From: Campylobacteraceae bacterium
Lineage (GTDB): Bacteria > Campylobacterota > Campylobacteria > Campylobacterales > Sulfurospirillaceae
Reading direction: 5' to 3'
Length of the DNA stretch: 64,000 nucleotides
Assembly (NCBI GenBank): GCA_027050775.1
Contig: JALUBH010000027.1
Span: 62,001 to 126,000 of the forward strand
Shown here: positions 1-64,000 of the stretch, piece after piece
How positions within the stretch are numbered: the first letter of the stretch is position 1
How the letters are laid out: each line of letters begins with the position of its first letter
Program-made: the position numbers and the translations under genes
Notes under the pieces: model-generated
The model's database searches: none
Told to the model about the DNA's origin: nothing
The model's input: only the letters and a program-made list of their open reading frames with translations

Positions 1-945
1 GGTTCCTGTTGATGTTTGGTTGAAGGTTCCGACGCTTATAATCGAAGCGCCATCAAACCTATCTGAATTGTGTAGATTTATAGTGCCGGAGTTTACTAAA
101 GTTGAAGTTGGAGCATATATTGCACTTGTGTTTATTATTCCTTGGTTTTGGATTAGGATTGTGGAAGCACCATCGCCATCAGTCCTAATTGCAGTACTTG
201 CGGTTATGGTTCCAGAGGTGGTGTTTGTTATAGTTGTATTAATATCACTATGAGCATATATGCCCGTGTTATAACCTGAAGCACCGTCAACTGTTATAGT
301 GCCAGAATTTGTGATGTTGCTTTCCCACCCATATATTCCAAAATTATAATTATGATTACCTGTTGAATTTACGGTTATAGTGCCAGAATTTGTGATGTCT
401 TGATGCATTCCAACAATACCTGCACCTAGCGTTCCATTAGAATCAACTGTTATTGTGCCAGAGTTTACTATTTTGCCAAAACTATTTTTACTTAATATAC
501 CGGCCAGCCAGCCAGAGCTGCTGCTTACTGTTATAGTTCCTGTATTGGTTATATTAATATCATTACCATATGTCCATATACCGCTTGTCCCGTCTGGTGT
601 TCCAGTAGAATTCACATCAATATGCCCTTTATTTATGATGTTAGCTCCAGCTTCCTTTTGTTGTATACCAGCAACATAATCTGTACTATTAGAATCCACT
701 GTTATGTGGCCTAAATTTAAAATAGTTCCATTACTATAAGAGTTAACTGCTACAGATGTATCTGACTCATAAGATAGTTTAATACTTCCACTTGATGTTA
801 CATTTAAGTTGCCACTACAATTTAAAGTAACTCCTGTTGTATTGGGACTATTTATTTCAATATCACCTGAACAACTTGCATATGCACCGCTCGAGAGCAG
901 TGATGCCACTACGCAACTCAGCAAAACTCGATTTTGAAATTTCAT
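1..945 (-). CDS. Secreted repeat adhesin / autotransporter-like passenger (C-terminus off window)
   Basis: The frame is open from an ATG at 945 to the window edge (315 codons, incomplete). A ribosome site AAGGAGATG lies just upstream. Residues 1-23 form a signal peptide (MKFQNRVLLSC, a hydrophobic stretch, then SSGAYA). After it come many imperfect repeats of about 20-30 residues built on I-T/V-N-S/T-G-T-I-T-V followed by S/T/N/G-rich loops. This pattern is typical of beta-helix passengers of autotransporters or large surface adhesins. Neighbouring repeats are also near-identical as DNA, for example around 290-325 and 370-400. The translocator or anchor is not visible, so the export class is inferred. 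It is likely a surface protein, with ligand unknown. Confidence 0.75.
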   Translation of the reverse strand, partial: MKFQNRVLLSCVVASLLSSGAYASCSGDIEINSPNTTGVTLNCSGNLNVTSSGSIKLSYESDTSVAVNSYSNGTILNLGHITVDSNSTDYVAGIQQKEAGANIINKGHIDVNSTGTPDGTSGIWTYGNDINITNTGTITVSSSSGWLAGILSKNSFGKIVNSGTITVDSNGTLGAGIVGMHQDITNSGTITVNSTGNHNYNFGIYGWESNITNSGTITVDGASGYNTGIYAHSDINTTITNTTSGTITASTAIRTDGDGASTILIQNQGIINTSAIYAPTSTLVNSGTINLHNSDRFDGASIISVGTFNQTSTGT

Positions 946-975
946 AAACATCTCCTTTTGAATATATTTTCATTT

Positions 976-981
976 AGTATA
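976..981 (-). promoter_or_regulatory. Candidate -10 box for the adhesin gene
   Basis: On the minus strand TATACT lies about 30 bases upstream of the ATG at 945, in very AT-rich DNA. This fits the -10-dominated sigma-70 promoters of Campylobacterota. No clear -35 box is seen. It would give a leader of about 25 bases that includes the ribosome site. Confidence 0.4.
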
Positions 982-1077
982 TCACAAACAGATTATAAAT
1001 TAAATTACAGTTAATTATAAGGGCATATAATTGTACTGTTTTGCTTAAGTAGGCTCTAATATGTTACCAAATTACAC

Positions 1078-2082
1078 TTATAGTCTTTTTGCTATCATCT
1101 GTTTGATTGCTTCTGCTATCAAATCTGCCTTTTTATTAAGAGTAGACTCATTTGGTAAACCTTTTGGCTTTATGAGAACATTCATGCTTGCATTTACTTC
1201 AAATATGAGCATATTGAAGTTTTTATCCGCAAAGCAATCTATACCAAAATAATCCAATCCAATCTTTTGATGTATCTCTGTAATTTGTTTTTTGATGTAA
1301 GGTTTCAAATCATCATCAAAAGAATCAAGTAATTTTTTCTCTTTTTCAATATATATCTTATTTTGACGCATAAATTCTCTTGAATTTGTCGAATGTATCA
1401 GCCAGGAATCATTAAATAACACATGCCTGATAAAAACCTCTCCGTCGATTACTATCAGCCTAAACTTTCTATATATACCATCTTGCTTGTAATCTACATA
1501 TTGGGTGAGATAATATTCTCTGCCATCAAGTGCGAAAGGATAGAAATCCTCTTGTTTATTCAGATTGTTTATAAGGATGGTGCTGATTCCACCGTGATCA
1601 CCAGCCTGCCTAAAAATCACAGGAAATTTAAAATCTTCACTATGTATTTTTTTATATATATCAGCAGGAGTTCTAGGGGTGATTTTGATTGTTTTTGGAG
1701 TATATACTTTGTTTATTCCTTGTAGGAGTAGATATATATTTTCTCTTCTTGTATTTTCTATATTTTGTGGTAAATTAAAAAATTTTACTTTAGACTTAAG
1801 CTGATTTAGTATATTTTTCATCTTTGCAAGTGTTGTTTTGTGTGTATCTGCATCGGATATCTGATTAAAAATCGTATCTATATTGTCTATGTTTATCTTT
1901 TGTTCTTGATTTGCATCTAAAAGTAAAAATGATTTATCAAAAGGCGTATCATCTAGTTGTGAAAAGATATTTGAGCTTCCTGTTGTAATGATACTAAAAT
2001 TACCATCTTCTTGCACATTTGCTAGCTTTACCACATGATTATCCGGCACACCATCTATAAACAAAACAGATTTTTTACTCAT
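1078..2082 (-). CDS. RimK-like ATP-grasp domain protein, function unknown
   Basis: 334 residues. The N-terminal ~110 residues are not recognised and resemble a Rossmann-like pre-ATP-grasp region. The rest looks like an ATP-grasp ligase: FPVIFRQAGDHGG as the phosphate-binding loop, YYLTQYVDYKQDG as the hinge, then KFRLIVIDGE and a C-terminal GIDCF...FEVNASMN where E and N should bind Mg-ATP. Its ATG overlaps the ribD stop by four bases (ATGA), so it is the translationally coupled last gene of the infB-rbfA-rimP-ribD operon. ATP-grasp enzymes join a carboxylate to an amine or thiol; the substrate cannot be read from the sequence. Confidence 0.6.
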   Translation of the reverse strand: MSKKSVLFIDGVPDNHVVKLANVQEDGNFSIITTGSSNIFSQLDDTPFDKSFLLLDANQEQKINIDNIDTIFNQISDADTHKTTLAKMKNILNQLKSKVKFFNLPQNIENTRRENIYLLLQGINKVYTPKTIKITPRTPADIYKKIHSEDFKFPVIFRQAGDHGGISTILINNLNKQEDFYPFALDGREYYLTQYVDYKQDGIYRKFRLIVIDGEVFIRHVLFNDSWLIHSTNSREFMRQNKIYIEKEKKLLDSFDDDLKPYIKKQITEIHQKIGLDYFGIDCFADKNFNMLIFEVNASMNVLIKPKGLPNESTLNKKADLIAEAIKQMIAKRL

Positions 2083-3095
2083 AGATTACTCCTATGGAAA
2101 TTTTTAAACCACACAAGATTGTCCGTATCTATGTTTATGTAGCATAAATCTTTCAAATTTAAGTTCAAATCAGGATGTTCTCCTTTTTTAAAATTTGGTG
2201 AGCGAAAAATAGCATATAAATCTACTATATCTTTCGTGGCTTTAAGCATACCTTCGCCTCCTTCTATCATGATATTTTTATACTTTTTCAAAATTTCAAA
2301 GTTGTCTGCTATATGCACTTTTCTGTTTTTTATAGCAAAAAGTGGTATATCTTTTTTGAAATCATCTCTTCTTGAATATATCAAGATATCTGGTGCTTTG
2401 CCGCCACACAACCTAGCATCTAGTGTCGGCCTATCGATTCTTACTGTGTTGCCACCGATTACGAGCAAATCACACCTGTCTCTAAATCTATGCACAAGTT
2501 CTCTTGAAGCTTGGCTTGTGATTATGCCACCGTCTATCACTCCATTTAAACTCATGGCCAATTTAAAAAAGACAAAGTTATCTTTTTGCCAATTTAAAAA
2601 CGGCAACAGCAAATCTTCACACTCTTTACTCTCTTTTAAAACCTCTACTTCTATACCACTTTCCCTTAGGTATTTCTCGCCGCCACTTGCTACTTGATTG
2701 CTATCAAGCTTTCCTATGACAACCCGCTTAAAACCCAACTCTTTTATAAGGTGCGAGCAAGGGGGTGTTTTACCATAGTGGTTACAAGGCTCAAGTGTTA
2801 CATGTAGAGTATAATTTTGAAATAAATTGTTGTGGTTTTGCATAAGATATTTGTGTATATCACTTGAATTTTTTATGTCTCTTGGTGATGTATCATTTGT
2901 GAGTTTTATATAGGCATCTTTGATGACTTCAACTTCAGCGTGTGGAGAACCAGCTTTTGTATGGGCTTTGCATGAGAGTATGGCGCCAAAATCATCGCTT
3001 ATGAGTGCACCTACTGCGGGATTTGGATAGGTAAGCCCTTGATATTTCCAAGCCTCTTTTACAGCCAAGTTCATCAAGGAATTATCTTTTACCAT
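2079..3095 (-). CDS. ribD: Riboflavin biosynthesis protein RibD (deaminase/reductase)
   Basis: Bifunctional enzyme of riboflavin synthesis: it deaminates the pyrimidine product of GTP cyclohydrolase II, then reduces the ribosyl side chain. The N-terminal deaminase (about 1-150) has the zinc site HAEVEVI and EPCNHYGKTPPC. The C-terminal reductase (about 165-338) has SLNGVIDG, an SRELVHRFR segment and the late EGGEGML motif. The C-terminal end is less conserved than usual, but the length (338) is near normal. The gene overlaps rimP at its start by seven bases and the ATP-grasp gene at its end by four, so these are probably co-translated. Confidence 0.9.
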   Translation of the reverse strand: MVKDNSLMNLAVKEAWKYQGLTYPNPAVGALISDDFGAILSCKAHTKAGSPHAEVEVIKDAYIKLTNDTSPRDIKNSSDIHKYLMQNHNNLFQNYTLHVTLEPCNHYGKTPPCSHLIKELGFKRVVIGKLDSNQVASGGEKYLRESGIEVEVLKESKECEDLLLPFLNWQKDNFVFFKLAMSLNGVIDGGIITSQASRELVHRFRDRCDLLVIGGNTVRIDRPTLDARLCGGKAPDILIYSRRDDFKKDIPLFAIKNRKVHIADNFEILKKYKNIMIEGGEGMLKATKDIVDLYAIFRSPNFKKGEHPDLNLNLKDLCYINIDTDNLVWFKNFHRSNL

Positions 3096-3511
3096 TTGTA
3101 GTAGGTTCTTGCCTTGTCTATATCTTCAAGATCTATCTTGGTGTGTTCACCATCTTCTTCGATAACTTCTAAAATTTTGCCATCAAAGGAGTTTAGTTTC
3201 CCTATAATTTTATCCGTATTGATGAGTTTTATTTTTATGTTTTCGCCTATACTGCCTCTAAAATGCTCGTCTTTTTTAAGAGGTCTTTCTATTCCAGGAG
3301 AGCTCACTTCAAGTGTATAGGCTCCATTTAGAGGAGGCTCCATATCTAATATAGGTGAAATTATACGAGAAATCTTAGCACACATGTCAAGTGTAACGCC
3401 ATCTTTGGCAGTTATATAGATTCTAAATATTTTATTGCTGTTTTCACTTACGATTTCACTATCATAGTATAGTGCACCATTGTCTTCTATGATTTTTTTA
3501 ATCATTTTCAT
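3089..3511 (-). CDS. rimP: Ribosome maturation factor RimP
   Basis: 140 residues, the usual size for RimP, which assists 30S subunit assembly. The N-terminal half has the family pattern around residues 25-80 (RIYITAKDGVTLDMC, then ISPILD and YTLEVSSPGIERPL). The C-terminal half is the small Sm-like barrel. It overlaps rbfA upstream (3498-3511) and ribD downstream. Position between rbfA and ribD in an infB operon supports the call. A second in-frame ATG two codons downstream (3505) is an alternative start. Confidence 0.9.
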   Translation of the reverse strand: MKMIKKIIEDNGALYYDSEIVSENSNKIFRIYITAKDGVTLDMCAKISRIISPILDMEPPLNGAYTLEVSSPGIERPLKKDEHFRGSIGENIKIKLINTDKIIGKLNSFDGKILEVIEEDGEHTKIDLEDIDKARTYYKW

Positions 3512-3863
3512 TTTTATTTAACTCTTTCTCTATCGTTTCAAACAGTTTATCCATTTTATTTATCTCCTTCAAACTAGTATCAAATTTGAAATGAAAATTT
3601 GGACAGCGAAACCATCCTTCGGCTTCTAAACAGTAGTTTTGTAGATGTCTATTTACTTTTCTTAGGTGCGTCAAAACATACATTTTTTCATCTTCATCTA
3701 ACATCATCTCATCAAGATAAACCTCTGCATCGTATTTGCCTCTACTGCAATTTACATCTACAACACACAAACCTTGTAGTATCGGGTCATTTAAAGTTGC
3801 AAGAGCTTCTGGCAAAAGCTCTCTTAAAACGCTCTCAGTTCTTTGAATCTTTATACTTTTCAT
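3498..3863 (-). CDS. rbfA: 30S ribosome-binding factor RbfA
   Basis: 121 residues. It is a single KH-like domain protein acting in late 30S maturation and cold adaptation. Family features seen are the N-terminal SIKIQRTESVLRELLPEAL helix, the conserved CVVDVNCSRGKYDAEVYL strand and the C-terminal CPNFHFKFDTSLKE. It follows infB with a 90-base gap filled by a structured repeat that ends in the ribosome site AAAAAGGGGACA of this gene. It overlaps rimP by 14 bases. The infB-rbfA-rimP order is conserved in Campylobacterota. Confidence 0.92.
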   Translation of the reverse strand: MKSIKIQRTESVLRELLPEALATLNDPILQGLCVVDVNCSRGKYDAEVYLDEMMLDEDEKMYVLTHLRKVNRHLQNYCLEAEGWFRCPNFHFKFDTSLKEINKMDKLFETIEKELNKNEND

Positions 3864-3868
3864 TTTAA

Positions 3869-3915
3869 TGTCCCCTTTTTACGGAAGTAAATTCCGCAAA
3901 AATTCCTCGCCACTG
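3869..3915 (-). repeat. Intercistronic structured repeat, copy a (infB-rbfA)
   Basis: Read on the minus strand, this has the core GCGAGGAATTTTT, then a hairpin with stem CGGAA/TTCCG (3882-3896), then AAAAAGGGGACA, which serves as the rbfA ribosome site. The same architecture occurs upstream of the M23 gene (10701-10752) and, in duplicate, upstream of nadC. The hairpin stem differs in sequence between copies while pairing is preserved. The remaining gap to the infB stop (3916-3953) holds two more small inverted repeats: TATGAC/GTCATA and GAGC/GCTC. Confidence 0.6.
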
Positions 3916-3953
3916 TTGCACGAGCTGATGCTCTGTATGACTTTGTCATATCT

Positions 3954-6734
3954 CTAAAGCGTAGCTTTCTCTTCTACTTCTTTAAAGCTCTCTATAAAAT
4001 CGCCTACTTTTATATCATGATATCCTTCAATGCCTATGCCGCACTCGTATCCTTTAGCAACCTCTTTTACATCATCTTTAAATCTCTTCAGTGAAGATAC
4101 TGTACTTTCATATATGATGACGCCTTCTCTGATTAGTCTGACTTTAACACCTCTGTTAATAGCACCATCAGTGACTATACAACCTGCTATCGCCCCTAAT
4201 CTAGGAACCATAAAGACTTCTCTCACCTGTGCTTGACCTATATTTTCTTCCCTTATAACAGGACTTAACATACCTGCGATCAAATCTTTAACATCATCTA
4301 TCAAATCATATATAACATTATATGTTTTTATCTCTACGCCACTACTTTTTGCTTTATCTTTAACACTTCCTGTCGGTCTGACATTAAAGCCCAAGATGAT
4401 GCAGTTTTCACTTGCACTAGCAAGTGCCACATCATTTTCTGTTATACCACCGACACCGGAGCTGATTATGTCTATCTTTGTTTCATCTGTTTTTATCTTT
4501 TCCAATGAGCCTTTTATAGCTTCAAGTGAACCGCCAACATCTGCTTTGATTATGACTGGCAAACTCTTAAGAGCACCCTCTGCTATCATTGAGCTTAAAT
4601 CATCTATAGTAACTTTTGTAGATTTTGATAGCTCTCTTTGCCTTAGATATTCTGCTCGTTTTTTTGCATACTCTTTCGCTATCCTATCGCTAGCAACTTT
4701 TATCAATTTATCTCCAGCTTGCGGAACTGAACTTAGACCTATAAGCACTACGGGTTCACCTGGTTTTGCCTCTTTTATTCTATTGCCTTCATCGTCCATC
4801 AAAGCCTTTATTTTACCGTGTGCTATACCGGCAACAACAGTATCACCTACTCTTAAAGTTCCATTTTGAACAACAACCGTGGAAACTGTTCCTCTTCCTT
4901 TCTCAACCGAACTCTCTATGACCGTTGCTTTTGCATCTTTATTTGGATTTGCTTTAAGCTCCAAAAGTTCAGCTTGCAACAATAAAACTTCCAATAAGTC
5001 ATCTATCCCTTCACCTGTTTTCGCACTTATATGAACAAATTCGTATTCACCGCCCCAATCAACTGGAGTTATACCTATTTCAGCTAATTGAGATTTGACC
5101 AAGTCCGGATTTGCACCCTCTTTATCCATCTTATTGACTGCAATCACTATAGGAACACCTGCTGCTTTAGAGTGCTCTATGGCCTCTTTTGTTTGAGGCA
5201 TCACGCCATCATCTGCAGCTACAACAACGATAACTATATCGGTGACTTGCGCACCTCGAGATCTCATCTCTGTAAAAGCTTCGTGACCCGGTGTATCTAT
5301 AAAAGTAACATTCTTTTGATTTTTATTTACCATATAAGCACCAACATGCTGGGTGATTCCTCCAGCCTCTCCTGTTGCTACTTTTGAGTTTCTTATATAA
5401 TCCAAAAGTGAAGTTTTACCGTGATCAACATGCCCCATGATAGTAACCACAGGAGTTCTTTCTACAGCATCTTCATCTGTTTCATCTTCGTATTGTTTCA
5501 CATAATCAAACTCTTCTTGTTCGTCAATCGTAGTTACTTCCAAATCAAAAGAATCAGCCAAAATTTCTATAGCATCTTTGTCTAAAAAATCATTTTTAGT
5601 AACCATAACTCCTAAAGTAAAAAGCTCTTTTATCACTTCTCCTAAAGGCTTGTTTATCTTTTCAGCAAATTCATACACTCTGATATCTTCAGGGATCTCG
5701 ATAGAGCTTACTATCAAGGAATCTTTATCTTCGACTTTTCTTCTTCTTCGTCTTTTTGTCTGTCTTTTAATACCGTGATTTAAAAAATTGGATTTTTTTG
5801 TACTCTTCATTCTTGAAGGATCTATCTTCTTGCGTGGCTCTTCTTTGACCTCGGGTTTTACACTAAAATCAGGTAGTATAACCATCTCTTCTTCTAATTC
5901 GGCACCAATATCTCTCATCTGAACATCAAGCTCGATACTTACTTTTTGGGTTTGAGATCCCTTCAAAGCCGTTCTTTTGCTCTTTTTCTTCTTTTTAGAT
6001 GAATCTGAGGAACCAAATACTGATTCTAGAGTTGGACTTCTTTTAATATTCTTATATGAAGACCTCAGAGCTGATTTTACATCATCATTGCTAAACACGG
6101 AGGTATTTTCTACCTTTGGCTCTACTCTTCTTCTTTTCTTCTTTACTATCACCAAACCTCTTCTTTTTCTCACATTTGCTGAAAGCGAAACTTTTTCTTC
6201 GACTTTTGGCTCAATCTTTGGCTCAATCTTTGGCTCTTTTACTTCAGTAGTAGATTTTACTTCTATTTTTTGAGGTTTTTCAATTTCTTTCTCTTGAGCT
6301 TTTATTTTTGGTGCGTGTTTTGACTTTTCTTCTGTTTTGGTTACAGGTTTTATCGTATTTTCTTGTGTAGTATCTTGTTTTGGCTCTTCTAGTTTGATAT
6401 CTTTTGGAGACACCTTTTTGGGCTTATCATCTTTTTTGATCTTTTCTGCCTCAGGTTCTTTTTTTATTTTTTCTTTTTTTGCTTCTGTCTTTTTCTTTTT
6501 GTCTTTTTCTTTGGGCTTCTCTTTGAGCTCCTCTTGCACCTCTGTTTTTCTCTTTTTGGAAGGGATGACTTTTTCACCGGTCAAGATAAAATTTGCAAGA
6601 CATTCTGCCTCTTCTAATGTGACACCGCTTGATGGTGCCTTAACTTCAAATCCCATCTCTATCGCTTTTGCGACTGTTTCTTTACTGGTTATTCCTAACT
6701 CTTTTGCTATTTCGTGTATGCGAACCTTATCCAT
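3954..6734 (-). CDS. infB: Translation initiation factor IF-2
   Basis: 926 residues. A GTPase that brings initiator tRNA to the 30S subunit. The N-terminal IF2_N domain ([15 protein letters not shown]...) is followed by a long Lys/Glu-rich linker (about 55-330). That linker holds a short in-frame tandem repeat, [15 protein letters not shown], coded by a 12-bp DNA repeat near 6205-6240. The G domain follows at roughly 425-600 with [26 protein letters not shown] and NKMD. Domains II, III and the fMet-tRNA-binding C-terminus complete it. It lies 15 bases downstream of ylxR and upstream of rbfA. Confidence 0.97.
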
Positions 6735-6749
6735 CCGTGCCTAACTCCT

Positions 6750-7016
6750 TCACTGTTTTGCCAACTCTTCGATATTTATTTGTTTTATTTTAAATTTGCC
6801 ATTTAAGATTTTTACCAATCTTTTTCTCTCTTGTTTTATGCACTGCGTACAGATATAGAAGCTTCTTCCAGTCTTAGTATAGCTAACCAATTTTCTATCT
6901 TTTTCTTGGAAACGATATAAATCTTTTTGGGGAAATCTTCCTCTGCATACAACGCACATGCGCGTAGTTATTTTAAAATCAGTAATTATAGCAGAATTTA
7001 ACGGTTTTTCCAACAT
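6750..7016 (-). CDS. YlxR/DUF448 family RNA-binding protein
   Basis: 88 residues with the family signature TRMCVVCRGRFPQKDLYRF near the N-terminus and GRSFYICTQCIKQ in the middle. Its cysteine pairs are conserved in this branch of the family. YlxR proteins are small nucleic-acid-binding proteins almost always placed next to infB, as here. The precise role is not settled. It is seven bases from thrB upstream and 15 from infB downstream, so it is part of the operon. Confidence 0.85.
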   Translation of the reverse strand: MLEKPLNSAIITDFKITTRMCVVCRGRFPQKDLYRFQEKDRKLVSYTKTGRSFYICTQCIKQERKRLVKILNGKFKIKQINIEELAKQ

Positions 7017-7022
7017 TTACTC

Positions 7023-7910
7023 TTATTTTTCTATTATATAGCCAACATTATCAAAATCATATATTTCAACTCTGAAATTTAGAAATTTTTTCCTGAGGGC
7101 TTCTTCTATTTTTTTCATATTTTTTTCACCACAAAGTGTAAAAAATGAGGATCCACTTCCCGAAAGTGTACTCATAAATGCCCCATTTTTTAAGGCAATT
7201 TTCTGTACCTCTTGTAGCTCTGGCATAGCTATCATTCTTCTGTCTTGATGGATACAATCTTTTGAAGCAACTCTAAGCATCTCCCAATTTTCGCTAAAAA
7301 ATGCTGAACTTAACAAAGATGCTCTAGAGATATTATATACCGTATTTTGCATTGTAAAATTCTTCGGCAATTTGGATCTTGAATAAGATGTTGACATTGA
7401 TTTGTCAGGTATAACCATGATAGCTTTTATACTTTGCGGTAACTCTTTTTTCAACGAATAAACTCTGCTATCTTCAACTACTGAACTTACAAATCCTCCA
7501 TATACAGCCGGGGCTATATTGTCAGGATGAGGCTCATATACAAGAGCTTTATTTAATACGGTTTGCTTGTTAGCTTTTATATCTGCCATCTCATAAGCAC
7601 TTGCTATTGCACTCACTATGACAGCTGAACTACTTCCTAAACCTCTTGCAAATGGAATGCTGTTAAAAAATTCAAATCTAAATGTACCTTTTTGTCCGGC
7701 CAATTCTTGGTAAATATCATTAAAGATAGATACAAAAAGGTTGTTTTTTTTCAACCTAACATTTTCACTGCCTTCTCCTTTTATAGATATACTATGATAA
7801 GAGGAGTGTTTTATAGAGACTCTGTTATATAACGCTATCGCTAATCCTAGCGAATCAAATCCAGGTCCGAGATTTGCACTAGTTGCCGGTATTTTAATAG
7901 AAAAATTCAT
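7023..7910 (-). CDS. thrB: Homoserine kinase
   Basis: 295 residues, a GHMP-family kinase that phosphorylates homoserine in threonine synthesis. The N-terminal PATSANLGPGFDSLGLAI and the ATP loop PFARGLGSSSAVIVSA (around residues 85-100) are diagnostic. A C-terminal SGSGSSFF segment matches the family's third motif. It is the expected length. It lies in a lpxC-tsaB-thrB-ylxR-infB series that is conserved in Campylobacterota although the functions are unrelated. Confidence 0.93.
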   Translation of the reverse strand: MNFSIKIPATSANLGPGFDSLGLAIALYNRVSIKHSSYHSISIKGEGSENVRLKKNNLFVSIFNDIYQELAGQKGTFRFEFFNSIPFARGLGSSSAVIVSAIASAYEMADIKANKQTVLNKALVYEPHPDNIAPAVYGGFVSSVVEDSRVYSLKKELPQSIKAIMVIPDKSMSTSYSRSKLPKNFTMQNTVYNISRASLLSSAFFSENWEMLRVASKDCIHQDRRMIAMPELQEVQKIALKNGAFMSTLSGSGSSFFTLCGEKNMKKIEEALRKKFLNFRVEIYDFDNVGYIIEK

Positions 7911-7922
7911 GGTCTTATCCTT

Positions 7923-8360
7923 TTAGACGGCAGGCAGAATGTAGAGTGGCTCACAATCTTTTGAAAAAATATCTCTATTTAACAGTTGTGGTAACTCAAA
8001 ACTCTGCTGTATCTCTGTACTTATGATTTTCGTCTCTATTTTATCATCTTTCTTTACAAAATATACTTTTTTCAAAGCTCGTATCGGTCTGTTTTGATTA
8101 AATGCGAATCCATCAATCCCAAGCAAATCAACGCCAAGACTTATGCTTAGAGTACGCAAAAATATATATGACACTTTTATAGCCATAAAACTGCCCGGAC
8201 CATTTGCAAAAAAAAGCGATTTTATCTCATATCTTTGTAGAATTTCATAAAACAGTATTGGTAGTACTTCACTAGTCTGCTCGGTTTTGCAATACTCTTT
8301 TATGATTTTTGAATCTTTATATATACCTATTTTTATAGGCGATGACAAGGATATAACCAA
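7923..8360 (-). CDS. tsaB: TsaB-like protein (t6A tRNA modification)
   Basis: 145 residues, shorter than the ~230 of E. coli TsaB but like the reduced Campylobacterota forms. The segment FANGPGSFMAIKVSYIFLRTLS matches the GPGSFTGLRIG motif of TsaB, and LLGIDGFAFNQ follows it. TsaB pairs with TsaD to make threonylcarbamoyl-adenosine in tRNA. The putative start is TTG at 8360, since no ATG or GTG is available between it and the lpxC stop. The ribosome site there is weak, so the start is uncertain. It lacks the C-terminal domain of longer homologues. Confidence 0.65.
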   Translation of the reverse strand: MVISLSSPIKIGIYKDSKIIKEYCKTEQTSEVLPILFYEILQRYEIKSLFFANGPGSFMAIKVSYIFLRTLSISLGVDLLGIDGFAFNQNRPIRALKKVYFVKKDDKIETKIISTEIQQSFELPQLLNRDIFSKDCEPLYILPAV

Positions 8361-8383
8361 GACATCTACATCTTTTACATGCT

Positions 8384-9268
8384 CTATGCCAAAACCTTTT
8401 CTAACTCTTCAAAGCTCTCTTTGGAAAGTGTTTTAATTTCATAATTTTTTGGATCTTTTAATATCTCTTTTGTTAATTTGTGGTTAAGATTGTGACTTCC
8501 CGCAAAGGATTTATAATCACCAATAACAGTAGCCCCCAAAAGTGATAAATCACCGATAGCATCTAAGATTTTATGCCTTACAAACTCATCTTTAAACCTT
8601 AAACCCTCAGGATTTAGTATTTTATGGTCATCTAAAACAACTGCATTTTCAAGCGAACCACCAAGTGCAAGGCCTCTACTTCTTAGATACTGAACATCTT
8701 TCAAAAAACCAAAAGTTCTAGCCCTAGAGATCTCTTCTAAAAAACTCTTTTTACTATGCTCAAACTTATACTCTTGTCTTGCGATAACAGGATGAGCAAA
8801 ATCTATAGTAAAATCATAAGTCGGCTTCAATGAAGGCATCACTTTGGCAAATTTTTGTCCATCAGTCACCTCAACCTCTCTTTTTATGATAAGAAAGTTT
8901 TTATTTTCATCCAATACTCTCTTTCCTGCTTCATCCAAGAGCATACAAAAACTTGCACTACTTCCATCCATAACCGGCACTTCCGCACCATCAACGACTA
9001 TCCTCATATTGTCAATTCCATATGAATAGACTGCTGAGAGAAGATGCTCGATAGTGGATATATAGTACTCTTTATTTCCTATCACTGTTGCCATTTGAGT
9101 ATTTACTACATTTTCAGGCGATGCCTTGATACTCATACCAACATCACTTCTATAAAAAACAATGCCGCTGTTTGACTCCATAGGCTCAAGTGCTATCTTT
9201 ATAGGCTCACCTTTATGAAGTCCAATACCAATACTTTCGACTCTATCTCTTATCGTAGTCTGTTTGAT
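8384..9268 (-). CDS. lpxC: UDP-3-O-acyl-N-acetylglucosamine deacetylase LpxC (apparent ATC start)
   Basis: Zinc deacetylase for the committed step of lipid A synthesis. Zinc ligands are visible in STIEHLLSA and VRHKILDAIGD, and the active-site loop in the GSHNLNH region. The first in-frame ATG (9181) would remove about 29 conserved residues, including GIGLHKGEPI. Reading upstream continues the family sequence back to KQTTIRDRVESIGIGLHKG. That stretch begins after an ATC codon at 9266-9268, six bases from a good ribosome site AAGGA (9275-9279). With that start the protein is 294 residues, the usual size. Either ATC is used as start or one base (ATG to ATC) is wrong or mutated. Confidence 0.88.
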   Translation of the reverse strand: MKQTTIRDRVESIGIGLHKGEPIKIALEPMESNSGIVFYRSDVGMSIKASPENVVNTQMATVIGNKEYYISTIEHLLSAVYSYGIDNMRIVVDGAEVPVMDGSSASFCMLLDEAGKRVLDENKNFLIIKREVEVTDGQKFAKVMPSLKPTYDFTIDFAHPVIARQEYKFEHSKKSFLEEISRARTFGFLKDVQYLRSRGLALGGSLENAVVLDDHKILNPEGLRFKDEFVRHKILDAIGDLSLLGATVIGDYKSFAGSHNLNHKLTKEILKDPKNYEIKTLSKESFEELEKVLA

Positions 9269-9313
9269 AACTCATCCTTAAAATCTTTTTCCAATGAAAG
9301 CAAAAATAATTCC

Positions 9314-10696
9314 CTATCTTTTATTTATCATCTTTTTAGATGTCTTGAGAATGTTAAATATATTTGTTTTCATCCATGATTTGTCCATCCATTCTGCAGG
9401 TCTGACCTCGATACCTTGAACTAAAACACCAAAATGAAGATGATCTCCCAAAGCTAATCCTGTTGAGCCTGTATTTGCTATGACTTGACCGGCCTTGACC
9501 TTATCTCCCTTGTTGACTAAAAAATTTGAGCAATGACCATATAGCGTATATAGACCAAGGCCATGAGAAATGATAAGGTTATTTCCATATATACCATTTT
9601 GGTCGGCAAATACGACAGTACCGCTGTTTTGTGTTTTGATTTTTGCACCGGCGATACTCGCTAAATCAATCCCTAAATGCCAAGCTTCACTGATTTGTTT
9701 TCCATTGTAGCTATAAAATCTATGATCTCCAAAACTAGCAACTGCTTCTGCATTTCTCAAAGGATAAAACCTCTTTTGAAAAAAACCATTAATCATATTT
9801 TTCTCTGTCGGAGTTGTATATTTTTCTATTATTTTTTCATTTATATTTCTTAGAGTTTCATTTACATATTTAAACTTCTTGATATTTGATGCTTTGCTCA
9901 ATTCCGGTCTGTATTCTGCTACAAGATCACTTATCTTGCCATTTAAGAAATTATCTGTCAGAGAAATTTTTGAAATTCTATATCTTTTATCTACATAAAA
10001 TAGTCTCACAGGCACTTTTGTTATATTGCCTGCATCATCGGTTGCCACTATCGTAGCTCTAAATTTTTTCTGCTCTACCGGCCAAGCAAGCAATGAAACA
10101 AAATAGTCTTGCTTGTAAAATGGTGTCGGATAAAACCTTTTGCCAAAATTTGTCTGGATATAGAGTTCTTTAAGATTTGCATCTTTTGCCTTAAAAACAA
10201 CAGTTGCGACCCCGCCTTTTATGATTTTATATGAATTGTTTATGATAAAAAGCTCTGGCCTTCTTCTATCTATTTTTACAGTTACGGTTTTCTTCGCAGT
10301 GTTCCCTGAAAAGAAATTCCACTTGCTGCTGTCTGTTACGCTAATATGCAGTTGAAATATCTTTTTTGTGCTAATAAAACCCGTCTTTGGAAACTTTATA
10401 TCTATAGTTTGATTTTTTTGGATTTTTGTATATAATTTTTTCATCAGCTCTATACTATTTTTTCCATCACTGAGTGTAATTCTGACAAATTTTATACCAC
10501 TGTCATCGCTAAGATTTACTTTCAAAGGAGTTATTAAATTCCAATCAATCTTACTTTTTATACCAATCTTGGGCATATTTCTCTCAAACATTGGAGATGT
10601 ATATAAAAATCCAAAAGCTGCTATGATTAAAATCAAAATGATGGAAATAACAATCCCTGATGAGCCTCTTCTTTGTCTAGTCTTAAAATTCTTCAT
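9314..10696 (-). CDS. Membrane-anchored M23 family peptidoglycan endopeptidase
   Basis: 460 residues. A basic N-terminus (KTRQRRGSSG) precedes a single membrane segment at about 13-32, so the bulk is periplasmic. A beta-rich middle region precedes a C-terminal LytM/M23 domain. Its zinc ligands are in EAWHLGIDLAS (H and D) and GDHLHFGV (HxH). M23 enzymes cut peptide cross-links in peptidoglycan; in Helicobacter and Campylobacter, relatives (Csd family) shape the cell. Which Csd member this equals cannot be decided by eye. It lies between a DHH phosphoesterase and lpxC, preceded by a structured repeat that carries its ribosome site. Confidence 0.82.
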   Translation of the reverse strand: MKNFKTRQRRGSSGIVISIILILIIAAFGFLYTSPMFERNMPKIGIKSKIDWNLITPLKVNLSDDSGIKFVRITLSDGKNSIELMKKLYTKIQKNQTIDIKFPKTGFISTKKIFQLHISVTDSSKWNFFSGNTAKKTVTVKIDRRRPELFIINNSYKIIKGGVATVVFKAKDANLKELYIQTNFGKRFYPTPFYKQDYFVSLLAWPVEQKKFRATIVATDDAGNITKVPVRLFYVDKRYRISKISLTDNFLNGKISDLVAEYRPELSKASNIKKFKYVNETLRNINEKIIEKYTTPTEKNMINGFFQKRFYPLRNAEAVASFGDHRFYSYNGKQISEAWHLGIDLASIAGAKIKTQNSGTVVFADQNGIYGNNLIISHGLGLYTLYGHCSNFLVNKGDKVKAGQVIANTGSTGLALGDHLHFGVLVQGIEVRPAEWMDKSWMKTNIFNILKTSKKMINKR

Positions 10697-10700
10697 ACTA

Positions 10701-10752
10701 ATACCTCTGCTTTATGAAAGTAAATTCCATAAAAATTCCTCGCGACTGAAGC
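10701..10752 (-). repeat. Intercistronic structured repeat, copy b (before the M23 gene)
   Basis: Minus strand: CAGTCGCGAGGAATTTTT, then a hairpin with arms TATGGAA and TTTCATA (10713-10731, one G-T pair), then GCAGAGG as the ribosome site of the M23 gene. It shares the GCGAGGAATTTTT core with the copies at 3869-3915 and 13692-13891. The right flank (10753-10780, to the end of the DHH gene) is unique. Confidence 0.6.
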
Positions 10753-10780
10753 ACGAACTATCATTCCGTATAATTTCATA

Positions 10781-11722
10781 TCAAATAATCCTTTTTATCT
10801 TTTGCAAAACAGTATTTTTGAGTTTTTCAAAATCATCATCAGCCACTTCAAAACCAGCTGAGTTTTTATGACCACCACCACCAAAATCTTTGGCAACAAT
10901 AGATACATCTTTTTCATCTTGGCTTCTAAGCGAAATCTTAAAGCCCCCGTTTTTTTCCTCTAGTATCATAATTGAAACTTTTACCGTTATTATATCACGA
11001 AGTACATTTACTATATTTTTCGTATCATATCTTTTTGCCCCCGTATAAGTCAAAACATCTCTGTTTATCCCTATAAATGCAACTTTTGCATCAAAATACA
11101 GATCAAAATTTTCTAGTACATAACCTAACAATCTAGTTTTTGCAAGAGACACTCTGCTTTTTAAAAGAGTTGCAATCTCTTTTGCATCAACACCATAGCT
11201 AACCAATTTTGAAACACATTTAAAAGTTTTCTCACTCAAATTAGAGTATGAAAAAAAACCTGTATCTTCTACAATACTCACATATAGACAAACAGCACAA
11301 TCTCTTGAGATTTTAAGACCATTTTGTTCTAAAAATTCATAAACAACCACGCCTGCACTTGCACTTGTTTTGTCCACAAGATTTATATCTCCAAACATTT
11401 GATTTGAAGAGTGGTGATCTATATTTATGATTTTATAATCACCTTTTTGTATTTTCAATCTCTCAAAACTCCCGCAATCACAGCTTATCACCAAATCATA
11501 AAAACCGGGCAGTCTATCTTTTATCTTTTGAATATTCGGCAAGAAATTATATATGTGAGGTAACTCTTTTGTAGCATTATAAAGAGATACTTTTTTATTC
11601 TGCCTTTTTAGTGCATCATACAGCGCCAAAACAGATCCTATAGTATCTCCATCAGGATTTACATGTGAAACCAACACTATATGTCTAGCATCACTTATAA
11701 CTTCCCAAGCTTTTTTATACAT
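10781..11722 (-). CDS. DHH/DHHA1 phosphoesterase, NrnA-like
   Basis: 313 residues from the ATG at 11722. A GTG four codons upstream (11734) is possible, but AAGGTGAT is better spaced for the ATG. DHH motifs are HVNPDGDTIGS (I), SCDCGSFE (II), NIDHHSSNQMFGD (III) and a later VEDTGFF. The C-terminal DHHA1 domain ends in GGGHKNSAGF. Proteins of this shape act as manganese-dependent nanoRNases or pAp phosphatases (NrnA). The substrate is inferred from family only. It lies downstream of flhB and upstream of the M23 gene. Confidence 0.82.
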   Translation of the reverse strand: MYKKAWEVISDARHIVLVSHVNPDGDTIGSVLALYDALKRQNKKVSLYNATKELPHIYNFLPNIQKIKDRLPGFYDLVISCDCGSFERLKIQKGDYKIINIDHHSSNQMFGDINLVDKTSASAGVVVYEFLEQNGLKISRDCAVCLYVSIVEDTGFFSYSNLSEKTFKCVSKLVSYGVDAKEIATLLKSRVSLAKTRLLGYVLENFDLYFDAKVAFIGINRDVLTYTGAKRYDTKNIVNVLRDIITVKVSIMILEEKNGGFKISLRSQDEKDVSIVAKDFGGGGHKNSAGFEVADDDFEKLKNTVLQKIKRII

Positions 11723-11802
11723 AAATGTTATCACCTTATCAAAAGAGGAAATTGTACTAAAATTTTCATAAAAATTTCATTATGAAACCACTAAAAGCAA
11801 TC

Positions 11803-12864
11803 TCATAATCTTTTTGTTTTTGAACTTTTATAAACAAATGCCAACACTTCGGCAACCGCTTTATAAAGATTATCGGGGATTATATCGTTTATATCACATT
11901 TTTTATACAACTCCCTAGCCAATGGTGGATTTTCTATGATCTGAATATCGTGAAGCCTAGCAATCTCTTTTATCTTCAAAGCGAGATGGTTCATACCTTT
12001 TGCCAAAACTATCGGGGCATTGTCTTTTTCTTTGTCATACCTTAGCGCCACTGCAAAATGGGTAGGGTTTGTGATAACTACATCGGCATCGGGAATCTCT
12101 TGCATCATCCTTTTTTTAGTCATCTCCATCTGTATTTTTCTTATTCTAGCTTTTATCTGAGGGTCGCCTTCCATCTGTTTAAATTCATCTTTTATCTCTT
12201 GCTTGCTCATTCTTAAGTCTTTAAAATAGTTATATCTAACAAAAAACAGATCAAAAAGAGCCAAAAAGAAAAACAGTAACAACATAGCCGACCCTAGGAT
12301 GAGTGCTTTTTCTCTTAGCCACGAGAGTTGGTCAAAGATAGAGAGATAGACAACACTAGGCATCTCTTGGGAAAATTTATACAAGAAATTGTAAGCAATC
12401 AAAAGCACTAAAGCAACTTTTAAAATAACTTTTATTGTTTCGACTAGTTTTTTAACAGAAAGTAGATTTTTCATACCCTTTATCGGGTCAAGTTTCGTAA
12501 TATCGGGCGTAAGAGGTTTTGAACTAAAAACAAAGCCAAACTGCAAAAATCCCGCCAATAACCCGGATATCGCCACAGCTACAGCTAAAGGCATCACAAC
12601 CAATATGACTTCTTTGAAGGTAACGACGGAGATCTCTAAAATCATATTTTTTGTGAACTCTACCCCCATAAATGATTGATAATAGTGGTACAGTTCTACC
12701 AAATGTCTTTGCATAAAAGGAAAAAGAGCCAAAAATGTAAAAATTCCCACTACTAAAGTTATAAAGCTGCTGCTGTCCTGACTTTTGGGAACATTTCCAT
12801 CTTTTCTCGCATCTTCAATCTTTTTGGAGGTGGGCTCTTCCGTTTTTTCTTGATCGTCAGCCAT
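11803..12864 (-). CDS. flhB: Flagellar type III export protein FlhB
   Basis: 353 residues. It is the switch subunit of the flagellar export gate. An N-terminal hydrophilic segment (EKTEEPTSKKIEDARKDGNVPKSQ) is followed by four membrane segments (about 30-210). The cytoplasmic domain carries the self-cleavage motif NPTH in VVITNPTHFAVALRY. It begins 15 bases after nadC and is not next to other flagellar genes in this window; fliFGH lie 34 kb away. Confidence 0.95.
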   Translation of the reverse strand: MADDQEKTEEPTSKKIEDARKDGNVPKSQDSSSFITLVVGIFTFLALFPFMQRHLVELYHYYQSFMGVEFTKNMILEISVVTFKEVILVVMPLAVAVAISGLLAGFLQFGFVFSSKPLTPDITKLDPIKGMKNLLSVKKLVETIKVILKVALVLLIAYNFLYKFSQEMPSVVYLSIFDQLSWLREKALILGSAMLLLFFFLALFDLFFVRYNYFKDLRMSKQEIKDEFKQMEGDPQIKARIRKIQMEMTKKRMMQEIPDADVVITNPTHFAVALRYDKEKDNAPIVLAKGMNHLALKIKEIARLHDIQIIENPPLARELYKKCDINDIIPDNLYKAVAEVLAFVYKSSKTKRL

Positions 12865-12879
12865 GCACTCTTAGGACTC

Positions 12880-13695
12880 TTAAACCATCTTCATAGACAG
12901 ATCTAGCCAAGTAGCTTGATGTATCAAACTTCCACTACTGATGGCATCCACACCCGTATCTATATACTCTCTTATATTTTCTTTAGTTACATTACCGCTT
13001 GCTTCTATCAAAATATACGGAAAATTTATGTTTTTATACTCGACTACTTCTTTGATATCTTCTGTGCTCATATTGTCACACATAATCATATCGCATCCAC
13101 AATTCATGGCATATTTAGCAAACTCTATATCTTCACACTCTATCTCAATCTTGGATGTATAAGGAAGTTTAAAACGAGCCTTTGTCAAAAAATCTTCCAA
13201 ATTTTCTATGGTTTTTATATGTGTATCTTTAAGCATCAAACAGTCATCAAGTCCCATTCTATGGTTATTTCCACCCCCACATCTAACTGCATATTTTTCA
13301 AATATTCTAAGATGTGGTCTAGTCTTTCTTGTATCTAGCAATTTAACCGTTGAACCATTTATTATACTCTCATATGAGTATGTATTTGTCGCTATGCCAC
13401 TTGCGTGTTGCAAAAGATTTAAGATAGTTCTTTCGCACATCAAAAGTTTTTTTGATTTTCCTTTTAGTGTTGCTATCACAGCACCAGGTTCTATCGGCTT
13501 TCCATCTTTAATATGAAATTTTATATCAATATTTTCAATTCTACAAAGCGCCTTTGCATAAACAGCGCCTGCCAAGATACCGCTATCTTTTGAGATAATC
13601 TTTGCGACTGCTTTTTCATTGCTCCCAACCAAATAGAACAAATCACCTCTGCCGACATCTTCTTGAAGAGCAACTTTTACAAATTTTTTTATCAT
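12880..13695 (-). CDS. nadC: Nicotinate-nucleotide pyrophosphorylase (carboxylating)
   Basis: 271 residues. Converts quinolinate and PRPP to nicotinate mononucleotide in NAD synthesis. Diagnostic segments are EDVGRGDLFY near the start, LNLLQHASGIAT and RKTRPHLRIFEKYAVRCGGGNNHRMGLDD in pieces around residues 88-150, and EIECEDIE further on. The ATG at 13695 is preceded by AAAAGGGGACA, which belongs to an 81-bp repeat. It is separated from the functionally linked nadA by a 344-base spacer, yet both point the same way. Confidence 0.95.
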   Translation of the reverse strand: MIKKFVKVALQEDVGRGDLFYLVGSNEKAVAKIISKDSGILAGAVYAKALCRIENIDIKFHIKDGKPIEPGAVIATLKGKSKKLLMCERTILNLLQHASGIATNTYSYESIINGSTVKLLDTRKTRPHLRIFEKYAVRCGGGNNHRMGLDDCLMLKDTHIKTIENLEDFLTKARFKLPYTSKIEIECEDIEFAKYAMNCGCDMIMCDNMSTEDIKEVVEYKNINFPYILIEASGNVTKENIREYIDTGVDAISSGSLIHQATWLDLSMKMV

Positions 13696-13891
13696 TTAAC
13701 TGTCCCCTTTTATTTGGGCAAAGCCCAAGTAAAATTCCTCGCGACTGAAGCTACTGCTGTCGCAGAGAAATTGCATATTGACCTCGCATACTTTTTTTCG
13801 ATCTGCAAATTCATTTAACTGTCCCCTTTTATTTGGGCAAAGCCCAAGTAAAATTCCTCGCGACTGAAGCTACTGCTGTCGCAGAGAAATT
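13692..13891 (-). repeat. 81-bp exact direct repeat in the nadA-nadC spacer (structured repeat, copies c and d)
   Basis: 13692-13772 and 13811-13891 are identical over 81 bases and are separated by 38 unrelated bases (period 119). Each copy, on the minus strand, contains GCGAGGAATTTTA, a hairpin with stem TTGGGC/GCCCAA (13714-13728 and 13833-13847) and the ribosome site AAAAGGGGACAGTTAA. The copy next to nadC includes the first bases of its start region, so the outer copy carries a duplicate ribosome site and start with no gene behind it. Both belong to the same family as copies a and b. Confidence 0.85.
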
Positions 13892-14039
13892 ATACCAAAT
13901 TAAGCCACAACTAACTCTCGCTTTAATACAACTATGCTGTGCTAAAACAAAAATACGACTCGTATTTGCCTGCCTTAAAGCCTACTAATAATGTGATATA
14001 GTGCATAAGGGCGGTTATAATTTGCTCTACATGTAGAGG
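13892..14039. other. Remainder of the nadA-nadC spacer
   Basis: The whole spacer is 13696-14039. Apart from the 81-bp repeats it holds an 8-bp inverted repeat at 13951-13967 (terminator-like on the minus strand), a degenerate motif at about 13998-14012 resembling the TGACCTTACGCAC repeat ends, and a 14-bp palindrome (CTCTACATGTAGAG) at 14025-14038 next to the nadA stop. I see no open frame or RNA gene that I would call. Confidence 0.5.
13945..13967 (-). terminator. Possible terminator after nadA
   Basis: On the minus strand the arms AAATACGA and TCGTATTT (13951-13967) flank one base and are followed by TTGTTTT. The stem is short and AT-rich, so termination strength is doubtful. Confidence 0.35.
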
Positions 14040-15032
14040 CTATATCTCAAACATTCTATTTAGTGCCTCATACGAGTATTTTCTCACATCTTCGCTGATG
14101 GTTATCTCATTTTCAAATCTTTTATCTTGTATTGATAATAGTGTGGCATATAAATCTTCTAGCGTTGTTTCATTCATGGTTGGACACTCAGGTTTTGTCG
14201 AAGAGAGGATAAATGTATTTTTCTCTCTTAATCTATTTACCATGTTAAATTCTGTTCCTACCGCTATTTTTTGCTCCAAGGGCAACTCTTTTATAAATTT
14301 AATTATTTGTGAGGTTGAACCTACAAAGTCTGATTTTGCACACACTTCCGGTTTGCACTCAGGATGAGTTATAATCAAAATATCCGGATACTTTTGCTTG
14401 TAGAACTCTATATCTTCAATTTCAAAGAGTTGGTGGACTGAACAAAATCCATTATAACAGATGATGTCTACACCGTTTGGGTCAATTCCATCACCGAGCA
14501 CACATGATTTGAGTCCCATATCTATGGCGATATTTTGACCCAAACATCTATCTGGAACAAAAAGTATTTTTTTGCCACTTTGAAGAGCTTTGGTGATAAT
14601 TTTCTTGGCATTTGAACTTGTACACACATATCCGCCCATCTCTCCGACTCTTGCTTTTACCTCAGCAGAAGAGTTTATATAAGTAACTGGCATAATTTTT
14701 TCTTTTGCTATACCTGTTTTTTCCAAAATTTTTATATTTTGATCAAAATAATCAACATCAATCATCTTAGCCATCGCACAACAAGCAATTTTAGGCATAA
14801 AAACCCTCTTGTTCGGGGCTAGTATCTTCACGCTCTGCCCCATAAAACCTACTCCACAAAATATAAGATTTGGCTTATCATCTTTTGCTGCCCACTTTGC
14901 TAACTCTAGTGAATCTCCTGTAAAATCCGCCATATCAAACACTTCATCTTTTTGGTAAAAATGGGCCACTATGCTAACATCAAGCTCGTGCCTCAATCTA
15001 TTTATCTCTGATTTTAACTCTTCATTGTTCAA
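14040..15032 (-). CDS. nadA: Quinolinate synthase NadA
   Basis: 330 residues from a TTG at 15032. Condenses iminoaspartate with dihydroxyacetone phosphate using a 4Fe-4S cluster. Conserved elements are IVAHFYQKDEVFDMADFTGD, KIACCAMAKM, YVCTSSNAKK and CPTMNETTLEDLY, which contain the cluster cysteines. An in-frame ATG at 15098 would add 22 residues with no family resemblance. The TTG has AAGGA at 15040-15044 with a seven-base spacer, and the family sequence starts there, so I prefer it. The leader carries a hairpin (15058-15101). Confidence 0.9.
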   Translation of the reverse strand: MNNEELKSEINRLRHELDVSIVAHFYQKDEVFDMADFTGDSLELAKWAAKDDKPNLIFCGVGFMGQSVKILAPNKRVFMPKIACCAMAKMIDVDYFDQNIKILEKTGIAKEKIMPVTYINSSAEVKARVGEMGGYVCTSSNAKKIITKALQSGKKILFVPDRCLGQNIAIDMGLKSCVLGDGIDPNGVDIICYNGFCSVHQLFEIEDIEFYKQKYPDILIITHPECKPEVCAKSDFVGSTSQIIKFIKELPLEQKIAVGTEFNMVNRLREKNTFILSSTKPECPTMNETTLEDLYATLLSIQDKRFENEITISEDVRKYSYEALNRMFEI

Positions 15033-15057
15033 AGTATAATCCTTAATTCGCAAATAA

Positions 15058-15101
15058 CTCTTGCTAACTGACCTTACGCACCATAAAAAATTATGCAAGA
15101 G
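15058..15101 (-). other. Hairpin in the nadA leader, with a TGACCTTACGCAC repeat motif
   Basis: Arms CTCTTGC (15058-15064) and GCAAGAG (15095-15101) close a 44-base element between the likely nadA transcription start (near 15100) and its ribosome site. The loop contains TGACCTTACGCACCATAA (15069-15086), a motif also found at 23171 and, in varied form, at 43601. It may be a leader structure or a repeat remnant. Confidence 0.4.
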
Positions 15102-15106
15102 ACCTA

Positions 15107-15112
15107 ATTATA
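15107..15112 (-). promoter_or_regulatory. Candidate -10 box of nadA
   Basis: A perfect TATAAT on the minus strand lies about 75 bases upstream of the TTG start of nadA. It is divergent from the plsY promoter in the same intergenic region. Confidence 0.5.
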
Positions 15113-15141
15113 GCAAAAGCAAAGTTAAATTAAATTTTTGA

Positions 15142-15147
15142 TAGAAT
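15142..15147 (+). promoter_or_regulatory. Candidate -10 box of plsY
   Basis: TAGAAT within TTTTTGATAGAATTTC, about 48 bases before the GTG start of plsY. No -35 box is evident, as is usual in this phylum. Confidence 0.4.
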
Positions 15148-15194
15148 TTCAAAATTAGATTTAAAGATAACTATATTCAAAATAAAGGACAAAA

Positions 15195-15821
15195 GTGGAT
15201 TTTTTATTAAATACAAATGTACAATTTTACATCATAGCTTACTTAGTCGGCGGTATCCCATTTGGCTTGATTTTAGCTAAATATTTTGCAAAAGTAGACA
15301 TAACAGAAGCTGGAAGTGGGAGTATAGGGGCAACAAATGTTTTGAGAGTTTTAAAAGAAGAGAACCCAAAACTCGCAAAAAAGATTGCTATAGCCACATT
15401 GGCTTGTGATGTCTTAAAAGGTATTCTAGTTCTAAGTATCGCAAAATTTATAGGACTTAGTGTAGAAACTCTTTGGGCTATTGCAATTCTAAGCGTTGTT
15501 GGACACTGCTATAGTCCATATCTCAAGTTTGAAGGCGGAAAAGGTGTTGCTACCGGTATGGGAGTATTTTTTTTCATGCTTCCTATTGAAACGATACTTG
15601 CTTTGGTAGTCTGGGCTATCGCCGTAAAAATAAGCAAAGTCTCCTCTGTTTCATCTCTTTTAGCATTGTTAACTTTGGTATTTTCTTCATTTGTTATACA
15701 CCCAAGCATATCTGTAATCCAAACACATGCGCCAATCTTAATTATCGGATTTATCATTTTATACAAGCATATCCCCAATATAATGAGGCTATTTAGAGGC
15801 AAAGAAAAGAGAGTTGTTTGA
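15195..15821 (+). CDS. plsY: Acyl-phosphate:glycerol-3-phosphate acyltransferase PlsY
   Basis: 208 residues, GTG start with AAAGGAC five bases upstream. An integral membrane enzyme that transfers the acyl group from acyl-phosphate (made by PlsX, here at 40436-41431) to glycerol-3-phosphate. Conserved cytoplasmic loops are GGIPFGL, GSGSIGATNVLR and FEGGKGVATGMG. About five to six hydrophobic segments are visible. It is followed directly by folB. Confidence 0.95.
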   Translation: MDFLLNTNVQFYIIAYLVGGIPFGLILAKYFAKVDITEAGSGSIGATNVLRVLKEENPKLAKKIAIATLACDVLKGILVLSIAKFIGLSVETLWAIAILSVVGHCYSPYLKFEGGKGVATGMGVFFFMLPIETILALVVWAIAVKISKVSSVSSLLALLTLVFSSFVIHPSISVIQTHAPILIIGFIILYKHIPNIMRLFRGKEKRVV

Positions 15822-15828
15822 CGATAGC

Positions 15829-16164
15829 ATGCAGATATATATCAAAAATCTTACTTTTTTCGCTATCATAGGACTCCTTAAAAGTGAAAGAAAAACCGCA
15901 CAAAAAATCATAATTAATGCCAAAATCAAATATAAATATGATAAGATTGATTTTATCAATTATGTAGATATTGTAGATATGATAAAGTCAACAATTATCA
16001 ACAAAAAATTTGAACTTCTCGAAGAGGCACTTGAAACTTTGGCACAAAATATAAAAATAAAATTTCCTCAAGCAAATCAAATAAAATTAAAGATTTTTAA
16101 ACCAAATATACTTAAAGATTGCATAGTTGGCGTGAAAATTAAAAGAAACTTTAAAAAAAATTAA
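15829..16164 (+). CDS. folB: Dihydroneopterin aldolase FolB
   Basis: 111 residues from ATG 15829, a small enzyme of folate synthesis. The N-terminus YIKNLTFFAIIGLLKSERKTAQ matches the family pattern (G-x-x-x-x-E-R), with EEALETLAQNI and IKLKIFKP later. A TTG at 15814, overlapping plsY by eight bases, is an alternative start that adds five residues; neither has a strong ribosome site. It sits immediately before the hsrA/cosR-type regulator, an order also known from C. jejuni. Confidence 0.8.
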   Translation: MQIYIKNLTFFAIIGLLKSERKTAQKIIINAKIKYKYDKIDFINYVDIVDMIKSTIINKKFELLEEALETLAQNIKIKFPQANQIKLKIFKPNILKDCIVGVKIKRNFKKN

Positions 16165-16204
16165 AAATTTATTAAAAAAACTTTAAATCTAGCTAAAATT
16201 ATGG

Positions 16205-16210
16205 TATAAT
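16205..16210 (+). promoter_or_regulatory. Candidate -10 box of the hsrA-kinase operon
   Basis: TATAAT within ATGGTATAATTC, about 35 bases before the ATG at 16245. AAGAAGGA supplies the ribosome site. Confidence 0.55.
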
Positions 16211-16244
16211 TCTCTTTTTTCAAAATTTAAAAGAAGGAACAATA

Positions 16245-16916
16245 ATGCGAATTCTAATCGTAGAAGACGAAGTAACTTTAGGCAGAACGATTGCCGAAGG
16301 ACTTCAAGAGTTTGGCTATCAAACAGATAGCTCTGAGAATTTTAAAGATGCAGAGTATTATATCGGTATAAGAAACTATGATTTGGTACTAGTTGATTGG
16401 ATGTTACCTGATGGTGACGGTGTTGATTTAGTAAATATTATTAAGCAAAAAACTCCAAGAACTGCTGCAGTTGTACTATCAGCCAAAGATGATAAAGAGA
16501 GCGAAATAAAAGCTCTTAAAGCCGGAGCCGATGATTATATCAAAAAACCATTTGATTTTGATATATTGGTCGCTCGTATCGAAGCAAGACTTAGGTTTGG
16601 AGGCACAAATGTTATCAAAATTGACGATTTGGTGATCGACCCTGATGAAGAAAAAATCACATACAAATCACAAGAGATTGAACTCAAAGGTAAGCCTTTT
16701 GAAGTCCTCACACATCTAGCCCGTCATAGCGATCAAATAGTATCAAAAGAGCAGCTCTTAGATGCCATTTGGGAAGAGCCTGAACTTGTAACTCCAAATG
16801 TTATAGAAGTAGCAATTAACCAAATTCGTCAAAAAATGGATAAGCCATTAGACATCTCAACTATTGAGACTGTCAGACGAAGAGGTTATAGGTTTTGCTT
16901 TCCAAAAAAAGTATAA
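16245..16916 (+). CDS. hsrA: OmpR-family response regulator, HsrA/CosR orthologue with intact phosphorylation site
   Basis: 223 residues. The C-terminal winged helix (about 125-223) is nearly identical to Helicobacter HsrA (HP1043): KGKPFEVLTHLARH, VSKEQLLDAIWEEPE, TPNVIEVAINQIRQKMDKP and ETVRRRGYRFC. HsrA and C. jejuni CosR are described as essential orphan regulators of redox and stress genes, and HsrA has an atypical receiver. Here the receiver is canonical: acidic pair E7/D8, phospho-acceptor D51 in LVDWMLPDG, S79 and K101. The next gene is a histidine kinase that overlaps its 3' end, so this looks like a working two-component pair. Confidence 0.88.
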   Translation: MRILIVEDEVTLGRTIAEGLQEFGYQTDSSENFKDAEYYIGIRNYDLVLVDWMLPDGDGVDLVNIIKQKTPRTAAVVLSAKDDKESEIKALKAGADDYIKKPFDFDILVARIEARLRFGGTNVIKIDDLVIDPDEEKITYKSQEIELKGKPFEVLTHLARHSDQIVSKEQLLDAIWEEPELVTPNVIEVAINQIRQKMDKPLDISTIETVRRRGYRFCFPKKV

Positions 16917-18187
16917 GGTATAATTTTGTATTACAATTAGTATTAGCTTCCATAATACTAATTGTAATCTTTTCAGTTATCTTATATAGCTACATAAAGA
17001 TATCGATCTACAAGGACTTAACAAAGTCACTGCAAAAAGAAGCCGCCCTGATAGCGGTAGAAAAATCATCAGATTTGAACAAAGTTGAAAAGTATTCTTT
17101 TGCATCCTCTCTACAAGCTCAAAATAGAGTAATTAAAACTGTTGTGAGAATTGATGCAAAATCAAAAATCAGTTTCGAGCCATCTGTTGTACATAATGTT
17201 CACTATTTGACTATATATTATCCATACAATGAGAAAAAATCTCTTTTTATCTCAATCACAAAAAATATATCAGACACCAACAAACTGCTTAGTGAAATTT
17301 TGGCCAATATATTAAGCATAAATTTCATAATGCTTTTTCTTGTTCTTTTTTATGCTCTATTTTTATCGCGAATGTTACTTGTACCTATAAAATCTCTCAC
17401 TATGAAACTTGCAAATATGAATGAGAGTTTTTTGCAAACAATCGATCCAAGAACTCTACCAAAAGAGTTTGCACCTCTAGGAAAAAGCATAAACTCTCTT
17501 GTTAAGAGGATACAAGCATTTACTCAGTACCAAAAAGAGCTCTTTATAGGTGCGTCTCATGAACTAAAAACTCCTCTAGCAGTTATGAAAACAAAAAATG
17601 AAGTGACACTTCTAAAGCCAAGGGATGTCCAAAGATATAAAGATGCACTCGAAAATAACATTACAACTATAAATGAAATGAATAAAATGATAAGCAATAT
17701 CATGGAGATCGGGCGACAAGAGAGTGCTCAATTTGAAAAGCCGATTGAAATTGATTTGATAAAATTTCTAAAAGAGAGAGCAAATAATTTTAAAATCCTA
17801 GCCTATCAGGAAGAAAAGAAATTTAATATATATATATCTCCTGAAAAGTACATATTTAAAACTCAACCCACACTTCTCATACACATACTTCAAAACTTTG
17901 TACAAAATGCTATAAAATTTACGCCAATAGGAAAAACTATATCTTTTTATGCAAAAAAAACTCAATCAGGATATCTTATAGAAATTCTCGATGAAGGAAG
18001 AGGCATAGATGAAGATAAGGATCTATTTGCACCATTTAAACGATTTGGAAATAAATCAGGAGCCGGTCTTGGACTTTTTTTGGCAAAAAATGCAGCCAAT
18101 GCATTAAATATCAAAATATCTATCAAAAATAGAAAAAATAGTAATGGAGCTATAGCATCTATCTTCATTCCTAGCAATAAAAAATAA
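16895..18187 (+). CDS. Sensor histidine kinase, presumed partner of the HsrA-type regulator
   Basis: 430 residues, TTG start inside the last 22 bases of the regulator gene (no ATG or GTG is suitably placed). Two membrane segments (about 10-33 and 140-162) enclose a ~100-residue periplasmic sensor region of unknown ligand. A HAMP-like linker leads to the H-box FIGASHELKTPLAVMKTK, then QNFVQNAIKFTP (N), ILDEGRGID (G1) and GAGLGLFLAKNAA (G2). All catalytic boxes are intact. Overlap with the regulator implies coupled translation. Confidence 0.88.
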   Translation: MLSKKSIRYNFVLQLVLASIILIVIFSVILYSYIKISIYKDLTKSLQKEAALIAVEKSSDLNKVEKYSFASSLQAQNRVIKTVVRIDAKSKISFEPSVVHNVHYLTIYYPYNEKKSLFISITKNISDTNKLLSEILANILSINFIMLFLVLFYALFLSRMLLVPIKSLTMKLANMNESFLQTIDPRTLPKEFAPLGKSINSLVKRIQAFTQYQKELFIGASHELKTPLAVMKTKNEVTLLKPRDVQRYKDALENNITTINEMNKMISNIMEIGRQESAQFEKPIEIDLIKFLKERANNFKILAYQEEKKFNIYISPEKYIFKTQPTLLIHILQNFVQNAIKFTPIGKTISFYAKKTQSGYLIEILDEGRGIDEDKDLFAPFKRFGNKSGAGLGLFLAKNAANALNIKISIKNRKNSNGAIASIFIPSNKK

Positions 18188-18237
18188 AAAAATTACAAAA
18201 AATTGATTTTTTAAATTTTTTTAAAGTAAACTTACTG

Positions 18238-18243
18238 TATAAA
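18238..18243 (+). promoter_or_regulatory. Candidate -10 box of the ferredoxin-ppx operon
   Basis: TATAAA in CTTACTGTATAAATC, about 45 bases before the ATG at 18287. The region is strongly AT-rich upstream. Confidence 0.4.
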
Positions 18244-18286
18244 TCTCTCTAACTAATTTAAAAACAAGAAACTAAGGAAATTTAAA

Positions 18287-18541
18287 ATGTCACTACTGAT
18301 AACAGATGAATGTATAGCTTGTGATGCTTGCAGGGATGAGTGTCCAAATTGTGCTATTGAAGAGTCAGATCCAATATATATAATTGACCCGGATATTTGC
18401 ACCGAATGCGTTGGTCATTATGATGAACCTGCCTGCATATCTGTTTGTCCTGTCGATTGCATAGTGCCGGATCGAGACAACATAGAGAGTATGGAAGAGT
18501 TAAGATTAAAATTTAAACAACTAACTAGCGAAGAAGAGTAA
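18287..18541 (+). CDS. fdxB: YfhL-type 2[4Fe-4S] ferredoxin (FdxB)
   Basis: 84 residues with two cluster motifs. The first is CIACDACRDECPNCAIEE. The second is CTECVGHYDEPACISVCP, with the long insertion between its second and third cysteines typical of the Allochromatium/YfhL type. It is a small soluble electron carrier. Its stop codon overlaps the ATG of the next gene (TAATG), and a ferredoxin in this position before a Ppx/GppA gene is conserved in relatives. Confidence 0.9.
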   Translation: MSLLITDECIACDACRDECPNCAIEESDPIYIIDPDICTECVGHYDEPACISVCPVDCIVPDRDNIESMEELRLKFKQLTSEEE

Positions 18542-20010
18542 TGGCAAAGAGAACTGCTGTCATTGATATCGGTTCAAATTCGGCCAGGATGGTGGTCTTT
18601 GAAAGAACCAGTCGTTTGGCATTTCATATCATAAAAGAGATAAAAAGCAGAGTTCGCATAGGTGAAGGAGCTTATGAAAACGGTGGAAACTTGCAAGAGA
18701 TACCACTGCAAAGAACATACGATACACTTGAGGGATATAACAATATCATCAAAACCCTAAAATGCTCCAAAGTCTTTTGTGTAGCTACCTCTGCACTCAG
18801 AGATGCAAATAATGCAAAAAGTTTCATAAAGAAAATTAAACAAGATTTGGGTATTAATATAAAAATTATAGATGGTTCAAAAGAGGCATATTACGGTGGA
18901 ATTGCTGCAAAAAATCTTCTGATGCCCATTAAAAATGCCACTACCATAGATATAGGCGGAGGTTCAACAGAGCTATCTCTCATAAAAAACTCAAAAATTA
19001 CGGACACCGTATCTATAAATGTAGGAACAGTAAGGTTAAAAGAGCTCTTTTTAGACAAAAACGCCAATAGCGATGAAATCATAAATTATATAAAAGATAA
19101 AATTAGCCAAATACCACAACATTTTAAAAATGATAATTTAATCGTAATCGGTGGAACGACTAGATCTATGTCTGAATTTATTATGAAAAAAACATGTTAT
19201 CCTTTGGAAACAGTACATGGTTTTGAATATAAACTCTATAAATATATAGATTTTATAAGAGATATTAAAAAATCAAATGTACTCGATTTGAAAAATTTTA
19301 ATATTAAGAAAGATAGGCTTGATACTATAAGGGAGGGGCTGTATATATTTGATGAAATCAGTACCAAGTTAGAAAGTATAAGTATAATTACCGCTGGAGT
19401 CGGCGTCAGAGAAGGTGTATATCTGTGTGATTTACTGAGAAACTTTAACCACAGTTTTCCAAAAAATTATAAACTTGGACTAAGAAGCCTTATAGATAGA
19501 TTTGGATTAAAAGATAGACAAAACAGCTCAATGCTCAGATATACAAAAGAGTTATTTTATGCGCTTGATTATCTTCATCAAATAGATGAAAAATACATAG
19601 ATTTACTCACAACTTCAGCAAAACTATATAATATAGGTGTAAAGCTAAATTATTATGAAAAAAATCTACATAGCTTTTATTTTATAATCAACGGTTTAAA
19701 CTATGGTTTCTCTCATAGTGAAAAAATCTTGATTGCTTTGTTGATAAAATATCATATGAAAAAGCTTCCCTCAAATGATGATTTAAAAGTTTATGAAAAT
19801 CTACTACCTGATATAAAAATTGTAAACTGGCTCAGTTTCATACTCTCTCTTTCAAACTGCCTGCATAGGGATTTGATAGATGATAAATTTCATTTCAAAT
19901 ATGCAAATCACACGCTATATATAAGATCAAATAAAAAACTATATCTTGCAAAAGAGTGCATAAAAAAACTAGCTAAACCAGCCTCTTTTGCCATAGTTTT
20001 AGAGGATTAG
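18541..20010 (+). CDS. ppx: Ppx/GppA family phosphatase
   Basis: 489 residues. The actin-like ATPase fold is shown by AVIDIGSNSARMVVFE at the N-terminus, CVATSALRDA, and TIDIGGGSTELSLI in the middle, followed by GTVRLKELF. An alpha-helical C-terminal half (about 310-489) resembles the HD-like domain of exopolyphosphatases. The family hydrolyses polyphosphate and/or pppGpp; which one cannot be told here. It is coupled to the ferredoxin gene by a one-base overlap and faces bamA convergently, with only four bases between them. Confidence 0.85.
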   Translation: MAKRTAVIDIGSNSARMVVFERTSRLAFHIIKEIKSRVRIGEGAYENGGNLQEIPLQRTYDTLEGYNNIIKTLKCSKVFCVATSALRDANNAKSFIKKIKQDLGINIKIIDGSKEAYYGGIAAKNLLMPIKNATTIDIGGGSTELSLIKNSKITDTVSINVGTVRLKELFLDKNANSDEIINYIKDKISQIPQHFKNDNLIVIGGTTRSMSEFIMKKTCYPLETVHGFEYKLYKYIDFIRDIKKSNVLDLKNFNIKKDRLDTIREGLYIFDEISTKLESISIITAGVGVREGVYLCDLLRNFNHSFPKNYKLGLRSLIDRFGLKDRQNSSMLRYTKELFYALDYLHQIDEKYIDLLTTSAKLYNIGVKLNYYEKNLHSFYFIINGLNYGFSHSEKILIALLIKYHMKKLPSNDDLKVYENLLPDIKIVNWLSFILSLSNCLHRDLIDDKFHFKYANHTLYIRSNKKLYLAKECIKKLAKPASFAIVLED

Positions 20011-20014
20011 CCCT

Positions 20015-22225
20015 CTAAAACTGTCTTCCCATAGTAAATTCAAATGATGATGTATCGTCTCCTGCTTCTTTTAGCAAAGGTTTTGCGAAGATTAAATCTA
20101 TAGGTCCCATAGGAGATACCCACTCTAAACTCAAGCCTGTACCAGCTCTTGTTATATCTAGATTATCTTCTCCTGTCATACCATAATCAAAAAATAGTGC
20201 ACCTCTTAGTTTCATGCGCTCTAAAAGAGGGAAACTTGCTTCAACACTATTTGCAACCATCATTTTCCCACCAAGCAAATCACCGCTGCTATTTTTAGGT
20301 GAAATAGAACTTGATGCATATCCTCTAACAGTACTTATACCACCCATATATACTTTCTCGCCGATAGGAAGATAGCCGTTGTCAACTATGTATTGAAATC
20401 TTGCCTTATATCTTAGAATTAAATCATAATCGATCTTGTCATCCAATCCATAGAAATATGCAAACCTACCTCTTGTTTTCAGAAATTTCTCATCGCCACC
20501 AACACCGGCAAATTCCATACTCAAAGATGCGCTCATACCTCTTCTTGGAAGATAATAATCATCGGTATTATTAAATGAAACTCCAGGGGTAATTGCGCTT
20601 TTTATTGTAGTGTCAGTTGTATAAAGATCTGGGTTAAGAGTTGACGAAAGATCACTTAACTCTGAACTCTCAAGTGTATACCCAACTGAACCCCTCCAAA
20701 ATTTACCAAATTTTCTTCCAACAGCAAGATTAAAACCTAAGGAATCTTGGTTGTAAGAGGTATAATCAAAATTTTCCCTGTAGACACTTCCAGACAAACT
20801 ATAGATTGAATCAAAAACCCTAGGGTTAGTCACGGATATCTTTCCACTCAATACAGTATCTGATTTGTCGATATTTACAACGGTATTTATACCCGAGCCA
20901 AAGATATTTTTATCTGCAAGATTTGCACTAAGCAATATGCCATCTGATGAACCGTAACCGATCCCACCTCCGATGGATGCTGTTCTTGCCTCTTTGACCG
21001 TTACCAATAAATTTATTTTATTTTCGCTTATCCTTGCCTCTTTTATATTTGCATCTTCAAAATATCCTGTTCTTTTTAATGCACTTATCGAATCTTTCAA
21101 GTCTGTTCTGTTATACAAATCTCCCGGCGCTAGATAAACTTCTCTTCTAACGACCCTATCTATTGTTTTAGTATTACCTGAAATTATCACATTATTTATA
21201 TAGACTTTTTGACCAGGATTTACTATAAATGTTATATCAGCGTTATGTCTCTTTTTATGAGTTTTTACATCCGGATTTACTCTAACATAAGCATATCCCA
21301 AGTCAGCTACATCATCCTCGATAGTCTGCAGATCCTTTCTAAGTCTTTTTGAGCTAAACATTTGCCCCGGCTGAAGATGAAGATCTGAGAGAACTTTTTT
21401 GACATTTAGCAAACCTTTTGGCGCTATAATATCTACTTTTTTTACTTTATACTGCTCTCCTTCACTGATACTATATGTTAAATCAGCAGAATAGCTATCC
21501 ATATAGGCTTTCAAGAAGGGGTTGCTTACTTTTACATCTAAATATCCATGTCGCAAATAGTAGTCTCTGATTCTTGCCGGATCATACGGCAAATCACCAA
21601 GCTTGACAACCCCATCATCAAATCCCCACATCCAAGATAAAAACTCTTTTTGCCTATTTGCTATAGAAGATCTTATATCGCTATAATCAAATTTTTTGGC
21701 ACCACATAATCTAACTTTTTCTATAACTATTTTTTCCCCTCTATTTATTATTAAATCCAAAGAGAGGGAGTTTTTATTTAGTTTTTTTGTACTATCTTCT
21801 ATGACGGTGTTAAAATAGCCTTTGCTTTCATAGTATTTTTCAATTCTTTTTTTTGCAAGCTCTACTCTATTTTGATCATAAATTTCACCTTTTTTGATGC
21901 CTATAACATCTTTTAAAGTTTTTTTATCGTTATCGCCTATGCCAGCTATATCGATATTTGCAATAACAGGTTTCTCAACCACCAAAATAGTCAGATTGCC
22001 ATTTTTTTCACTGACCGATATATCTTTGAAAAATTTTTGTTTATATAGACTTTGAATGCCCTTATCGACAACTTCAACACTAAGTGTATCGCCAACATGC
22101 AAATTCATAACCTCTTTAGCAATGCTTGGTGAAAGGTGAATCAAACCTTCAAATTTTATATGTTTTATTGTAATTGCATACAAAGAGGAAGCTAACACTA
22201 ATCCTGATAATAATATTTTATTCAT
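20015..22225 (-). CDS. bamA: Outer membrane protein assembly factor BamA
   Basis: 736 residues. A signal peptide (MNKILLSGLVLASSLYA) is followed by five POTRA domains (about 18-345) and a C-terminal 16-strand barrel of about 390 residues. Barrel markers are GGGIGYGSSDG, the loop-6 region VYMGGISTVRGYASSSIS (V/IRG-Y/F motif), and a terminal aromatic in SFEFTMGRQF, the usual insertion signal. It folds outer membrane proteins. It is divergent from tyrA and end-to-end with ppx. Confidence 0.95.
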   Translation of the reverse strand: MNKILLSGLVLASSLYAITIKHIKFEGLIHLSPSIAKEVMNLHVGDTLSVEVVDKGIQSLYKQKFFKDISVSEKNGNLTILVVEKPVIANIDIAGIGDNDKKTLKDVIGIKKGEIYDQNRVELAKKRIEKYYESKGYFNTVIEDSTKKLNKNSLSLDLIINRGEKIVIEKVRLCGAKKFDYSDIRSSIANRQKEFLSWMWGFDDGVVKLGDLPYDPARIRDYYLRHGYLDVKVSNPFLKAYMDSYSADLTYSISEGEQYKVKKVDIIAPKGLLNVKKVLSDLHLQPGQMFSSKRLRKDLQTIEDDVADLGYAYVRVNPDVKTHKKRHNADITFIVNPGQKVYINNVIISGNTKTIDRVVRREVYLAPGDLYNRTDLKDSISALKRTGYFEDANIKEARISENKINLLVTVKEARTASIGGGIGYGSSDGILLSANLADKNIFGSGINTVVNIDKSDTVLSGKISVTNPRVFDSIYSLSGSVYRENFDYTSYNQDSLGFNLAVGRKFGKFWRGSVGYTLESSELSDLSSTLNPDLYTTDTTIKSAITPGVSFNNTDDYYLPRRGMSASLSMEFAGVGGDEKFLKTRGRFAYFYGLDDKIDYDLILRYKARFQYIVDNGYLPIGEKVYMGGISTVRGYASSSISPKNSSGDLLGGKMMVANSVEASFPLLERMKLRGALFFDYGMTGEDNLDITRAGTGLSLEWVSPMGPIDLIFAKPLLKEAGDDTSSFEFTMGRQF

Positions 22226-22277
22226 TTAAAAACCCTAATTTAATATTTCTTTGTCATAATTTATCATAAAAAAAAGA

Positions 22278-22283
22278 TATAAT
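22278..22283 (+). promoter_or_regulatory. Candidate -10 box of tyrA
   Basis: TATAAT in AAGATATAATACC, 38 bases before the ATG at 22322; AAAGG lies eight bases before that ATG. The same 96-base interval must also hold the bamA promoter on the other strand. Confidence 0.5.
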
Positions 22284-22321
22284 ACCATTTTTGGAATTAA
22301 TTATTCGTTAAAGGCAACAAT

Positions 22322-23149
22322 ATGAAAATCGGTATTATTGGACTCGGTCTTATGGGTGGTTCTTTGGGTCTTGCACTTAAACACATAAAACTTGTATCAA
22401 AAACTTGTGGATTTGACCACAATCTTTCGCACTGCGAAGAAGCACTAAAGCTAGGCCTTGTAGATGAGATAGTAAAATTCTCAGAAATCAAGAAGTGCGA
22501 TATGATTTTTTTAGCTATTCCTGTCGAGGCTATAATTAGTGTATTGCAAAATCTTAAAGATATACCAAAAAATACTACTATAGTTGACCTTGGAAGCACA
22601 AAAGAGAAAATCATAAACAGCGTACCCAAAGAGATAAGATCAAACTTTATAGCGGCTCATCCTATGACAGGTACTGAAAAATTTGGTCCAAGTGCTGCTG
22701 TAGAAGAGCTATACCATGACAGCATCGTAGTTTTATGTAATATGGATGAAAGCGGAGATATACATAAAAATAGAGCCATACAGGTCTTTTCTCATATTGG
22801 CATGAAGATAGTATTTATGGAGGCTATTGAACACGACAAACATGCCTCTTTTATCTCTCATCTGCCTCATGCACTAAGTTATGCGTTGGCAAATAGTGTC
22901 ATGGGCGAAGAGGAACCAAAAAGCATACTTTTACTAGCTGGTGGAGGGTTTAAAGATATGAGTAGAATTGCAAAAAGCTCGCCGCTTATGTGGAAAGATG
23001 TATTTAAACAAAATAGAAAAAATCTTTTACACTCGATAGAACTTTTTGAAAAAGAGCTAAATAAATGCAAAGCTATTATAAAAGAAGAAAAATGGGAAGA
23101 GTTAGAAAAATGGATGAGCAACGCCACCACCCTACACAAAATTCTCTAG
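22322..23149 (+). CDS. tyrA: Prephenate dehydrogenase TyrA
   Basis: 275 residues. NAD-dependent oxidation and decarboxylation of prephenate in tyrosine synthesis. The Rossmann loop is IGLGLMGGSLGLALK at residues 5-19. AIPVEAI, AHPMTGTEKFGPS and SHLPHALSYALA contain the substrate-binding residues. There is no chorismate mutase or ACT domain; the mutase is fused to PheA at 50267-51331. It ends facing the small-subunit gene at 23232. Confidence 0.93.
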   Translation: MKIGIIGLGLMGGSLGLALKHIKLVSKTCGFDHNLSHCEEALKLGLVDEIVKFSEIKKCDMIFLAIPVEAIISVLQNLKDIPKNTTIVDLGSTKEKIINSVPKEIRSNFIAAHPMTGTEKFGPSAAVEELYHDSIVVLCNMDESGDIHKNRAIQVFSHIGMKIVFMEAIEHDKHASFISHLPHALSYALANSVMGEEEPKSILLLAGGGFKDMSRIAKSSPLMWKDVFKQNRKNLLHSIELFEKELNKCKAIIKEEKWEELEKWMSNATTLHKIL

Positions 23150-23170
23150 AAAGAATTATTTTTTATAAAG

Positions 23171-23203
23171 TGACCTCACGCACTATAATGAGCAAAGCTC
23201 TTT
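23171..23203. repeat. Short palindromic repeat between tyrA and the small-subunit gene
   Basis: TGACCTCACGCACTATAATG continues into GAGCAAAGCTC and a T-run. It differs from the start of the element at 43601 only by transitions over about 30 bases. The GAGC/GCTC hairpin plus TTTT could end transcription of tyrA on the plus strand. Confidence 0.55.
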
Positions 23204-23231
23204 TAAGTAGAAAAACAAACTTCTAGCCCTA

Positions 23232-23741
23232 CTATTCCAAGCTTTTTATAAACTCTAAAAATCCTTTTATGATCTCTTTTGGTTCTGGCGGGCAACCATG
23301 TATTTGATAAGAAATTGGGAGATTTAGAGAAGTTGCACCTTTTATCGCAAAGTTTTCTTCAAATACACCATCTAAAAGCGGGCAGTCTCCTAGCGTGATT
23401 ATGTATGATGGTTTTGGTATTTGATTATAAACTTCTAAAACATGATGATACATATTTACTCCAACCACCCCGCTAAGGAGCATAACATCTGCGTGCCTAG
23501 GACTTGCTACAAAATGAATACCAAGTCTGTCTAAATCATAATACGGATTAGACAAGGCATTGCATTCTGCTTCACAAGCGTTGCAACTACCACTGCTTAC
23601 CATTCTTATAGCCAAACTCCCCGCAAATCTTTTGTTTATTTTACTCTTTAACTCTTTTTTTAATTGTGCTAATTCGTCATCAAATTCTAGATTTACAGTT
23701 GCTATGTTTTCTTTAGCTCTTCTTTGCCAAAATTTTATCAT
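23232..23741 (-). CDS. NuoB/HyfI-like small subunit (set B, detached)
   Basis: 169 residues. Group-4 hydrogenase small-subunit type with an N2-like 4Fe-4S site: C53 and C56 in GSCNACEAEC, C120 in LGDC, C150 in GCPPEP. There is an extra C60. It is a clear paralogue of the subunit at 25247-25756. It starts seven bases after the stop of the permease gene and is therefore probably co-transcribed with it. Set B's own large subunit (32794) has no small subunit beside it, so I assign this one to set B by elimination; that is inference. Confidence 0.82.
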   Translation of the reverse strand: MIKFWQRRAKENIATVNLEFDDELAQLKKELKSKINKRFAGSLAIRMVSSGSCNACEAECNALSNPYYDLDRLGIHFVASPRHADVMLLSGVVGVNMYHHVLEVYNQIPKPSYIITLGDCPLLDGVFEENFAIKGATSLNLPISYQIHGCPPEPKEIIKGFLEFIKSLE

Positions 23742-23748
23742 TTATACC

Positions 23749-25149
23749 TCATATTTTTTCATTATTATACCATTTTAGCATCAATTCTTCTTGTGCTGTT
23801 TTTGCAACTAGTCTATTTTTGCTATATAAAAAATAATAAAGCGCACCAATTACATATAGTATAATTGTACATAAAAATGCTTTTGGGTCGTAGGCATAAA
23901 CACCTGTTAATGCTATAAGAGACAGTATCAAAGATAGTCCTGATGTTACTACTCCACCTGGTGTTTTATATGGTCTTTGCATATCTGGTTGTTTTATTCT
24001 TAGTAAAATATGACTTAAAGACATAAGTGCATATGAAATAGTTGCACCAACAACTGCCATACCTAGCATCAAATCACCTTCACCACTTAAAGATGCTGTA
24101 AACCCTATAATACCAGGAATTATCAATGCCCATGTTGGAGCTTTTCTTTTGCTTGTAAGCGACAAAAACTGTGGTAAATACCCAGCTCTTGAAAGAGCAA
24201 ATACTAACCTACTATATCCATATATCATAGAGAAAAATGATGCAACCAAACCTGCAAGCCCTAAGATATTTACTAAAGTTGCCAATGAACTATAACCACT
24301 TAAATTAAGTGCATCTACTAAAGGAACTAAACTTTTTCCAATTACTTCAGAGCCAACTGCACCGGCTGTTAAAAATACAACTAAAACAGCTGTAAAAAGT
24401 AAAAATATCATCGCTGCAATAATTCCTCTTGGAACATCTTTAGCTGGGTTTTTCGCTTCTTCAGCAGCTAATGGAACACCTTCAACAGCTAAAAATAACC
24501 ACATAGCAAAAGGTAATGCAGCCCAAACACCATACCAACCAAAAGGCAATATTTTACTTGAACCAACTACATGAACTGAAGCAGAAATATCAAATAAATT
24601 ATTGATATCAAAATGCCCAATAAGTGCTACTGCAGTTACTATAATTGCAAATACAGCTAATGCACTAATAACCATTATTGATTTAAGTGCTTCACCAACA
24701 CCATATAAATGAATAGCAATAAAAACAGCATAAAAAAGGGCATAAACCATAGGTCCGTTAATGCCAAACAAAGCTTCAACTGCGGAGCCTATAAAAATAA
24801 CAATAGCAGCAGGTGCTAAGGCATACTCAATAAGTATTGCAAATCCTGTTAGATAACCACCGGCAGGACCCATAACTTGCCTTGCAAAACTATAACCACC
24901 ACCAGTAGTAGGAATTGCAGCTGACATCTCAGCTAATGATAAAACTAAACAAATATACATAATAGCCATTACTGCATATGCAATTACGAAACCACCCCAT
25001 CCAGCTACTCCTATTCCAAAGTTCCATCCTGCGAAATCTCCTGATATCACATAAGAAATTCCTAAGCCTGCTAACAGCATCCATCCGGCTGTTCCTTTCT
25101 TTAATTGTCTTTTGGCTAAATAATCTTGATTAATATGATTTGCACTCAT
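23749..25149 (-). CDS. APC-family permease, ethanolamine-permease-like
   Basis: 466 residues, about 12 hydrophobic segments. Matches the amino acid/polyamine/organocation superfamily: GTAGWMLLAGLGISYVISGDF at the start (first membrane segment with the unwound glycine region), AEMSAAIPTTGGGYSFARQ, EGVPLAAEEAKNPAKDVPRG, and a C-terminal RIKQPDMQRPYKTPGG. The overall look is that of ethanolamine permeases of proteobacteria, but I see no eut enzymes in the window, so the substrate is uncertain. It sits between two hydrogenase-like small-subunit genes, an unusual place. Confidence 0.8.
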   Translation of the reverse strand: MSANHINQDYLAKRQLKKGTAGWMLLAGLGISYVISGDFAGWNFGIGVAGWGGFVIAYAVMAIMYICLVLSLAEMSAAIPTTGGGYSFARQVMGPAGGYLTGFAILIEYALAPAAIVIFIGSAVEALFGINGPMVYALFYAVFIAIHLYGVGEALKSIMVISALAVFAIIVTAVALIGHFDINNLFDISASVHVVGSSKILPFGWYGVWAALPFAMWLFLAVEGVPLAAEEAKNPAKDVPRGIIAAMIFLLFTAVLVVFLTAGAVGSEVIGKSLVPLVDALNLSGYSSLATLVNILGLAGLVASFFSMIYGYSRLVFALSRAGYLPQFLSLTSKRKAPTWALIIPGIIGFTASLSGEGDLMLGMAVVGATISYALMSLSHILLRIKQPDMQRPYKTPGGVVTSGLSLILSLIALTGVYAYDPKAFLCTIILYVIGALYYFLYSKNRLVAKTAQEELMLKWYNNEKI

Positions 25150-25246
25150 TATTTTCCTTCGTATAATACATTAACCAACCAAAAACAACTAAAATTTCAT
25201 CTTTTGACAATTTTTTCATATAAATACCCACAAACCCCCAAATAGT

Positions 25247-25756
25247 TTAGCGTTTAGACAGTAACTTTAACAATCCGCTTATCAAATCAATAGGCTCAGG
25301 AGGGCAGCCTTTTATCCACAAATCAACTGGTAGTTTATCTCCGATTCCTCCCATGCAAGCATAGCTGTCTTTAAAATCTCCACCATCCATCGCGCAATCT
25401 CCTACTGCGATTATAAACTTAGGATTTGGGGTTAGCTCATAAGCATTCATTAATGCCTTATACATATTTTTGCTCAAGGCCCCTGTTATCATTAAGGCAT
25501 CTGCGAACTTTGGAGATGGGACAAATGATATGCCAAACCTCTCTAGGTTATAGTAAGGGTTTGCTAAGGCATTTATCTCTATTTCGCAGGCATTGCAACT
25601 TCCTGTATCTACCTCTCTTATGGAAAAACTTCTTTTGAAGATTTTATCTACTCTTTTTTTTAGCTCCAAACCTAAAACTTCTATATTTTCATCTCTAAAT
25701 TCTAGTTTTTCACTCAAAAGTTTATCACGAAATCTCATCTTAACTAAATCAATCAT
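25247..25756 (-). CDS. NuoB/HyfI-like small subunit (set A)
   Basis: 169 residues. Iron-sulfur ligands are C54 and C57 (GSCNACEIEI), C121 (VGDCAMDGG) and C151 (KGCPPEP), as in group-4 [NiFe] hydrogenase small subunits and, apart from spacing, NuoB. Its ATG overlaps the stop of the large-subunit gene (ATGA), so the two are translated together. The cluster would sit at the interface with the large subunit and can in principle pass electrons. No ferredoxin-like HyfH/NuoI gene is adjacent. Confidence 0.9.
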   Translation of the reverse strand: MIDLVKMRFRDKLLSEKLEFRDENIEVLGLELKKRVDKIFKRSFSIREVDTGSCNACEIEINALANPYYNLERFGISFVPSPKFADALMITGALSKNMYKALMNAYELTPNPKFIIAVGDCAMDGGDFKDSYACMGGIGDKLPVDLWIKGCPPEPIDLISGLLKLLSKR

Positions 25757-27282
25757 AAATCATTTCCTGCATAGCTTAAATTTAAACTTTTATTGACCAA
25801 TGGAAAGTCTCCTATAACATCTCCCAAAACTGCGAATTGAATACTTTGCCAATTCATAAAGCTAGGGTCTCTTGGTTTAAATCTAACTACTTTTTTATCT
25901 TCAATCTTTACAAAATGCACGATATTTCCACGATTGCTTTGGGCATATCCGAACTCTTCGCCATCTTTTATCTCGTATTTTACTTTTAATTTTGGTTTAT
26001 CAACTTGCGATATATAATTTGTGCATATTTTTATAATCTTAAAACTGTTTTTTATGTCATTTAGCTTTACTCGCACTCTTGCGCTCACATCACCATCACT
26101 CAAAACCAAAGTTTCAAAATCAAGCTTAGAGTATATCAAGTATGGATGAGTTTTTCTAAAATCGCTAAATCTACCGCTTGCACTCGCTGTAAATCCTACG
26201 CAAGATAAGTCTTTTACGGTTTGTTTTTTAATTTTTCCTGTAGTCTCTAGTCTTTCCAATATACTAGAGGAATTTTCCATTATCTTTTTGTATTTATCAA
26301 ATGTGATATTGACTTGCTTGATGATATCTATAATCTCTTTTGTGTATGGTTTTATATTTTTAGACACGCCTCCGATTATCACAAAATCTTTAAAAAATCT
26401 ATTGCCACTTAAGAGCTTCATCAGTCGCATAATATCCTCTTTTAAAGCGGTAATTCCACTTGCTCCAAAAGAGTAACCGGCATCTTGAAAAACTCCTGCA
26501 AAATCAGATAAATTGCAAGAAATTCTCTCCAATTCCGCTGCTATAACTCTGCAATACTGAGCAAAACTAGGAACTTTGATATCACAAATCTTCTCAATCG
26601 CCATAGCAAAGCTAAGGGCATGAGAAAGGGCATTGTCTCCTGAAATCTTTTGAGAAATATTTAAAACTTCATCTACCTCTTTTCCCTCACAAAGCTTTTC
26701 TATGCCTCTATGCTTCCAAAAATGCCTGATTTCAAGCTGAAGAATCGGCTCACCTGACATAGCAAATCTAAAATGCCCCGGCTCGATGACTCCTGCGTGA
26801 ATAGGTCCTACGGGAACTGTATATACGCCTTCACTTTTTACATCTTTATACTCATATGTGCCATAATTTTCATCTTTAATTTTATCATTTTGCATCGGAT
26901 GAAAACCGATAGGATAATTTTCAGGGTGCAGGGGCAATGCCCTAAAATCTGGATGATTAAGCGGGATTATGCCAAAAAGGTCAGATATCTCTCGCTCAAA
27001 CCAGTTTAGCGCAGGAATATCATCGGCAAAACTCTCAAATTCATCTTGAATATTTTGACAAACTATGAAAAAATAATCTTTTTTAGGATAAGAATAGAGG
27101 TATTTTATGTTAAACCCATCTTTTGCCCTAAGTGCTACGACGCTACTTAAATCACAATCTAAATCCCTAAAAAGATACAATGATAGAGATTTTAACTGTT
27201 TTGTTTTAATAGTTACAAAATTTCCATCTTCACTAAATTCATCACAAAAGTAGTGGATAGAATCAAATATCTCTTTCATCAA
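25753..27282 (-). CDS. NuoCD/HyfG-like large subunit lacking [NiFe] ligands (set A)
   Basis: 509 residues. The N-terminal NuoC-like part (about 1-125) contains NWFEREISDLFGI. The NuoD/hydrogenase part begins with VPVGPIHAGVIEPGHFRF and FWKHRGIEKLCEG. Where [NiFe] enzymes have ERICGIC, this protein has QKISGDN (S214, N217). Where they end in DPCxxC, it has NLSYAG (S503, G506). All four metal ligands are therefore absent. The protein resembles the catalytic subunit of Ehr-type complexes that lie between complex I and group-4 hydrogenases. Hydrogenase activity is not expected; the substrate is unknown. Confidence 0.88.
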   Translation of the reverse strand: MMKEIFDSIHYFCDEFSEDGNFVTIKTKQLKSLSLYLFRDLDCDLSSVVALRAKDGFNIKYLYSYPKKDYFFIVCQNIQDEFESFADDIPALNWFEREISDLFGIIPLNHPDFRALPLHPENYPIGFHPMQNDKIKDENYGTYEYKDVKSEGVYTVPVGPIHAGVIEPGHFRFAMSGEPILQLEIRHFWKHRGIEKLCEGKEVDEVLNISQKISGDNALSHALSFAMAIEKICDIKVPSFAQYCRVIAAELERISCNLSDFAGVFQDAGYSFGASGITALKEDIMRLMKLLSGNRFFKDFVIIGGVSKNIKPYTKEIIDIIKQVNITFDKYKKIMENSSSILERLETTGKIKKQTVKDLSCVGFTASASGRFSDFRKTHPYLIYSKLDFETLVLSDGDVSARVRVKLNDIKNSFKIIKICTNYISQVDKPKLKVKYEIKDGEEFGYAQSNRGNIVHFVKIEDKKVVRFKPRDPSFMNWQSIQFAVLGDVIGDFPLVNKSLNLSYAGNDL

Positions 27283-28733
27283 AGCACTCCTTTGTTACTT
27301 AAAATATCTACTGCATTATTTAAAAGTATCTTCATGTTTTCCGGCATCGTAATGCCAAGATATATCATCATACCAAGCAACATCGCCATAGGAAGAAGCA
27401 TCTTATAATCTTCTTTTTTAACTTCATCACTTTTTCCCATTAGCATAGAGCTAAAAAGATAGATAAAGCCTCCGAAAATCATCACTAAAAACAGTAAAAC
27501 TACAACAATTTGCCAGTACATGTGAGCATCCAAAGCAGAAGTCAAAATCAAAAATTCACTTATAAATATATTAAATGGCGGAATCCCTGTGATGCCTAGA
27601 ACTCCAAGAGTTATAAACACAGCAGTTAGAGGCATACTTTTATATAAACCTTTAATCTTTGAAATTTCCCTAGTGTGAAAATTTACCAAAATAGAACCCA
27701 CACTTGAAAACATCAAGCCTTTTGCAAAGACATGGTTTATAAGATGAAGCAAACCTGCAAAAACTCCAAGTCTGTTTCCTATACCAAAAGCAAATGCCAT
27801 AAGTCCCATGTGCTCCATCGATGAAAACGCCAAAAGTCTTTTATAATCTTTTTGACCGATGATTGCGATGGCCGCAATAAATATGGAAAGCATACCAACG
27901 AGGAGTAAAAGATTTGATGTAAAATGCACTAAACCGGCACTATCAACGATGGCTTTAAGCCTCAAAATCAAATACAGCGCAGAACTAAGTAAAACACCGC
28001 TCATCAAAGCACTGATAGGTGTTGGTGATTGCGAATGTGCATCAGGAAGCCAAGAGTGCATAGGAGCTAATCCTGCTTTTGTGCCAAAGCCAACCAAGAA
28101 AAAGGCAAAAGATATCTTTAAAAGTGATGGATCTAAATGTGAAGAAATTTTTATGATATTTATCCAATTTAAAGAGTTCATTCCCTCACCCAAAGTGTGA
28201 TAAGTAGCAAAGTAAAGCGTAACCACCCCAAAAAGTCCCAAGGCTATACCAAACGAACAAATGATTATGTATTGCCAAGAAGCTTTAATCGCATCTTTTG
28301 TGTTGTAAAAACCTATCAAAAAAGTGGTAGATAGGGTAGTTCCCTCTATCGCTATCCATGCGATTCCAAAATTGTTTGAAACCAAAACAACGCTCATGCA
28401 AAATACAAATAAATTCTTCCACATGTAAAAAGTCTTAACCTTCTCCTCGCTTAATCCTTGTTCTTGCTCTTTTTTCATATATCCTATAGAATAAATCGCT
28501 ATACAAAAAACAAGAAATAGCAATGAAGTCAAAATCAAAATATTTAAAGAATCAAGAAAAAGATAATCTTTGATTTGAAATATCACCTTTTGATTTATCA
28601 CCTTTGGGATATAACTAAAACTACCTAGAAAAAGTATAGCAGTGATAAAAACTTGTGCCACATAAACAACTCTAAGCGGAAGAAACTTGACAAGGGCTGT
28701 CCAGATCAGTTGGATTGCTAGTATATATCCCAT
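27279..28733 (-). CDS. HyfF-like antiporter/proton channel subunit (set A)
   Basis: 484 residues with about 14 membrane segments, a NuoN/L/M-type subunit. The key charged residues are present: Glu in WIAIEGTTLST (TM5) and Lys in VGFGTKAGLAPMHSWLPDAH (TM7), followed by SQSPTPISALMSGVL. These residues form the half-channels for ion translocation. It overlaps the large-subunit gene by four bases and follows the HyfE-like gene by three bases. The set B counterpart at 34472 has lost part of this signature. Confidence 0.9.
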   Translation of the reverse strand: MGYILAIQLIWTALVKFLPLRVVYVAQVFITAILFLGSFSYIPKVINQKVIFQIKDYLFLDSLNILILTSLLFLVFCIAIYSIGYMKKEQEQGLSEEKVKTFYMWKNLFVFCMSVVLVSNNFGIAWIAIEGTTLSTTFLIGFYNTKDAIKASWQYIIICSFGIALGLFGVVTLYFATYHTLGEGMNSLNWINIIKISSHLDPSLLKISFAFFLVGFGTKAGLAPMHSWLPDAHSQSPTPISALMSGVLLSSALYLILRLKAIVDSAGLVHFTSNLLLLVGMLSIFIAAIAIIGQKDYKRLLAFSSMEHMGLMAFAFGIGNRLGVFAGLLHLINHVFAKGLMFSSVGSILVNFHTREISKIKGLYKSMPLTAVFITLGVLGITGIPPFNIFISEFLILTSALDAHMYWQIVVVLLFLVMIFGGFIYLFSSMLMGKSDEVKKEDYKMLLPMAMLLGMMIYLGITMPENMKILLNNAVDILSNKGVL

Positions 28734-28736
28734 GGC

Positions 28737-29384
28737 TTACTCCTTAAAATCACTAAGACTTGTGGCATCCATGTCATCTATGTCATGATTGATATGATGG
28801 ATGATAAGCGAAGCCATAGTAGCACCAACGATAACATCAAAAAATATACCAATTTCTACTATCAAAGGCATACCATAAGTCACAGAAGTGGCAACTAGCA
28901 TGATGCCGTTTTCCAAAGTCAAAAAGCCTATGAGTTGCGTGATTGGTTTTTGCCTTGAAACCATGATAAATGCACCGATAAAGATAATCGACAAGGAGAT
29001 AGGAAATATCTCTTTTGCTATAACGCTTCCACCTATATTTATATATCTTGTGAGTAAAAATGTAAATATTATAATCGCTGAGATAACCAGTAAAGAGTTT
29101 GTGATATTTACAAATGCCTTTATCTCTCTTTTGATTTTCATCTCATCAATTGTTTTAAAAAGTGCATAAGGTATGATAAATGTTTTGATGACAAGAGTCA
29201 AAAAAGAGCTAACATACAAATCAAAAGAGGAGCTATAAATTCCGATACTCAAAATCGAAATAGAGACGAAAAATGACTGAACCGCATATACTTTTATCGA
29301 AAAATAGAGTCTATCGCTTGTTATTTGTAAAATTGCCAAAACTAAAACGAAAGCACCGATAAGTTCTATAAAATCTGAAAACAC
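28737..29384 (-). CDS. HyfE-like membrane subunit (set A)
   Basis: 215 residues, about seven membrane segments. C-terminal segment GFLTLENGIMLVATS followed by GMPLIVEIGIFFDV is the mark of HyfE proteins, which resemble NuoK fused to part of a MrpC-like protein. It lies between the NuoH-like and HyfF-like genes with gaps of 12 and 3 bases. Conserved Glu residues in ENG and VEIG are likely part of the ion path (by family). Confidence 0.88.
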   Translation of the reverse strand: MFSDFIELIGAFVLVLAILQITSDRLYFSIKVYAVQSFFVSISILSIGIYSSSFDLYVSSFLTLVIKTFIIPYALFKTIDEMKIKREIKAFVNITNSLLVISAIIIFTFLLTRYINIGGSVIAKEIFPISLSIIFIGAFIMVSRQKPITQLIGFLTLENGIMLVATSVTYGMPLIVEIGIFFDVIVGATMASLIIHHINHDIDDMDATSLSDFKE

Positions 29385-29396
29385 TAAAATACCACC

Positions 29397-30332
29397 TTAT
29401 AACCTATATGTAACCATGGAAATCAAAGCCAAAACAAAGCCAAACATCATGGCATCTGAAATCCTAAAATACCTCAACTTCGCAAGTGTCAATTCACCAA
29501 TCGCTATAATAACCCCTAGCGTACTCATCTTTATAAAATAGATAAAAATGCTAAAACCGATAGTCCAAATGTTGTTTGTATCATAAAATCCTAAAGGCAT
29601 AAAGATATTTGAAAAAAGAGTTAGAAAAATCGTAGTTTTAACGAAAGAGCCTATCTCTAAGAGAGCCAGATTTCTGCCAGATGCATCTAAAATCATGGCT
29701 TCATGAATCATCGTCAGCTCAAGATGAGTTTCCGGATTATCGATAGGAATCCTCCCTGCTTCTGCTAGTGTGACAAAATACAGAGCCATCAAAGCTAGGG
29801 TTGAGGAGACAGGATAATTGAAAAATATATCGCCTCGCATGGAGTCAAATATATGACTAATATTTGTAGAATTGCTTTGAAGTGCAAAAGTAAAAATCAC
29901 CATTATGAAAGCTGGTTCCGCAAGTGATGCCACAGTCATCTCACGACTACTCCCAAGCCCTCCAAAAGAGGAACCTTGGTCAAATCCAAAAAGTGCCAAG
30001 AAAAAAGTTCCAAGAGCTAATATATAAACCATGGCTATAATATCACCACTAAAGGACATCAGAGTATTGCTATCAAATACAGGTAAAAATCCAGCCACTG
30101 TAATAGGCACAACTGCTACGATATATGGGGCGATTATAGAGATATATGAAGATTGATTTGATAGAACAACTTCTTTTTTCATTAATTTTACGATGTTAAA
30201 ATATGGTTGAAAAACAGAAGGACCGATAGAGCCTCTGATGAGAGATTTTGTTTTTTGCATGAGTCCCGCAATAAATGGAGAAATACCCAATATGATAAAA
30301 AACTGCAATAAAGCCATAAGTAAAGTTTGCAT
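29397..30332 (-). CDS. HyfC/NuoH-like membrane subunit (set A)
   Basis: 311 residues, about eight membrane segments. IAGLMQKTKSLIRGS and PYFNIVKLMKKE near the N-terminus and RIPIDNPETHLELTMIHEAM (around 205-225) match NuoH/HyfC/EchB. In complex I this subunit connects the hydrophilic arm to the pump and lines the quinone cavity. It begins right after the HyfB-like gene (no spacer). The paralogue is at 36477. Confidence 0.92.
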   Translation of the reverse strand: MQTLLMALLQFFIILGISPFIAGLMQKTKSLIRGSIGPSVFQPYFNIVKLMKKEVVLSNQSSYISIIAPYIVAVVPITVAGFLPVFDSNTLMSFSGDIIAMVYILALGTFFLALFGFDQGSSFGGLGSSREMTVASLAEPAFIMVIFTFALQSNSTNISHIFDSMRGDIFFNYPVSSTLALMALYFVTLAEAGRIPIDNPETHLELTMIHEAMILDASGRNLALLEIGSFVKTTIFLTLFSNIFMPLGFYDTNNIWTIGFSIFIYFIKMSTLGVIIAIGELTLAKLRYFRISDAMMFGFVLALISMVTYRL

Positions 30333-32324
30333 CTAATTTACCCCTCCTCTAACAGCATATACCAAAAAAGCGATAGAAGTTATAAGGATATATAAAAGGT
30401 ATATATGGATTGAACCATTTTCGATTAAATTTATCAAATATGCACTACTTTTTACGAAGACTTTTAGCACGAGAGTATAAACACTCTCGACTCCATCGTG
30501 TGAATGTGCTTTGTACTCAAGAGTTGGAAAAAAGTATTTTTTCTTTCTTAAAGTTGGATATATCTTTTCTTTTGGATGATAAAAAAATGCAAATATCCTT
30601 CTGATTGGTTGAGAAAAACCGCTTGCGGTATATTGATTGCTAGCATCATTATTTAGCTGACCACATCCCCATGTGGAACACATTCTTGTTTTGGTATTTC
30701 CAAATTTTTTGATTAATATATAGAGTATAAAAATACCCACTGCAAAACCGATTGAGAGTCCAAGAGTGCTTAAATGTCCAAAAGCAAAGTTTGGAGTTGA
30801 AATCATAAACAAGTGTGAACTAGTAGATGATGACACATCAACGCCCAATAAAAGTGAAGTGATTGGAGCTACAAGTGCGATCACGATATGAGAAAAAAGA
30901 CCAAAAAGCACACAAAGAGCTGCTAGAAATCCCATGCCCCAAATCATGTATTTTCCAACTTCATTTGCATTTTTTGCACCATCACTTCTTGGACTTCCTA
31001 GAAATGAGATTCCTATGACTTTGACAAAACAAGCTGCTGCAAAAGCACCGGTTAGTGCTAACATGGATGCAAAAAGAGGAACAAAAATGTGTATGATATT
31101 TATGTCTATTTTGTTATTTAAAAGTAAAGATTGATATGTAAGCCATTCACTTACAAACCCATTGAAAGGCGGGAGCGCTGAGATAGATATGGAGCCAATT
31201 ATAAAAAATAGTGCGGTATAGGGCATCAGTTTTATAAGTCCACCATATTTTTCCATGTCTTTTGTGTGGGTTTTTAAAAATGTTGCGCCTGAGCCTAAAA
31301 ATAACAAGCTTTTGAAAATCGCATGATTATAAGTGTGGAAAATTGCGGCTAAAAGTCCAAAAGATGCAAGAAGAGGCATATGATTTGAGTTAAACAACAT
31401 GGCACTCCCCAATCCCATCAAAATTATACCTATATTTTCTATGCTGTGATATGCAAGGAGTCTTTTTAAATCGTGCTGAGCTAAGGCATACATGACTCCA
31501 AATAGAGCCGAAAGAGAGCCCAAGAGCAAAACTATAAAGCCATACCACCAAGGGATATCGCTAAGAAAATAAAAGTAAAATCTTATCATCATATAAATCG
31601 CTGTTTTTATCATGACTCCACTCATCAAAGCAGAGACATTTGAAGGTGCAACGGGGTGAGCTTTTGGCAACCAAACATGCAGAGGAAACATACCGGCTTT
31701 TGTTCCAAAACCTATCAAGACACATAAAAATACCCAAAATTTTGTACTACTATCAAGCTCTACATGTACCCAATTTTCAAACGAAAAAGAGCCGGTTTTT
31801 AGATACATCAATATAAAAGCTACCATGATAAAAGCAGTTCCAAGGTGTGTCATAAAGATATACAAAAAGCCGCCTTGTCTATTTTCTTCATTTTCATAAT
31901 TGTAAATAACCAAAAAGAAAGAGAGCGTGGACATAATCTCCCAAAAAATCAAAAATGAAATAGCATTGAAACTAGTAACAACAAAAAGTAAAGATGCGAT
32001 AAATGCCGTATATATAAAGGCAAATAATCTTTTATGGTGATAATCTTCGTCATATACATAATTCAATGAGTATGCTGAAACACCAAGAGATATGGTCGAG
32101 ATTATCATGACAAAAAGCAGAGATAAAGAATCAAGCTTTATCGAAAAATCAAGATATGGCAAAGATGAATGAAACATAAAAATACTATTGTATTCATGTT
32201 TCAATAATAGCACAGCAGAGAAAATCAACAACGCTAAACTAGAAAATGCCTGCACGATAAAAGCAGCTTTGGACTTTAGAAAAAAAAGCACAGGCAATAC
32301 CATCAAAAAAATATAAATTAACAT
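30333..32324 (-). CDS. HyfB-like antiporter subunit (set A)
   Basis: 663 residues, about 16 membrane segments, NuoL/MrpA-type. TM5 Glu is in LIFWEIMSTLSF and TM7 Lys in GFGTKAGMFPLHVWLPKAHP, followed by SNVSALMSGVMIKTA. A soluble-looking stretch near residues 555-610 contains TWGCGQL and YTASGFSQPIRRIFAF, as in HyfB. It is the first complex gene of set A and starts 19 bases after the small exported protein gene, so both may share the promoter near 32788. Confidence 0.92.
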   Translation of the reverse strand: MLIYIFLMVLPVLFFLKSKAAFIVQAFSSLALLIFSAVLLLKHEYNSIFMFHSSLPYLDFSIKLDSLSLLFVMIISTISLGVSAYSLNYVYDEDYHHKRLFAFIYTAFIASLLFVVTSFNAISFLIFWEIMSTLSFFLVIYNYENEENRQGGFLYIFMTHLGTAFIMVAFILMYLKTGSFSFENWVHVELDSSTKFWVFLCVLIGFGTKAGMFPLHVWLPKAHPVAPSNVSALMSGVMIKTAIYMMIRFYFYFLSDIPWWYGFIVLLLGSLSALFGVMYALAQHDLKRLLAYHSIENIGIILMGLGSAMLFNSNHMPLLASFGLLAAIFHTYNHAIFKSLLFLGSGATFLKTHTKDMEKYGGLIKLMPYTALFFIIGSISISALPPFNGFVSEWLTYQSLLLNNKIDINIIHIFVPLFASMLALTGAFAAACFVKVIGISFLGSPRSDGAKNANEVGKYMIWGMGFLAALCVLFGLFSHIVIALVAPITSLLLGVDVSSSTSSHLFMISTPNFAFGHLSTLGLSIGFAVGIFILYILIKKFGNTKTRMCSTWGCGQLNNDASNQYTASGFSQPIRRIFAFFYHPKEKIYPTLRKKKYFFPTLEYKAHSHDGVESVYTLVLKVFVKSSAYLINLIENGSIHIYLLYILITSIAFLVYAVRGGVN

Positions 32325-32343
32325 CCCATGCCTATATTGTTTC

Positions 32344-32757
32344 TTATTTCTTGCAATCGCTTTTTGTCACATTAAATTGAAAAAGTTTTGCTTTGGTTTT
32401 AGCACTTATATAAATATAAGATATATTTATATTAGAATCCAAAAAGTATTTTGAAGATTGACAGATTCCTTGTGTTACATATTTGCTCATTCTTCTTCTA
32501 TCTTCACTTTTAACAGCTTCATCACTTTTTGCACCAGTATTAATCTCAAAAGTATAAAATAGAGTCAAACCTTTGCTTGATATCGCAGTAAATTGTGTAT
32601 ATTTATCTACTTTTTGAGGTAATTTTTTTGATATGGCAGCAACTGCTGCTTTGATAACTTGCTTATTTTGCTTTAACATTTCTTTACTTAAATCAGCAGC
32701 AAATAAGCCGGCTCCCAAAGAGATAATCAGCATAAAGCTTAACAATGTATTTTTCAT
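32344..32757 (-). CDS. Small exported protein of unknown function
   Basis: 137 residues. Signal peptide MKNTLLSFMLIISLGAGLFAA, then a charged alpha/beta domain with two late cysteines (about C99 in GICQSS and C135 in KSDCKK) that could form a disulfide. I do not recognise a family. It has its own candidate promoter and precedes the set A HyfB-like gene by 19 bases, so it is placed to be the first gene of the set A operon. That would put a periplasmic factor in the same transcript as a membrane complex. Confidence 0.6.
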   Translation of the reverse strand: MKNTLLSFMLIISLGAGLFAADLSKEMLKQNKQVIKAAVAAISKKLPQKVDKYTQFTAISSKGLTLFYTFEINTGAKSDEAVKSEDRRRMSKYVTQGICQSSKYFLDSNINISYIYISAKTKAKLFQFNVTKSDCKK

Positions 32758-32787
32758 TCTTTTATGTCCTTTTAAAAATTTTATCTT

Positions 32788-32793
32788 ATTATA
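32788..32793 (-). promoter_or_regulatory. Candidate -10 box for the set A operon
   Basis: TATAAT on the minus strand within ATAGTATAATAAG, directly after the stop codon of the set B large subunit and about 31 bases before the exported-protein ATG. It suggests set A is transcribed independently of set B. Confidence 0.45.
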
Positions 32794-34167
32794 CTATAAA
32801 TCACTACCAGCATAGCTTAGGTCGCAACTTTTATTGATAAGTGGGAAGTCGGCGATAATATCTTTTTCCATCATCAAATAAAGTGCTTGCCAATTTATAA
32901 AACTTGGGTCTCTTGAGTAAAATCTTTCTATTTTTCCCTCTTTTAATTCTATAAACATAAACAACTCTCCGATAGAACTCTCACAAAAACTCATGTATTG
33001 TCCATCTTTGAACTTAGTTGGTTTTTCTATCTGCATGACATCGTCTATAAAGTTTCTTATCAAAGTTATAGAGTTATATATCTCTTTAATTCTAAGTTTA
33101 AATCTCGCAGCTACATCACCTATCTCTTCATTTTGTATAACAAAACCATGTTTTTTATAAAAATCATTATCTCTTCTATCTACATTTTTGCCGCTGGATC
33201 TGGCTACAACTCCTAAGACTCCATACTTTCTTGCTTTTTGTTTATTTAGGGTTCCTGTTGTATCAAATCTATCCCAAAGCGAAGGAATATCTGTAATCCA
33301 ATCTTCAAACCATCTTACTTTTTCTTCTAAAGTTTTTAAAAATTCTAATAATTTTTCACGATCATACTCTTTGGCTTCAAAACCAACACTGCCAAATCCA
33401 AATCTATGTCCACAAAAATCTTTTAAAAACACTCTCGCATCTTCACTTAATTGCGAAGCAAAGCTAAGAGCAGCACCAAAACCAGCATCATTTGGTATAA
33501 AACCTATATCAGTAAGATGATGGATAATTCGCTCAAACTCCAAAAGCAAATAGTGATATTTTTTCAGTTTTTCATCATATTTTATTTCGCTCGATTGCGC
33601 CAGTATATCAAACCAAGCAACTTGATAAGCTATGCTTTCATTTCCACTAATTCGCTCTATTATCTCTTTGGCTTCAAATAGATTTTTGCCCTCAAGTGAT
33701 TTTTCTATGCCACGATAAGTATAAAAATGCCTAATATCAAGATGAAGAATCCTCTCTCCTTCTTGTGAAAACTGAAAATGCCCAGGCTCTATGATTCCCG
33801 CATGTACGGGACCTACTGCTACTTCAAAAACTCCCTCACCTCCAACTGTTTCGTATTTGTAAGGGGTAAATTTATCATACTCTACATGTAGAGATTTAAA
33901 ATCTTTTCGCATGGGGCTAATATCTGGAAATCTCTCGTGATGAACCAATGGCCTATTGTCATAACCGCCTTTGATTTTGATACCAAAATCATCTCTTATC
34001 TTTCGTTCAAACCAAGTTGCAGTTGTGTATTTTGATGATATGGATTTTAAAATAGGATTTTCTAAGTCAAGTTTTTCTCTTAAAACCTCATCATCAAAAA
34101 CTGTGATAACTTCAAAACAATCGCTATTTTGCAAAGCAAATCTTGCTATAAGTCGTTGCTCTTTCAT
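32794..34167 (-). CDS. NuoCD/HyfG-like large subunit lacking [NiFe] ligands (set B)
   Basis: 457 residues, a paralogue of the set A large subunit with a shorter NuoC-like N-terminus (TWFERKIRDDFGI near residue 51). The hydrogenase-like part keeps VAVGPVHAGIIEPGHFQF and YRGIEKSLEG. At the first metal site it reads ERISGNE (S174, E177) in place of ERICGIC. At the C-terminus it reads DLSYAG (S451, G454) in place of DPCxxC. All four ligands are gone, in the same positions as in set A, so loss predates or is shared by both sets. It overlaps the DUF167 gene by four bases. Confidence 0.88.
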   Translation of the reverse strand: MKEQRLIARFALQNSDCFEVITVFDDEVLREKLDLENPILKSISSKYTTATWFERKIRDDFGIKIKGGYDNRPLVHHERFPDISPMRKDFKSLHVEYDKFTPYKYETVGGEGVFEVAVGPVHAGIIEPGHFQFSQEGERILHLDIRHFYTYRGIEKSLEGKNLFEAKEIIERISGNESIAYQVAWFDILAQSSEIKYDEKLKKYHYLLLEFERIIHHLTDIGFIPNDAGFGAALSFASQLSEDARVFLKDFCGHRFGFGSVGFEAKEYDREKLLEFLKTLEEKVRWFEDWITDIPSLWDRFDTTGTLNKQKARKYGVLGVVARSSGKNVDRRDNDFYKKHGFVIQNEEIGDVAARFKLRIKEIYNSITLIRNFIDDVMQIEKPTKFKDGQYMSFCESSIGELFMFIELKEGKIERFYSRDPSFINWQALYLMMEKDIIADFPLINKSCDLSYAGSDL

Positions 34168-34475
34168 CTCTTTTCTTCTTCCATAAATTCACTCATCACT
34201 TTTGGAAATTTCTTTGGGGCTTTGATTTTGAACTGCTTATTTATGCTCGTTAATCCAAAGCTAAGCTCGATGTCAGCTTTTTTTACTCCAAACTCTTTGG
34301 CTAAAAATTTTATCATGTAATCCGTAGCTTTTCCATCTTCTGCCGCTGCTTTTATGGCTATTTTTAACTGATTTCCTCGTATCTTTCCTATCTTATCCAC
34401 TTTAGCTGAAGGAGTTCCAAGCACATTTAAAACTAAAATATCATCTTCAAAATGGAAAAAAAGATCTTCTCTCAT
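34164..34475 (-). CDS. DUF167/YggU family protein inside the set B operon
   Basis: 103 residues. The segments IRGNQLKIAIKAAAEDGKATDYMIKFLAKEFGV (in pieces) and IELSFGLTSINKQFKI match the small YggU/DUF167 family (pattern DGKAN, with N replaced by T here, then a G-xTSR-like strand, here GLTSINK). Function of the family is not established. It overlaps the HyfF-like gene upstream and the large-subunit gene downstream, each by four bases, so it is locked into translation of the complex and may have been captured by it. Confidence 0.72.
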   Translation of the reverse strand: MREDLFFHFEDDILVLNVLGTPSAKVDKIGKIRGNQLKIAIKAAAEDGKATDYMIKFLAKEFGVKKADIELSFGLTSINKQFKIKAPKKFPKVMSEFMEEEKR

Positions 34476-35884
34476 GATATGCTCCTTAAAAATTCAAAAC
34501 TCCAAGGTGTCAGTAAAAACAACAAAGACAAAGCAAAAATCACTAATGCAAAAACTTCATTGCCATAAACTACTTTTTGCTTTTCCTCTCCCTCATACTT
34601 CATAGATTGGTAAATTTCAACAAATTTATAAAATATGATGGATAAAAGCCCTAACAATATAATAATAGCACCTATCATCAACAGTAGATGCTTATTAACT
34701 TTCGCTATATCTATCATAGCACCAAAACCATAAAGCTCACTAAAAAACATGGGGCTTGGAGGAATTGACACTATCGCTAGCAAAAACAAACCGGTTAAAA
34801 AATAAAACACTTTTCCGCTCACTCCACTGTAACCTTTTAATGCTCCAGCTATCCTGTACTTTCCTTTTGATTCTAAGATGCCGGTTGAGAGAAAAAGAGC
34901 CGGCTTTAAAAATGCATGAGCTCCAAAATGCAAAAGTGCCGGAAATATACCACCACTTGCCCAAAAAAGTGCGATTATAGCCATATGCTCTACGCCAGAG
35001 AGTGAAAAAAGTCGCATAAAATCTTTTGCGCGATATATCAAAAAAGAGACGATAAATATAGTCAAAGCCGTATAGGTAAATACAAATATAAATACATGTT
35101 GATGATTTATAATGCTGGCAATCTTGCTAAATCTAAAAAATCCAACTATGACGGCACTCTCTAAAATACCGCTAAAAAGTGCAGCTATGGGATAAAAAGA
35201 GGCTCTTTCTATATTGGCAAGCCATAAATTCATAGGGAAAAATCCCATCTTTATAAACATGCCAAGTGTCGTGATAGCAAATCCTATCTCAAACAAGAAC
35301 GGTGATTTTATATGTTTTGCATTTTGTAATAAAGCCGAAAAACTCATCGCATTTTCACCTAAAATCGGCTTAGCACTTGCATAAATCAAAATGATACCAA
35401 AAAGTATCAAAGAGATGGCAATGGCACCAACTATCATATAATTCCAAGCCTCTTTTTTTGCCGCTAGTGTTTGATTTGTTTTTATCATATAGACTGTACT
35501 TAGCGTGGCAGTCTCTAAACCTATCCAATAAACTCCCATATTGTTTGCCAATATGGAAGCAGTAAGACCTATCCAAAAAATCGCAAAAAATCTGTAAAAT
35601 TTTGCATTTTCACTTTTGCTTATCTTTACATGTAAGTCAAGTGTACTGACTGCCAGCGTTACACAAATAGCTACGATAGAGGAAACAAGCATTATGTATT
35701 CGCTTAATTTATCTACGACCAAATAATCACCCCAAACGGAATAAGGCTTTGGTAAAAAAAATAATCGTATTGATGGAATCAAAATCAAAAGCGAAGTGAT
35801 TGGAAAAAGATATTTTGATTTACTTATATCCCAAAATGAAAATACCAACATGATAAGTGCAGGTAGCATCAATAGAAAAATCAC
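34472..35884 (-). CDS. HyfF-like antiporter subunit with altered channel motif (set B)
   Basis: 470 residues, about 14 membrane segments. TM5 Glu is kept (WIGLETATLST). The TM7 region reads TLGMFIKMGFFPMNLWLANI where set A has GFGTKAGLAPMHSWLPDAH: Lys is present but the His and Asp of the following loop are replaced. The protein is thus a diverged paralogue, and the ion-path chemistry may differ. It overlaps the HyfE-like gene upstream by four bases and DUF167 downstream by four. Confidence 0.85.
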   Translation of the reverse strand: MIFLLMLPALIMLVFSFWDISKSKYLFPITSLLILIPSIRLFFLPKPYSVWGDYLVVDKLSEYIMLVSSIVAICVTLAVSTLDLHVKISKSENAKFYRFFAIFWIGLTASILANNMGVYWIGLETATLSTVYMIKTNQTLAAKKEAWNYMIVGAIAISLILFGIILIYASAKPILGENAMSFSALLQNAKHIKSPFLFEIGFAITTLGMFIKMGFFPMNLWLANIERASFYPIAALFSGILESAVIVGFFRFSKIASIINHQHVFIFVFTYTALTIFIVSFLIYRAKDFMRLFSLSGVEHMAIIALFWASGGIFPALLHFGAHAFLKPALFLSTGILESKGKYRIAGALKGYSGVSGKVFYFLTGLFLLAIVSIPPSPMFFSELYGFGAMIDIAKVNKHLLLMIGAIIILLGLLSIIFYKFVEIYQSMKYEGEEKQKVVYGNEVFALVIFALSLLFLLTPWSFEFLRSIS

Positions 35885-36471
35885 GATAACTCCTCCGATT
35901 TAAAAAGTAGATTTATGATGACAATCGCCATCAATAAATCAAAAAATATACCAAGTTCTACAAGCATCGGCATACCATTTGTCGCTGTAGTTCCTAGTAA
36001 AAACAGTGAATTTTCTATCGTTAAAAATCCTATGATTTTAGCTGCTATATTTTTATGTTCAATTATCAACAAAAGAGATAAAAATAGAGCTGATATGCTT
36101 ATAGCTACATAATTTGCATTTGATGACATCATATTTGTGATTGGCTCTGCCAAATAAAATGTAAAAACTAAAAGTGCGGGTATGAGCATAATAGAGTAAT
36201 AAACCGGCACATTTGGTGTAATTTGACGAGCTAATCCAAACTTAATACTAACTTTTTTCAATATATATGGAATCACAGCTGACTTAACAATGAGTGTCAA
36301 AAATCCACTTATAATCATAGTGTTATCGTCTATCTTAAATCCGATAGATATCGCCAAAAGTGCAAGCGAGAGTGAATTCAGTGAGTACCAAAGAATCAAT
36401 CCATACAATCTGGATGTGAAAAGAGCGCTTATAAGTGTGGCTAAAAATGCTCCTATTAAAAAACTAGTCAT
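35881..36471 (-). CDS. HyfE-like membrane subunit (set B)
   Basis: 196 residues, about six to seven membrane segments. GFLTIENSLFLLGTT followed by GMPMLVELGIFFDL is the HyfE signature, as in the set A copy (215 residues). It starts six bases after the NuoH-like stop and overlaps the HyfF-like gene by four bases. Confidence 0.87.
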   Translation of the reverse strand: MTSFLIGAFLATLISALFTSRLYGLILWYSLNSLSLALLAISIGFKIDDNTMIISGFLTLIVKSAVIPYILKKVSIKFGLARQITPNVPVYYSIMLIPALLVFTFYLAEPITNMMSSNANYVAISISALFLSLLLIIEHKNIAAKIIGFLTIENSLFLLGTTATNGMPMLVELGIFFDLLMAIVIINLLFKSEELS

Positions 36472-36476
36472 AATTT

Positions 36477-37397
36477 CTACGCCCCCAACACATAAAATGT
36501 GATTAGCGATAAAAACGCAAAAACTATAGCAATTCCAAGAAGATTTGGCACTTTAAAAAGTCTCAATTTTGCTATGTTTACTTCTAGGAGTGCTACAGCA
36601 ATTGCTACTATAAAAAGCTTAGCGATAAAAACCAAAATAGCTGATACAATAGGAAGGTTTAATCCAAATGGCACAAATAATGATACAAATATGGATGCAA
36701 AAATTATAAATTTTATACTTCCTGCACTCTCAATTAATAATAGATAAAATCCGCTGAGATCCAAAATCATAGCTTCATGAACCATTGTTAGCTCTAAGTG
36801 CGTTTCTGGATTGTCAACTGGGATTCTACCGTTTTCTGCAATCAAAAGTATAAAAAAACTAATGCCTGCAAATATAAAACTAGCTATATGAGATGATGGA
36901 AAATGCAAACTAAGGTTTATACCTGCTTGTCCAATTCCAAGATTTTTTGCCATCATGGAGACACTAAAAAGTGTCAATATCATGGCAGGCTCCACCAAAG
37001 CAGAGATAAAAGCTTCACGGCTACTTCCAAGTCCTCCAAAACTACTCGCACTATCAAGTCCAAGAAGCATAAGAAAAAAGGTGGAAAGCGAGATAAGTCC
37101 AGTAATCGTAAAAGCATCTACAAAACTCACATAATATTCACCACTTACGATAGGTGGAAGAAAAAACAGAGTCAGCAAAAGAGGCGAAAGAACTAAAAAA
37201 GGTGCAATTCTTGTGATAGCACTTGTCTCTTTTGAAATGATTATCTCTTTGCTCAATAATTTTGAAAAATCCCTATATCCTTGGAAAATTGAGATTGGTT
37301 TTTTATATAAAAGATACATCTTCACCATCTTCATAAAACTGGGCATCAAAGGAGCTAAAAAAATCAAAAGCAATATACTAAAGATATAAAGAATCAT
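36477..37397 (-). CDS. HyfC/NuoH-like membrane subunit (set B)
   Basis: 306 residues, about eight membrane segments. PISIFQGYRDFSKLLSKE near the start and RIPVDNPETHLELTMVHEAM around residues 200-220 place it in the NuoH/HyfC family. The second motif is almost identical to set A. It overlaps the HyfB-like gene by four bases. Confidence 0.91.
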   Translation of the reverse strand: MILYIFSILLLIFLAPLMPSFMKMVKMYLLYKKPISIFQGYRDFSKLLSKEIIISKETSAITRIAPFLVLSPLLLTLFFLPPIVSGEYYVSFVDAFTITGLISLSTFFLMLLGLDSASSFGGLGSSREAFISALVEPAMILTLFSVSMMAKNLGIGQAGINLSLHFPSSHIASFIFAGISFFILLIAENGRIPVDNPETHLELTMVHEAMILDLSGFYLLLIESAGSIKFIIFASIFVSLFVPFGLNLPIVSAILVFIAKLFIVAIAVALLEVNIAKLRLFKVPNLLGIAIVFAFLSLITFYVLGA

Positions 37398-39274
37398 TTT
37401 TTATCTCCAATGAGCAATACTTTGATAGATATAATCATCACTACAGACTCTAATGCCAATGTCGCCCAGCTAAACTCATGGACAAAAATTCTATAACTAA
37501 ATAAAACAGACAAGAGTATGTTAAAAATCATCGCTGCATATCTGCTTTGCTCAAAATGAGCCAACCTATAGACATAATAACTCATCTTATTTGTCCATTT
37601 CACGCTACTTTGATAAAGCGATCTCTCAAAAAGAGGTCTTACATGTACGCTAAAACTTGCGTCTTTAAACTTTGTTTTATGCCCTGCTATAACTTCTTTT
37701 TCAAAGTGCTCATCAGGATTGTATAACCAAGTAAAAAATCTTCTAATTGGTCCTGCAAAGCCTGTTGCGGAGTATTGTGTTTTGGCACTTGTATTGTAGC
37801 CGCATGCCCAAGTATGATAAACTCTATCTTTTATATTTAAGGATTTATAAATCGCATATATGCTTAAAGTTAGCACAATTAATCCAGCCAACAGAATAAG
37901 AGGTGAAACTATACCGCCGTTATCGGATATCGAGTGCATGCTCCAGATATTTGGAAAAATTTTGTTGTATATACTTATATGTAAGAGTTGGCCGGTTACC
38001 CCATCAAAAAGTTTCATATAAAAAGGGGTAAAGAGCATCAAAGAGACCACAACCAAACTCATCAAAATCATACCTGTTTTCATCATCGCATTTACTTCGT
38101 GAGCGTGTTTTGCATTTGTACTTCTATGAAGCCCTAAAAATGTAATACCAAAGACCTTTACGAAACAAGCTATCGCCAAACCTCCCGTTAGGGCAAGTGC
38201 AAAAACAGAAAATGGTATAGCTAGTTTTAGTGAAATATTATCTATACTTGCCGAGCCAAGGAGGGATTGAAAAATCATCCATTCACTCAAAAATCCATTT
38301 GTCGGAGGAAGTGCAGATATACTGATGGAAGCCAAAAGAAATGTAAAAGCAGTTATAGGCATCGCTTTTATGAGTCCGCCATATTTTTCCATATTTTTAG
38401 TTTTTGTTTGATGAAGAACACTTCCTGCACCCATAAATAGTAAAGATTTAAAACTCATATGATTAAACGAATGAAAAAGTGCTGCCATAAAAGCAAAAGC
38501 GCTAAGAGTTGGTAATTTTAGCGATAAAAATATCATGCCCATGCCAAATCCTAGAAGAATAATACCGATATTTTCGATGGAATGATTTGCTAAGAGTGCT
38601 TTTATATCGTGCTCACTGAGGGCATATAAAACTCCCACCAAAGAAGAGATTGCACCTAAAATTAGTATTAAAACTCCCCATTCAAGTTGCCAATCTGACA
38701 AAATATCAAATAAAAATCTAAACAGTCCATAAATCGCAACTTTTAGCATAACTCCGCTCATCAAAGCGGAAACAGGACTAGGAGCTGCGGGATGAGCATA
38801 AGGGAGCCATACATGCATAGGAACCACTCCGGCCTTACTCAAAAGTCCAAGCACTGCAAAGAAAAATAACAAAGTAGGATATGCAAAATTTGATGCGATA
38901 ATTTTCATAGAATTAAAATCAATCTCAAGATTTCCGTTTGTTACAATCAAGAAAAATAGCAATAAAAATACAAATCCAAAGTGAGTCATAAAAAAGTAAA
39001 ATCTGGCCGCTTTTATAGTTGATTTATCTTCAATTTCAGTAAGTATTAATTGCCAAGAAGTCAAACTCATAAGTTCCCAAAATAGTAAAAAAACAAGAGC
39101 ATTTCCTGCAACTACAACACCAAGCATAGATATGATGAAGCCAAAATAATGCACTAGATAATGTACTTTTCTTTTTATATGAGGTAGATAACCAAAAGAG
39201 TAAAACAAATTTGGCACGACTCCAAGCATTATTAAAAATACAAATAAAATTGACAATTTATCAAATATAAACAA
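37394..39274 (-). CDS. HyfB-like antiporter subunit (set B)
   Basis: 626 residues, TTG start with AGGAT seven bases upstream. About 15-16 membrane segments of NuoL/MrpA type: TM5 Glu in LLFWELMSLTSW, TM7 Lys in GLLSKAGVVPMHVWLPYAHP, then SPVSALMSGVMLK. The late region has TWACGYN and YSATGFAGPIRRFFTW as in set A. It opens the whole 16-kb array; upstream lie a candidate -10 box and a palindrome. Confidence 0.92.
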   Translation of the reverse strand: MFIFDKLSILFVFLIMLGVVPNLFYSFGYLPHIKRKVHYLVHYFGFIISMLGVVVAGNALVFLLFWELMSLTSWQLILTEIEDKSTIKAARFYFFMTHFGFVFLLLFFLIVTNGNLEIDFNSMKIIASNFAYPTLLFFFAVLGLLSKAGVVPMHVWLPYAHPAAPSPVSALMSGVMLKVAIYGLFRFLFDILSDWQLEWGVLILILGAISSLVGVLYALSEHDIKALLANHSIENIGIILLGFGMGMIFLSLKLPTLSAFAFMAALFHSFNHMSFKSLLFMGAGSVLHQTKTKNMEKYGGLIKAMPITAFTFLLASISISALPPTNGFLSEWMIFQSLLGSASIDNISLKLAIPFSVFALALTGGLAIACFVKVFGITFLGLHRSTNAKHAHEVNAMMKTGMILMSLVVVSLMLFTPFYMKLFDGVTGQLLHISIYNKIFPNIWSMHSISDNGGIVSPLILLAGLIVLTLSIYAIYKSLNIKDRVYHTWACGYNTSAKTQYSATGFAGPIRRFFTWLYNPDEHFEKEVIAGHKTKFKDASFSVHVRPLFERSLYQSSVKWTNKMSYYVYRLAHFEQSRYAAMIFNILLSVLFSYRIFVHEFSWATLALESVVMIISIKVLLIGDKK

Positions 39275-39334
39275 TTTTTTATCCTAAAGCAAAAAGGGCT
39301 TTTTTGAGAGTCCTGTAAATTTATGTTTCATTAT

Positions 39335-39354
39335 TTAAATACTAGCGTATTTAA
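39335..39354. promoter_or_regulatory. Palindrome in the leader of the hydrogenase-like array
   Basis: Arms TTAAATAC and GTATTTAA with a four-base centre (TAGC). It lies between a candidate minus-strand -10 box (TACAAT, 39378-39383) and the TTG start at 39274, so it could be an operator or an RNA hairpin. No regulator can be named from it. Confidence 0.4.
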
Positions 39355-39377
39355 TGTAAGTTTTCTAAAAGTAGGGC

Positions 39378-39383
39378 ATTGTA
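39378..39383 (-). promoter_or_regulatory. Candidate -10 box of the set B operon
   Basis: TACAAT within TTTAGATACAATGCCC on the minus strand. It is about 104 bases upstream of the first gene; no -35 box is evident. Confidence 0.35.
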
Positions 39384-39432
39384 TCTAAATTTTAATTAAG
39401 TTACAATAAAATGGCAAGTACTTAACCAGAAG

Positions 39433-40425
39433 TTAATTGCCACCAAATCTTATAAGTGCACTAGCCCAGGTAAAGCCACCGCCGAAAGTATCGAGCAACA
39501 TCAAGTCGCCTTTTTTCAATCTTCCCTCTTCATAGGCATCACTCATAGCCATAGGTATAGATGCTGCTGAAGTATTTCCATACTTTCCTACCGTGAAAAC
39601 TGTCTTCTCTTTTGAAAATTTAAGCTTATTTCTAACTGCCTCTATAATCCTAAGATTTGCCTGATGTGGTATAAAAAGATCTACATCTTCTGATTTTATC
39701 TCATTTGTTTTTAGTATATCCACTACATCTCTTGTTAGAGTTCTAACTGCTACTTTAAAGACTTCGTTGCCTGCCATCTTGATATATTGTAGTTTTTTCT
39801 CCATCATATCAGCTGAACATGGATATGTAGATCCACAACCCGGAGTTATAAGCAGATCCGAATACTTTCCATCAGCTGAAGCATGAACATCAATTATAGC
39901 CTCATTTTTATCTTCTGTTGCACTGATTATCGCAGCGCCTGCTCCATCACCAAAAAGTATGCAAGTTCCTCTATCTGTATAATCAACCAAAGAGCTTATC
40001 TTTTCGGCACCAACTAGAAGTATATTTTTCTTTGCACCTGATTCTATAAACGCCTTAGCAATAGAGAGTATATATACAAATCCACTACAAGCCGCGCTAA
40101 CATCAAATGCCATAACATCTCTTATGCCTACTTTATCACTAATCAAACATGCAGTTGAAGGCATACACAAATGATCAGGTGAAAGAGTAGCGCAAATCAC
40201 CAAATCTATATCATCTTTGTCTAAACCTGAACGCTCTATCGCTTTTTTTGCGGCTAATGCACCCATATCACTTGTAGTTTGATTTGGAGCTGCAATTCTT
40301 CTGTTTTTTATACCTGTACGCTGCACAATCCACTCGTCGCTCGTATCGACAATTTTTTCAAAATCTGCATTGCTCATAACTTTTTCCGGAACATAAGAAC
40401 CGATGGATTTTAAAGATGCGTACAT
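39433..40425 (-). CDS. fabH: 3-oxoacyl-ACP synthase III FabH
   Basis: 330 residues. Starts fatty acid chains by condensing acetyl-CoA with malonyl-ACP. The catalytic triad is visible: Cys in SAACSGFVY, His in IPHQANLRI and Asn in [10 protein letters not shown]-terminal [10 protein letters not shown] and [11 protein letters not shown] are typical. It lies 10 bases after plsX. Confidence 0.96.
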
Positions 40426-40435
40426 TTATATCCTT

Positions 40436-41431
40436 TTATATATCTTGTTGTAGTTTAGCGATATTCTCTTCTATATCTTCATTTATATCTGAATCCAAAA
40501 AACTAATCGCTTGAAAAATAGCATTTTTGATAGCCTTTGCATTACTCTTCCCGTGCGCTACTATAGCACAGCCTTTTATACCTATCAGTGGTGCTCCACC
40601 ATACTCAGCATAGTCAACCTGTTTTTTTAAAACTTTAAATACTCTTCTCATCAAAAGTGAACCGGCTATAGCTATAGGGGATCTTCTAATATTTTTTTTG
40701 ATAATCTTCGTGATAGATTCTGCGACACCTTCACTAGTTTTGAGTAGTATATTTCCCACAAATCCATCACAAACAACAACATCTGTTGAACCATCAAAGA
40801 TATTATTTCCCTCAACATAACCAATAAAGCTATCATTTGCAGATAAAACTTTATATACCTCTTTGGTTATATCATTGCCTTTACTTTTCTCCTCTCCATT
40901 TGAGAGAAGTCCAACACGAGGATTTTGAGTCTTTAGAACATCTTTTACATAAGCTTCACCCATTATTGCAAATTGAACCAAATGTTCACTTTTACAATCT
41001 ACATTTGCACCGATATCCAAAACAAAACTTGGTCTGTTTGTAGAAGTCGGCATGATAGTCGCAATTGCCGGTCTAAGTACGCCTTTAAGTCGTCCTATAC
41101 GAAGTGTTGCCAAACTCATAGTAGCACCGCTATGTCCCGGAGAAACAACAGCATCTGCTTTTCCATCCCTAACTAACTCAACTGCTTTGTATATAGAGGT
41201 TTCTTTCTTTTTAAGAGCATCTGTAGCACTATCACTCATGCTAAGCACTTCATCAGCCTGAACAAATGTTATCTTTTCTAAAAACTGCGGAGGGATTAAT
41301 CCTTGAACCTCTTCTACTCTTCCAACTAGTATCGGGTGGAACTCCTGCTCTCTAAGTGCCTTTATAGCACCTTCAATAACAGGTCCTGGACCTAAATCTC
41401 CACCCATTACATCAATGGCAATATTTAACAT
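40436..41431 (-). CDS. plsX: Phosphate acyltransferase PlsX
   Basis: 331 residues. Makes acyl-phosphate from acyl-ACP for PlsY. N-terminal [19 protein letters not shown], then [27 protein letters not shown] and [12 protein letters not shown] are all family hallmarks. It directly follows rpmF, with no gap, in the common rpmF-plsX-fabH order. Confidence 0.96.
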
Positions 41432-41584
41432 CTAGTTTTTATATTCGCCTGTTGTTTTATTTATCCTATGTGGCATTTTCCATGTGCCATCACTATCTTT
41501 TACAGGCATTGCTAGTATCACTTTGTAGTGAGTTCTTCTCTTTGCCGATCTTGTCTTACTTACTCTTCTCTTTGGAACTGCCAT
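41432..41584 (-). CDS. rpmF: 50S ribosomal protein L32
   Basis: 50 residues, starting [20 protein letters not shown], the near-universal L32 N-terminus, followed by [15 protein letters not shown]. No zinc cysteines are present, as in many cysteine-free L32 forms. It is two bases downstream of the DUF177 gene and abuts plsX, the standard arrangement. Confidence 0.95.
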
Positions 41585-41586
41585 AA

Positions 41587-41961
41587 TTATTCTCCTAAAA
41601 TATTGTTATTATTTTCTCTACTGCAATTTTTGCAATAGAGATATTCACATTTGAGCGATTCTAGTTCACTCTTTAACATTGTATCAAAATTTACATAAGC
41701 ATCGAAGTACTCTATCAAATTATCATAGTTATCTTCATTATATATACCATTACTGGCATATATCTCAAAGCTCTGATTAACTACTTTTTCAAAATCTACA
41801 CCACATCTGTCACAGATATGATTAAAACTGCCGCTCATGTTGCCGTTACATTTTACTAGATTTTTATCTACTCTTTTTGCATTACCGCAAAATTTGATAT
41901 TATCTTGTTTTACTTCAAAATCAATCCCACTTTGTGGAATCTTTTTGAACTCAATTTTCAT
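41587..41961 (-). CDS. DUF177/YceD family protein
   Basis: 124 residues. [22 protein letters not shown] in the middle is the YceD pattern with a cysteine pair, and a second pair, YCKNC, lies near the end, suggesting a bound metal. The family acts in 23S rRNA processing in other organisms and nearly always precedes rpmF, as here. The interval to ndk is 12 bases. Confidence 0.82.
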
Positions 41962-41973
41962 ATTATACCGTTT

Positions 41974-42387
41974 TTAAAGTAATTCTCTTCCTGCAAAAAA
42001 GAAATCTATCTCTATCTTTGCATTTTCCAAACTATCACTTCCGTGAACCGCATTTGCATCTATACTCTGCGCAAAGTCAGCTCTTATAGTGCCGGCTTCC
42101 GCTTCTTTTGGATTTGTTGCGCCCATAAGTTCTCTATTTTTGGCTACTGCATTTTCACCCTCAAGCACCATAGCAACAACCGGTCCACTTGTCATAAACT
42201 CTACTAACTCGCCAAAAAATGGCCTCCCTGCATGCACTTCATAAAATTTTCCTGCATCGCTCTTGCTAAGTTGTATCTTTTTCATACCGACAATTCTAAG
42301 TCCATTTGACTCAAATCTGTCGACTATTTTTCCTATAACATTTTTTGCTACCGCATCTGGTTTTATTATTGATAATGTTCTTTCCAA
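41974..42387 (-). CDS. ndk: Nucleoside diphosphate kinase
   Basis: 137 residues. [19 protein letters not shown] opens the protein; [17 protein letters not shown] and the active-site His segment [12 protein letters not shown] complete the diagnosis. It equilibrates nucleoside triphosphates. A strong -10 box lies upstream at 42436-42441. Confidence 0.97.
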
Positions 42388-42435
42388 TATTTTCTCCTAA
42401 ATTTATTAATCTCTTTTCACAGAGGTCAAGAGCGG

Positions 42436-42441
42436 ATTATA
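42436..42441 (-). promoter_or_regulatory. Candidate -10 box of the ndk-rpmF-plsX-fabH operon
   Basis: TATAAT within TTTTTTTGGTATAATCCG on the minus strand, about 49 bases before the ndk ATG. Tight spacing of the five genes downstream suggests one transcript. Confidence 0.55.
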
Positions 42442-42487
42442 CCAAAAAAAGTTTTAATTGTAGTTAAAATTTAGATTAAGAAGGAGA

Positions 42488-42512
42488 TTGAGATGATGAC
42501 ACACCATCTCAA
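42488..42512 (-). terminator. Hairpin after the ferredoxin gene
   Basis: Arms TTGAGATG and CATCTCAA, nine bases apart, ten bases beyond the ferredoxin stop. Only a weak pyrimidine run follows on the minus strand, so termination is likely but not certain. Confidence 0.45.
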
Positions 42513-42521
42513 GTTTTTATG

Positions 42522-42806
42522 CTATTCTACGCAGGGAGTATCGCCTTTTCTAAGATCCGCTCCTATTTCGTCACGACTTGGTTGACCTTCAACCACATCA
42601 CTCCAAACTATACACCCTTCAGTCGGGCATGCAGCTGCACAAGCAGGTTCGTCATGATGACCAACACACTCTACACATTTGTCAGCATATACATAATATA
42701 TATCTTCTCCTGTTGGGTTATCATCATCATCAACAATCGCTTCTACCGGACACTCATCTATGCAAGCTCCACAAGCTATACAAATATCTGTAATTTTTAC
42801 AGCCAT
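42522..42806 (-). CDS. fdxA: 2[4Fe-4S] ferredoxin (FdxA type)
   Basis: 94 residues. First motif CIACGACIDECPVEAI. Second motif CVECVGHHDEPACAAACP with the extra spacing seen in Allochromatium-type ferredoxins, plus a further cysteine in TEGC and one near the C-terminus (TPCVE). It is divergent from the peroxiredoxin gene; the same pair (fdxA-ahpC) is known from C. jejuni and points to a redox-stress link. Confidence 0.88.
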   Translation of the reverse strand: MAVKITDICIACGACIDECPVEAIVDDDDNPTGEDIYYVYADKCVECVGHHDEPACAAACPTEGCIVWSDVVEGQPSRDEIGADLRKGDTPCVE

Positions 42807-42959
42807 TTCAACTCCTTAAATTTGATTTATACGAAACTATATCACAAGAAAATTAAAATAGAAATAAAAGTAAAGACTATTTCATAAATCTACAGGAAAA
42901 TATAAATTATAAACCAGACTTCTAATAACAGATTTAATCTTAACATAATATTAAAATGC

Positions 42960-42965
42960 TATAAT
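42960..42965 (+). promoter_or_regulatory. Candidate -10 box of the peroxiredoxin gene
   Basis: TATAAT within AAATGCTATAATTTTC, 37 bases before the ATG; AAGGAG provides the ribosome site. The 195-base divergent interval (42807-43001) is very AT-rich. I see no clear PerR-type box in it. Confidence 0.5.
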
Positions 42966-43001
42966 TTTCTTTCTAAGAAAAATTATTAATAAGGAGAAAA
43001 T

Positions 43002-43598
43002 ATGTTAGTTACAAACAAAGCACCTGATTTTACTGCAGCAGCAGTTTTGGAAGATGGACAGATAGTAGAGGATTTTAATCTATATGAAAATTTTGGTGAA
43101 ATGGGTACTGTTGTATTCTTTTATCCATTGGATTTTACATTTGTATGCCCAAGTGAGATTATCGCATTTTCACACAGAATTGAAGAGTTTAAAAGCAGAG
43201 GCATCAATGTAATCGGTGTATCTGTTGATAGTCAATTTTCACACTTTGCATGGAGAGAAACTTCAGTAGAAGATGGCGGAATCGGTAGAATAAAATTTCC
43301 TTTGGTAGCAGACTTGAGTAAACAAATCGCAAGAGATTTCGATGTACTTTTAAATGATAGCGTTGCCCTTAGAGGTTCATTTCTTATAGGAATTGATGGA
43401 ACCGTAAGACATGCTGTTATCAATGACTTACCACTTGGAAGAAATGTTGATGAAATGCTAAGAATGGTAGATGCTATGCTTTTCACAAATGAGTATGGCG
43501 AAGTCTGTCCTGCAGGTTGGAACAAAGGTGATGAAGGTATGAAAGCTTCAACCGAAGGCGTTGCTGAATACTTGGCAAAACATTCAGAAGAGTTATAA
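43002..43598 (+). CDS. ahpC: 2-Cys peroxiredoxin (AhpC/Prx1 type)
   Basis: 198 residues. Reduces hydrogen peroxide and organic peroxides. The peroxidatic Cys is in DFTFVCPSEI and the resolving Cys in GEVCPAGWNKG near residue 168. YPLDFT and the C-terminal extension with a YF-like tail (EYLAKHS) mark the typical Prx1 subgroup. Its stop is three bases from a palindromic repeat element. Confidence 0.93.
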   Translation: MLVTNKAPDFTAAAVLEDGQIVEDFNLYENFGEMGTVVFFYPLDFTFVCPSEIIAFSHRIEEFKSRGINVIGVSVDSQFSHFAWRETSVEDGGIGRIKFPLVADLSKQIARDFDVLLNDSVALRGSFLIGIDGTVRHAVINDLPLGRNVDEMLRMVDAMLFTNEYGEVCPAGWNKGDEGMKASTEGVAEYLAKHSEEL

Positions 43599-43600
43599 TC

Positions 43601-43714
43601 TGACTTTATGCGTTATAACGAGCAAAGCTCGTTATAACGGCAGGGACTAAAGTCCCTACAACCCCCTAAAGCTACGAAAAGCAGGACTTTTCGAGAAAAA
43701 AGTGCGTAAGATCA
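43601..43714. repeat. 114-bp palindromic element (MITE/REP-like)
   Basis: The ends are imperfect inverted repeats: TGACTTTATGCGTT on the left and, read inward from the right, TGATCTTACGCACT; mismatches are all transitions. Inside are a 13-bp stem (CGTTATAACGAGC, loop AAA, 43611-43639), a 7-bp stem AGGGACT/AGTCCCT (43642-43657) and a 7-bp stem CGAAAAG/CTTTTCG (43675-43693). The first 30 bases recur at 23171. The AGTCCC part recurs at 59155-59185. No open frame is inside. Confidence 0.65.
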
Positions 43715-43732
43715 ATCATGGTCTCTAAGAAG

Positions 43733-43758
43733 AAGGGGTGTGTGTTTTTACACCCCTT
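43733..43758 (+). terminator. Terminator-like hairpin between ahpC and dxs
   Basis: Stem AAGGGGTGT/ACACCCCTT with an eight-base loop, followed by TCTTTAAGTTG on the plus strand. It lies between the ends of two convergent genes, four bases before the dxs stop codon, and could serve both. Confidence 0.55.
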
Positions 43759-43761
43759 TCT

Positions 43762-45597
43762 TTAAGTTGTTATTTTTATCTTTTGGGAAATCTGCTCTGG
43801 TAGTAAACCCATACTTTTTTCTACTAATTTTGTATTTCCATGCTGTATAAACTTATCCTCATACTCAAAACTATATATCTCTACATGTAGAGCATTTCTC
43901 TCTTTTAGAAGTCCTAATAATGATGCTACTCCTCCTTGTTTCACACTATCACTAAATACATACCATTTTTTATATTGCTTTGCTAACTCTACCAAAAGTT
44001 TTTCATCTAATGGTTTTGCAAATCTCAAATCAACGATACAAGAATTAATACCATCTTTTTCTAGATTTTTCGCTGTTTGCATTGCTCTTCCAACACCATT
44101 TCCATATCCAAGCAATAAAATAGTCGCATCTTCTTTTTGACTTAAAATTTGAGCCTTTCCATACTCAAAGATTTCATCCATCTCACCAAATGATTCTAAA
44201 AATACACCTCTTGGATATCTGATTGCAAGAGGTCCCTTGTGTATATATGCATACTCTATAGCTTTATGCATACTAGCCTCATCTCTAGGCGCCATTAGCG
44301 TCATATTTGGAATAGCGCTCAAGTATGATATGTCAAATGCTCCTTGATGAGTCTCTCCGTCTTCCCCGACAATCCCAGCCCTATCCATTGCAAAAACAAC
44401 ATTTAGATTCATAATGCACGCATCATGGATGACTTGATCGTAAGCTCTTTGTAAAAAAGTAGAATAGATAGTAATAAACGGTTTAAAGCCCTCTTTTGCC
44501 ATAGCACACATCGAGGTTACTGCGTGTTGTTCTGCAATCGCTACATCCCAAAAACGCTCAGGATAAGCCTCTATAAGTTTATCCATCCCTGTTCCACTCG
44601 GCATAGCCGCTGTTACCCCAACAACATTTTCATGTTTTTTTGCCAAATCTAAAAGAGCCTCACTATACATAACGGTTGCACTTTTATTTACACTTTTTTT
44701 CAGTGATTTTCCACTCTCTATATCAAATGGTCCAACTCCATGCCAATTCTCATAATAACCTTCAGCTTTTTCATAGCCTTTCCCCTTGAGAGTCTGGGCA
44801 TGGATAATGACCGGTTTCTTTAACCCTTTTGCCGCTTCAAAGGCTTTGATTAGGCTCTCGAGATTGTGACCGTCAACTGGTCCTATATAGTCAATTCCCA
44901 ACTCTTCAAAAAGTATCCCGGGGGTAATCAGCTTGAAACCTTCTTCAAATTTTTTCGCCATATATGTTGCACTCTCAGGAAGATACTCCAATATCTGCTC
45001 TGTTGTCCTTTTCATCTTTTGATAAAAATTTCCGGCCATTGCGTGAGAAAGAAAACTACTTATGGCACCTATTGGTTTTGATATGCTCATTTTATTGTCA
45101 TTTAAAATTATCACTACAGGGTATTTTCTAAAACCGAGCTCATTTAAAGCTTCATATACCATTCCTGCACTCATCGATCCGTCTCCAATCAATGCTACAG
45201 GAACTCTTGTATCGCTCTGCCCTTTTAACTTGATAGCCTTTGCTGCACCAACAGCCAAAGAGATGGAAGTTGAACTGTGGCCTGCTACAAAATAATCAGC
45301 ATCTGATTCACTAGGTTTAGTGTATCCGCTAAGTCCGTTAATTTGTCTTAGTGTATCAAACGAATCCCATCTTTGTGTCAACAGTTTATGGGCATATGAT
45401 TGGTGGCTAACATCGAAGATAAACGGATCATTATTGATATCAAATACATAATGCATGGCAACTATCAGTTCCACTGCCCCCACATTACTGCTAAGATGCC
45501 CACCATTTTTGCTTACTGTTTTTATGATTTTATCTCGCAAGGAGACGCATAAATCTTTTAACTCTTGAATATTTTTATTTTTTACATCAATTTCCAT
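43762..45597 (-). CDS. dxs: 1-deoxy-D-xylulose-5-phosphate synthase Dxs
   Basis: 611 residues. Thiamine-diphosphate enzyme that opens the non-mevalonate isoprenoid pathway. GGHLSSNVGAVEL and FDVSHQSYAHKLLT near the start, the ThDP motif GDGSMSAGMVYEALN...NDN around residues 135-165, and DRAGIVGEDGETHQG in the second domain are diagnostic. It is 20 bases after fliH, an order (fliF-fliG-fliH-dxs) typical of Campylobacterota although the functions are unrelated. Confidence 0.96.
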   Translation of the reverse strand: MEIDVKNKNIQELKDLCVSLRDKIIKTVSKNGGHLSSNVGAVELIVAMHYVFDINNDPFIFDVSHQSYAHKLLTQRWDSFDTLRQINGLSGYTKPSESDADYFVAGHSSTSISLAVGAAKAIKLKGQSDTRVPVALIGDGSMSAGMVYEALNELGFRKYPVVIILNDNKMSISKPIGAISSFLSHAMAGNFYQKMKRTTEQILEYLPESATYMAKKFEEGFKLITPGILFEELGIDYIGPVDGHNLESLIKAFEAAKGLKKPVIIHAQTLKGKGYEKAEGYYENWHGVGPFDIESGKSLKKSVNKSATVMYSEALLDLAKKHENVVGVTAAMPSGTGMDKLIEAYPERFWDVAIAEQHAVTSMCAMAKEGFKPFITIYSTFLQRAYDQVIHDACIMNLNVVFAMDRAGIVGEDGETHQGAFDISYLSAIPNMTLMAPRDEASMHKAIEYAYIHKGPLAIRYPRGVFLESFGEMDEIFEYGKAQILSQKEDATILLLGYGNGVGRAMQTAKNLEKDGINSCIVDLRFAKPLDEKLLVELAKQYKKWYVFSDSVKQGGVASLLGLLKERNALHVEIYSFEYEDKFIQHGNTKLVEKSMGLLPEQISQKIKITT

Positions 45598-45617
45598 TTT
45601 TATCCTGATTTTTACAA

Positions 45618-46418
45618 TTAATTATTTAATTCATTTTGCAAAAGATACTTGACCTTTTCCATCCGTGCAGATATATTTCCATCTAAATTTCCACTATCAC
45701 TAAGAAGAATAACTCCTCCCAAAGATATAGCTGCATCCGATTGAACATCTATTTTTGCATTTTGCGCAAAAATTTCACTTAATCTATCAAAATCTTTTGG
45801 ATTTACTTTTAGAGTTATTTTACCGGCATCTCCGAGATCTTTAATTAGCTCTTTTGCAAGAGATTCTGCCACTTGTGAACTAGCAGTTGAAATCTCTTTT
45901 TTTATAACTTCTCGTGCAACTTCCAAAGAAGTTTCTATAAGATTTTTTTCTATTTTTTCAAAAAAACCATCAAAACTCTCTATTTTTTCTTTTAGTTTTT
46001 TTGCAGACTCTAAATAATTTGATACTTTTTCATTATAGTTTTGTTCTAATTTTTCTTTGGCTTTAGCATAACCTTCATCAAAAGATATCTCTTTTTCTCT
46101 TGCCACACTCTCTTTTAGTCTGTTTTCAAATTCGCTCTCCTGCTTTTCTATTTGCATTTGAAGTTTTATGATATTTGAGGATAGTGTATCACTTTTTTTC
46201 AACAACTCTTCTATAAACTGATTTTGGGTTTCATCTATTTGATCTTTCTTGATAGTTCCACTCTTCTTGGATAAATCATCTTCTTGAGCAAATTCATCTA
46301 CATTTTCTTCCTCCACTTTTACAGAACCCAAAACTTTGAATCTATATCTTTGGACTGTGTGATTGTCTAACTCACTCTGTTCTATAACATTGTCCATGTC
46401 TTGAACTCCTTTACTCAA
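45618..46418 (-). CDS. fliH: Flagellar assembly protein FliH
   Basis: 266 residues. A long charged coiled-coil region (about 50-165, rich in E, K, Q, starting near LLKKSDTLSSNIIKL) precedes a globular C-terminus with SLEVAREVIKKEI and LKVNPKDFDRLSEIF. FliH is the stator of the flagellar ATPase FliI and dimerises through its coiled coil. It overlaps fliG by eight bases. Confidence 0.85.
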   Translation of the reverse strand: MSKGVQDMDNVIEQSELDNHTVQRYRFKVLGSVKVEEENVDEFAQEDDLSKKSGTIKKDQIDETQNQFIEELLKKSDTLSSNIIKLQMQIEKQESEFENRLKESVAREKEISFDEGYAKAKEKLEQNYNEKVSNYLESAKKLKEKIESFDGFFEKIEKNLIETSLEVAREVIKKEISTASSQVAESLAKELIKDLGDAGKITLKVNPKDFDRLSEIFAQNAKIDVQSDAAISLGGVILLSDSGNLDGNISARMEKVKYLLQNELNN

Positions 46419-47436
46419 TCATCTCTTCGGCTTCACCGATTTGTAGAACTCCTTGTTCTGCCAACTTTTGAACCTCTTCAACAATCCTTCTTTGTGCCTC
46501 TTCCACATCTTTTACTCTAACAGCTCCTAAAAAACTCATCTCTTCATTAAATGCCTCTTGCGCTCTTTGAGACATACTTCCCATAAATTTCTCTTTTAAA
46601 TCTTCGCCGGAACCCTTTAAGGCGACCATCAAGTCTTTTTTATCTGCAACTTTTAAAATTTCTCTGATTCCGGTATTGTCAAGTTTTACAATATCTTCAA
46701 AAGTGAACATCATATCTTTTATGACAGATGCCAACTGCTCATCAGCCTGCTCTATAAATGAAATCGTTGTCTTGGAAGCTTTCTGCCCTAGTCTGTTCAA
46801 TATCTCTGCTACGGCTCTTGGTCCACCAACTTCTACCTTGTATGAAGTTAATGATTCTAGTTTATTTTCGAGTACTGTAGATACTCTTTTGACAACAGAA
46901 GGTGATATTTCACCAAGGTTTGCCATCCTTATAGTCACCTCACTTCTTAGCTCATCAGGAAAAAACGAGAGTGTTTCTGCTGCTGCTGTCGGCTCCATAT
47001 GTGCTAGTATCAATGCAACGGTCTGGGGGTGCTCATTTATGATAAAATCAGCTAATTGTTGTGGTTTTATCTGTGCTAAATAACCAAAATTTTGTGTAGT
47101 TTCCATATTTCTAGATAATTTTTCCAATATTTGCTGTGCGGCTTCTGAGCCAAATGTTCTATATAATATCTCTTTGGCATACTCCATACCACCACTTCTA
47201 ATGTATTGATTTGACTGCAAGAGTGCGTAAAATTCTTCAAGAACAGCGTTTGCAACCTGTTTATCTATGTTTTTTACACTTGCTATATATTTTGATATAT
47301 CTGTAACTGTATCTATCTCCATGTGGGAAAAAAGATTTGTTGTTATATCTTCTCCAAGCTGAATAAGTAAGATTGCAACTTTTTCAGGCGTCGAGAGTTC
47401 ATTATACTCATTTTTTTGCTCTTCGTTTAATTTCAT
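46411..47436 (-). CDS. fliG: Flagellar motor switch protein FliG
   Basis: 341 residues. The FliF-binding N-terminal domain starts STPEKVAILLIQLGEDIT. The middle domain has the EHPQTVALILAHM motif and the C-terminal motor domain the charged MFTFEDIVKLDNTGIREIL helix that meets the stator. It lies directly between fliF (no gap) and fliH. Confidence 0.96.
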   Translation of the reverse strand: MKLNEEQKNEYNELSTPEKVAILLIQLGEDITTNLFSHMEIDTVTDISKYIASVKNIDKQVANAVLEEFYALLQSNQYIRSGGMEYAKEILYRTFGSEAAQQILEKLSRNMETTQNFGYLAQIKPQQLADFIINEHPQTVALILAHMEPTAAAETLSFFPDELRSEVTIRMANLGEISPSVVKRVSTVLENKLESLTSYKVEVGGPRAVAEILNRLGQKASKTTISFIEQADEQLASVIKDMMFTFEDIVKLDNTGIREILKVADKKDLMVALKGSGEDLKEKFMGSMSQRAQEAFNEEMSFLGAVRVKDVEEAQRRIVEEVQKLAEQGVLQIGEAEEMIE

Positions 47437-49149
47437 TTAGACTTCTTTTCCACTTTTTGACAAATCAAAATCATTTGCATTTTTAATTAAACCTTGCAAT
47501 AAGCCAGCCACTTCTTCACTCTTTTGGTCTGCCAAATTTTTCAATTTTTCCAGCAACACATCATACTTCAATGCTTCTTCATTAAAATCTTTTCCAATAC
47601 CGAGTTGCTCTTCTACTCTCTGTCTTGCTTTTTTAAATTTCTCAAGTGTATCTTCTGCATTTTCTTCTTCATCTATTACTTGAGTTCTATCTATCTCTTC
47701 TATATCTTCTGTTTGTTGCTCAAGCATTCTTGCAGAAAAAGGCGAAATGATTTTTTTATAAAATATAAATAGCAAAATAGCAACAAATATATATTTCAAA
47801 ATAGGGATGATCGGTGTAATATAAAAACCCAGCTCATTTATCATGGTTTTTGTGACAGGTTGACGCCCATTTTTTGCCAACGGTTTAAACTCAAGATTAC
47901 TCACCGTAACCTCATCGCCTCTTTTTTTACTGAACCCTACTGTCTGTTTGACTATATTGTCTATTTGTGTCATCTGTTCTTTTGTTAAAGGTGTATATTT
48001 TAACTCTTCTTTACCTTTTACCTTTTTATACTTATAGTCTCCGTCAACAACAACAGCTGTACTTATCTTTTTGATAGTAGCAAATTCACTTTTGGTATGT
48101 GTAGTTTTTTTAGATATCTCATAATTTGTAGTAGTAGAGCTTTTATCATATTTTTCAGTGCTTTTTTGGCTACTTAGCCCCTGAGTTGGACCTATATTGC
48201 TGATGGCTCCGGGGACTCCTCCGATTTTTGCCGGAGTAGAACCTGTTTTTTTCTCTTCTACACTCTGTTCACTTCTAGGGACAGAATTTGGGTCATAAAC
48301 TTCACTGACCGAATTTTCTTGTTTAAAATCAAAGTTGATAGTCACCTTTGCCACTACCTTGTCACTACCGCCTACTACCGGTGTTAATACATTGATAATC
48401 TTATCTTCCAAATTTGATTCAAATTTATGTTTGTACTCTATTTGACTTTTTATTAAATCAGATGAAAATACTCCCTCATCCTCACCTAAAGGTACTCCGT
48501 TTTGGTCTACAATTTTTACATTGCTTGGCTTTAGATTTACAACAGACGAAGAGACTAGATTTTTGATACCTGTTATTTGTTTATTTGAAAGCTTTTCTCC
48601 ATTTATCAAATCTAAAACAATCGATGCGGTAACATCTTGTTGTTTTGCTGTAAAAACACTCTTTTTAGGTATAGCTATATGGACACTTGCATTTTCAATT
48701 GGTTTTAAATCCTCAATAGTTCTAGATAATTCTCCCTCAAGAGCTCTTAGGTATTTTACCTGTTGTTCAAAGTCAGTTGAGCCAAAATCTGTCTTATCAA
48801 AAATCTCAAATCCAACTTTTGAATTTTTTGGAATTCCTAAAGCAGATATGGCGATTCTCTCTTTGTACACAACCTTACTTGGTACGGCTATTGTTCCCTC
48901 GTTTATCACTTTATAGGGTATACCATCTTTTTCTAATTGTTGTATAATCAAAGCGGAATCGCTCGGAGTTGTATTATCAAAAAGAACACTATATCCTGAT
49001 CCAAGAGAAGAGCTAGGATTTTTAAAAAATACCAAAAATGACAAAAAGCCCACTACAACAAATACTGAAATAAGTGAAACAATTTTTTGCTTTCGCGATA
49101 GGCTCTGCAGTAGTGCTGTTATCTGATTTAAAAACAGTTTTAGATCCAT
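47437..49149 (-). CDS. fliF: Flagellar MS-ring protein FliF
   Basis: 570 residues. Two membrane segments (about 22-43 and 440-462) bracket the periplasmic ring-building region. Family segments seen are YSVLFDNTTPSDSALIIQQLEKDGIPYK in pieces, ALEGELSRTI, and ASVHIAIPKKSVF. The cytoplasmic C-terminal tail (about 465-570), which binds FliG, is acidic. It begins immediately after hisC (no gap). Confidence 0.96.
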   Translation of the reverse strand: MDLKLFLNQITALLQSLSRKQKIVSLISVFVVVGFLSFLVFFKNPSSSLGSGYSVLFDNTTPSDSALIIQQLEKDGIPYKVINEGTIAVPSKVVYKERIAISALGIPKNSKVGFEIFDKTDFGSTDFEQQVKYLRALEGELSRTIEDLKPIENASVHIAIPKKSVFTAKQQDVTASIVLDLINGEKLSNKQITGIKNLVSSSVVNLKPSNVKIVDQNGVPLGEDEGVFSSDLIKSQIEYKHKFESNLEDKIINVLTPVVGGSDKVVAKVTINFDFKQENSVSEVYDPNSVPRSEQSVEEKKTGSTPAKIGGVPGAISNIGPTQGLSSQKSTEKYDKSSTTTNYEISKKTTHTKSEFATIKKISTAVVVDGDYKYKKVKGKEELKYTPLTKEQMTQIDNIVKQTVGFSKKRGDEVTVSNLEFKPLAKNGRQPVTKTMINELGFYITPIIPILKYIFVAILLFIFYKKIISPFSARMLEQQTEDIEEIDRTQVIDEEENAEDTLEKFKKARQRVEEQLGIGKDFNEEALKYDVLLEKLKNLADQKSEEVAGLLQGLIKNANDFDLSKSGKEV

Positions 49150-50277
49150 CTAACCTTCCATATCGTTTAAGTAAATCTTTTTAAATTCTCTCATAAATCT
49201 GACATTTTGCTCAGGTGTTCCTATGGTTACTCGTATCGCATTCATGCCATATGCTCCAAGATTTCTGACTATTATACCTTTTTTCAAGAGTTTTTCAGAA
49301 ATTTCTCCCGAATTTTTACCATTTTTAAACTCTAAAGTGATAAAATTCGTATAACTGTCTATAAAATCAAAGCCCAACTCTTCTGCAAATTTCTCATAAA
49401 TTAGCATCTGTTCAAAATTCTCTTTTACACAATCTTGTACAAATTCTTCGTCATTAAGAGCTACTATGGCAGCCTTAAGCGAGAGGGTTGTGATGTTAAA
49501 CGGAGCTCTTAGCTTCATCAAAGATTTTATCATATCAGCTTGCGCTATCCCGTAACCACATCTCATACCACCGAGTCCATAGGCTTTTGAAAAGGTTCCT
49601 AGATACAGAACATTTGGGTATTTTTCAATTATATTTTTTGGTTCTATCTCTTTTTTCTTATCCTTATATTTTGCATACTCTTGATATGCACCATCTACGA
49701 TCACTAAAGTGTCACTACCTATCTTGTCTAAAAAATTATACACTTTTTCTTTCTCTAGGCACTCTCCTAGCGGATTATTTGGCAGACATAAAAATATGAT
49801 TGATATATCACTGTTTTTTTGATAAATATCTAAAAATTCCCCTAAATTGTGTTGGTGCGATGGAGTTTTGAGTATAGTTGTGCCCGTTTGTCTTGCATAT
49901 ATCTCATACATTGCAAATGTAGTTTTTGCCATCAAAACGCTGTTGTTTTTATTTGCTTTTGCATGCACCCCAAAAGAGATAACTTGATCACTTCCTGCAC
50001 CAATTATCACATTTTTGCTTCCAACATCAAATCTTCTGGCGATGCTCTCTTTTAATTCATACATGCTATCATCAGGATATAGATTCATCTTTGATACATC
50101 TTTGCAAATTGCGTCTTGAACCAACTTACTACAACCTCGTGGATTTTCATTGCTAGCAAGTTTGATGATATCTTTTTCATCTACTCCATACTCTCGCACA
50201 ACCAACTCTATCGGTTTCCCGGCTTCATAAATCTTTAAATTATCTAAAACTTTGTTGTATCTCATTTTACTCTCCAT
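49150..50277 (-). CDS. hisC: Histidinol-phosphate aminotransferase HisC
   Basis: 375 residues, PLP class I/II aminotransferase. LASNENPRGCSKLV near the start, LCLPNNPLGECL, IVDGAYQEYA and the PLP lysine in TFSKAYGLGGMRCGYG match HisC. Such enzymes in this group may also serve as aromatic aminotransferases, which would fit pheA immediately upstream (11-base overlap). The start ATG lies within the end of pheA. Confidence 0.93.
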   Translation of the reverse strand: MESKMRYNKVLDNLKIYEAGKPIELVVREYGVDEKDIIKLASNENPRGCSKLVQDAICKDVSKMNLYPDDSMYELKESIARRFDVGSKNVIIGAGSDQVISFGVHAKANKNNSVLMAKTTFAMYEIYARQTGTTILKTPSHQHNLGEFLDIYQKNSDISIIFLCLPNNPLGECLEKEKVYNFLDKIGSDTLVIVDGAYQEYAKYKDKKKEIEPKNIIEKYPNVLYLGTFSKAYGLGGMRCGYGIAQADMIKSLMKLRAPFNITTLSLKAAIVALNDEEFVQDCVKENFEQMLIYEKFAEELGFDFIDSYTNFITLEFKNGKNSGEISEKLLKKGIIVRNLGAYGMNAIRVTIGTPEQNVRFMREFKKIYLNDMEG

Positions 50278-51331
50278 TTATATAACTCCCTAGCCAGATT
50301 ATTTCATGGCTATCTCTGTTTTCTTCTATGATATCTTGAACATTTTCATCATCTATATGACCTTCAAAATCTAGGTAAAAAACTGATTTAAAACCTTTTT
50401 CTTTTGTTGGGCGAGACTCTATCTTGGTTAAATTTACACTATTTTCTTGAAATGTTTGTAAAAATTCTACCAAACCTCCAGGCTTATCGACAGTTTTAGC
50501 TAAAATCGAAGTTTTACTTTTATCTGATTTGGCATTTTTAAAATCACTCAAAATTAAAAACCTTGTTTTGTTCGCCAAATTATCCTCTATCTTTGAAAAC
50601 AAAATAGGAACCTTGTATAATTTTGCTGCTATATGCGAGCAGATAGCAGCACTTTTTTTATCGCTACTTGCCAATTTGGCAGCCTCTGCTGTTGATTTTG
50701 TTGCAATAAAATCTATATCATTTAAAAAATGTTCATCCAAAAATTTTCTACACTGATTATAGCCTTGAGGGTGAGAATAAATTTTTTCTACATCTTTTAG
50801 ACTTTCACATGTAGTTGCAAAAGAGTGGTGGATATCCATATATATCTCTGCTACTATCTTTGTACTATATTTTCCCAAACAATCAAGCGTAATACCAACT
50901 GCCCCCTCTGTATTATTTTCTATAGGGACTACTCCATATTTTGCCTCTTTGTTTTCAAGAACCGTAAAAACTGCTTCTATAGAATTTAATCCTATGTATC
51001 TTCCCATAGCACCAAATCTACTCTGAGCAACTTGATGTGTAAAACTGCCCTCCGGTCCAAGATATGCTATGTTTTCAGGCAATTCTATGTTTCTACTAAC
51101 AGCAAAAACCTCTTGAAATATCGCATCTATCGCATCATCATTCAAGTAGCCATCATTAAGGGATTTGAGCCTATCGAGTATCTCCCTTTCTCTTTCAGGT
51201 CTATATATGGCGGTTCCTGTTGTGTTTTTCAAATCTCCTATGGTTTTGACTGCTATCATTCGTTTGTTTAGCAGTTTCAAAATTTCATTGTCAGTTTCGT
51301 CTATCTCTCTTCTGTATTTGTTTAAGTTCAT
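50267..51331 (-). CDS. pheA: Bifunctional chorismate mutase / prephenate dehydratase PheA
   Basis: 354 residues. The N-terminal mutase (about 1-85) begins LNKYRREIDETDNEILKLLNKR. The prephenate dehydratase domain starts IAYLGPEGSFTHQVAQSRFG and contains the ATKSTAEAA motif (TxxxF-like site). The C-terminal ACT domain (GGLVEFLQTFQENSVNLTKIESRP in pieces, then KGFKSVFYLDFEGH) should bind phenylalanine for feedback. It overlaps the HAD gene by four bases. Confidence 0.95.
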   Translation of the reverse strand: MNLNKYRREIDETDNEILKLLNKRMIAVKTIGDLKNTTGTAIYRPEREREILDRLKSLNDGYLNDDAIDAIFQEVFAVSRNIELPENIAYLGPEGSFTHQVAQSRFGAMGRYIGLNSIEAVFTVLENKEAKYGVVPIENNTEGAVGITLDCLGKYSTKIVAEIYMDIHHSFATTCESLKDVEKIYSHPQGYNQCRKFLDEHFLNDIDFIATKSTAEAAKLASSDKKSAAICSHIAAKLYKVPILFSKIEDNLANKTRFLILSDFKNAKSDKSKTSILAKTVDKPGGLVEFLQTFQENSVNLTKIESRPTKEKGFKSVFYLDFEGHIDDENVQDIIEENRDSHEIIWLGSYINGE

Positions 51332-52098
51332 TTCAATTTTACCTTTGAAATATTTGAGACTATTTCATCTATTTGGTTTTTGATTGGTTCTATCTCATCT
51401 TTATTTTTGCATTTTCCGCTTAGGACTAAAACTGTTTTACTTCCAAGTTTTTTTATGCCGCACAGATCCCCTATAGCATCATCACTGATCATTGTTATAT
51501 CTTTAAAATCAAAATTAGTATCTTGTTGGAGATTTAGTAATCTTTTTGCCTCGTTGTAAAAAGAATCGCTAGGTTTTCCGACAATTTCATAACCTTTACA
51601 TGTAGCATACCTAATCATTTCCAAAATCGCACCGACTCCGGGATATCTTCTTCCCTCTTTTGCGTATATACTAGTAGCATGCATGCCAATGATTTCAACA
51701 TCACCCAAAGCAGTCTCTATCATGGAAGCATAGTCATCAGAATCAAAATCCTTTTTACTTGCTATTAGCATCACTTTTGGAGTTTTTGTTGTTGTATTAT
51801 ATCTCATGGCTTCAAGACTTTTTATAAACTCATCTGCTCCAAAAGCTCTTACATCCTTCGTTTTTACTTTCTTATCCAAAACCATAAATGGATCTAGATA
51901 GTTGGAAAAAGGAATCTTAAAGCCCAAATCTTTTAAAAAATTATGGAAATTCTTACTTAACTCTTTTGTGTTATTTGTGATAACCATGTATGGAATTTTT
52001 GCTTGATTTAAAAAATCTATAAACTCTAAAGAGCCCTCTATAGGTTTTTTGTCTTTGTCACTTATGAGCGTACCTTGTACATCTATAAAATAACTCAT
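51328..52098 (-). CDS. HAD-superfamily (NagD-like, IIA) protein with altered motif I
   Basis: 256 residues. FIDVQGTLISDKDKKPIEGS at the N-terminus is HAD motif I, MVITNNTKELSKN motif II, and VGKPSDSFYNEAKRLL with MISDDAIGDLCGIKKLG motifs III/IV. The usual DxD of motif I is D-V-Q (D6, Q8), so the acid/base aspartate is replaced by glutamine while the nucleophile is kept. The codons (GAT GTA CAA) are clear. The fold and neighbours (lysA and pheA, both overlapping) point to a conserved housekeeping protein, but phosphatase activity is doubtful. Confidence 0.8.
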   Translation of the reverse strand: MSYFIDVQGTLISDKDKKPIEGSLEFIDFLNQAKIPYMVITNNTKELSKNFHNFLKDLGFKIPFSNYLDPFMVLDKKVKTKDVRAFGADEFIKSLEAMRYNTTTKTPKVMLIASKKDFDSDDYASMIETALGDVEIIGMHATSIYAKEGRRYPGVGAILEMIRYATCKGYEIVGKPSDSFYNEAKRLLNLQQDTNFDFKDITMISDDAIGDLCGIKKLGSKTVLVLSGKCKNKDEIEPIKNQIDEIVSNISKVKLK

Positions 52099-53303
52099 AT
52101 AAAATCTATCTCCAATGCAAGTAAGTCTTCTAGTGTTTCCCTTTTTCTTATCAACCTGTCTTCTTTGTTTATTAAAGCAACTTCGACAGCTCTTGTTCTA
52201 GTATTGTAGTTGCTACTCATCGTGAAACCGTAAGCTCCTGCACTCTTTATGATTATTAAATCATCATGTTTTGTCTCTTGGATATATATATCTTTTGCCA
52301 AAAAATCACCACTTTCACATATAGGACCTACTATATCTGCCAAAGATTTTTCTGCGCTCTCGTTAGCACCTAGAAGCTCAAAATCATGGTAAGCCCCATA
52401 AAGGCTTGGGCGTAAAAGATCATTCATGGCTGCATCAACTATGACAAATCTCTTTTTCTCATTTTTCTTTTCGTACAGTACCTTTGTCAAAAGATAGCCG
52501 CAATTTCCTACTAAAAACCTACCGGGCTCACATACAACAGTAACATCTTGGTTTCCAAGTGCTTCAAAAATATTTTGCGCATATTCATAGAGGGATATAG
52601 TTTTTTCATCTTTATATGTGATACCTATACCACCGCCTACATCGAAAAATTTTATATCTATATTGGCTGCTTTAAGACCCTTTAAGAGATCTGCTATAAC
52701 TATTGATGCTTCTTTAAACGGCAAAGTTTGTGTTATTTGGCTTCCTATATGAAAATGTATACCTACAGGGTTTAGATACTTTGAATTATTTGCATATAAA
52801 TACATCTTTTTTGCACTCTTTATATCAACACCAAATTTATTTTCAGAAAGTCCCGTAGATATATACGGATGTGTTTTAGGGTCAATATTTGGATTGACTC
52901 TTATACTGATTCTTGTTTGCAATTTTAGCTCTTTGGCTATCATTTCAACTCTATACATCTCTTCTTCACTCTCTAGATTGAGCATCAAGATGTCTTTTTC
53001 TATCGCCTCTTTTATCTCATTGTCTTTTTTACCGACACCACTAAAAATAATCTTATACTTTTGGGCTCCTGCTGTCAATGCTCTCTTAACTTCTCCAATA
53101 GAAACACAATCAAATCCACTGCCTAATTTTGCCAAATATTTAAGTACACTAAGATTTGAGTTTGCTTTTACTGCATAACAAAGTATCGATTTTCTAGCTC
53201 TAAAAGCCTGCTTTAAAGAGTTATAATTCTTATCTATCTCATCAAAATTATATACATACAAAGGAGTATCGTATTTTTGTGATAACTCTTGGAAATTTAA
53301 CAT
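52095..53303 (-). CDS. lysA: Diaminopimelate decarboxylase LysA
   Basis: 402 residues, PLP alanine-racemase-like fold. The PLP lysine lies in LCYAVKANSNLSVL; GSGFDCVSIGE, GIHFHIGSQI, DVGGGIGITY, EPGRFLVGNCG and GPICESGDFLA follow in order. It makes lysine from meso-DAP. The ATG at 53303 has AAAGG seven bases upstream. A perfect 10-bp-arm palindrome lies just beyond that ribosome site, a possible control element. Confidence 0.95.
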   Translation of the reverse strand: MLNFQELSQKYDTPLYVYNFDEIDKNYNSLKQAFRARKSILCYAVKANSNLSVLKYLAKLGSGFDCVSIGEVKRALTAGAQKYKIIFSGVGKKDNEIKEAIEKDILMLNLESEEEMYRVEMIAKELKLQTRISIRVNPNIDPKTHPYISTGLSENKFGVDIKSAKKMYLYANNSKYLNPVGIHFHIGSQITQTLPFKEASIVIADLLKGLKAANIDIKFFDVGGGIGITYKDEKTISLYEYAQNIFEALGNQDVTVVCEPGRFLVGNCGYLLTKVLYEKKNEKKRFVIVDAAMNDLLRPSLYGAYHDFELLGANESAEKSLADIVGPICESGDFLAKDIYIQETKHDDLIIIKSAGAYGFTMSSNYNTRTRAVEVALINKEDRLIRKRETLEDLLALEIDFI

Positions 53304-53317
53304 CTATTAACCTTTAT

Positions 53318-53339
53318 GAGACCACTGTACAGTGGTCTC
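53318..53339. promoter_or_regulatory. 22-bp perfect palindrome next to the lysA ribosome site
   Basis: Arms GAGACCACTG and CAGTGGTCTC around TA. In lysA mRNA this forms a strong hairpin ending about two bases before AAAGG. On the minus strand no U-run follows, so it is not an ordinary terminator there; on the plus strand a T-rich run follows but no plus-strand gene leads into it. A second, weaker hairpin ACCTTG/CAAGGT lies at 53418-53437 after lptG. Confidence 0.6.
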
Positions 53340-53438
53340 TTTATTTAAAATAGCTTTATTTTATCTAAAAAAAGAGAAAAAGAAAATTAAGGGTAAATTT
53401 ACCGCACTTCCTTGACTACCTTGAAGAAGTCCAAGGTG

Positions 53439-54497
53439 TCACTCCTTGATATAAGAGTATAGAGCCGACAGTCCTAGTAGAAAAATCGGGAGCATAATGG
53501 CAAATTCCGGATATATAACAGAATTTAATGCCAATTTGGCAAGTAAAAATAGCAATCCCCAAATAAACACTGACAAAAACATCAATGAAAAAGAAAATAG
53601 TATTATGCTGTTGTACCTTGAAATCATAGGTAATTTTGCAAAAAGAATCAAACCTAGCAAAGGAGCAAAAAATGGCAAAAATATTTGTGTAAAGATGATA
53701 GTCCTGAGTCTAGCGGTATCTATATTTTGTGAGTTAAAAAATTTCAAAGCATCAATTGCATCCGGGATGGATAGATTGAACTTTCCTTTATAGACATTGT
53801 CTATAATTTTAGGCCTAAAACCTTTGAGAGTCTCTAACTTGGAAAATTGTTCTATCTTCAACCCATTGCCACCAAGAACCGTCACCTTTGGCTTTAAAAC
53901 TTTTTCCACACCATACAGTATCCAGTTTCTATCATTATAGTAACCTTTTTTTGCACTAATTATAGATACCAAATCCCTATTTTTGACCTTAAAAATCTTT
54001 ATATCTGTTGCAGCTTTTTTAATAGGGTCTAATTGTTTAAAATATACATAATTATCACCATTTTTTAAAAACATATCTTTTGTATCGCTTGAAATATGGC
54101 TAAATTTCAATATATTGTGACTATATTCTCTTGAGTAAGAAAATGTGGTGAAATTCAAAAGCACATATAAGATTGTTATAAACAAAGAAGTTATAAACAG
54201 AGGTTTGATGATGCTTTGCCTACTTATTCCAAATGAAAGCAAACTTACAAGTTCATTCGTTTTCACCATAGATACCGTTGTTAAAATCATCGCAAATATA
54301 ACAGATAGTGGTAGCACATAATTGATAGCATACATACTTTGAAACATAATATAAAGAATCTGCAAATTTGCTGATTGCGGTAACTTTCTATATGTTGTCA
54401 AAAGATCAATACCTACATAAAACAGCTCTAGTGCAAAGAAGATTATAAAGAAAATCTTTAGATACTTTAAAACTATATGCTTTTGATATATCTTCAT
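53439..54497 (-). CDS. lptG: LptF/LptG family LPS export permease
   Basis: 352 residues. Three N-terminal and three C-terminal membrane segments flank a periplasmic beta-jellyroll (about 120-260). YQKHIVLKYLKIFFIIFFALE and TYRKLPQSANL are YjgP/YjgQ-like. With LptB it extracts lipopolysaccharide from the inner membrane. Whether it is LptF or LptG cannot be decided by eye; position beside pth matches the C. jejuni gene. It overlaps the pth stop by one base. Confidence 0.8.
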   Translation of the reverse strand: MKIYQKHIVLKYLKIFFIIFFALELFYVGIDLLTTYRKLPQSANLQILYIMFQSMYAINYVLPLSVIFAMILTTVSMVKTNELVSLLSFGISRQSIIKPLFITSLFITILYVLLNFTTFSYSREYSHNILKFSHISSDTKDMFLKNGDNYVYFKQLDPIKKAATDIKIFKVKNRDLVSIISAKKGYYNDRNWILYGVEKVLKPKVTVLGGNGLKIEQFSKLETLKGFRPKIIDNVYKGKFNLSIPDAIDALKFFNSQNIDTARLRTIIFTQIFLPFFAPLLGLILFAKLPMISRYNSIILFSFSLMFLSVFIWGLLFLLAKLALNSVIYPEFAIMLPIFLLGLSALYSYIKE

Positions 54498-55057
54498 TAG
54501 GTCTCTTTTGGTGCTTTAAGGCTGTATTTCTGTGAAACATTTGCCAGGCTATCTTTTAAAAGAGCTATGCTGGCCTCTTTCGCATTTTTTATAATTTTAT
54601 CTAAATTTTCCTTTTGTACTGCAGAGAAGTCCGACAAAACATGTGCTATGATAAAATCTTTGTTTTTCGGCTTCCCAATTCCAACTCTTACCCTAAAATA
54701 CTCTTTGCCGATATGCTCATCTATGGATTTTAATCCGTTGTGTCCGCCATTTCCTCCGCCAAACTTAAATTTTATCGTCCCAAAAGGGAGGTCTAAGTCA
54801 TCGTGAATAACAACAATATTTTCAGGCTTAAAATAATCACTCACAGCCCTAACACTGCTTCCGGAAAGATTCATAAATGTAAGTGGTTTTAAAAGGAGGG
54901 TATTTGAGCATTTGTGTAGATTTCCTCTAAAATTGCTCTTATTAACAAGAACGCAGGAGAGGTCGTCCAAAAGAGAATCTACAACCATAAAACCGACATT
55001 GTGTCTGTTATATCTGTATCTCTCTTCTGGATTTCCTAGCCCTACGATTAAATTCAT
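54497..55057 (-). CDS. pth: Peptidyl-tRNA hydrolase Pth
   Basis: 186 residues. GLGNPEERYRYNRHNVGFMVVD contains the catalytic His and Asn; LLKPLTFMNLSGSSV and VIHDDLDLPFG are the other conserved blocks. It releases tRNA from stalled peptides. It is 11 bases after rplY, the common rplY-pth pairing. Confidence 0.97.
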   Translation of the reverse strand: MNLIVGLGNPEERYRYNRHNVGFMVVDSLLDDLSCVLVNKSNFRGNLHKCSNTLLLKPLTFMNLSGSSVRAVSDYFKPENIVVIHDDLDLPFGTIKFKFGGGNGGHNGLKSIDEHIGKEYFRVRVGIGKPKNKDFIIAHVLSDFSAVQKENLDKIIKNAKEASIALLKDSLANVSQKYSLKAPKET

Positions 55058-55068
55058 CAGATTAATCG

Positions 55069-55605
55069 CTATTTAGCTTTTATGACTCCGACTATCGAAA
55101 TTCTATCTTCATCCATAAGCTTGATATTGTCATTAACTTTAACATCTCTGACCAAAATAGTATCTCCAACACCCAAATCACTTACATCTAATGTAAAGTT
55201 ATCAGGAAGATTTTCAGCTGTACATTTTACAGTAAGCCTCTTTTTAGATTGCGCAAGAACACCTTTGTCTTTGAGTCCTTTTGGAGTTCCTGTGAGTAAA
55301 ACCGGAACCAAGTATTTACTTAAAACTCCATGTAATGCGACTCTTAAGTCTACATGTACAAATTTACTTTTTACAGGGTCTTTTTGATACTCTTGTATAA
55401 CAACATTTAACTCTTGGTCCCCAACTTTTACTGGAAATGCAAGTGTAGTTTTATTTCTAACCGCTTTTATGAACTCATTCTCTTTGAATGCAGCATTGAT
55501 ATTTTCAACACCTTTTCCATAAATATTGGCAATTAGATAACCATTTCTGCGAAGCTCTTTGGTAGCCTTCTTTGTGATACTCTCTCTAACTATGCCTTGT
55601 AACAT
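55069..55605 (-). CDS. rplY: 50S ribosomal protein L25/general stress protein Ctc
   Basis: 178 residues: the L25 domain (about 1-90, [33 protein letters not shown] in pieces) plus a TL5/CTC C-terminal domain ([17 protein letters not shown]). It binds 5S rRNA. A clear -10 box lies upstream at 55636-55641. Confidence 0.94.
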
Positions 55606-55635
55606 AACTGTCCTTTAAAAAAATTTAAGGAGATG

Positions 55636-55641
55636 ATTATA
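55636..55641 (-). promoter_or_regulatory. Candidate -10 box of the rplY-pth-lptG operon
   Basis: TATAAT within TTTTTTGTATAATCATC on the minus strand, about 30 bases upstream of the rplY ATG; AAAGGACA gives the ribosome site. Confidence 0.5.
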
Positions 55642-55673
55642 CAAAAAATAATATAAAACCTTGATAAATTAAA

Positions 55674-56864
55674 CTATTTTTTCTTTAAAGCAAATATGTC
55701 TTTATCAATTTTTTCTTCAAGTTTTCCAGATCTTTTTTTCCTCAAAGTATTCTTTGCATCGTAATAATCCAAATCCATCAAAAGATTATTTCTACTTGAG
55801 GCATTTGCCAAAGCCTCTTCTTTATTGATTACTCCTGATGCATACAGATCCAAAAGTGATTGGTCAAATGTTTGAGATTTATACACGTCTTTTCCATCTT
55901 TTATTGCATCTGTTATCTCTCCGTCTCTTCCATCCAAAATAAGATTTTCAATTCTTGCATTTTTGACTAATATTTCAACAGCTGCCGTCCTTTTTCCCGT
56001 AATTGTTCTCACTAACCTTTGAGATATGATTCCTTGTAGGGTGGAAGACAGAGTCATTTTAATCCTATTTTGATCATTTCCCGGAAACATGCCTAGTATC
56101 CTTCCTACTGTCTCTTTTGCATCTACGGTATGAAGTGTAGAGAGGACCAAGTGTCCGGTTTCGGCAGCATGCATTGCAGTTTCGATTGTCTCCAAGTCTC
56201 TCATCTCACCGACTAATATAACATCTGGATCTTCTCTGAGTGCAGCTCTTAGAGAATCTGCAAAACTAAGAGCATCCTGTCCTATGGCTCTTTGGTTTAT
56301 GATAGATTTTTGATCTTTATAGACAAACTCAACAGGATCTTCTATACTAATGATATGTTTAGAAAATTTTTTGTTTATACTGTTTATCATGGCTGCCAAA
56401 GTCGTTGTCTTTCCACTTCCCGTAGGGCCTGTAACAAGAACTAAACCTCTTGGTTTTTCACAAAAAGCATGGACTTGATTCGGTAATCCTAGGGATTCGA
56501 TTGTCGGAAGACTTGCTGGAATTGCTCTAAATGCAGCAGAAATTCCATCAATCTGAAAAAATATATTGACCCTAAATCTGAAATCATCATTCAACTTATA
56601 TGTAAAGTCAAGATTTTTATACTTGACTAAATCAGGAAATCTTGTGCGCAAAAGCTCTTTTGCAAGTATAACACTGTCTTCATGAGAGAGTATCTCTTTT
56701 GACAAAGAGACGATTTGACCATTGATTCTTCCCCTGATGTTTGAGCCACTTTTTATGTGTAGGTCACTTCCTTTATTTTCGACTAGCTTACTCAAGTAAT
56801 ATTTGAGTTTTTTTGTCATTTCAAAAGTCAATTCATTTACATTTATTTCATGAAAATCTCTCAT
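55674..56864 (-). CDS. pilT: PilT-like type IV pilus retraction ATPase
   Basis: 396 residues. GSDLHIKSGSNIRGRINGQI at the N-terminus, Walker A GPTGSGKTTTLAAM, the Asp box EDPVEFVYKDQ, the Walker B region LREDPDVILVGEMRDLETI and the His box TGHLVLSTLHT are all present. PilT/PilU hexamers retract pili. No other pilus gene is in this window, so it may be an orphan or the rest may be elsewhere. The C-terminal tail (about 360-396) is Lys-rich and beyond the PilT core. Confidence 0.88.
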   Translation of the reverse strand: MRDFHEINVNELTFEMTKKLKYYLSKLVENKGSDLHIKSGSNIRGRINGQIVSLSKEILSHEDSVILAKELLRTRFPDLVKYKNLDFTYKLNDDFRFRVNIFFQIDGISAAFRAIPASLPTIESLGLPNQVHAFCEKPRGLVLVTGPTGSGKTTTLAAMINSINKKFSKHIISIEDPVEFVYKDQKSIINQRAIGQDALSFADSLRAALREDPDVILVGEMRDLETIETAMHAAETGHLVLSTLHTVDAKETVGRILGMFPGNDQNRIKMTLSSTLQGIISQRLVRTITGKRTAAVEILVKNARIENLILDGRDGEITDAIKDGKDVYKSQTFDQSLLDLYASGVINKEEALANASSRNNLLMDLDYYDAKNTLRKKRSGKLEEKIDKDIFALKKK

Positions 56865-56891
56865 ATTTTATGCCTTTTTTAGTTAAATGTT

Positions 56892-57878
56892 CTATCTTAA
56901 GGTATCCAATATCTCTTTAAAAGCCTCTTTAAACGAGCCGAGACCCTCTTTTATTAATTCATCACAAACATTTTTTAAATCAATGCCACTCTTATCTAGC
57001 TTTTCTAAAAACAGATCAATCTCTTTATCTACTTTAATCTCTTTATCTGTCTCATCTGAGCTAACGAAATTCTTAATTGTTGCTAGTGGAGCGGTATTTA
57101 TAGAATTTGGAAGCAGTAACTTTCTAATATAATAGTCTGCCGGCAAATTGTCACCTTTTACTCCGGTGCTTGCGAAAAGTGTTCTTACGTTGTCTAAACC
57201 ATATCCTTGAACCAAACTATATACTTTTATGGCATTATAGATTCCCACCTTTGATGTATCTAAACCCATTTTGTTCAGTTTTTCATCTAATTTTCTATCA
57301 AATCTGCTTACAAATACGCTTATGACAGCCTTTGGAAGTGTCTTTCCTTCAAACCTTTTAATTCCTCTGCTAAAAGCATCCATACAGTTCTTGGTCTGCT
57401 CAGTTGAAAAAATAAGAGTAGCATTTACATTAATACCCTCGCCAATCAATAACTCCATGGCTTTATACCCCGCCTTAGTCGCAGGGACTTTAATCATCAC
57501 ATTTGGCATACCAATCTTTTTAAAAAGCCTTTTTCCCTCATCTATGGTTCCTTGTGCATCATCGCATAAAAAAGGATCAACTTCTATGCTTATAAAACCA
57601 TCATCATTTTTCTCATACAGACCCAACAGTTTTTCAGCGGCTTTTTTTATATCTTTTATAGCCAATGCCTCATATATCTCTTTAGGGCTCTTACCTTTTA
57701 AAGCTTTTATATCATCTTTATATGCCTGTGAAGTCAGTATGGCGGATTTGAAGATTGCGGGATTGCTTGTAGCGCCATTGATAATTTCCTCTTTTATAAG
57801 CTCTACAAAACCACCATCTAAAAAACTTCTCTCTACAAAATCGCACCATAATGAAAACCTTAAATCTTCTATATACAT
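56892..57878 (-). CDS. tal: Transaldolase
   Basis: 328 residues. The Schiff-base lysine is in NVMIKVPATKAGYKAM; SLWCDFVERSFLDGG and NGATSNPAIF at the start and FASTGVKG later match the long Campylobacterota-type transaldolases. It transfers a three-carbon unit in the pentose phosphate pathway. Its start lies in the last bases of serB (10-base overlap). Confidence 0.9.
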   Translation of the reverse strand: MYIEDLRFSLWCDFVERSFLDGGFVELIKEEIINGATSNPAIFKSAILTSQAYKDDIKALKGKSPKEIYEALAIKDIKKAAEKLLGLYEKNDDGFISIEVDPFLCDDAQGTIDEGKRLFKKIGMPNVMIKVPATKAGYKAMELLIGEGINVNATLIFSTEQTKNCMDAFSRGIKRFEGKTLPKAVISVFVSRFDRKLDEKLNKMGLDTSKVGIYNAIKVYSLVQGYGLDNVRTLFASTGVKGDNLPADYYIRKLLLPNSINTAPLATIKNFVSSDETDKEIKVDKEIDLFLEKLDKSGIDLKNVCDELIKEGLGSFKEAFKEILDTLR

Positions 57879-58510
57879 CTGTCACTCTCCAATATCTTTG
57901 TTAAATCTTTTTTATCTATTATAACATTTGCCTCTTTTTTCAGAACCTCTTTTGCACAAAATGCCACTCTTGTTTGAGCATATTTAAACATTGAAATGTC
58001 ATTTGCCCCATCTCCGACAACCATGGTTGAGTTTCTATCTATCTTTAAAATAGCTTGTAATCTTTGCAACATATCTCCTTTTGAAAATCCAAACATCATA
58101 TCGCCGCCCACCAAACCTGTTAGAATTTCACCCTTCACATGTAGCGTGTTCGAAAAGTCGGCATCATATCCTAGTATATCCTTTGCCCAAGTAGTCGCTG
58201 TTCTAAAACCGCCACTAAAAACCACTACTGTATAGCCTCTATCTTTTAACGCTTTTATACTCTCTTTTGCCCCTGGCATATACGGCAGATTGTGACATAT
58301 CTCATCTACTCTTTTTTTAGACAATCCTTTTAAAAATCCTACTCTCTTATTAAGGCTCTCAAAAAAATCAATCTCTCCATTCATGGCACTTCTTGTTATG
58401 AGAGACACCTCACTTTCAAGATTTAACTCTTTCGCTAAAAAGTCTATCGTTTCTCCATCCATCAAAGTAGAGTCAAAGTCAAAGACACATAATTTCAATT
58501 TAGCCTCCAT
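57869..58510 (-). CDS. serB: Phosphoserine phosphatase SerB
   Basis: 213 residues, HAD family with intact motif I (FDFDSTLMDGETID), motif II (VVFSGGFRTAT), and motif IV (VVGDGANDISMF). It is the last step of serine synthesis. The N-terminal ACT domain of E. coli SerB is absent, as is common. It is divergent from the RRM gene. Confidence 0.93.
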   Translation of the reverse strand: MEAKLKLCVFDFDSTLMDGETIDFLAKELNLESEVSLITRSAMNGEIDFFESLNKRVGFLKGLSKKRVDEICHNLPYMPGAKESIKALKDRGYTVVVFSGGFRTATTWAKDILGYDADFSNTLHVKGEILTGLVGGDMMFGFSKGDMLQRLQAILKIDRNSTMVVGDGANDISMFKYAQTRVAFCAKEVLKKEANVIIDKKDLTKILESDRCI

Positions 58511-58555
58511 TTTATAAAAATATTATAACAATTCTACATTAAATTGTTTAATAAA

Positions 58556-58588
58556 CCAATAAAAATGATATTTTTGAGATTTTATTGG
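58556..58588. promoter_or_regulatory. Inverted repeat in the serB-RRM divergent region
   Basis: Arms CCAATAAAA and TTTTATTGG, 15 bases apart, lie between the two divergent genes and just upstream of the -10 box at 58609. It could be an operator; no regulator is implied by the sequence alone. Confidence 0.35.
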
Positions 58589-58608
58589 CAAATTATCATT
58601 TTTTATAG

Positions 58609-58614
58609 TATAAT
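58609..58614 (+). promoter_or_regulatory. Candidate -10 box of the RRM-protein gene
   Basis: TATAAT within TTTATAGTATAATGTCC. If used, transcription begins near 58620 and leaves a leader of about 115 bases before the ATG at 58734. That leader contains a possible 18-codon reading frame (58645-58701) without a convincing ribosome site. Confidence 0.55.
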
Positions 58615-58733
58615 GTCCGTCTTACTATATTGATCAATGATACTATGCATTTTATGAGTGAGTATTTAAAAAATATGAACGAAGGTTTGCATATCTATTG
58701 ATAAATGTAAAATTTTTTTAAGGACAAGACAAG

Positions 58734-59012
58734 ATGCAAATTTACGTTGGAAATATTTCCTACTCAACAACAGAGGAAGGTTTAGAGAACCTATTCAGTC
58801 AGTATGGCGAAGTAGAATCAGTAAAAATTATTACTGATAGAGAAACAGGTAGAGCGAAGGGTTTTGGATTTATTACCATGAATGACGACGCAGCAGCTCA
58901 AAATGCAATAGATGAATTAAATGAAAAAGAGTTTGACGGTAGAACTCTTAGAATTAACGAAGCTAGACCAAGAGAAGAGAGACCAAAAAGAAACTTCAAC
59001 AACAGATTCTAA
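58734..59012 (+). CDS. Small RRM-domain RNA-binding protein
   Basis: 92 residues. A single RNA recognition motif with RNP2 (IYVGNI, residues 3-8) and RNP1 (RAKGFGFITM, around 43-52), then a short Arg/Asn-rich tail (ARPREERPKRNFNNRF). Such stand-alone RRM proteins in bacteria are often cold- or stress-responsive; that role is inferred. It is monocistronic, with a long leader and a strong hairpin after the stop. Confidence 0.92.
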   Translation: MQIYVGNISYSTTEEGLENLFSQYGEVESVKIITDRETGRAKGFGFITMNDDAAAQNAIDELNEKEFDGRTLRINEARPREERPKRNFNNRF

Positions 59013-59036
59013 TATCAAAATATTAAAATTAAAAAT

Positions 59037-59062
59037 CTAGCCACATATCAATATGTGGCTAG
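59037..59062 (+). terminator. Terminator-like hairpin after the RRM gene
   Basis: Twelve-base perfect arms CTAGCCACATAT and ATATGTGGCTAG around CA, starting 25 bases after the stop codon. There is no immediate U-run, but a T-rich stretch follows. A second small hairpin AAGCT/AGCTT follows at about 59073-59086. Confidence 0.6.
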
Positions 59063-59154
59063 CCTCTAAATAAGCTTTTTAGCTTTAAGTTACTTTATCC
59101 ATTTTAACACTTTCAAAAATAAATTCTAAATGTCACAACAAATACAAATCAAAA

Positions 59155-59185
59155 GCGGAAGGAACTCAAAAGTCCCCACAACCGC
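59155..59185. repeat. Short palindromic repeat beyond cheW
   Basis: Nested arms GCGG/CCGC and GGAACT/AGTCCC, then ACAACC. The AAAGTCCC-ACAACC part also occurs inside the element at 43601-43714, so both seem to be pieces of one repeat family. It lies 29 bases past the cheW stop. Confidence 0.45.
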
Positions 59186-59214
59186 CAATTATTACAAAAA
59201 ATATACAGAATCAG

Positions 59215-59709
59215 TTAAAAATCTCTTTTTAGTAGTGCTTCAACTTTTAAAATAGTAAGCATACTATCTTCTCGTTTTCCAACACCGTATATCATACCTG
59301 TCTCCGAGTGTATAGTCTCCGGTGGAGGATCTATTCTATCTCTTTTTATACGAATTGCCTCTGTGAGTCTATCTATAACAAAACCTGCGATATTTTCTTC
59401 ACCTTTTAAAACTATATATCTTGTATCTTCGCTCTGTTTGGCAGATTCTAAATTAAACTTCTTTCTTAAATCTATCAGAGGTATCACATCACCTCTTAGA
59501 TTAAATACTCCTAAAACATAATCAGGTACCTGAGGAACTCTAGTGTACTCAATCGGCTTAATAATCTCCTGAATACTAAGTATAGGTATGGCGTACTCTT
59601 CGTTTCCTATAATAAAACCAACCAATTGAACAATATCATCTATAATTTTCTCAGGTTCACTTATCTGTTTTTGCTGTTTTTGTAAAACTTTATTTAATTG
59701 ATTATTCAT
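59215..59709 (-). CDS. cheW: Chemotaxis coupling protein CheW
   Basis: 164 residues. After a Gln/Lys-rich N-terminal 30 residues comes one CheW domain: GFIIGNEEYAIPILSIQEIIKP in pieces, VPDYVLGVFNLRGDVIPLIDLRKKF, and a late VIDRLTEAIRI. It links receptors to CheA. It follows cheA by three bases, in the order cheV-cheA-cheW on the transcript. Confidence 0.94.
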   Translation of the reverse strand: MNNQLNKVLQKQQKQISEPEKIIDDIVQLVGFIIGNEEYAIPILSIQEIIKPIEYTRVPQVPDYVLGVFNLRGDVIPLIDLRKKFNLESAKQSEDTRYIVLKGEENIAGFVIDRLTEAIRIKRDRIDPPPETIHSETGMIYGVGKREDSMLTILKVEALLKRDF

Positions 59710-59712
59710 TTT

Positions 59713-62028
59713 TTACTCCGCTAGCAATTTTATATTTTTTCTTACAACACTTTCTAAATATTCCGGAGAATACGGCTTGGTAATATATTCGCTCATGCCA
59801 GACTCCACGCCTCTTAATCTATCTGATTTTGAAGTTCTAGATGTCACAGCAATCAAAGGAAGATGCTTATATTTAGAGTACTTTCTAATCTCACCGGCTA
59901 AGGTGTATCCATCCATCCTAGGCATTTCAATATCGATAAGAACAGCATCAAAACTATATTCACCTGATTTTATGATGCTTAATGCCTCTTGACCGTTTGT
60001 TGCCTCTACAACACTTATGCCCATAGGGCTCATAGCTTTTTTCATTATATTTCTATCCATCTTGCTATCATCTACAACAAGCACAAAATAATCACTCGGA
60101 CTCTCTTTTACTTTTTGTGCGCTCTGCGTATCGGCAGTGATGTCAACACTTATGTTTTTAGCTAGATCCATCAAGGCTGCCACATCTACGATCAATGTAA
60201 CTCTTCCATCACCTCTTATGGTTGCACCGGCAATTCCATCTATGCCTTTAAGATAATCTCCCATGGACTTGATAACTATCTCTTCTTGCCCAACTAAAGT
60301 ATCTACAATAACGCCTAATTTCGACTCAGCCAAACCAATCACAACAACATAAGCATGCTCATTGTTTTCATACACTTTATCCACGCCAAATATATCCGAA
60401 AGTCTTACTAAGGATAGAACTTCGTCTCTTAATCTTAAAACATTTTTACCCTCTATAGTATAAATTTCATCTAGAGGGATTCTAACTGTCTCCAAAACCG
60501 AGGCCAAAGGAATTGCGTAAAACTCTTCTTGAACACCAACCAAAAGAGCTTGGATAATAGCAAGTGTTAAAGGAATTTTTAATTTGATGATAGTCCCTTT
60601 ACCTATCTCGCTGTCCACATCAATAATACCGTTTAACTTCTCTATATTTGTCTTCACGACATCCATACCAACACCACGGCCAGATACGCTTGTGACTTGT
60701 GCGGCAGTAGAAAAACCAGGTTTAAAGATAAGATTATAAGCCTCTTTATCGCTCATGGTGTCAGCTTCTCTTTCGCTTATGATTCCCTTCTCTAAAGATT
60801 TATGGCGAAGCATATCTGGGTCAAGCCCCTTACCATCATCTACAATCTCTATGACTATATTGTTCCCCTCATGGTAAGCTTTTAATTCTATGGTTCCCGC
60901 CTCTAGTTTACCCTTGAGAAGTCTTGTTTCACCATCTTCTACACCATGGTCGCAAGAGTTTCTAATGATATGAACCAAAGGATCACCAATCTCTTCAACT
61001 ATAGATTTATCTAACTCGGTCTCCTCTCCTGTAATCTTAAGCTCAATAGACTTTCCAAGTTCACGAGACAAATCTCTTACCATTCTTGGGAATTTATTAA
61101 ACACTTTTGCTACAGGCAGCATTCTTGTTTTCATAACAGCAATTTGCAAATCAGTAGTAACCAAAGATACCGAAGAGACAACCTGATTTAGCTCTTCTAA
61201 AAATTTCTCGCCCTCATATCTCTCCTCTACATCATCGTATATCTTGAGCAATCTGTTTTTTCCAAGAACAAGCTCACCTATAAGATTCATCAAATGATCC
61301 AATCTCTTAACTTCTACTCGGATAGTTTGCTCAAGTGCACTTGCTGTCTGTTTTTTTACAGGAGTTTTAGCTTTTTGTATAGATGCAGGCTTTGTATTTT
61401 GGATTTCTGGCTTTTTCTTTGGTTCCTGCGCAACTTTTGGTTCCTGCACAACTTTTGGTTTTTGATTTTTTTTGGCTGCTTTTCTTTTTTTGTCTTCCTC
61501 TTTTCTCTCTTTTAAAAGTCTCTCTATCTCAGCTTCTACTTCATCATCGCTCAAATTTGAGTAATCAACTTCTTCTTCTTTTTGCTCTTCTTGTGGAGGC
61601 AATTTTTCTTTAGGTCCTTCTTGAATCTCTATCTCTTCACCTTTAGAGATAGCATCTAGCCTACTACAAATATCTGATATATCCATACCGATATCCGTAT
61701 CATTTCCACTGTCTCTTATAGCCACCAATAGTTCTTTCATCATATCAATCGACTCTAACACGACATCCATAACTAAATGGTCTATCTTTAATTCACCTTT
61801 TCTAGCTTTATTTAAAACATCTTCCATATGGTGTGTCAATTGTGTCAGTACATCAAAGTTTAAAAAAGATGAAGATCCCTTTACGGTGTGAGCGACTCTA
61901 AATATACGATTTAACAACTCCAAATCTTCCGGGTTATTTTCGAGCTCAACCAAATCCTGATCGATTTGCTCTATCAACTCAAAAGCTTCAACCAAAAAAT
62001 CTTCTAATATTTCTTGAATATCATCCAT
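59713..62028 (-). CDS. cheA: Chemotaxis histidine kinase CheA with C-terminal receiver (CheAY)
   Basis: 771 residues. HPt domain with the phospho-His in RVAHTVKGSSSFLNF (around residue 47). A long charged linker carries a short DNA-level tandem repeat (EPKVAQEPK region, near 61420-61460). The dimerisation helix pair, kinase core (NSCDHGVED, VDDGKGLD, GRGVGMDVVKTNIEKL), CheW-like P5 domain and a receiver with DAVLIDIEMPRMDG near the end complete it. CheA-receiver fusions are usual in this phylum; the receiver may act as a phosphate sink. Confidence 0.95.
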   Translation of the reverse strand: MDDIQEILEDFLVEAFELIEQIDQDLVELENNPEDLELLNRIFRVAHTVKGSSSFLNFDVLTQLTHHMEDVLNKARKGELKIDHLVMDVVLESIDMMKELLVAIRDSGNDTDIGMDISDICSRLDAISKGEEIEIQEGPKEKLPPQEEQKEEEVDYSNLSDDEVEAEIERLLKERKEEDKKRKAAKKNQKPKVVQEPKVAQEPKKKPEIQNTKPASIQKAKTPVKKQTASALEQTIRVEVKRLDHLMNLIGELVLGKNRLLKIYDDVEERYEGEKFLEELNQVVSSVSLVTTDLQIAVMKTRMLPVAKVFNKFPRMVRDLSRELGKSIELKITGEETELDKSIVEEIGDPLVHIIRNSCDHGVEDGETRLLKGKLEAGTIELKAYHEGNNIVIEIVDDGKGLDPDMLRHKSLEKGIISEREADTMSDKEAYNLIFKPGFSTAAQVTSVSGRGVGMDVVKTNIEKLNGIIDVDSEIGKGTIIKLKIPLTLAIIQALLVGVQEEFYAIPLASVLETVRIPLDEIYTIEGKNVLRLRDEVLSLVRLSDIFGVDKVYENNEHAYVVVIGLAESKLGVIVDTLVGQEEIVIKSMGDYLKGIDGIAGATIRGDGRVTLIVDVAALMDLAKNISVDITADTQSAQKVKESPSDYFVLVVDDSKMDRNIMKKAMSPMGISVVEATNGQEALSIIKSGEYSFDAVLIDIEMPRMDGYTLAGEIRKYSKYKHLPLIAVTSRTSKSDRLRGVESGMSEYITKPYSPEYLESVVRKNIKLLAE

Positions 62029-62038
62029 AGCCCAGCCT

Positions 62039-62989
62039 TTACTCTTCGTCTTTTATATGCGATTTTAAAACATTGGAAATCTCTTTATAAAAAACCGCTG
62101 CATCAAATTTTGTCAAATAGGCTTCACCGCCCGCCTCTTTACCTCTTAACTCACTAAAATGGTCACTTATGGAAGAGTTAAATACTATAGGTATCTCTTT
62201 AAATCTATTATCATCTTTTACATTTGCCGCAAAATGAAAACCGTCCATTTGAGGCATTTCTACATCGCTTATGATTATCTTTAACTCTGCGTTTAATCTA
62301 TCACCATAAACACCATGCAGTTCTTCAAGTTTTTTAAGACCTTCTAATCCATCTTTTGCTTCTACAACTTTTAAGCCCATCTTTTTAAGAGCATCGCTTA
62401 CCAATTTTCTAGCTACCATACTGTCATCAAGTACCAAAGCAGTGCCTTCTAGTTGCATAATCTCATTTGTGTCCATGTTGGTTCTTGGCTTATAAAATCC
62501 AAGCTCTTCAACTACGCTCTCAAGATCCAAGATGAGCAGCACCTCATCATTTTCTATCCTTGTAACTCCTGTTATCTGACTTTTATCCAAAGTTCCCATG
62601 CCTGACACAAAAGATGCCGGCTCTATATCTTTCCAGCTTATCCTTCTGATTCTTTTGGCTTCATGAACAATAAAACCTATCAAAATATCACTAAATTCGG
62701 TGATAACGATTCTTGGTTTTATTTTACTATCCACCGGCTCTGTTATATTCATCCACTTTGCCAAATTTACAACAGGAATCACTACACCACGCAAATCAAA
62801 AATACCCTCTATGTACTCCGGTACTCCGGGAAGTTGAGTGAGATTTGGGATCTTGATAATTTCGCGAACTTTTGATACATTCACTCCATAAATACCTTCA
62901 TATATCTCTTCGCCTTCTTGCTTAAAAATACGAAAATCAACCAGCTCCATCTCATTGGAGCCCACTTTTAGCACGTTGTCATCAAACAT
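62039..62989 (-). CDS. cheV: Chemotaxis protein CheV (CheW-receiver fusion)
   Basis: 316 residues. A CheW-like domain (about 15-165, with LPGVPEYIEGIFDLRGVVIPVV in pieces) is joined to a receiver (about 185-310) whose acidic pocket is LVLDDSMVA and whose phospho-Asp is in IIISDVEMPQMDG. It helps couple receptors to CheA and adapt the signal. It is 10 bases before cheA and overlaps the LpxH-like gene by eight bases. Confidence 0.94.
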   Translation of the reverse strand: MFDDNVLKVGSNEMELVDFRIFKQEGEEIYEGIYGVNVSKVREIIKIPNLTQLPGVPEYIEGIFDLRGVVIPVVNLAKWMNITEPVDSKIKPRIVITEFSDILIGFIVHEAKRIRRISWKDIEPASFVSGMGTLDKSQITGVTRIENDEVLLILDLESVVEELGFYKPRTNMDTNEIMQLEGTALVLDDSMVARKLVSDALKKMGLKVVEAKDGLEGLKKLEELHGVYGDRLNAELKIIISDVEMPQMDGFHFAANVKDDNRFKEIPIVFNSSISDHFSELRGKEAGGEAYLTKFDAAVFYKEISNVLKSHIKDEE

Positions 62990-63719
62990 CGTAGCCCCTT
63001 AGTTTAGTTTCTATAAATTCTATCTCAGGTGACAATTGTACAATAAAATAACTTTGATTGCACGCAAAAGAAGAAAAGTTTATATATTTGAGTCTTTTAT
63101 GCAAAAAGCTTCTGTTTTGGTGATAGTGACCTTCTGCTATAATATCTACATTTTGTTCTATATTTTTATCAATTTTATCTTCCATAATTTTTTGGAAATT
63201 ATCTATCTTTTGGCATATATCTTTCTTTTGCAAATTCTCTTCTATTTTTTTTGATATACAAAATCCACAAAACCTGTCAATGCCATCAAGCACCCTCAGC
63301 AAAGCCCTGTTTCTTATCATCTTGGTATATACTGTATGAATTGCTCCTCCATATTTATCACCATGAGAAAGAAGAGCTTTTTTATCAGAGATATCAAATA
63401 GTACCGGCTGCATACTTATGTCTATGATTTTGGTATTTTTGAAAAGATTTTTTAATGCAAAATCATGATTTCCTTCAAAGTAGAAAACCTCTTTTTCTTT
63501 TGCAATCTCTTCTATCAAATCTACATAATTCTTATATTCTTCTCTTAAATATCTCACTTCGCCAACGAGCAAATCAAACATATCACCCATAAGAAAAAGC
63601 TGTGGTGGATCAAGATCCTTTGACTTGAGTTTTAAAAGAAAATGGTAAAAACTATCTCTAGTGTCACTTTCGTGTGCATCACTTATGAAAACTGCACCAT
63701 TTTTTATCTTAAGGCACAT
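62982..63719 (-). CDS. Metallophosphoesterase, LpxH-like
   Basis: 245 residues. Calcineurin-like metal sites in order: FISDAHES (DxH), LMGDMFDLLVG (GDxxD), FEGNHDFAL (GNHD), LLSHGDKYGG and AEGHYHQNRS (GHxH). The layout is that of UDP-2,3-diacylglucosamine diphosphatase LpxH of lipid A synthesis, and an equivalent gene sits upstream of cheV in Campylobacter. Substrate identity is inferred. Its ATG overlaps the argC stop region by 11 bases. Confidence 0.7.
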   Translation of the reverse strand: MCLKIKNGAVFISDAHESDTRDSFYHFLLKLKSKDLDPPQLFLMGDMFDLLVGEVRYLREEYKNYVDLIEEIAKEKEVFYFEGNHDFALKNLFKNTKIIDISMQPVLFDISDKKALLSHGDKYGGAIHTVYTKMIRNRALLRVLDGIDRFCGFCISKKIEENLQKKDICQKIDNFQKIMEDKIDKNIEQNVDIIAEGHYHQNRSFLHKRLKYINFSSFACNQSYFIVQLSPEIEFIETKLRGYDV

Positions 63720-64000
63720 AAGATATAGTTGGAATTCCTAAATTTTCTTCAAGTTGAAACATGATATTTGCATTTACAACTGCTTGTGATGAAGAACCCC
63801 TTAGGATATTGTCAATGGCAGCATTTAAGTATAGTTTTTTACCCTCTACCTTGGCAAATATATCACAAAAATTTGTACCGCTTGGGGATTTTATATCTAC
63901 TGGTTTATCATATATTCTTACAAATCTTTCGTTTTTATAAAACTCTTTAAGTAAACTTGGAGCATCTACTCCTTCATCTTTTAAAAGCATATAGCTATCC
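63709..64000 (-). CDS. argC: N-acetyl-gamma-glutamyl-phosphate reductase ArgC (C-terminal part)
   Basis: The frame is open to the window edge, so only the last ~96 residues are visible. GTNFCDIFAKVEGKKLYL, NAAIDNILRGSSSQAVVNANIM and the C-terminal ENLGIPTISYVP match the end of ArgC, where the G-(A/S)-(A/S)-(G/S)-QAV-N motif is conserved. ArgC reduces acetylglutamyl phosphate in arginine synthesis. It overlaps the next gene by 11 bases. Confidence 0.85.
   Translation of the reverse strand, partial: DSYMLLKDEGVDAPSLLKEFYKNERFVRIYDKPVDIKSPSGTNFCDIFAKVEGKKLYLNAAIDNILRGSSSQAVVNANIMFQLEENLGIPTISYVP

Follow-up and report, generated by a model that had tools for sequence, protein, structure and literature searches.

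Gene layout of the nested locus

The window analysed here, a stretch of 64,000 nucleotides from a Campylobacteraceae bacterium, carries on its minus strand two sets of genes, A and B, each encoding HyfB, HyfC, HyfE, HyfF, a large and a small subunit, as judged from open reading frames and matches to Pfam and NCBIfam families. In the order of transcription, set B begins with a HyfB-like antiporter subunit (37394–39274; 626 aa, TTG start; PF00361, 4e-53; NCBIfam hydrogenase 4 subunit B), followed by a HyfC/NuoH-like subunit (36477–37397; PF00146, 2.7e-29), a HyfE-like subunit (35881–36471; NF008556; conserved Lys67/Glu158 columns), a divergent HyfF-like antiporter subunit with its Glu/Lys pair present (34472–35884; PF00361, 8.6e-20), a DUF167/YggU protein (34164–34475; PF02594), a large subunit that fuses 30 kDa and 49 kDa parts (32794–34167) and a 137-aa protein with a signal-peptide-like hydrophobic start and no family match (32344–32757). 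The series continues with the set A HyfB-like antiporter subunit (30333–32324; 663 aa; PF00361, 2e-57; NF005086, 681 bits, above cut-off), HyfC/NuoH-like subunit (29397–30332; PF00146, 1.9e-33), HyfE-like subunit (28737–29384; NF008556, 1.1e-21), HyfF-like antiporter subunit (27279–28733; PF00361, 5.4e-56), large subunit (25753–27282; alignments and AlphaFold model) and small subunit (25247–25756; PF01058, 1.8e-27). An APC permease of the ethanolamine-permease type comes next (23749–25149; TIGR00908, 482 bits against a cut-off of 382), and the displaced small subunit of set B stands last (23232–23741; PF01058, 2.5e-21).

Set A and the permease are nested within set B and separate its large subunit gene from its small subunit gene. 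Both sets hold the six subunit types of an Ehr complex, a definition that we took as it is relayed in papers citing Marreiros 2013. The two paralogous six-subunit sets announced in a preliminary description of this DNA were borne out in gene content by the reading frames and family matches, but set B was not contiguous as drawn there, and the permease, DUF167/YggU and 137-aa genes had gone unmentioned. The DUF167/YggU insert between HyfF and the large subunit is also present in L025, L033 and L040; the 137-aa gene is missing at the matching junction in the sister species, G007. A promoter and terminator scan gave no more matches than were found in shuffled sequence.

Neither operon contains a ferredoxin or other redox subunit, and no protein of either set has a CxxCxxCxxxC motif. 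The nearest such proteins are encoded by a ferredoxin-like gene upstream of set B (42522–42806, minus strand; PF12838, 2.1e-08), which belongs to a ferredoxin-ndk-plsX-fabH string on the same strand as set B, and by a second small ferredoxin-like gene at 18287–18541. Among 133 neighbour proteins, in which neighbour clusters made of antisense ORFs were thrown out and chance neighbours may remain, we found no shared redox enzyme or partner; the main repeated themes were sigma-54 regulators and ATP synthase. The ethanolamine-type permease is probably a passenger. A link to ethanolamine was rejected, as EutB is absent from the genome, the permease is rare in relatives and an APC gene lies near only one of 80 other loci. 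A homologue of the permease (80%) occurs in G013, from the same family as the window genome.

Metal site of the large subunits

The ligand columns were read from alignments with HycE of E. coli (7z0s) and with panels of 14 and 106 large subunits. At the four [NiFe] ligand positions, the large subunit of set A has S214/N217 and S503/G506 and that of set B has S174/E177 and S451/G454, which confirms the loss stated earlier for the first and last sites of both sets. Both proteins stop where [NiFe] enzymes are cleaved and have no maturation tail. Among 79 ligandless large subunits from many phyla, C1 is replaced by Ser in 96%, C3 by Ser in 100% and C4 by Gly in 99%, and nearly all the remaining highly conserved positions of these proteins are common to relatives with four Cys. 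The ligand columns have become fixed as Ser/Ser/Gly, not as random residues, which is new here. The rebuilt pocket carries the motif SG[D/N]x together with a C-terminal NKSx[N/D]LSY[A/S]G.D, and a loop, HAG(I/V)IEPGHF, is fully conserved. In the AlphaFold model of the set A large subunit (pLDDT 91.9), the closest solved fold is that of E. coli HycE (TM 0.93), which indicates that the ligands were replaced in place and the fold left intact; loop 161–167 is poorly ordered in this model. The columns of the quinone-site His and Tyr of the complex I 49 kDa subunit are occupied by Ile166 and Gly215, so ordinary quinone reduction is unlikely.

Conserved cysteines elsewhere at the metal site, which the preliminary description had itself named as evidence against its reading, were looked for in the 79 ligandless relatives, and no Cys was found among the columns conserved at 85% or more. 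An active [NiFe] hydrogenase with its cysteines moved elsewhere is accordingly extremely improbable: the HypD maturation gene found in the genome would suit such an enzyme, but the HycE-like fold with ligands replaced in place and the missing C-terminal tail also speak against it. The presence of HypD further indicates that missing maturation was not the cause of the ligand loss. We conclude that sets A and B are not hydrogenases, their large subunits being predicted to be unable to hold a [NiFe] centre.

With all four metal ligands gone, the complexes might instead be degenerate, non-functional hydrogenases heading for loss, and a 2026 Geobacter paper terms Ehr 'already nonfunctional' (PMC13194489). 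Purifying selection and the fixed signature speak otherwise. For 12 genes compared between the window and G007 (11 subunit genes and YggU; the small subunit gene of set B was left out, as it is not on the G007 contig), Nei-Gojobori-type counts gave dN/dS values of 0.013–0.083, which places every gene compared under purifying selection. The pseudogene reading was ruled out by these values. The reading frames of sets A and B are intact, and a Ser/Ser/Gly signature fixed across many phyla is not what decay leaves behind, which makes degeneration very improbable.

The preliminary description had compared the complexes with the Ehr type. Assignment to this type is upheld by the four-ligand loss, the six subunit types and a shared clade: in the large-subunit tree, a quick tree with long branches, a ligandless clade of 74 rows (SH-aLRT 94) holds both large subunits together with Nitrospira, archaeal and candidate-phyla proteins and adjoins forms with four Cys. 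Ehr complexes have been published from Nitrospira, Nitrososphaeraceae and candidate phyla (PMC10284858, PMC10432482, PMC7304191). Compared with other Ehr (Geobacter, Nitrospira, ammonia-oxidising archaea, candidate phyla), set B is a long branch with a shortened HyfB, and the genome studied here has two sets nested in one gene string, with single-cluster small subunits, and a third set elsewhere. Sets A and B share core subunit types with E. coli hydrogenase-4 and formate hydrogenlyase (Hyf, Hyc), in addition to the HycE fold, but they lack CGIC, DPCxxC, the cleavable C-terminal tail and the HyfA/HyfH/HycB/HycF ferredoxin subunits.

L060, L065, L075, L076, L082, L083, L085, L101, L107 and L118 encode group-4 large subunits in which all, or nearly all, of the four Cys motifs are present but the C-terminal tail is missing; such forms imply maturation without the usual endopeptidase. 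These tail-less forms (Bacillota and others; L060, L065, L082) resemble sets A and B in their C-terminal NKSFEL...Y..C.DR frame and adjoin the ligandless clade in the tree, but differ in that none of the four Cys is lost and that most have a two-cluster ferredoxin domain. In the large subunit of L098, Ser stands in place of the first and third Cys only. The third ligand-free Hyf-like set of the same genome (L021:7127–14647, G000:C28, minus strand) has NAGTS and QSVAEND at the two metal sites, and a small subunit with an extra Cys-rich N-terminal part; its HyfB gene comes at the end, not at the start. In the tree it lies away from sets A and B, so its ligand loss looks separate, although the branch is very long. 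Two complex I loci (L022, L024) are likewise present in the genome, as is, at L023:2159–10615 (G000:C3), an Mbx-like group-4 complex with MrpE and ferredoxin-like subunits and part of the ligands, its large subunit having CRIC at the first site and GICPPEIER, with one Cys of two, at the last.

Origin of the two sets and loss of small-subunit clusters

Of 397 genomes sampled from the phylum, which gene order and genome character suggest to be Campylobacterota, 28 contained set B at a strict cut-off, and these covered 15 of 68 genera; in the window's genus it lies downstream of fabH and near bamA. The small subunit gene of set B normally comes after the large subunit gene in other genomes, and the displaced gene of the window is orthologous to these. 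In both the window and G007, set A follows the large subunit gene of set B; in the window, set A and the permease precede the small subunit gene of set B, and the G007 contig ends soon after the small subunit gene of set A. At the same cut-off, set A occurred in the window genome only among the 397, and it is also present in G007 (95%). The one other match, in G062 (40%), turned out to be a set B locus. The nearest named relatives of set A are metagenome bins labelled outside the phylum (45–47% identity); as many relatives are such bins, taxon labels may be wrong. In the tree, set A groups with L044 and L045 as sister to the set B lineage (SH-aLRT 95–96).

On this distribution, set B is evidently an old, phylum-wide and native lineage, and set A, we infer, came by horizontal transfer and was placed inside the set B operon. 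Local tandem duplication was ruled out by the tree and the distribution, so the 'tandem pair' of the preliminary description does not stand as a local duplication. The junction between the large and small subunit genes of set B is a recurrent insertion point, occupied by set A in the window and G007 and by a cytochrome block in G009 (L029:10603–16009: dihaem cytochromes, cytochrome b561 and a two-component system). A set B locus in G040 carries two tandem HyfB genes (L034:2057–5839), and in L044, the closest relative of set A, amino-acid-kinase-family and NDK-domain genes lie between HyfF and the large subunit (6741–8599).

All four Cys of the proximal cluster are present in the small subunits of set A (C54, C57, C121, C151), set B and every set B orthologue. 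In most forms with a four-Cys large subunit, the small subunit combines the proximal cluster with a two-cluster ferredoxin domain; this domain is retained in the ligandless L062, L064, L086 and L090, and sets A and B, Nitrospira and others have the proximal cluster only. At 13 loci, whose hosts are candidate phyla, Dehalococcoidales, archaea and one actinobacterial bin, either three or all four of the proximal Cys are missing, the respective replacements being D/T/S/P, E/T/V (or Cys kept), D/G and D/N. Since the 13 small subunits checked contain one or two Cys in total each, these proteins alone could not bind a [4Fe-4S] cluster. Seven more candidate-phyla genomes show the same Cys loss, which gives at least 20 genomes altogether, mostly candidate-phyla bacteria. 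True CGIC hydrogenases from the same phylum as the seven added genomes (L161, L162) have small subunits that retain CCCC. Parsimony required two changes for the loss, and a single origin was rejected on the quick tree (p-AU 1e-44), which suggests that loss of the proximal cluster arose at least twice. In the literature examined, which excludes Marreiros 2013 and supplements, loss of the large-subunit ligands in Ehr is reported and we found no report of small-subunit cluster loss. Candidate-phyla Ehr operons at L058, L061, L063, L068, L084 and L087 stand beside F-type ATP synthase genes; where these loci include a small subunit, it has no Fe-S Cys.

Ion path and proposed coupling

Scored ion-path residues are present in HyfB, HyfC, HyfE and HyfF of both sets, which is compatible with the ion translocation put forward earlier. 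The 'different pump subunits' claimed alongside it are not supported, as both sets carry HyfB and HyfF of the same type with identical key residues (TM5 Glu/TM7 Lys). A real difference between the pump subunits does appear at the N-terminus of the set B HyfB, which lacks the first ~60 residues, or two helices, and is equally short in its orthologues. Two functional variants in one cell would be plausible. A division of tasks between the sets, for different ions, pH or salinity, would fit either mechanism considered below, and we regard it as possible, if somewhat short of an even prospect. It draws on the shortened HyfB and divergent HyfF of set B, on subunit identities of only 29–44% between the sets and on purifying selection acting on both; against it, the scored ion-path residues are identical, and set A, found only in the window genome and G007, may be redundant.

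The membrane arm is also conserved where the clusters have been lost. HyfB and HyfF have the TM5 Glu and TM7 Lys, and HyfB the TM8 Lys and TM12 Glu, at 13 of 13 cluster-free loci; the core Glu/Lys/His of these two subunits and the conserved acidic residues of HyfC are likewise retained there. One of the HyfC residues, Glu226, which set A also has, characterizes the ligandless class: it is present in 13 of 13 cluster-free, 12 of 12 set B type and 37 of 41 other ligandless forms, and the position is mostly His, Phe or Met in four-Cys forms. From the cluster-free relatives that retain the scored ion-path residues, non-redox, Mrp-like ion transport would be the best reading for the family. The preliminary description had left the choice between an unidentified electron donor or acceptor and no redox substrate; the latter is now favoured, and a redox role is still a rival for sets A and B.

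In such a role, ferredoxin or another carrier would pass electrons through the single [4Fe-4S] cluster to a small substrate reduced in the rebuilt pocket, and this would drive translocation. The full retention of the proximal Cys in sets A and B and in all set B orthologues, which would be odd for an idle cluster, points this way, as do the ferredoxin gene upstream on the same strand, a candidate electron donor, and the two-cluster ferredoxin domains of L062, L064, L086 and L090, which point to electron transfer in those relatives. The sulfane sulfur-reducing MBS, a group-4 relative with another acceptor (PMC7684303), offers a precedent. However, no redox subunit or enzyme is conserved beside the operons, the quinone residues are absent, and relatives without Fe-S ligands share the pocket signature even though electrons could not reach it by the known route. 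We therefore consider a redox-driven pump a rather doubtful possibility, albeit one to be taken seriously.

That sets A and B are instead Ehr complexes acting as Mrp-like H+/cation transporters with a non-redox coupling module is, in our judgement, an evenly balanced proposition. The pocket signature is the same whether or not Fe-S ligands are present, which makes electron chemistry an unlikely job for the pocket. What used to be the redox module, the large and small subunits, would have become a coupling or gating module of a non-redox kind, in which the rebuilt pocket and a mobile HAG(I/V)IEPGHF loop could pass movement to both the antiporter arm and the NuoH-like subunit; the poor order of the loop in the predicted structure is as expected for a mobile loop. 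In sets A and B, the remaining [4Fe-4S] site may be a structural part or a redox sensor. Set B would be the complex native to the phylum, and set A a second one, gained horizontally and placed in the set B operon. Like the Mrp cation/proton antiporter, the complexes have antiporter-like subunits with conserved Glu/Lys and a proposed non-redox transport; unlike it, they own large and small peripheral subunits, and no MrpB/C/E/F/G was recognised in either set. With complex I (NuoB/C/D/H/L/M/N) they share a homologous peripheral and membrane core and the proximal [4Fe-4S] site, but they have no NADH or ferredoxin module, and their quinone His/Tyr are replaced. We know of no transport measurement for any Ehr. 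Besides the retained proximal Cys, ferredoxin domains and upstream ferredoxin gene, two points weigh against non-redox transport in sets A and B: the cluster-free clades may have lost redox function secondarily, a loss that the two sets do not necessarily share, and Geobacter Ehr is abundant with formate (PMC7894505).

More broadly, and a little more tentatively, Ehr might be a non-redox branch of the complex I/hydrogenase superfamily, whose redox module was turned stepwise into a coupling or gating module. The series would run from [NiFe] plus three clusters to clusters only, to one cluster and to none, and sets A and B would represent the one-cluster stage, with the cluster as sensor or structural element.

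Over the past two decades, Ehr complexes have been recorded from many genomes. Relatives in which no known redox ligand is left while the scored ion-path residues persist would amount to naturally uncoupled forms of complex I, and from these one could learn how membrane arm and peripheral module work in the absence of electrons. Nested as they are in a single genome, the two sets offer a defined genetic test.
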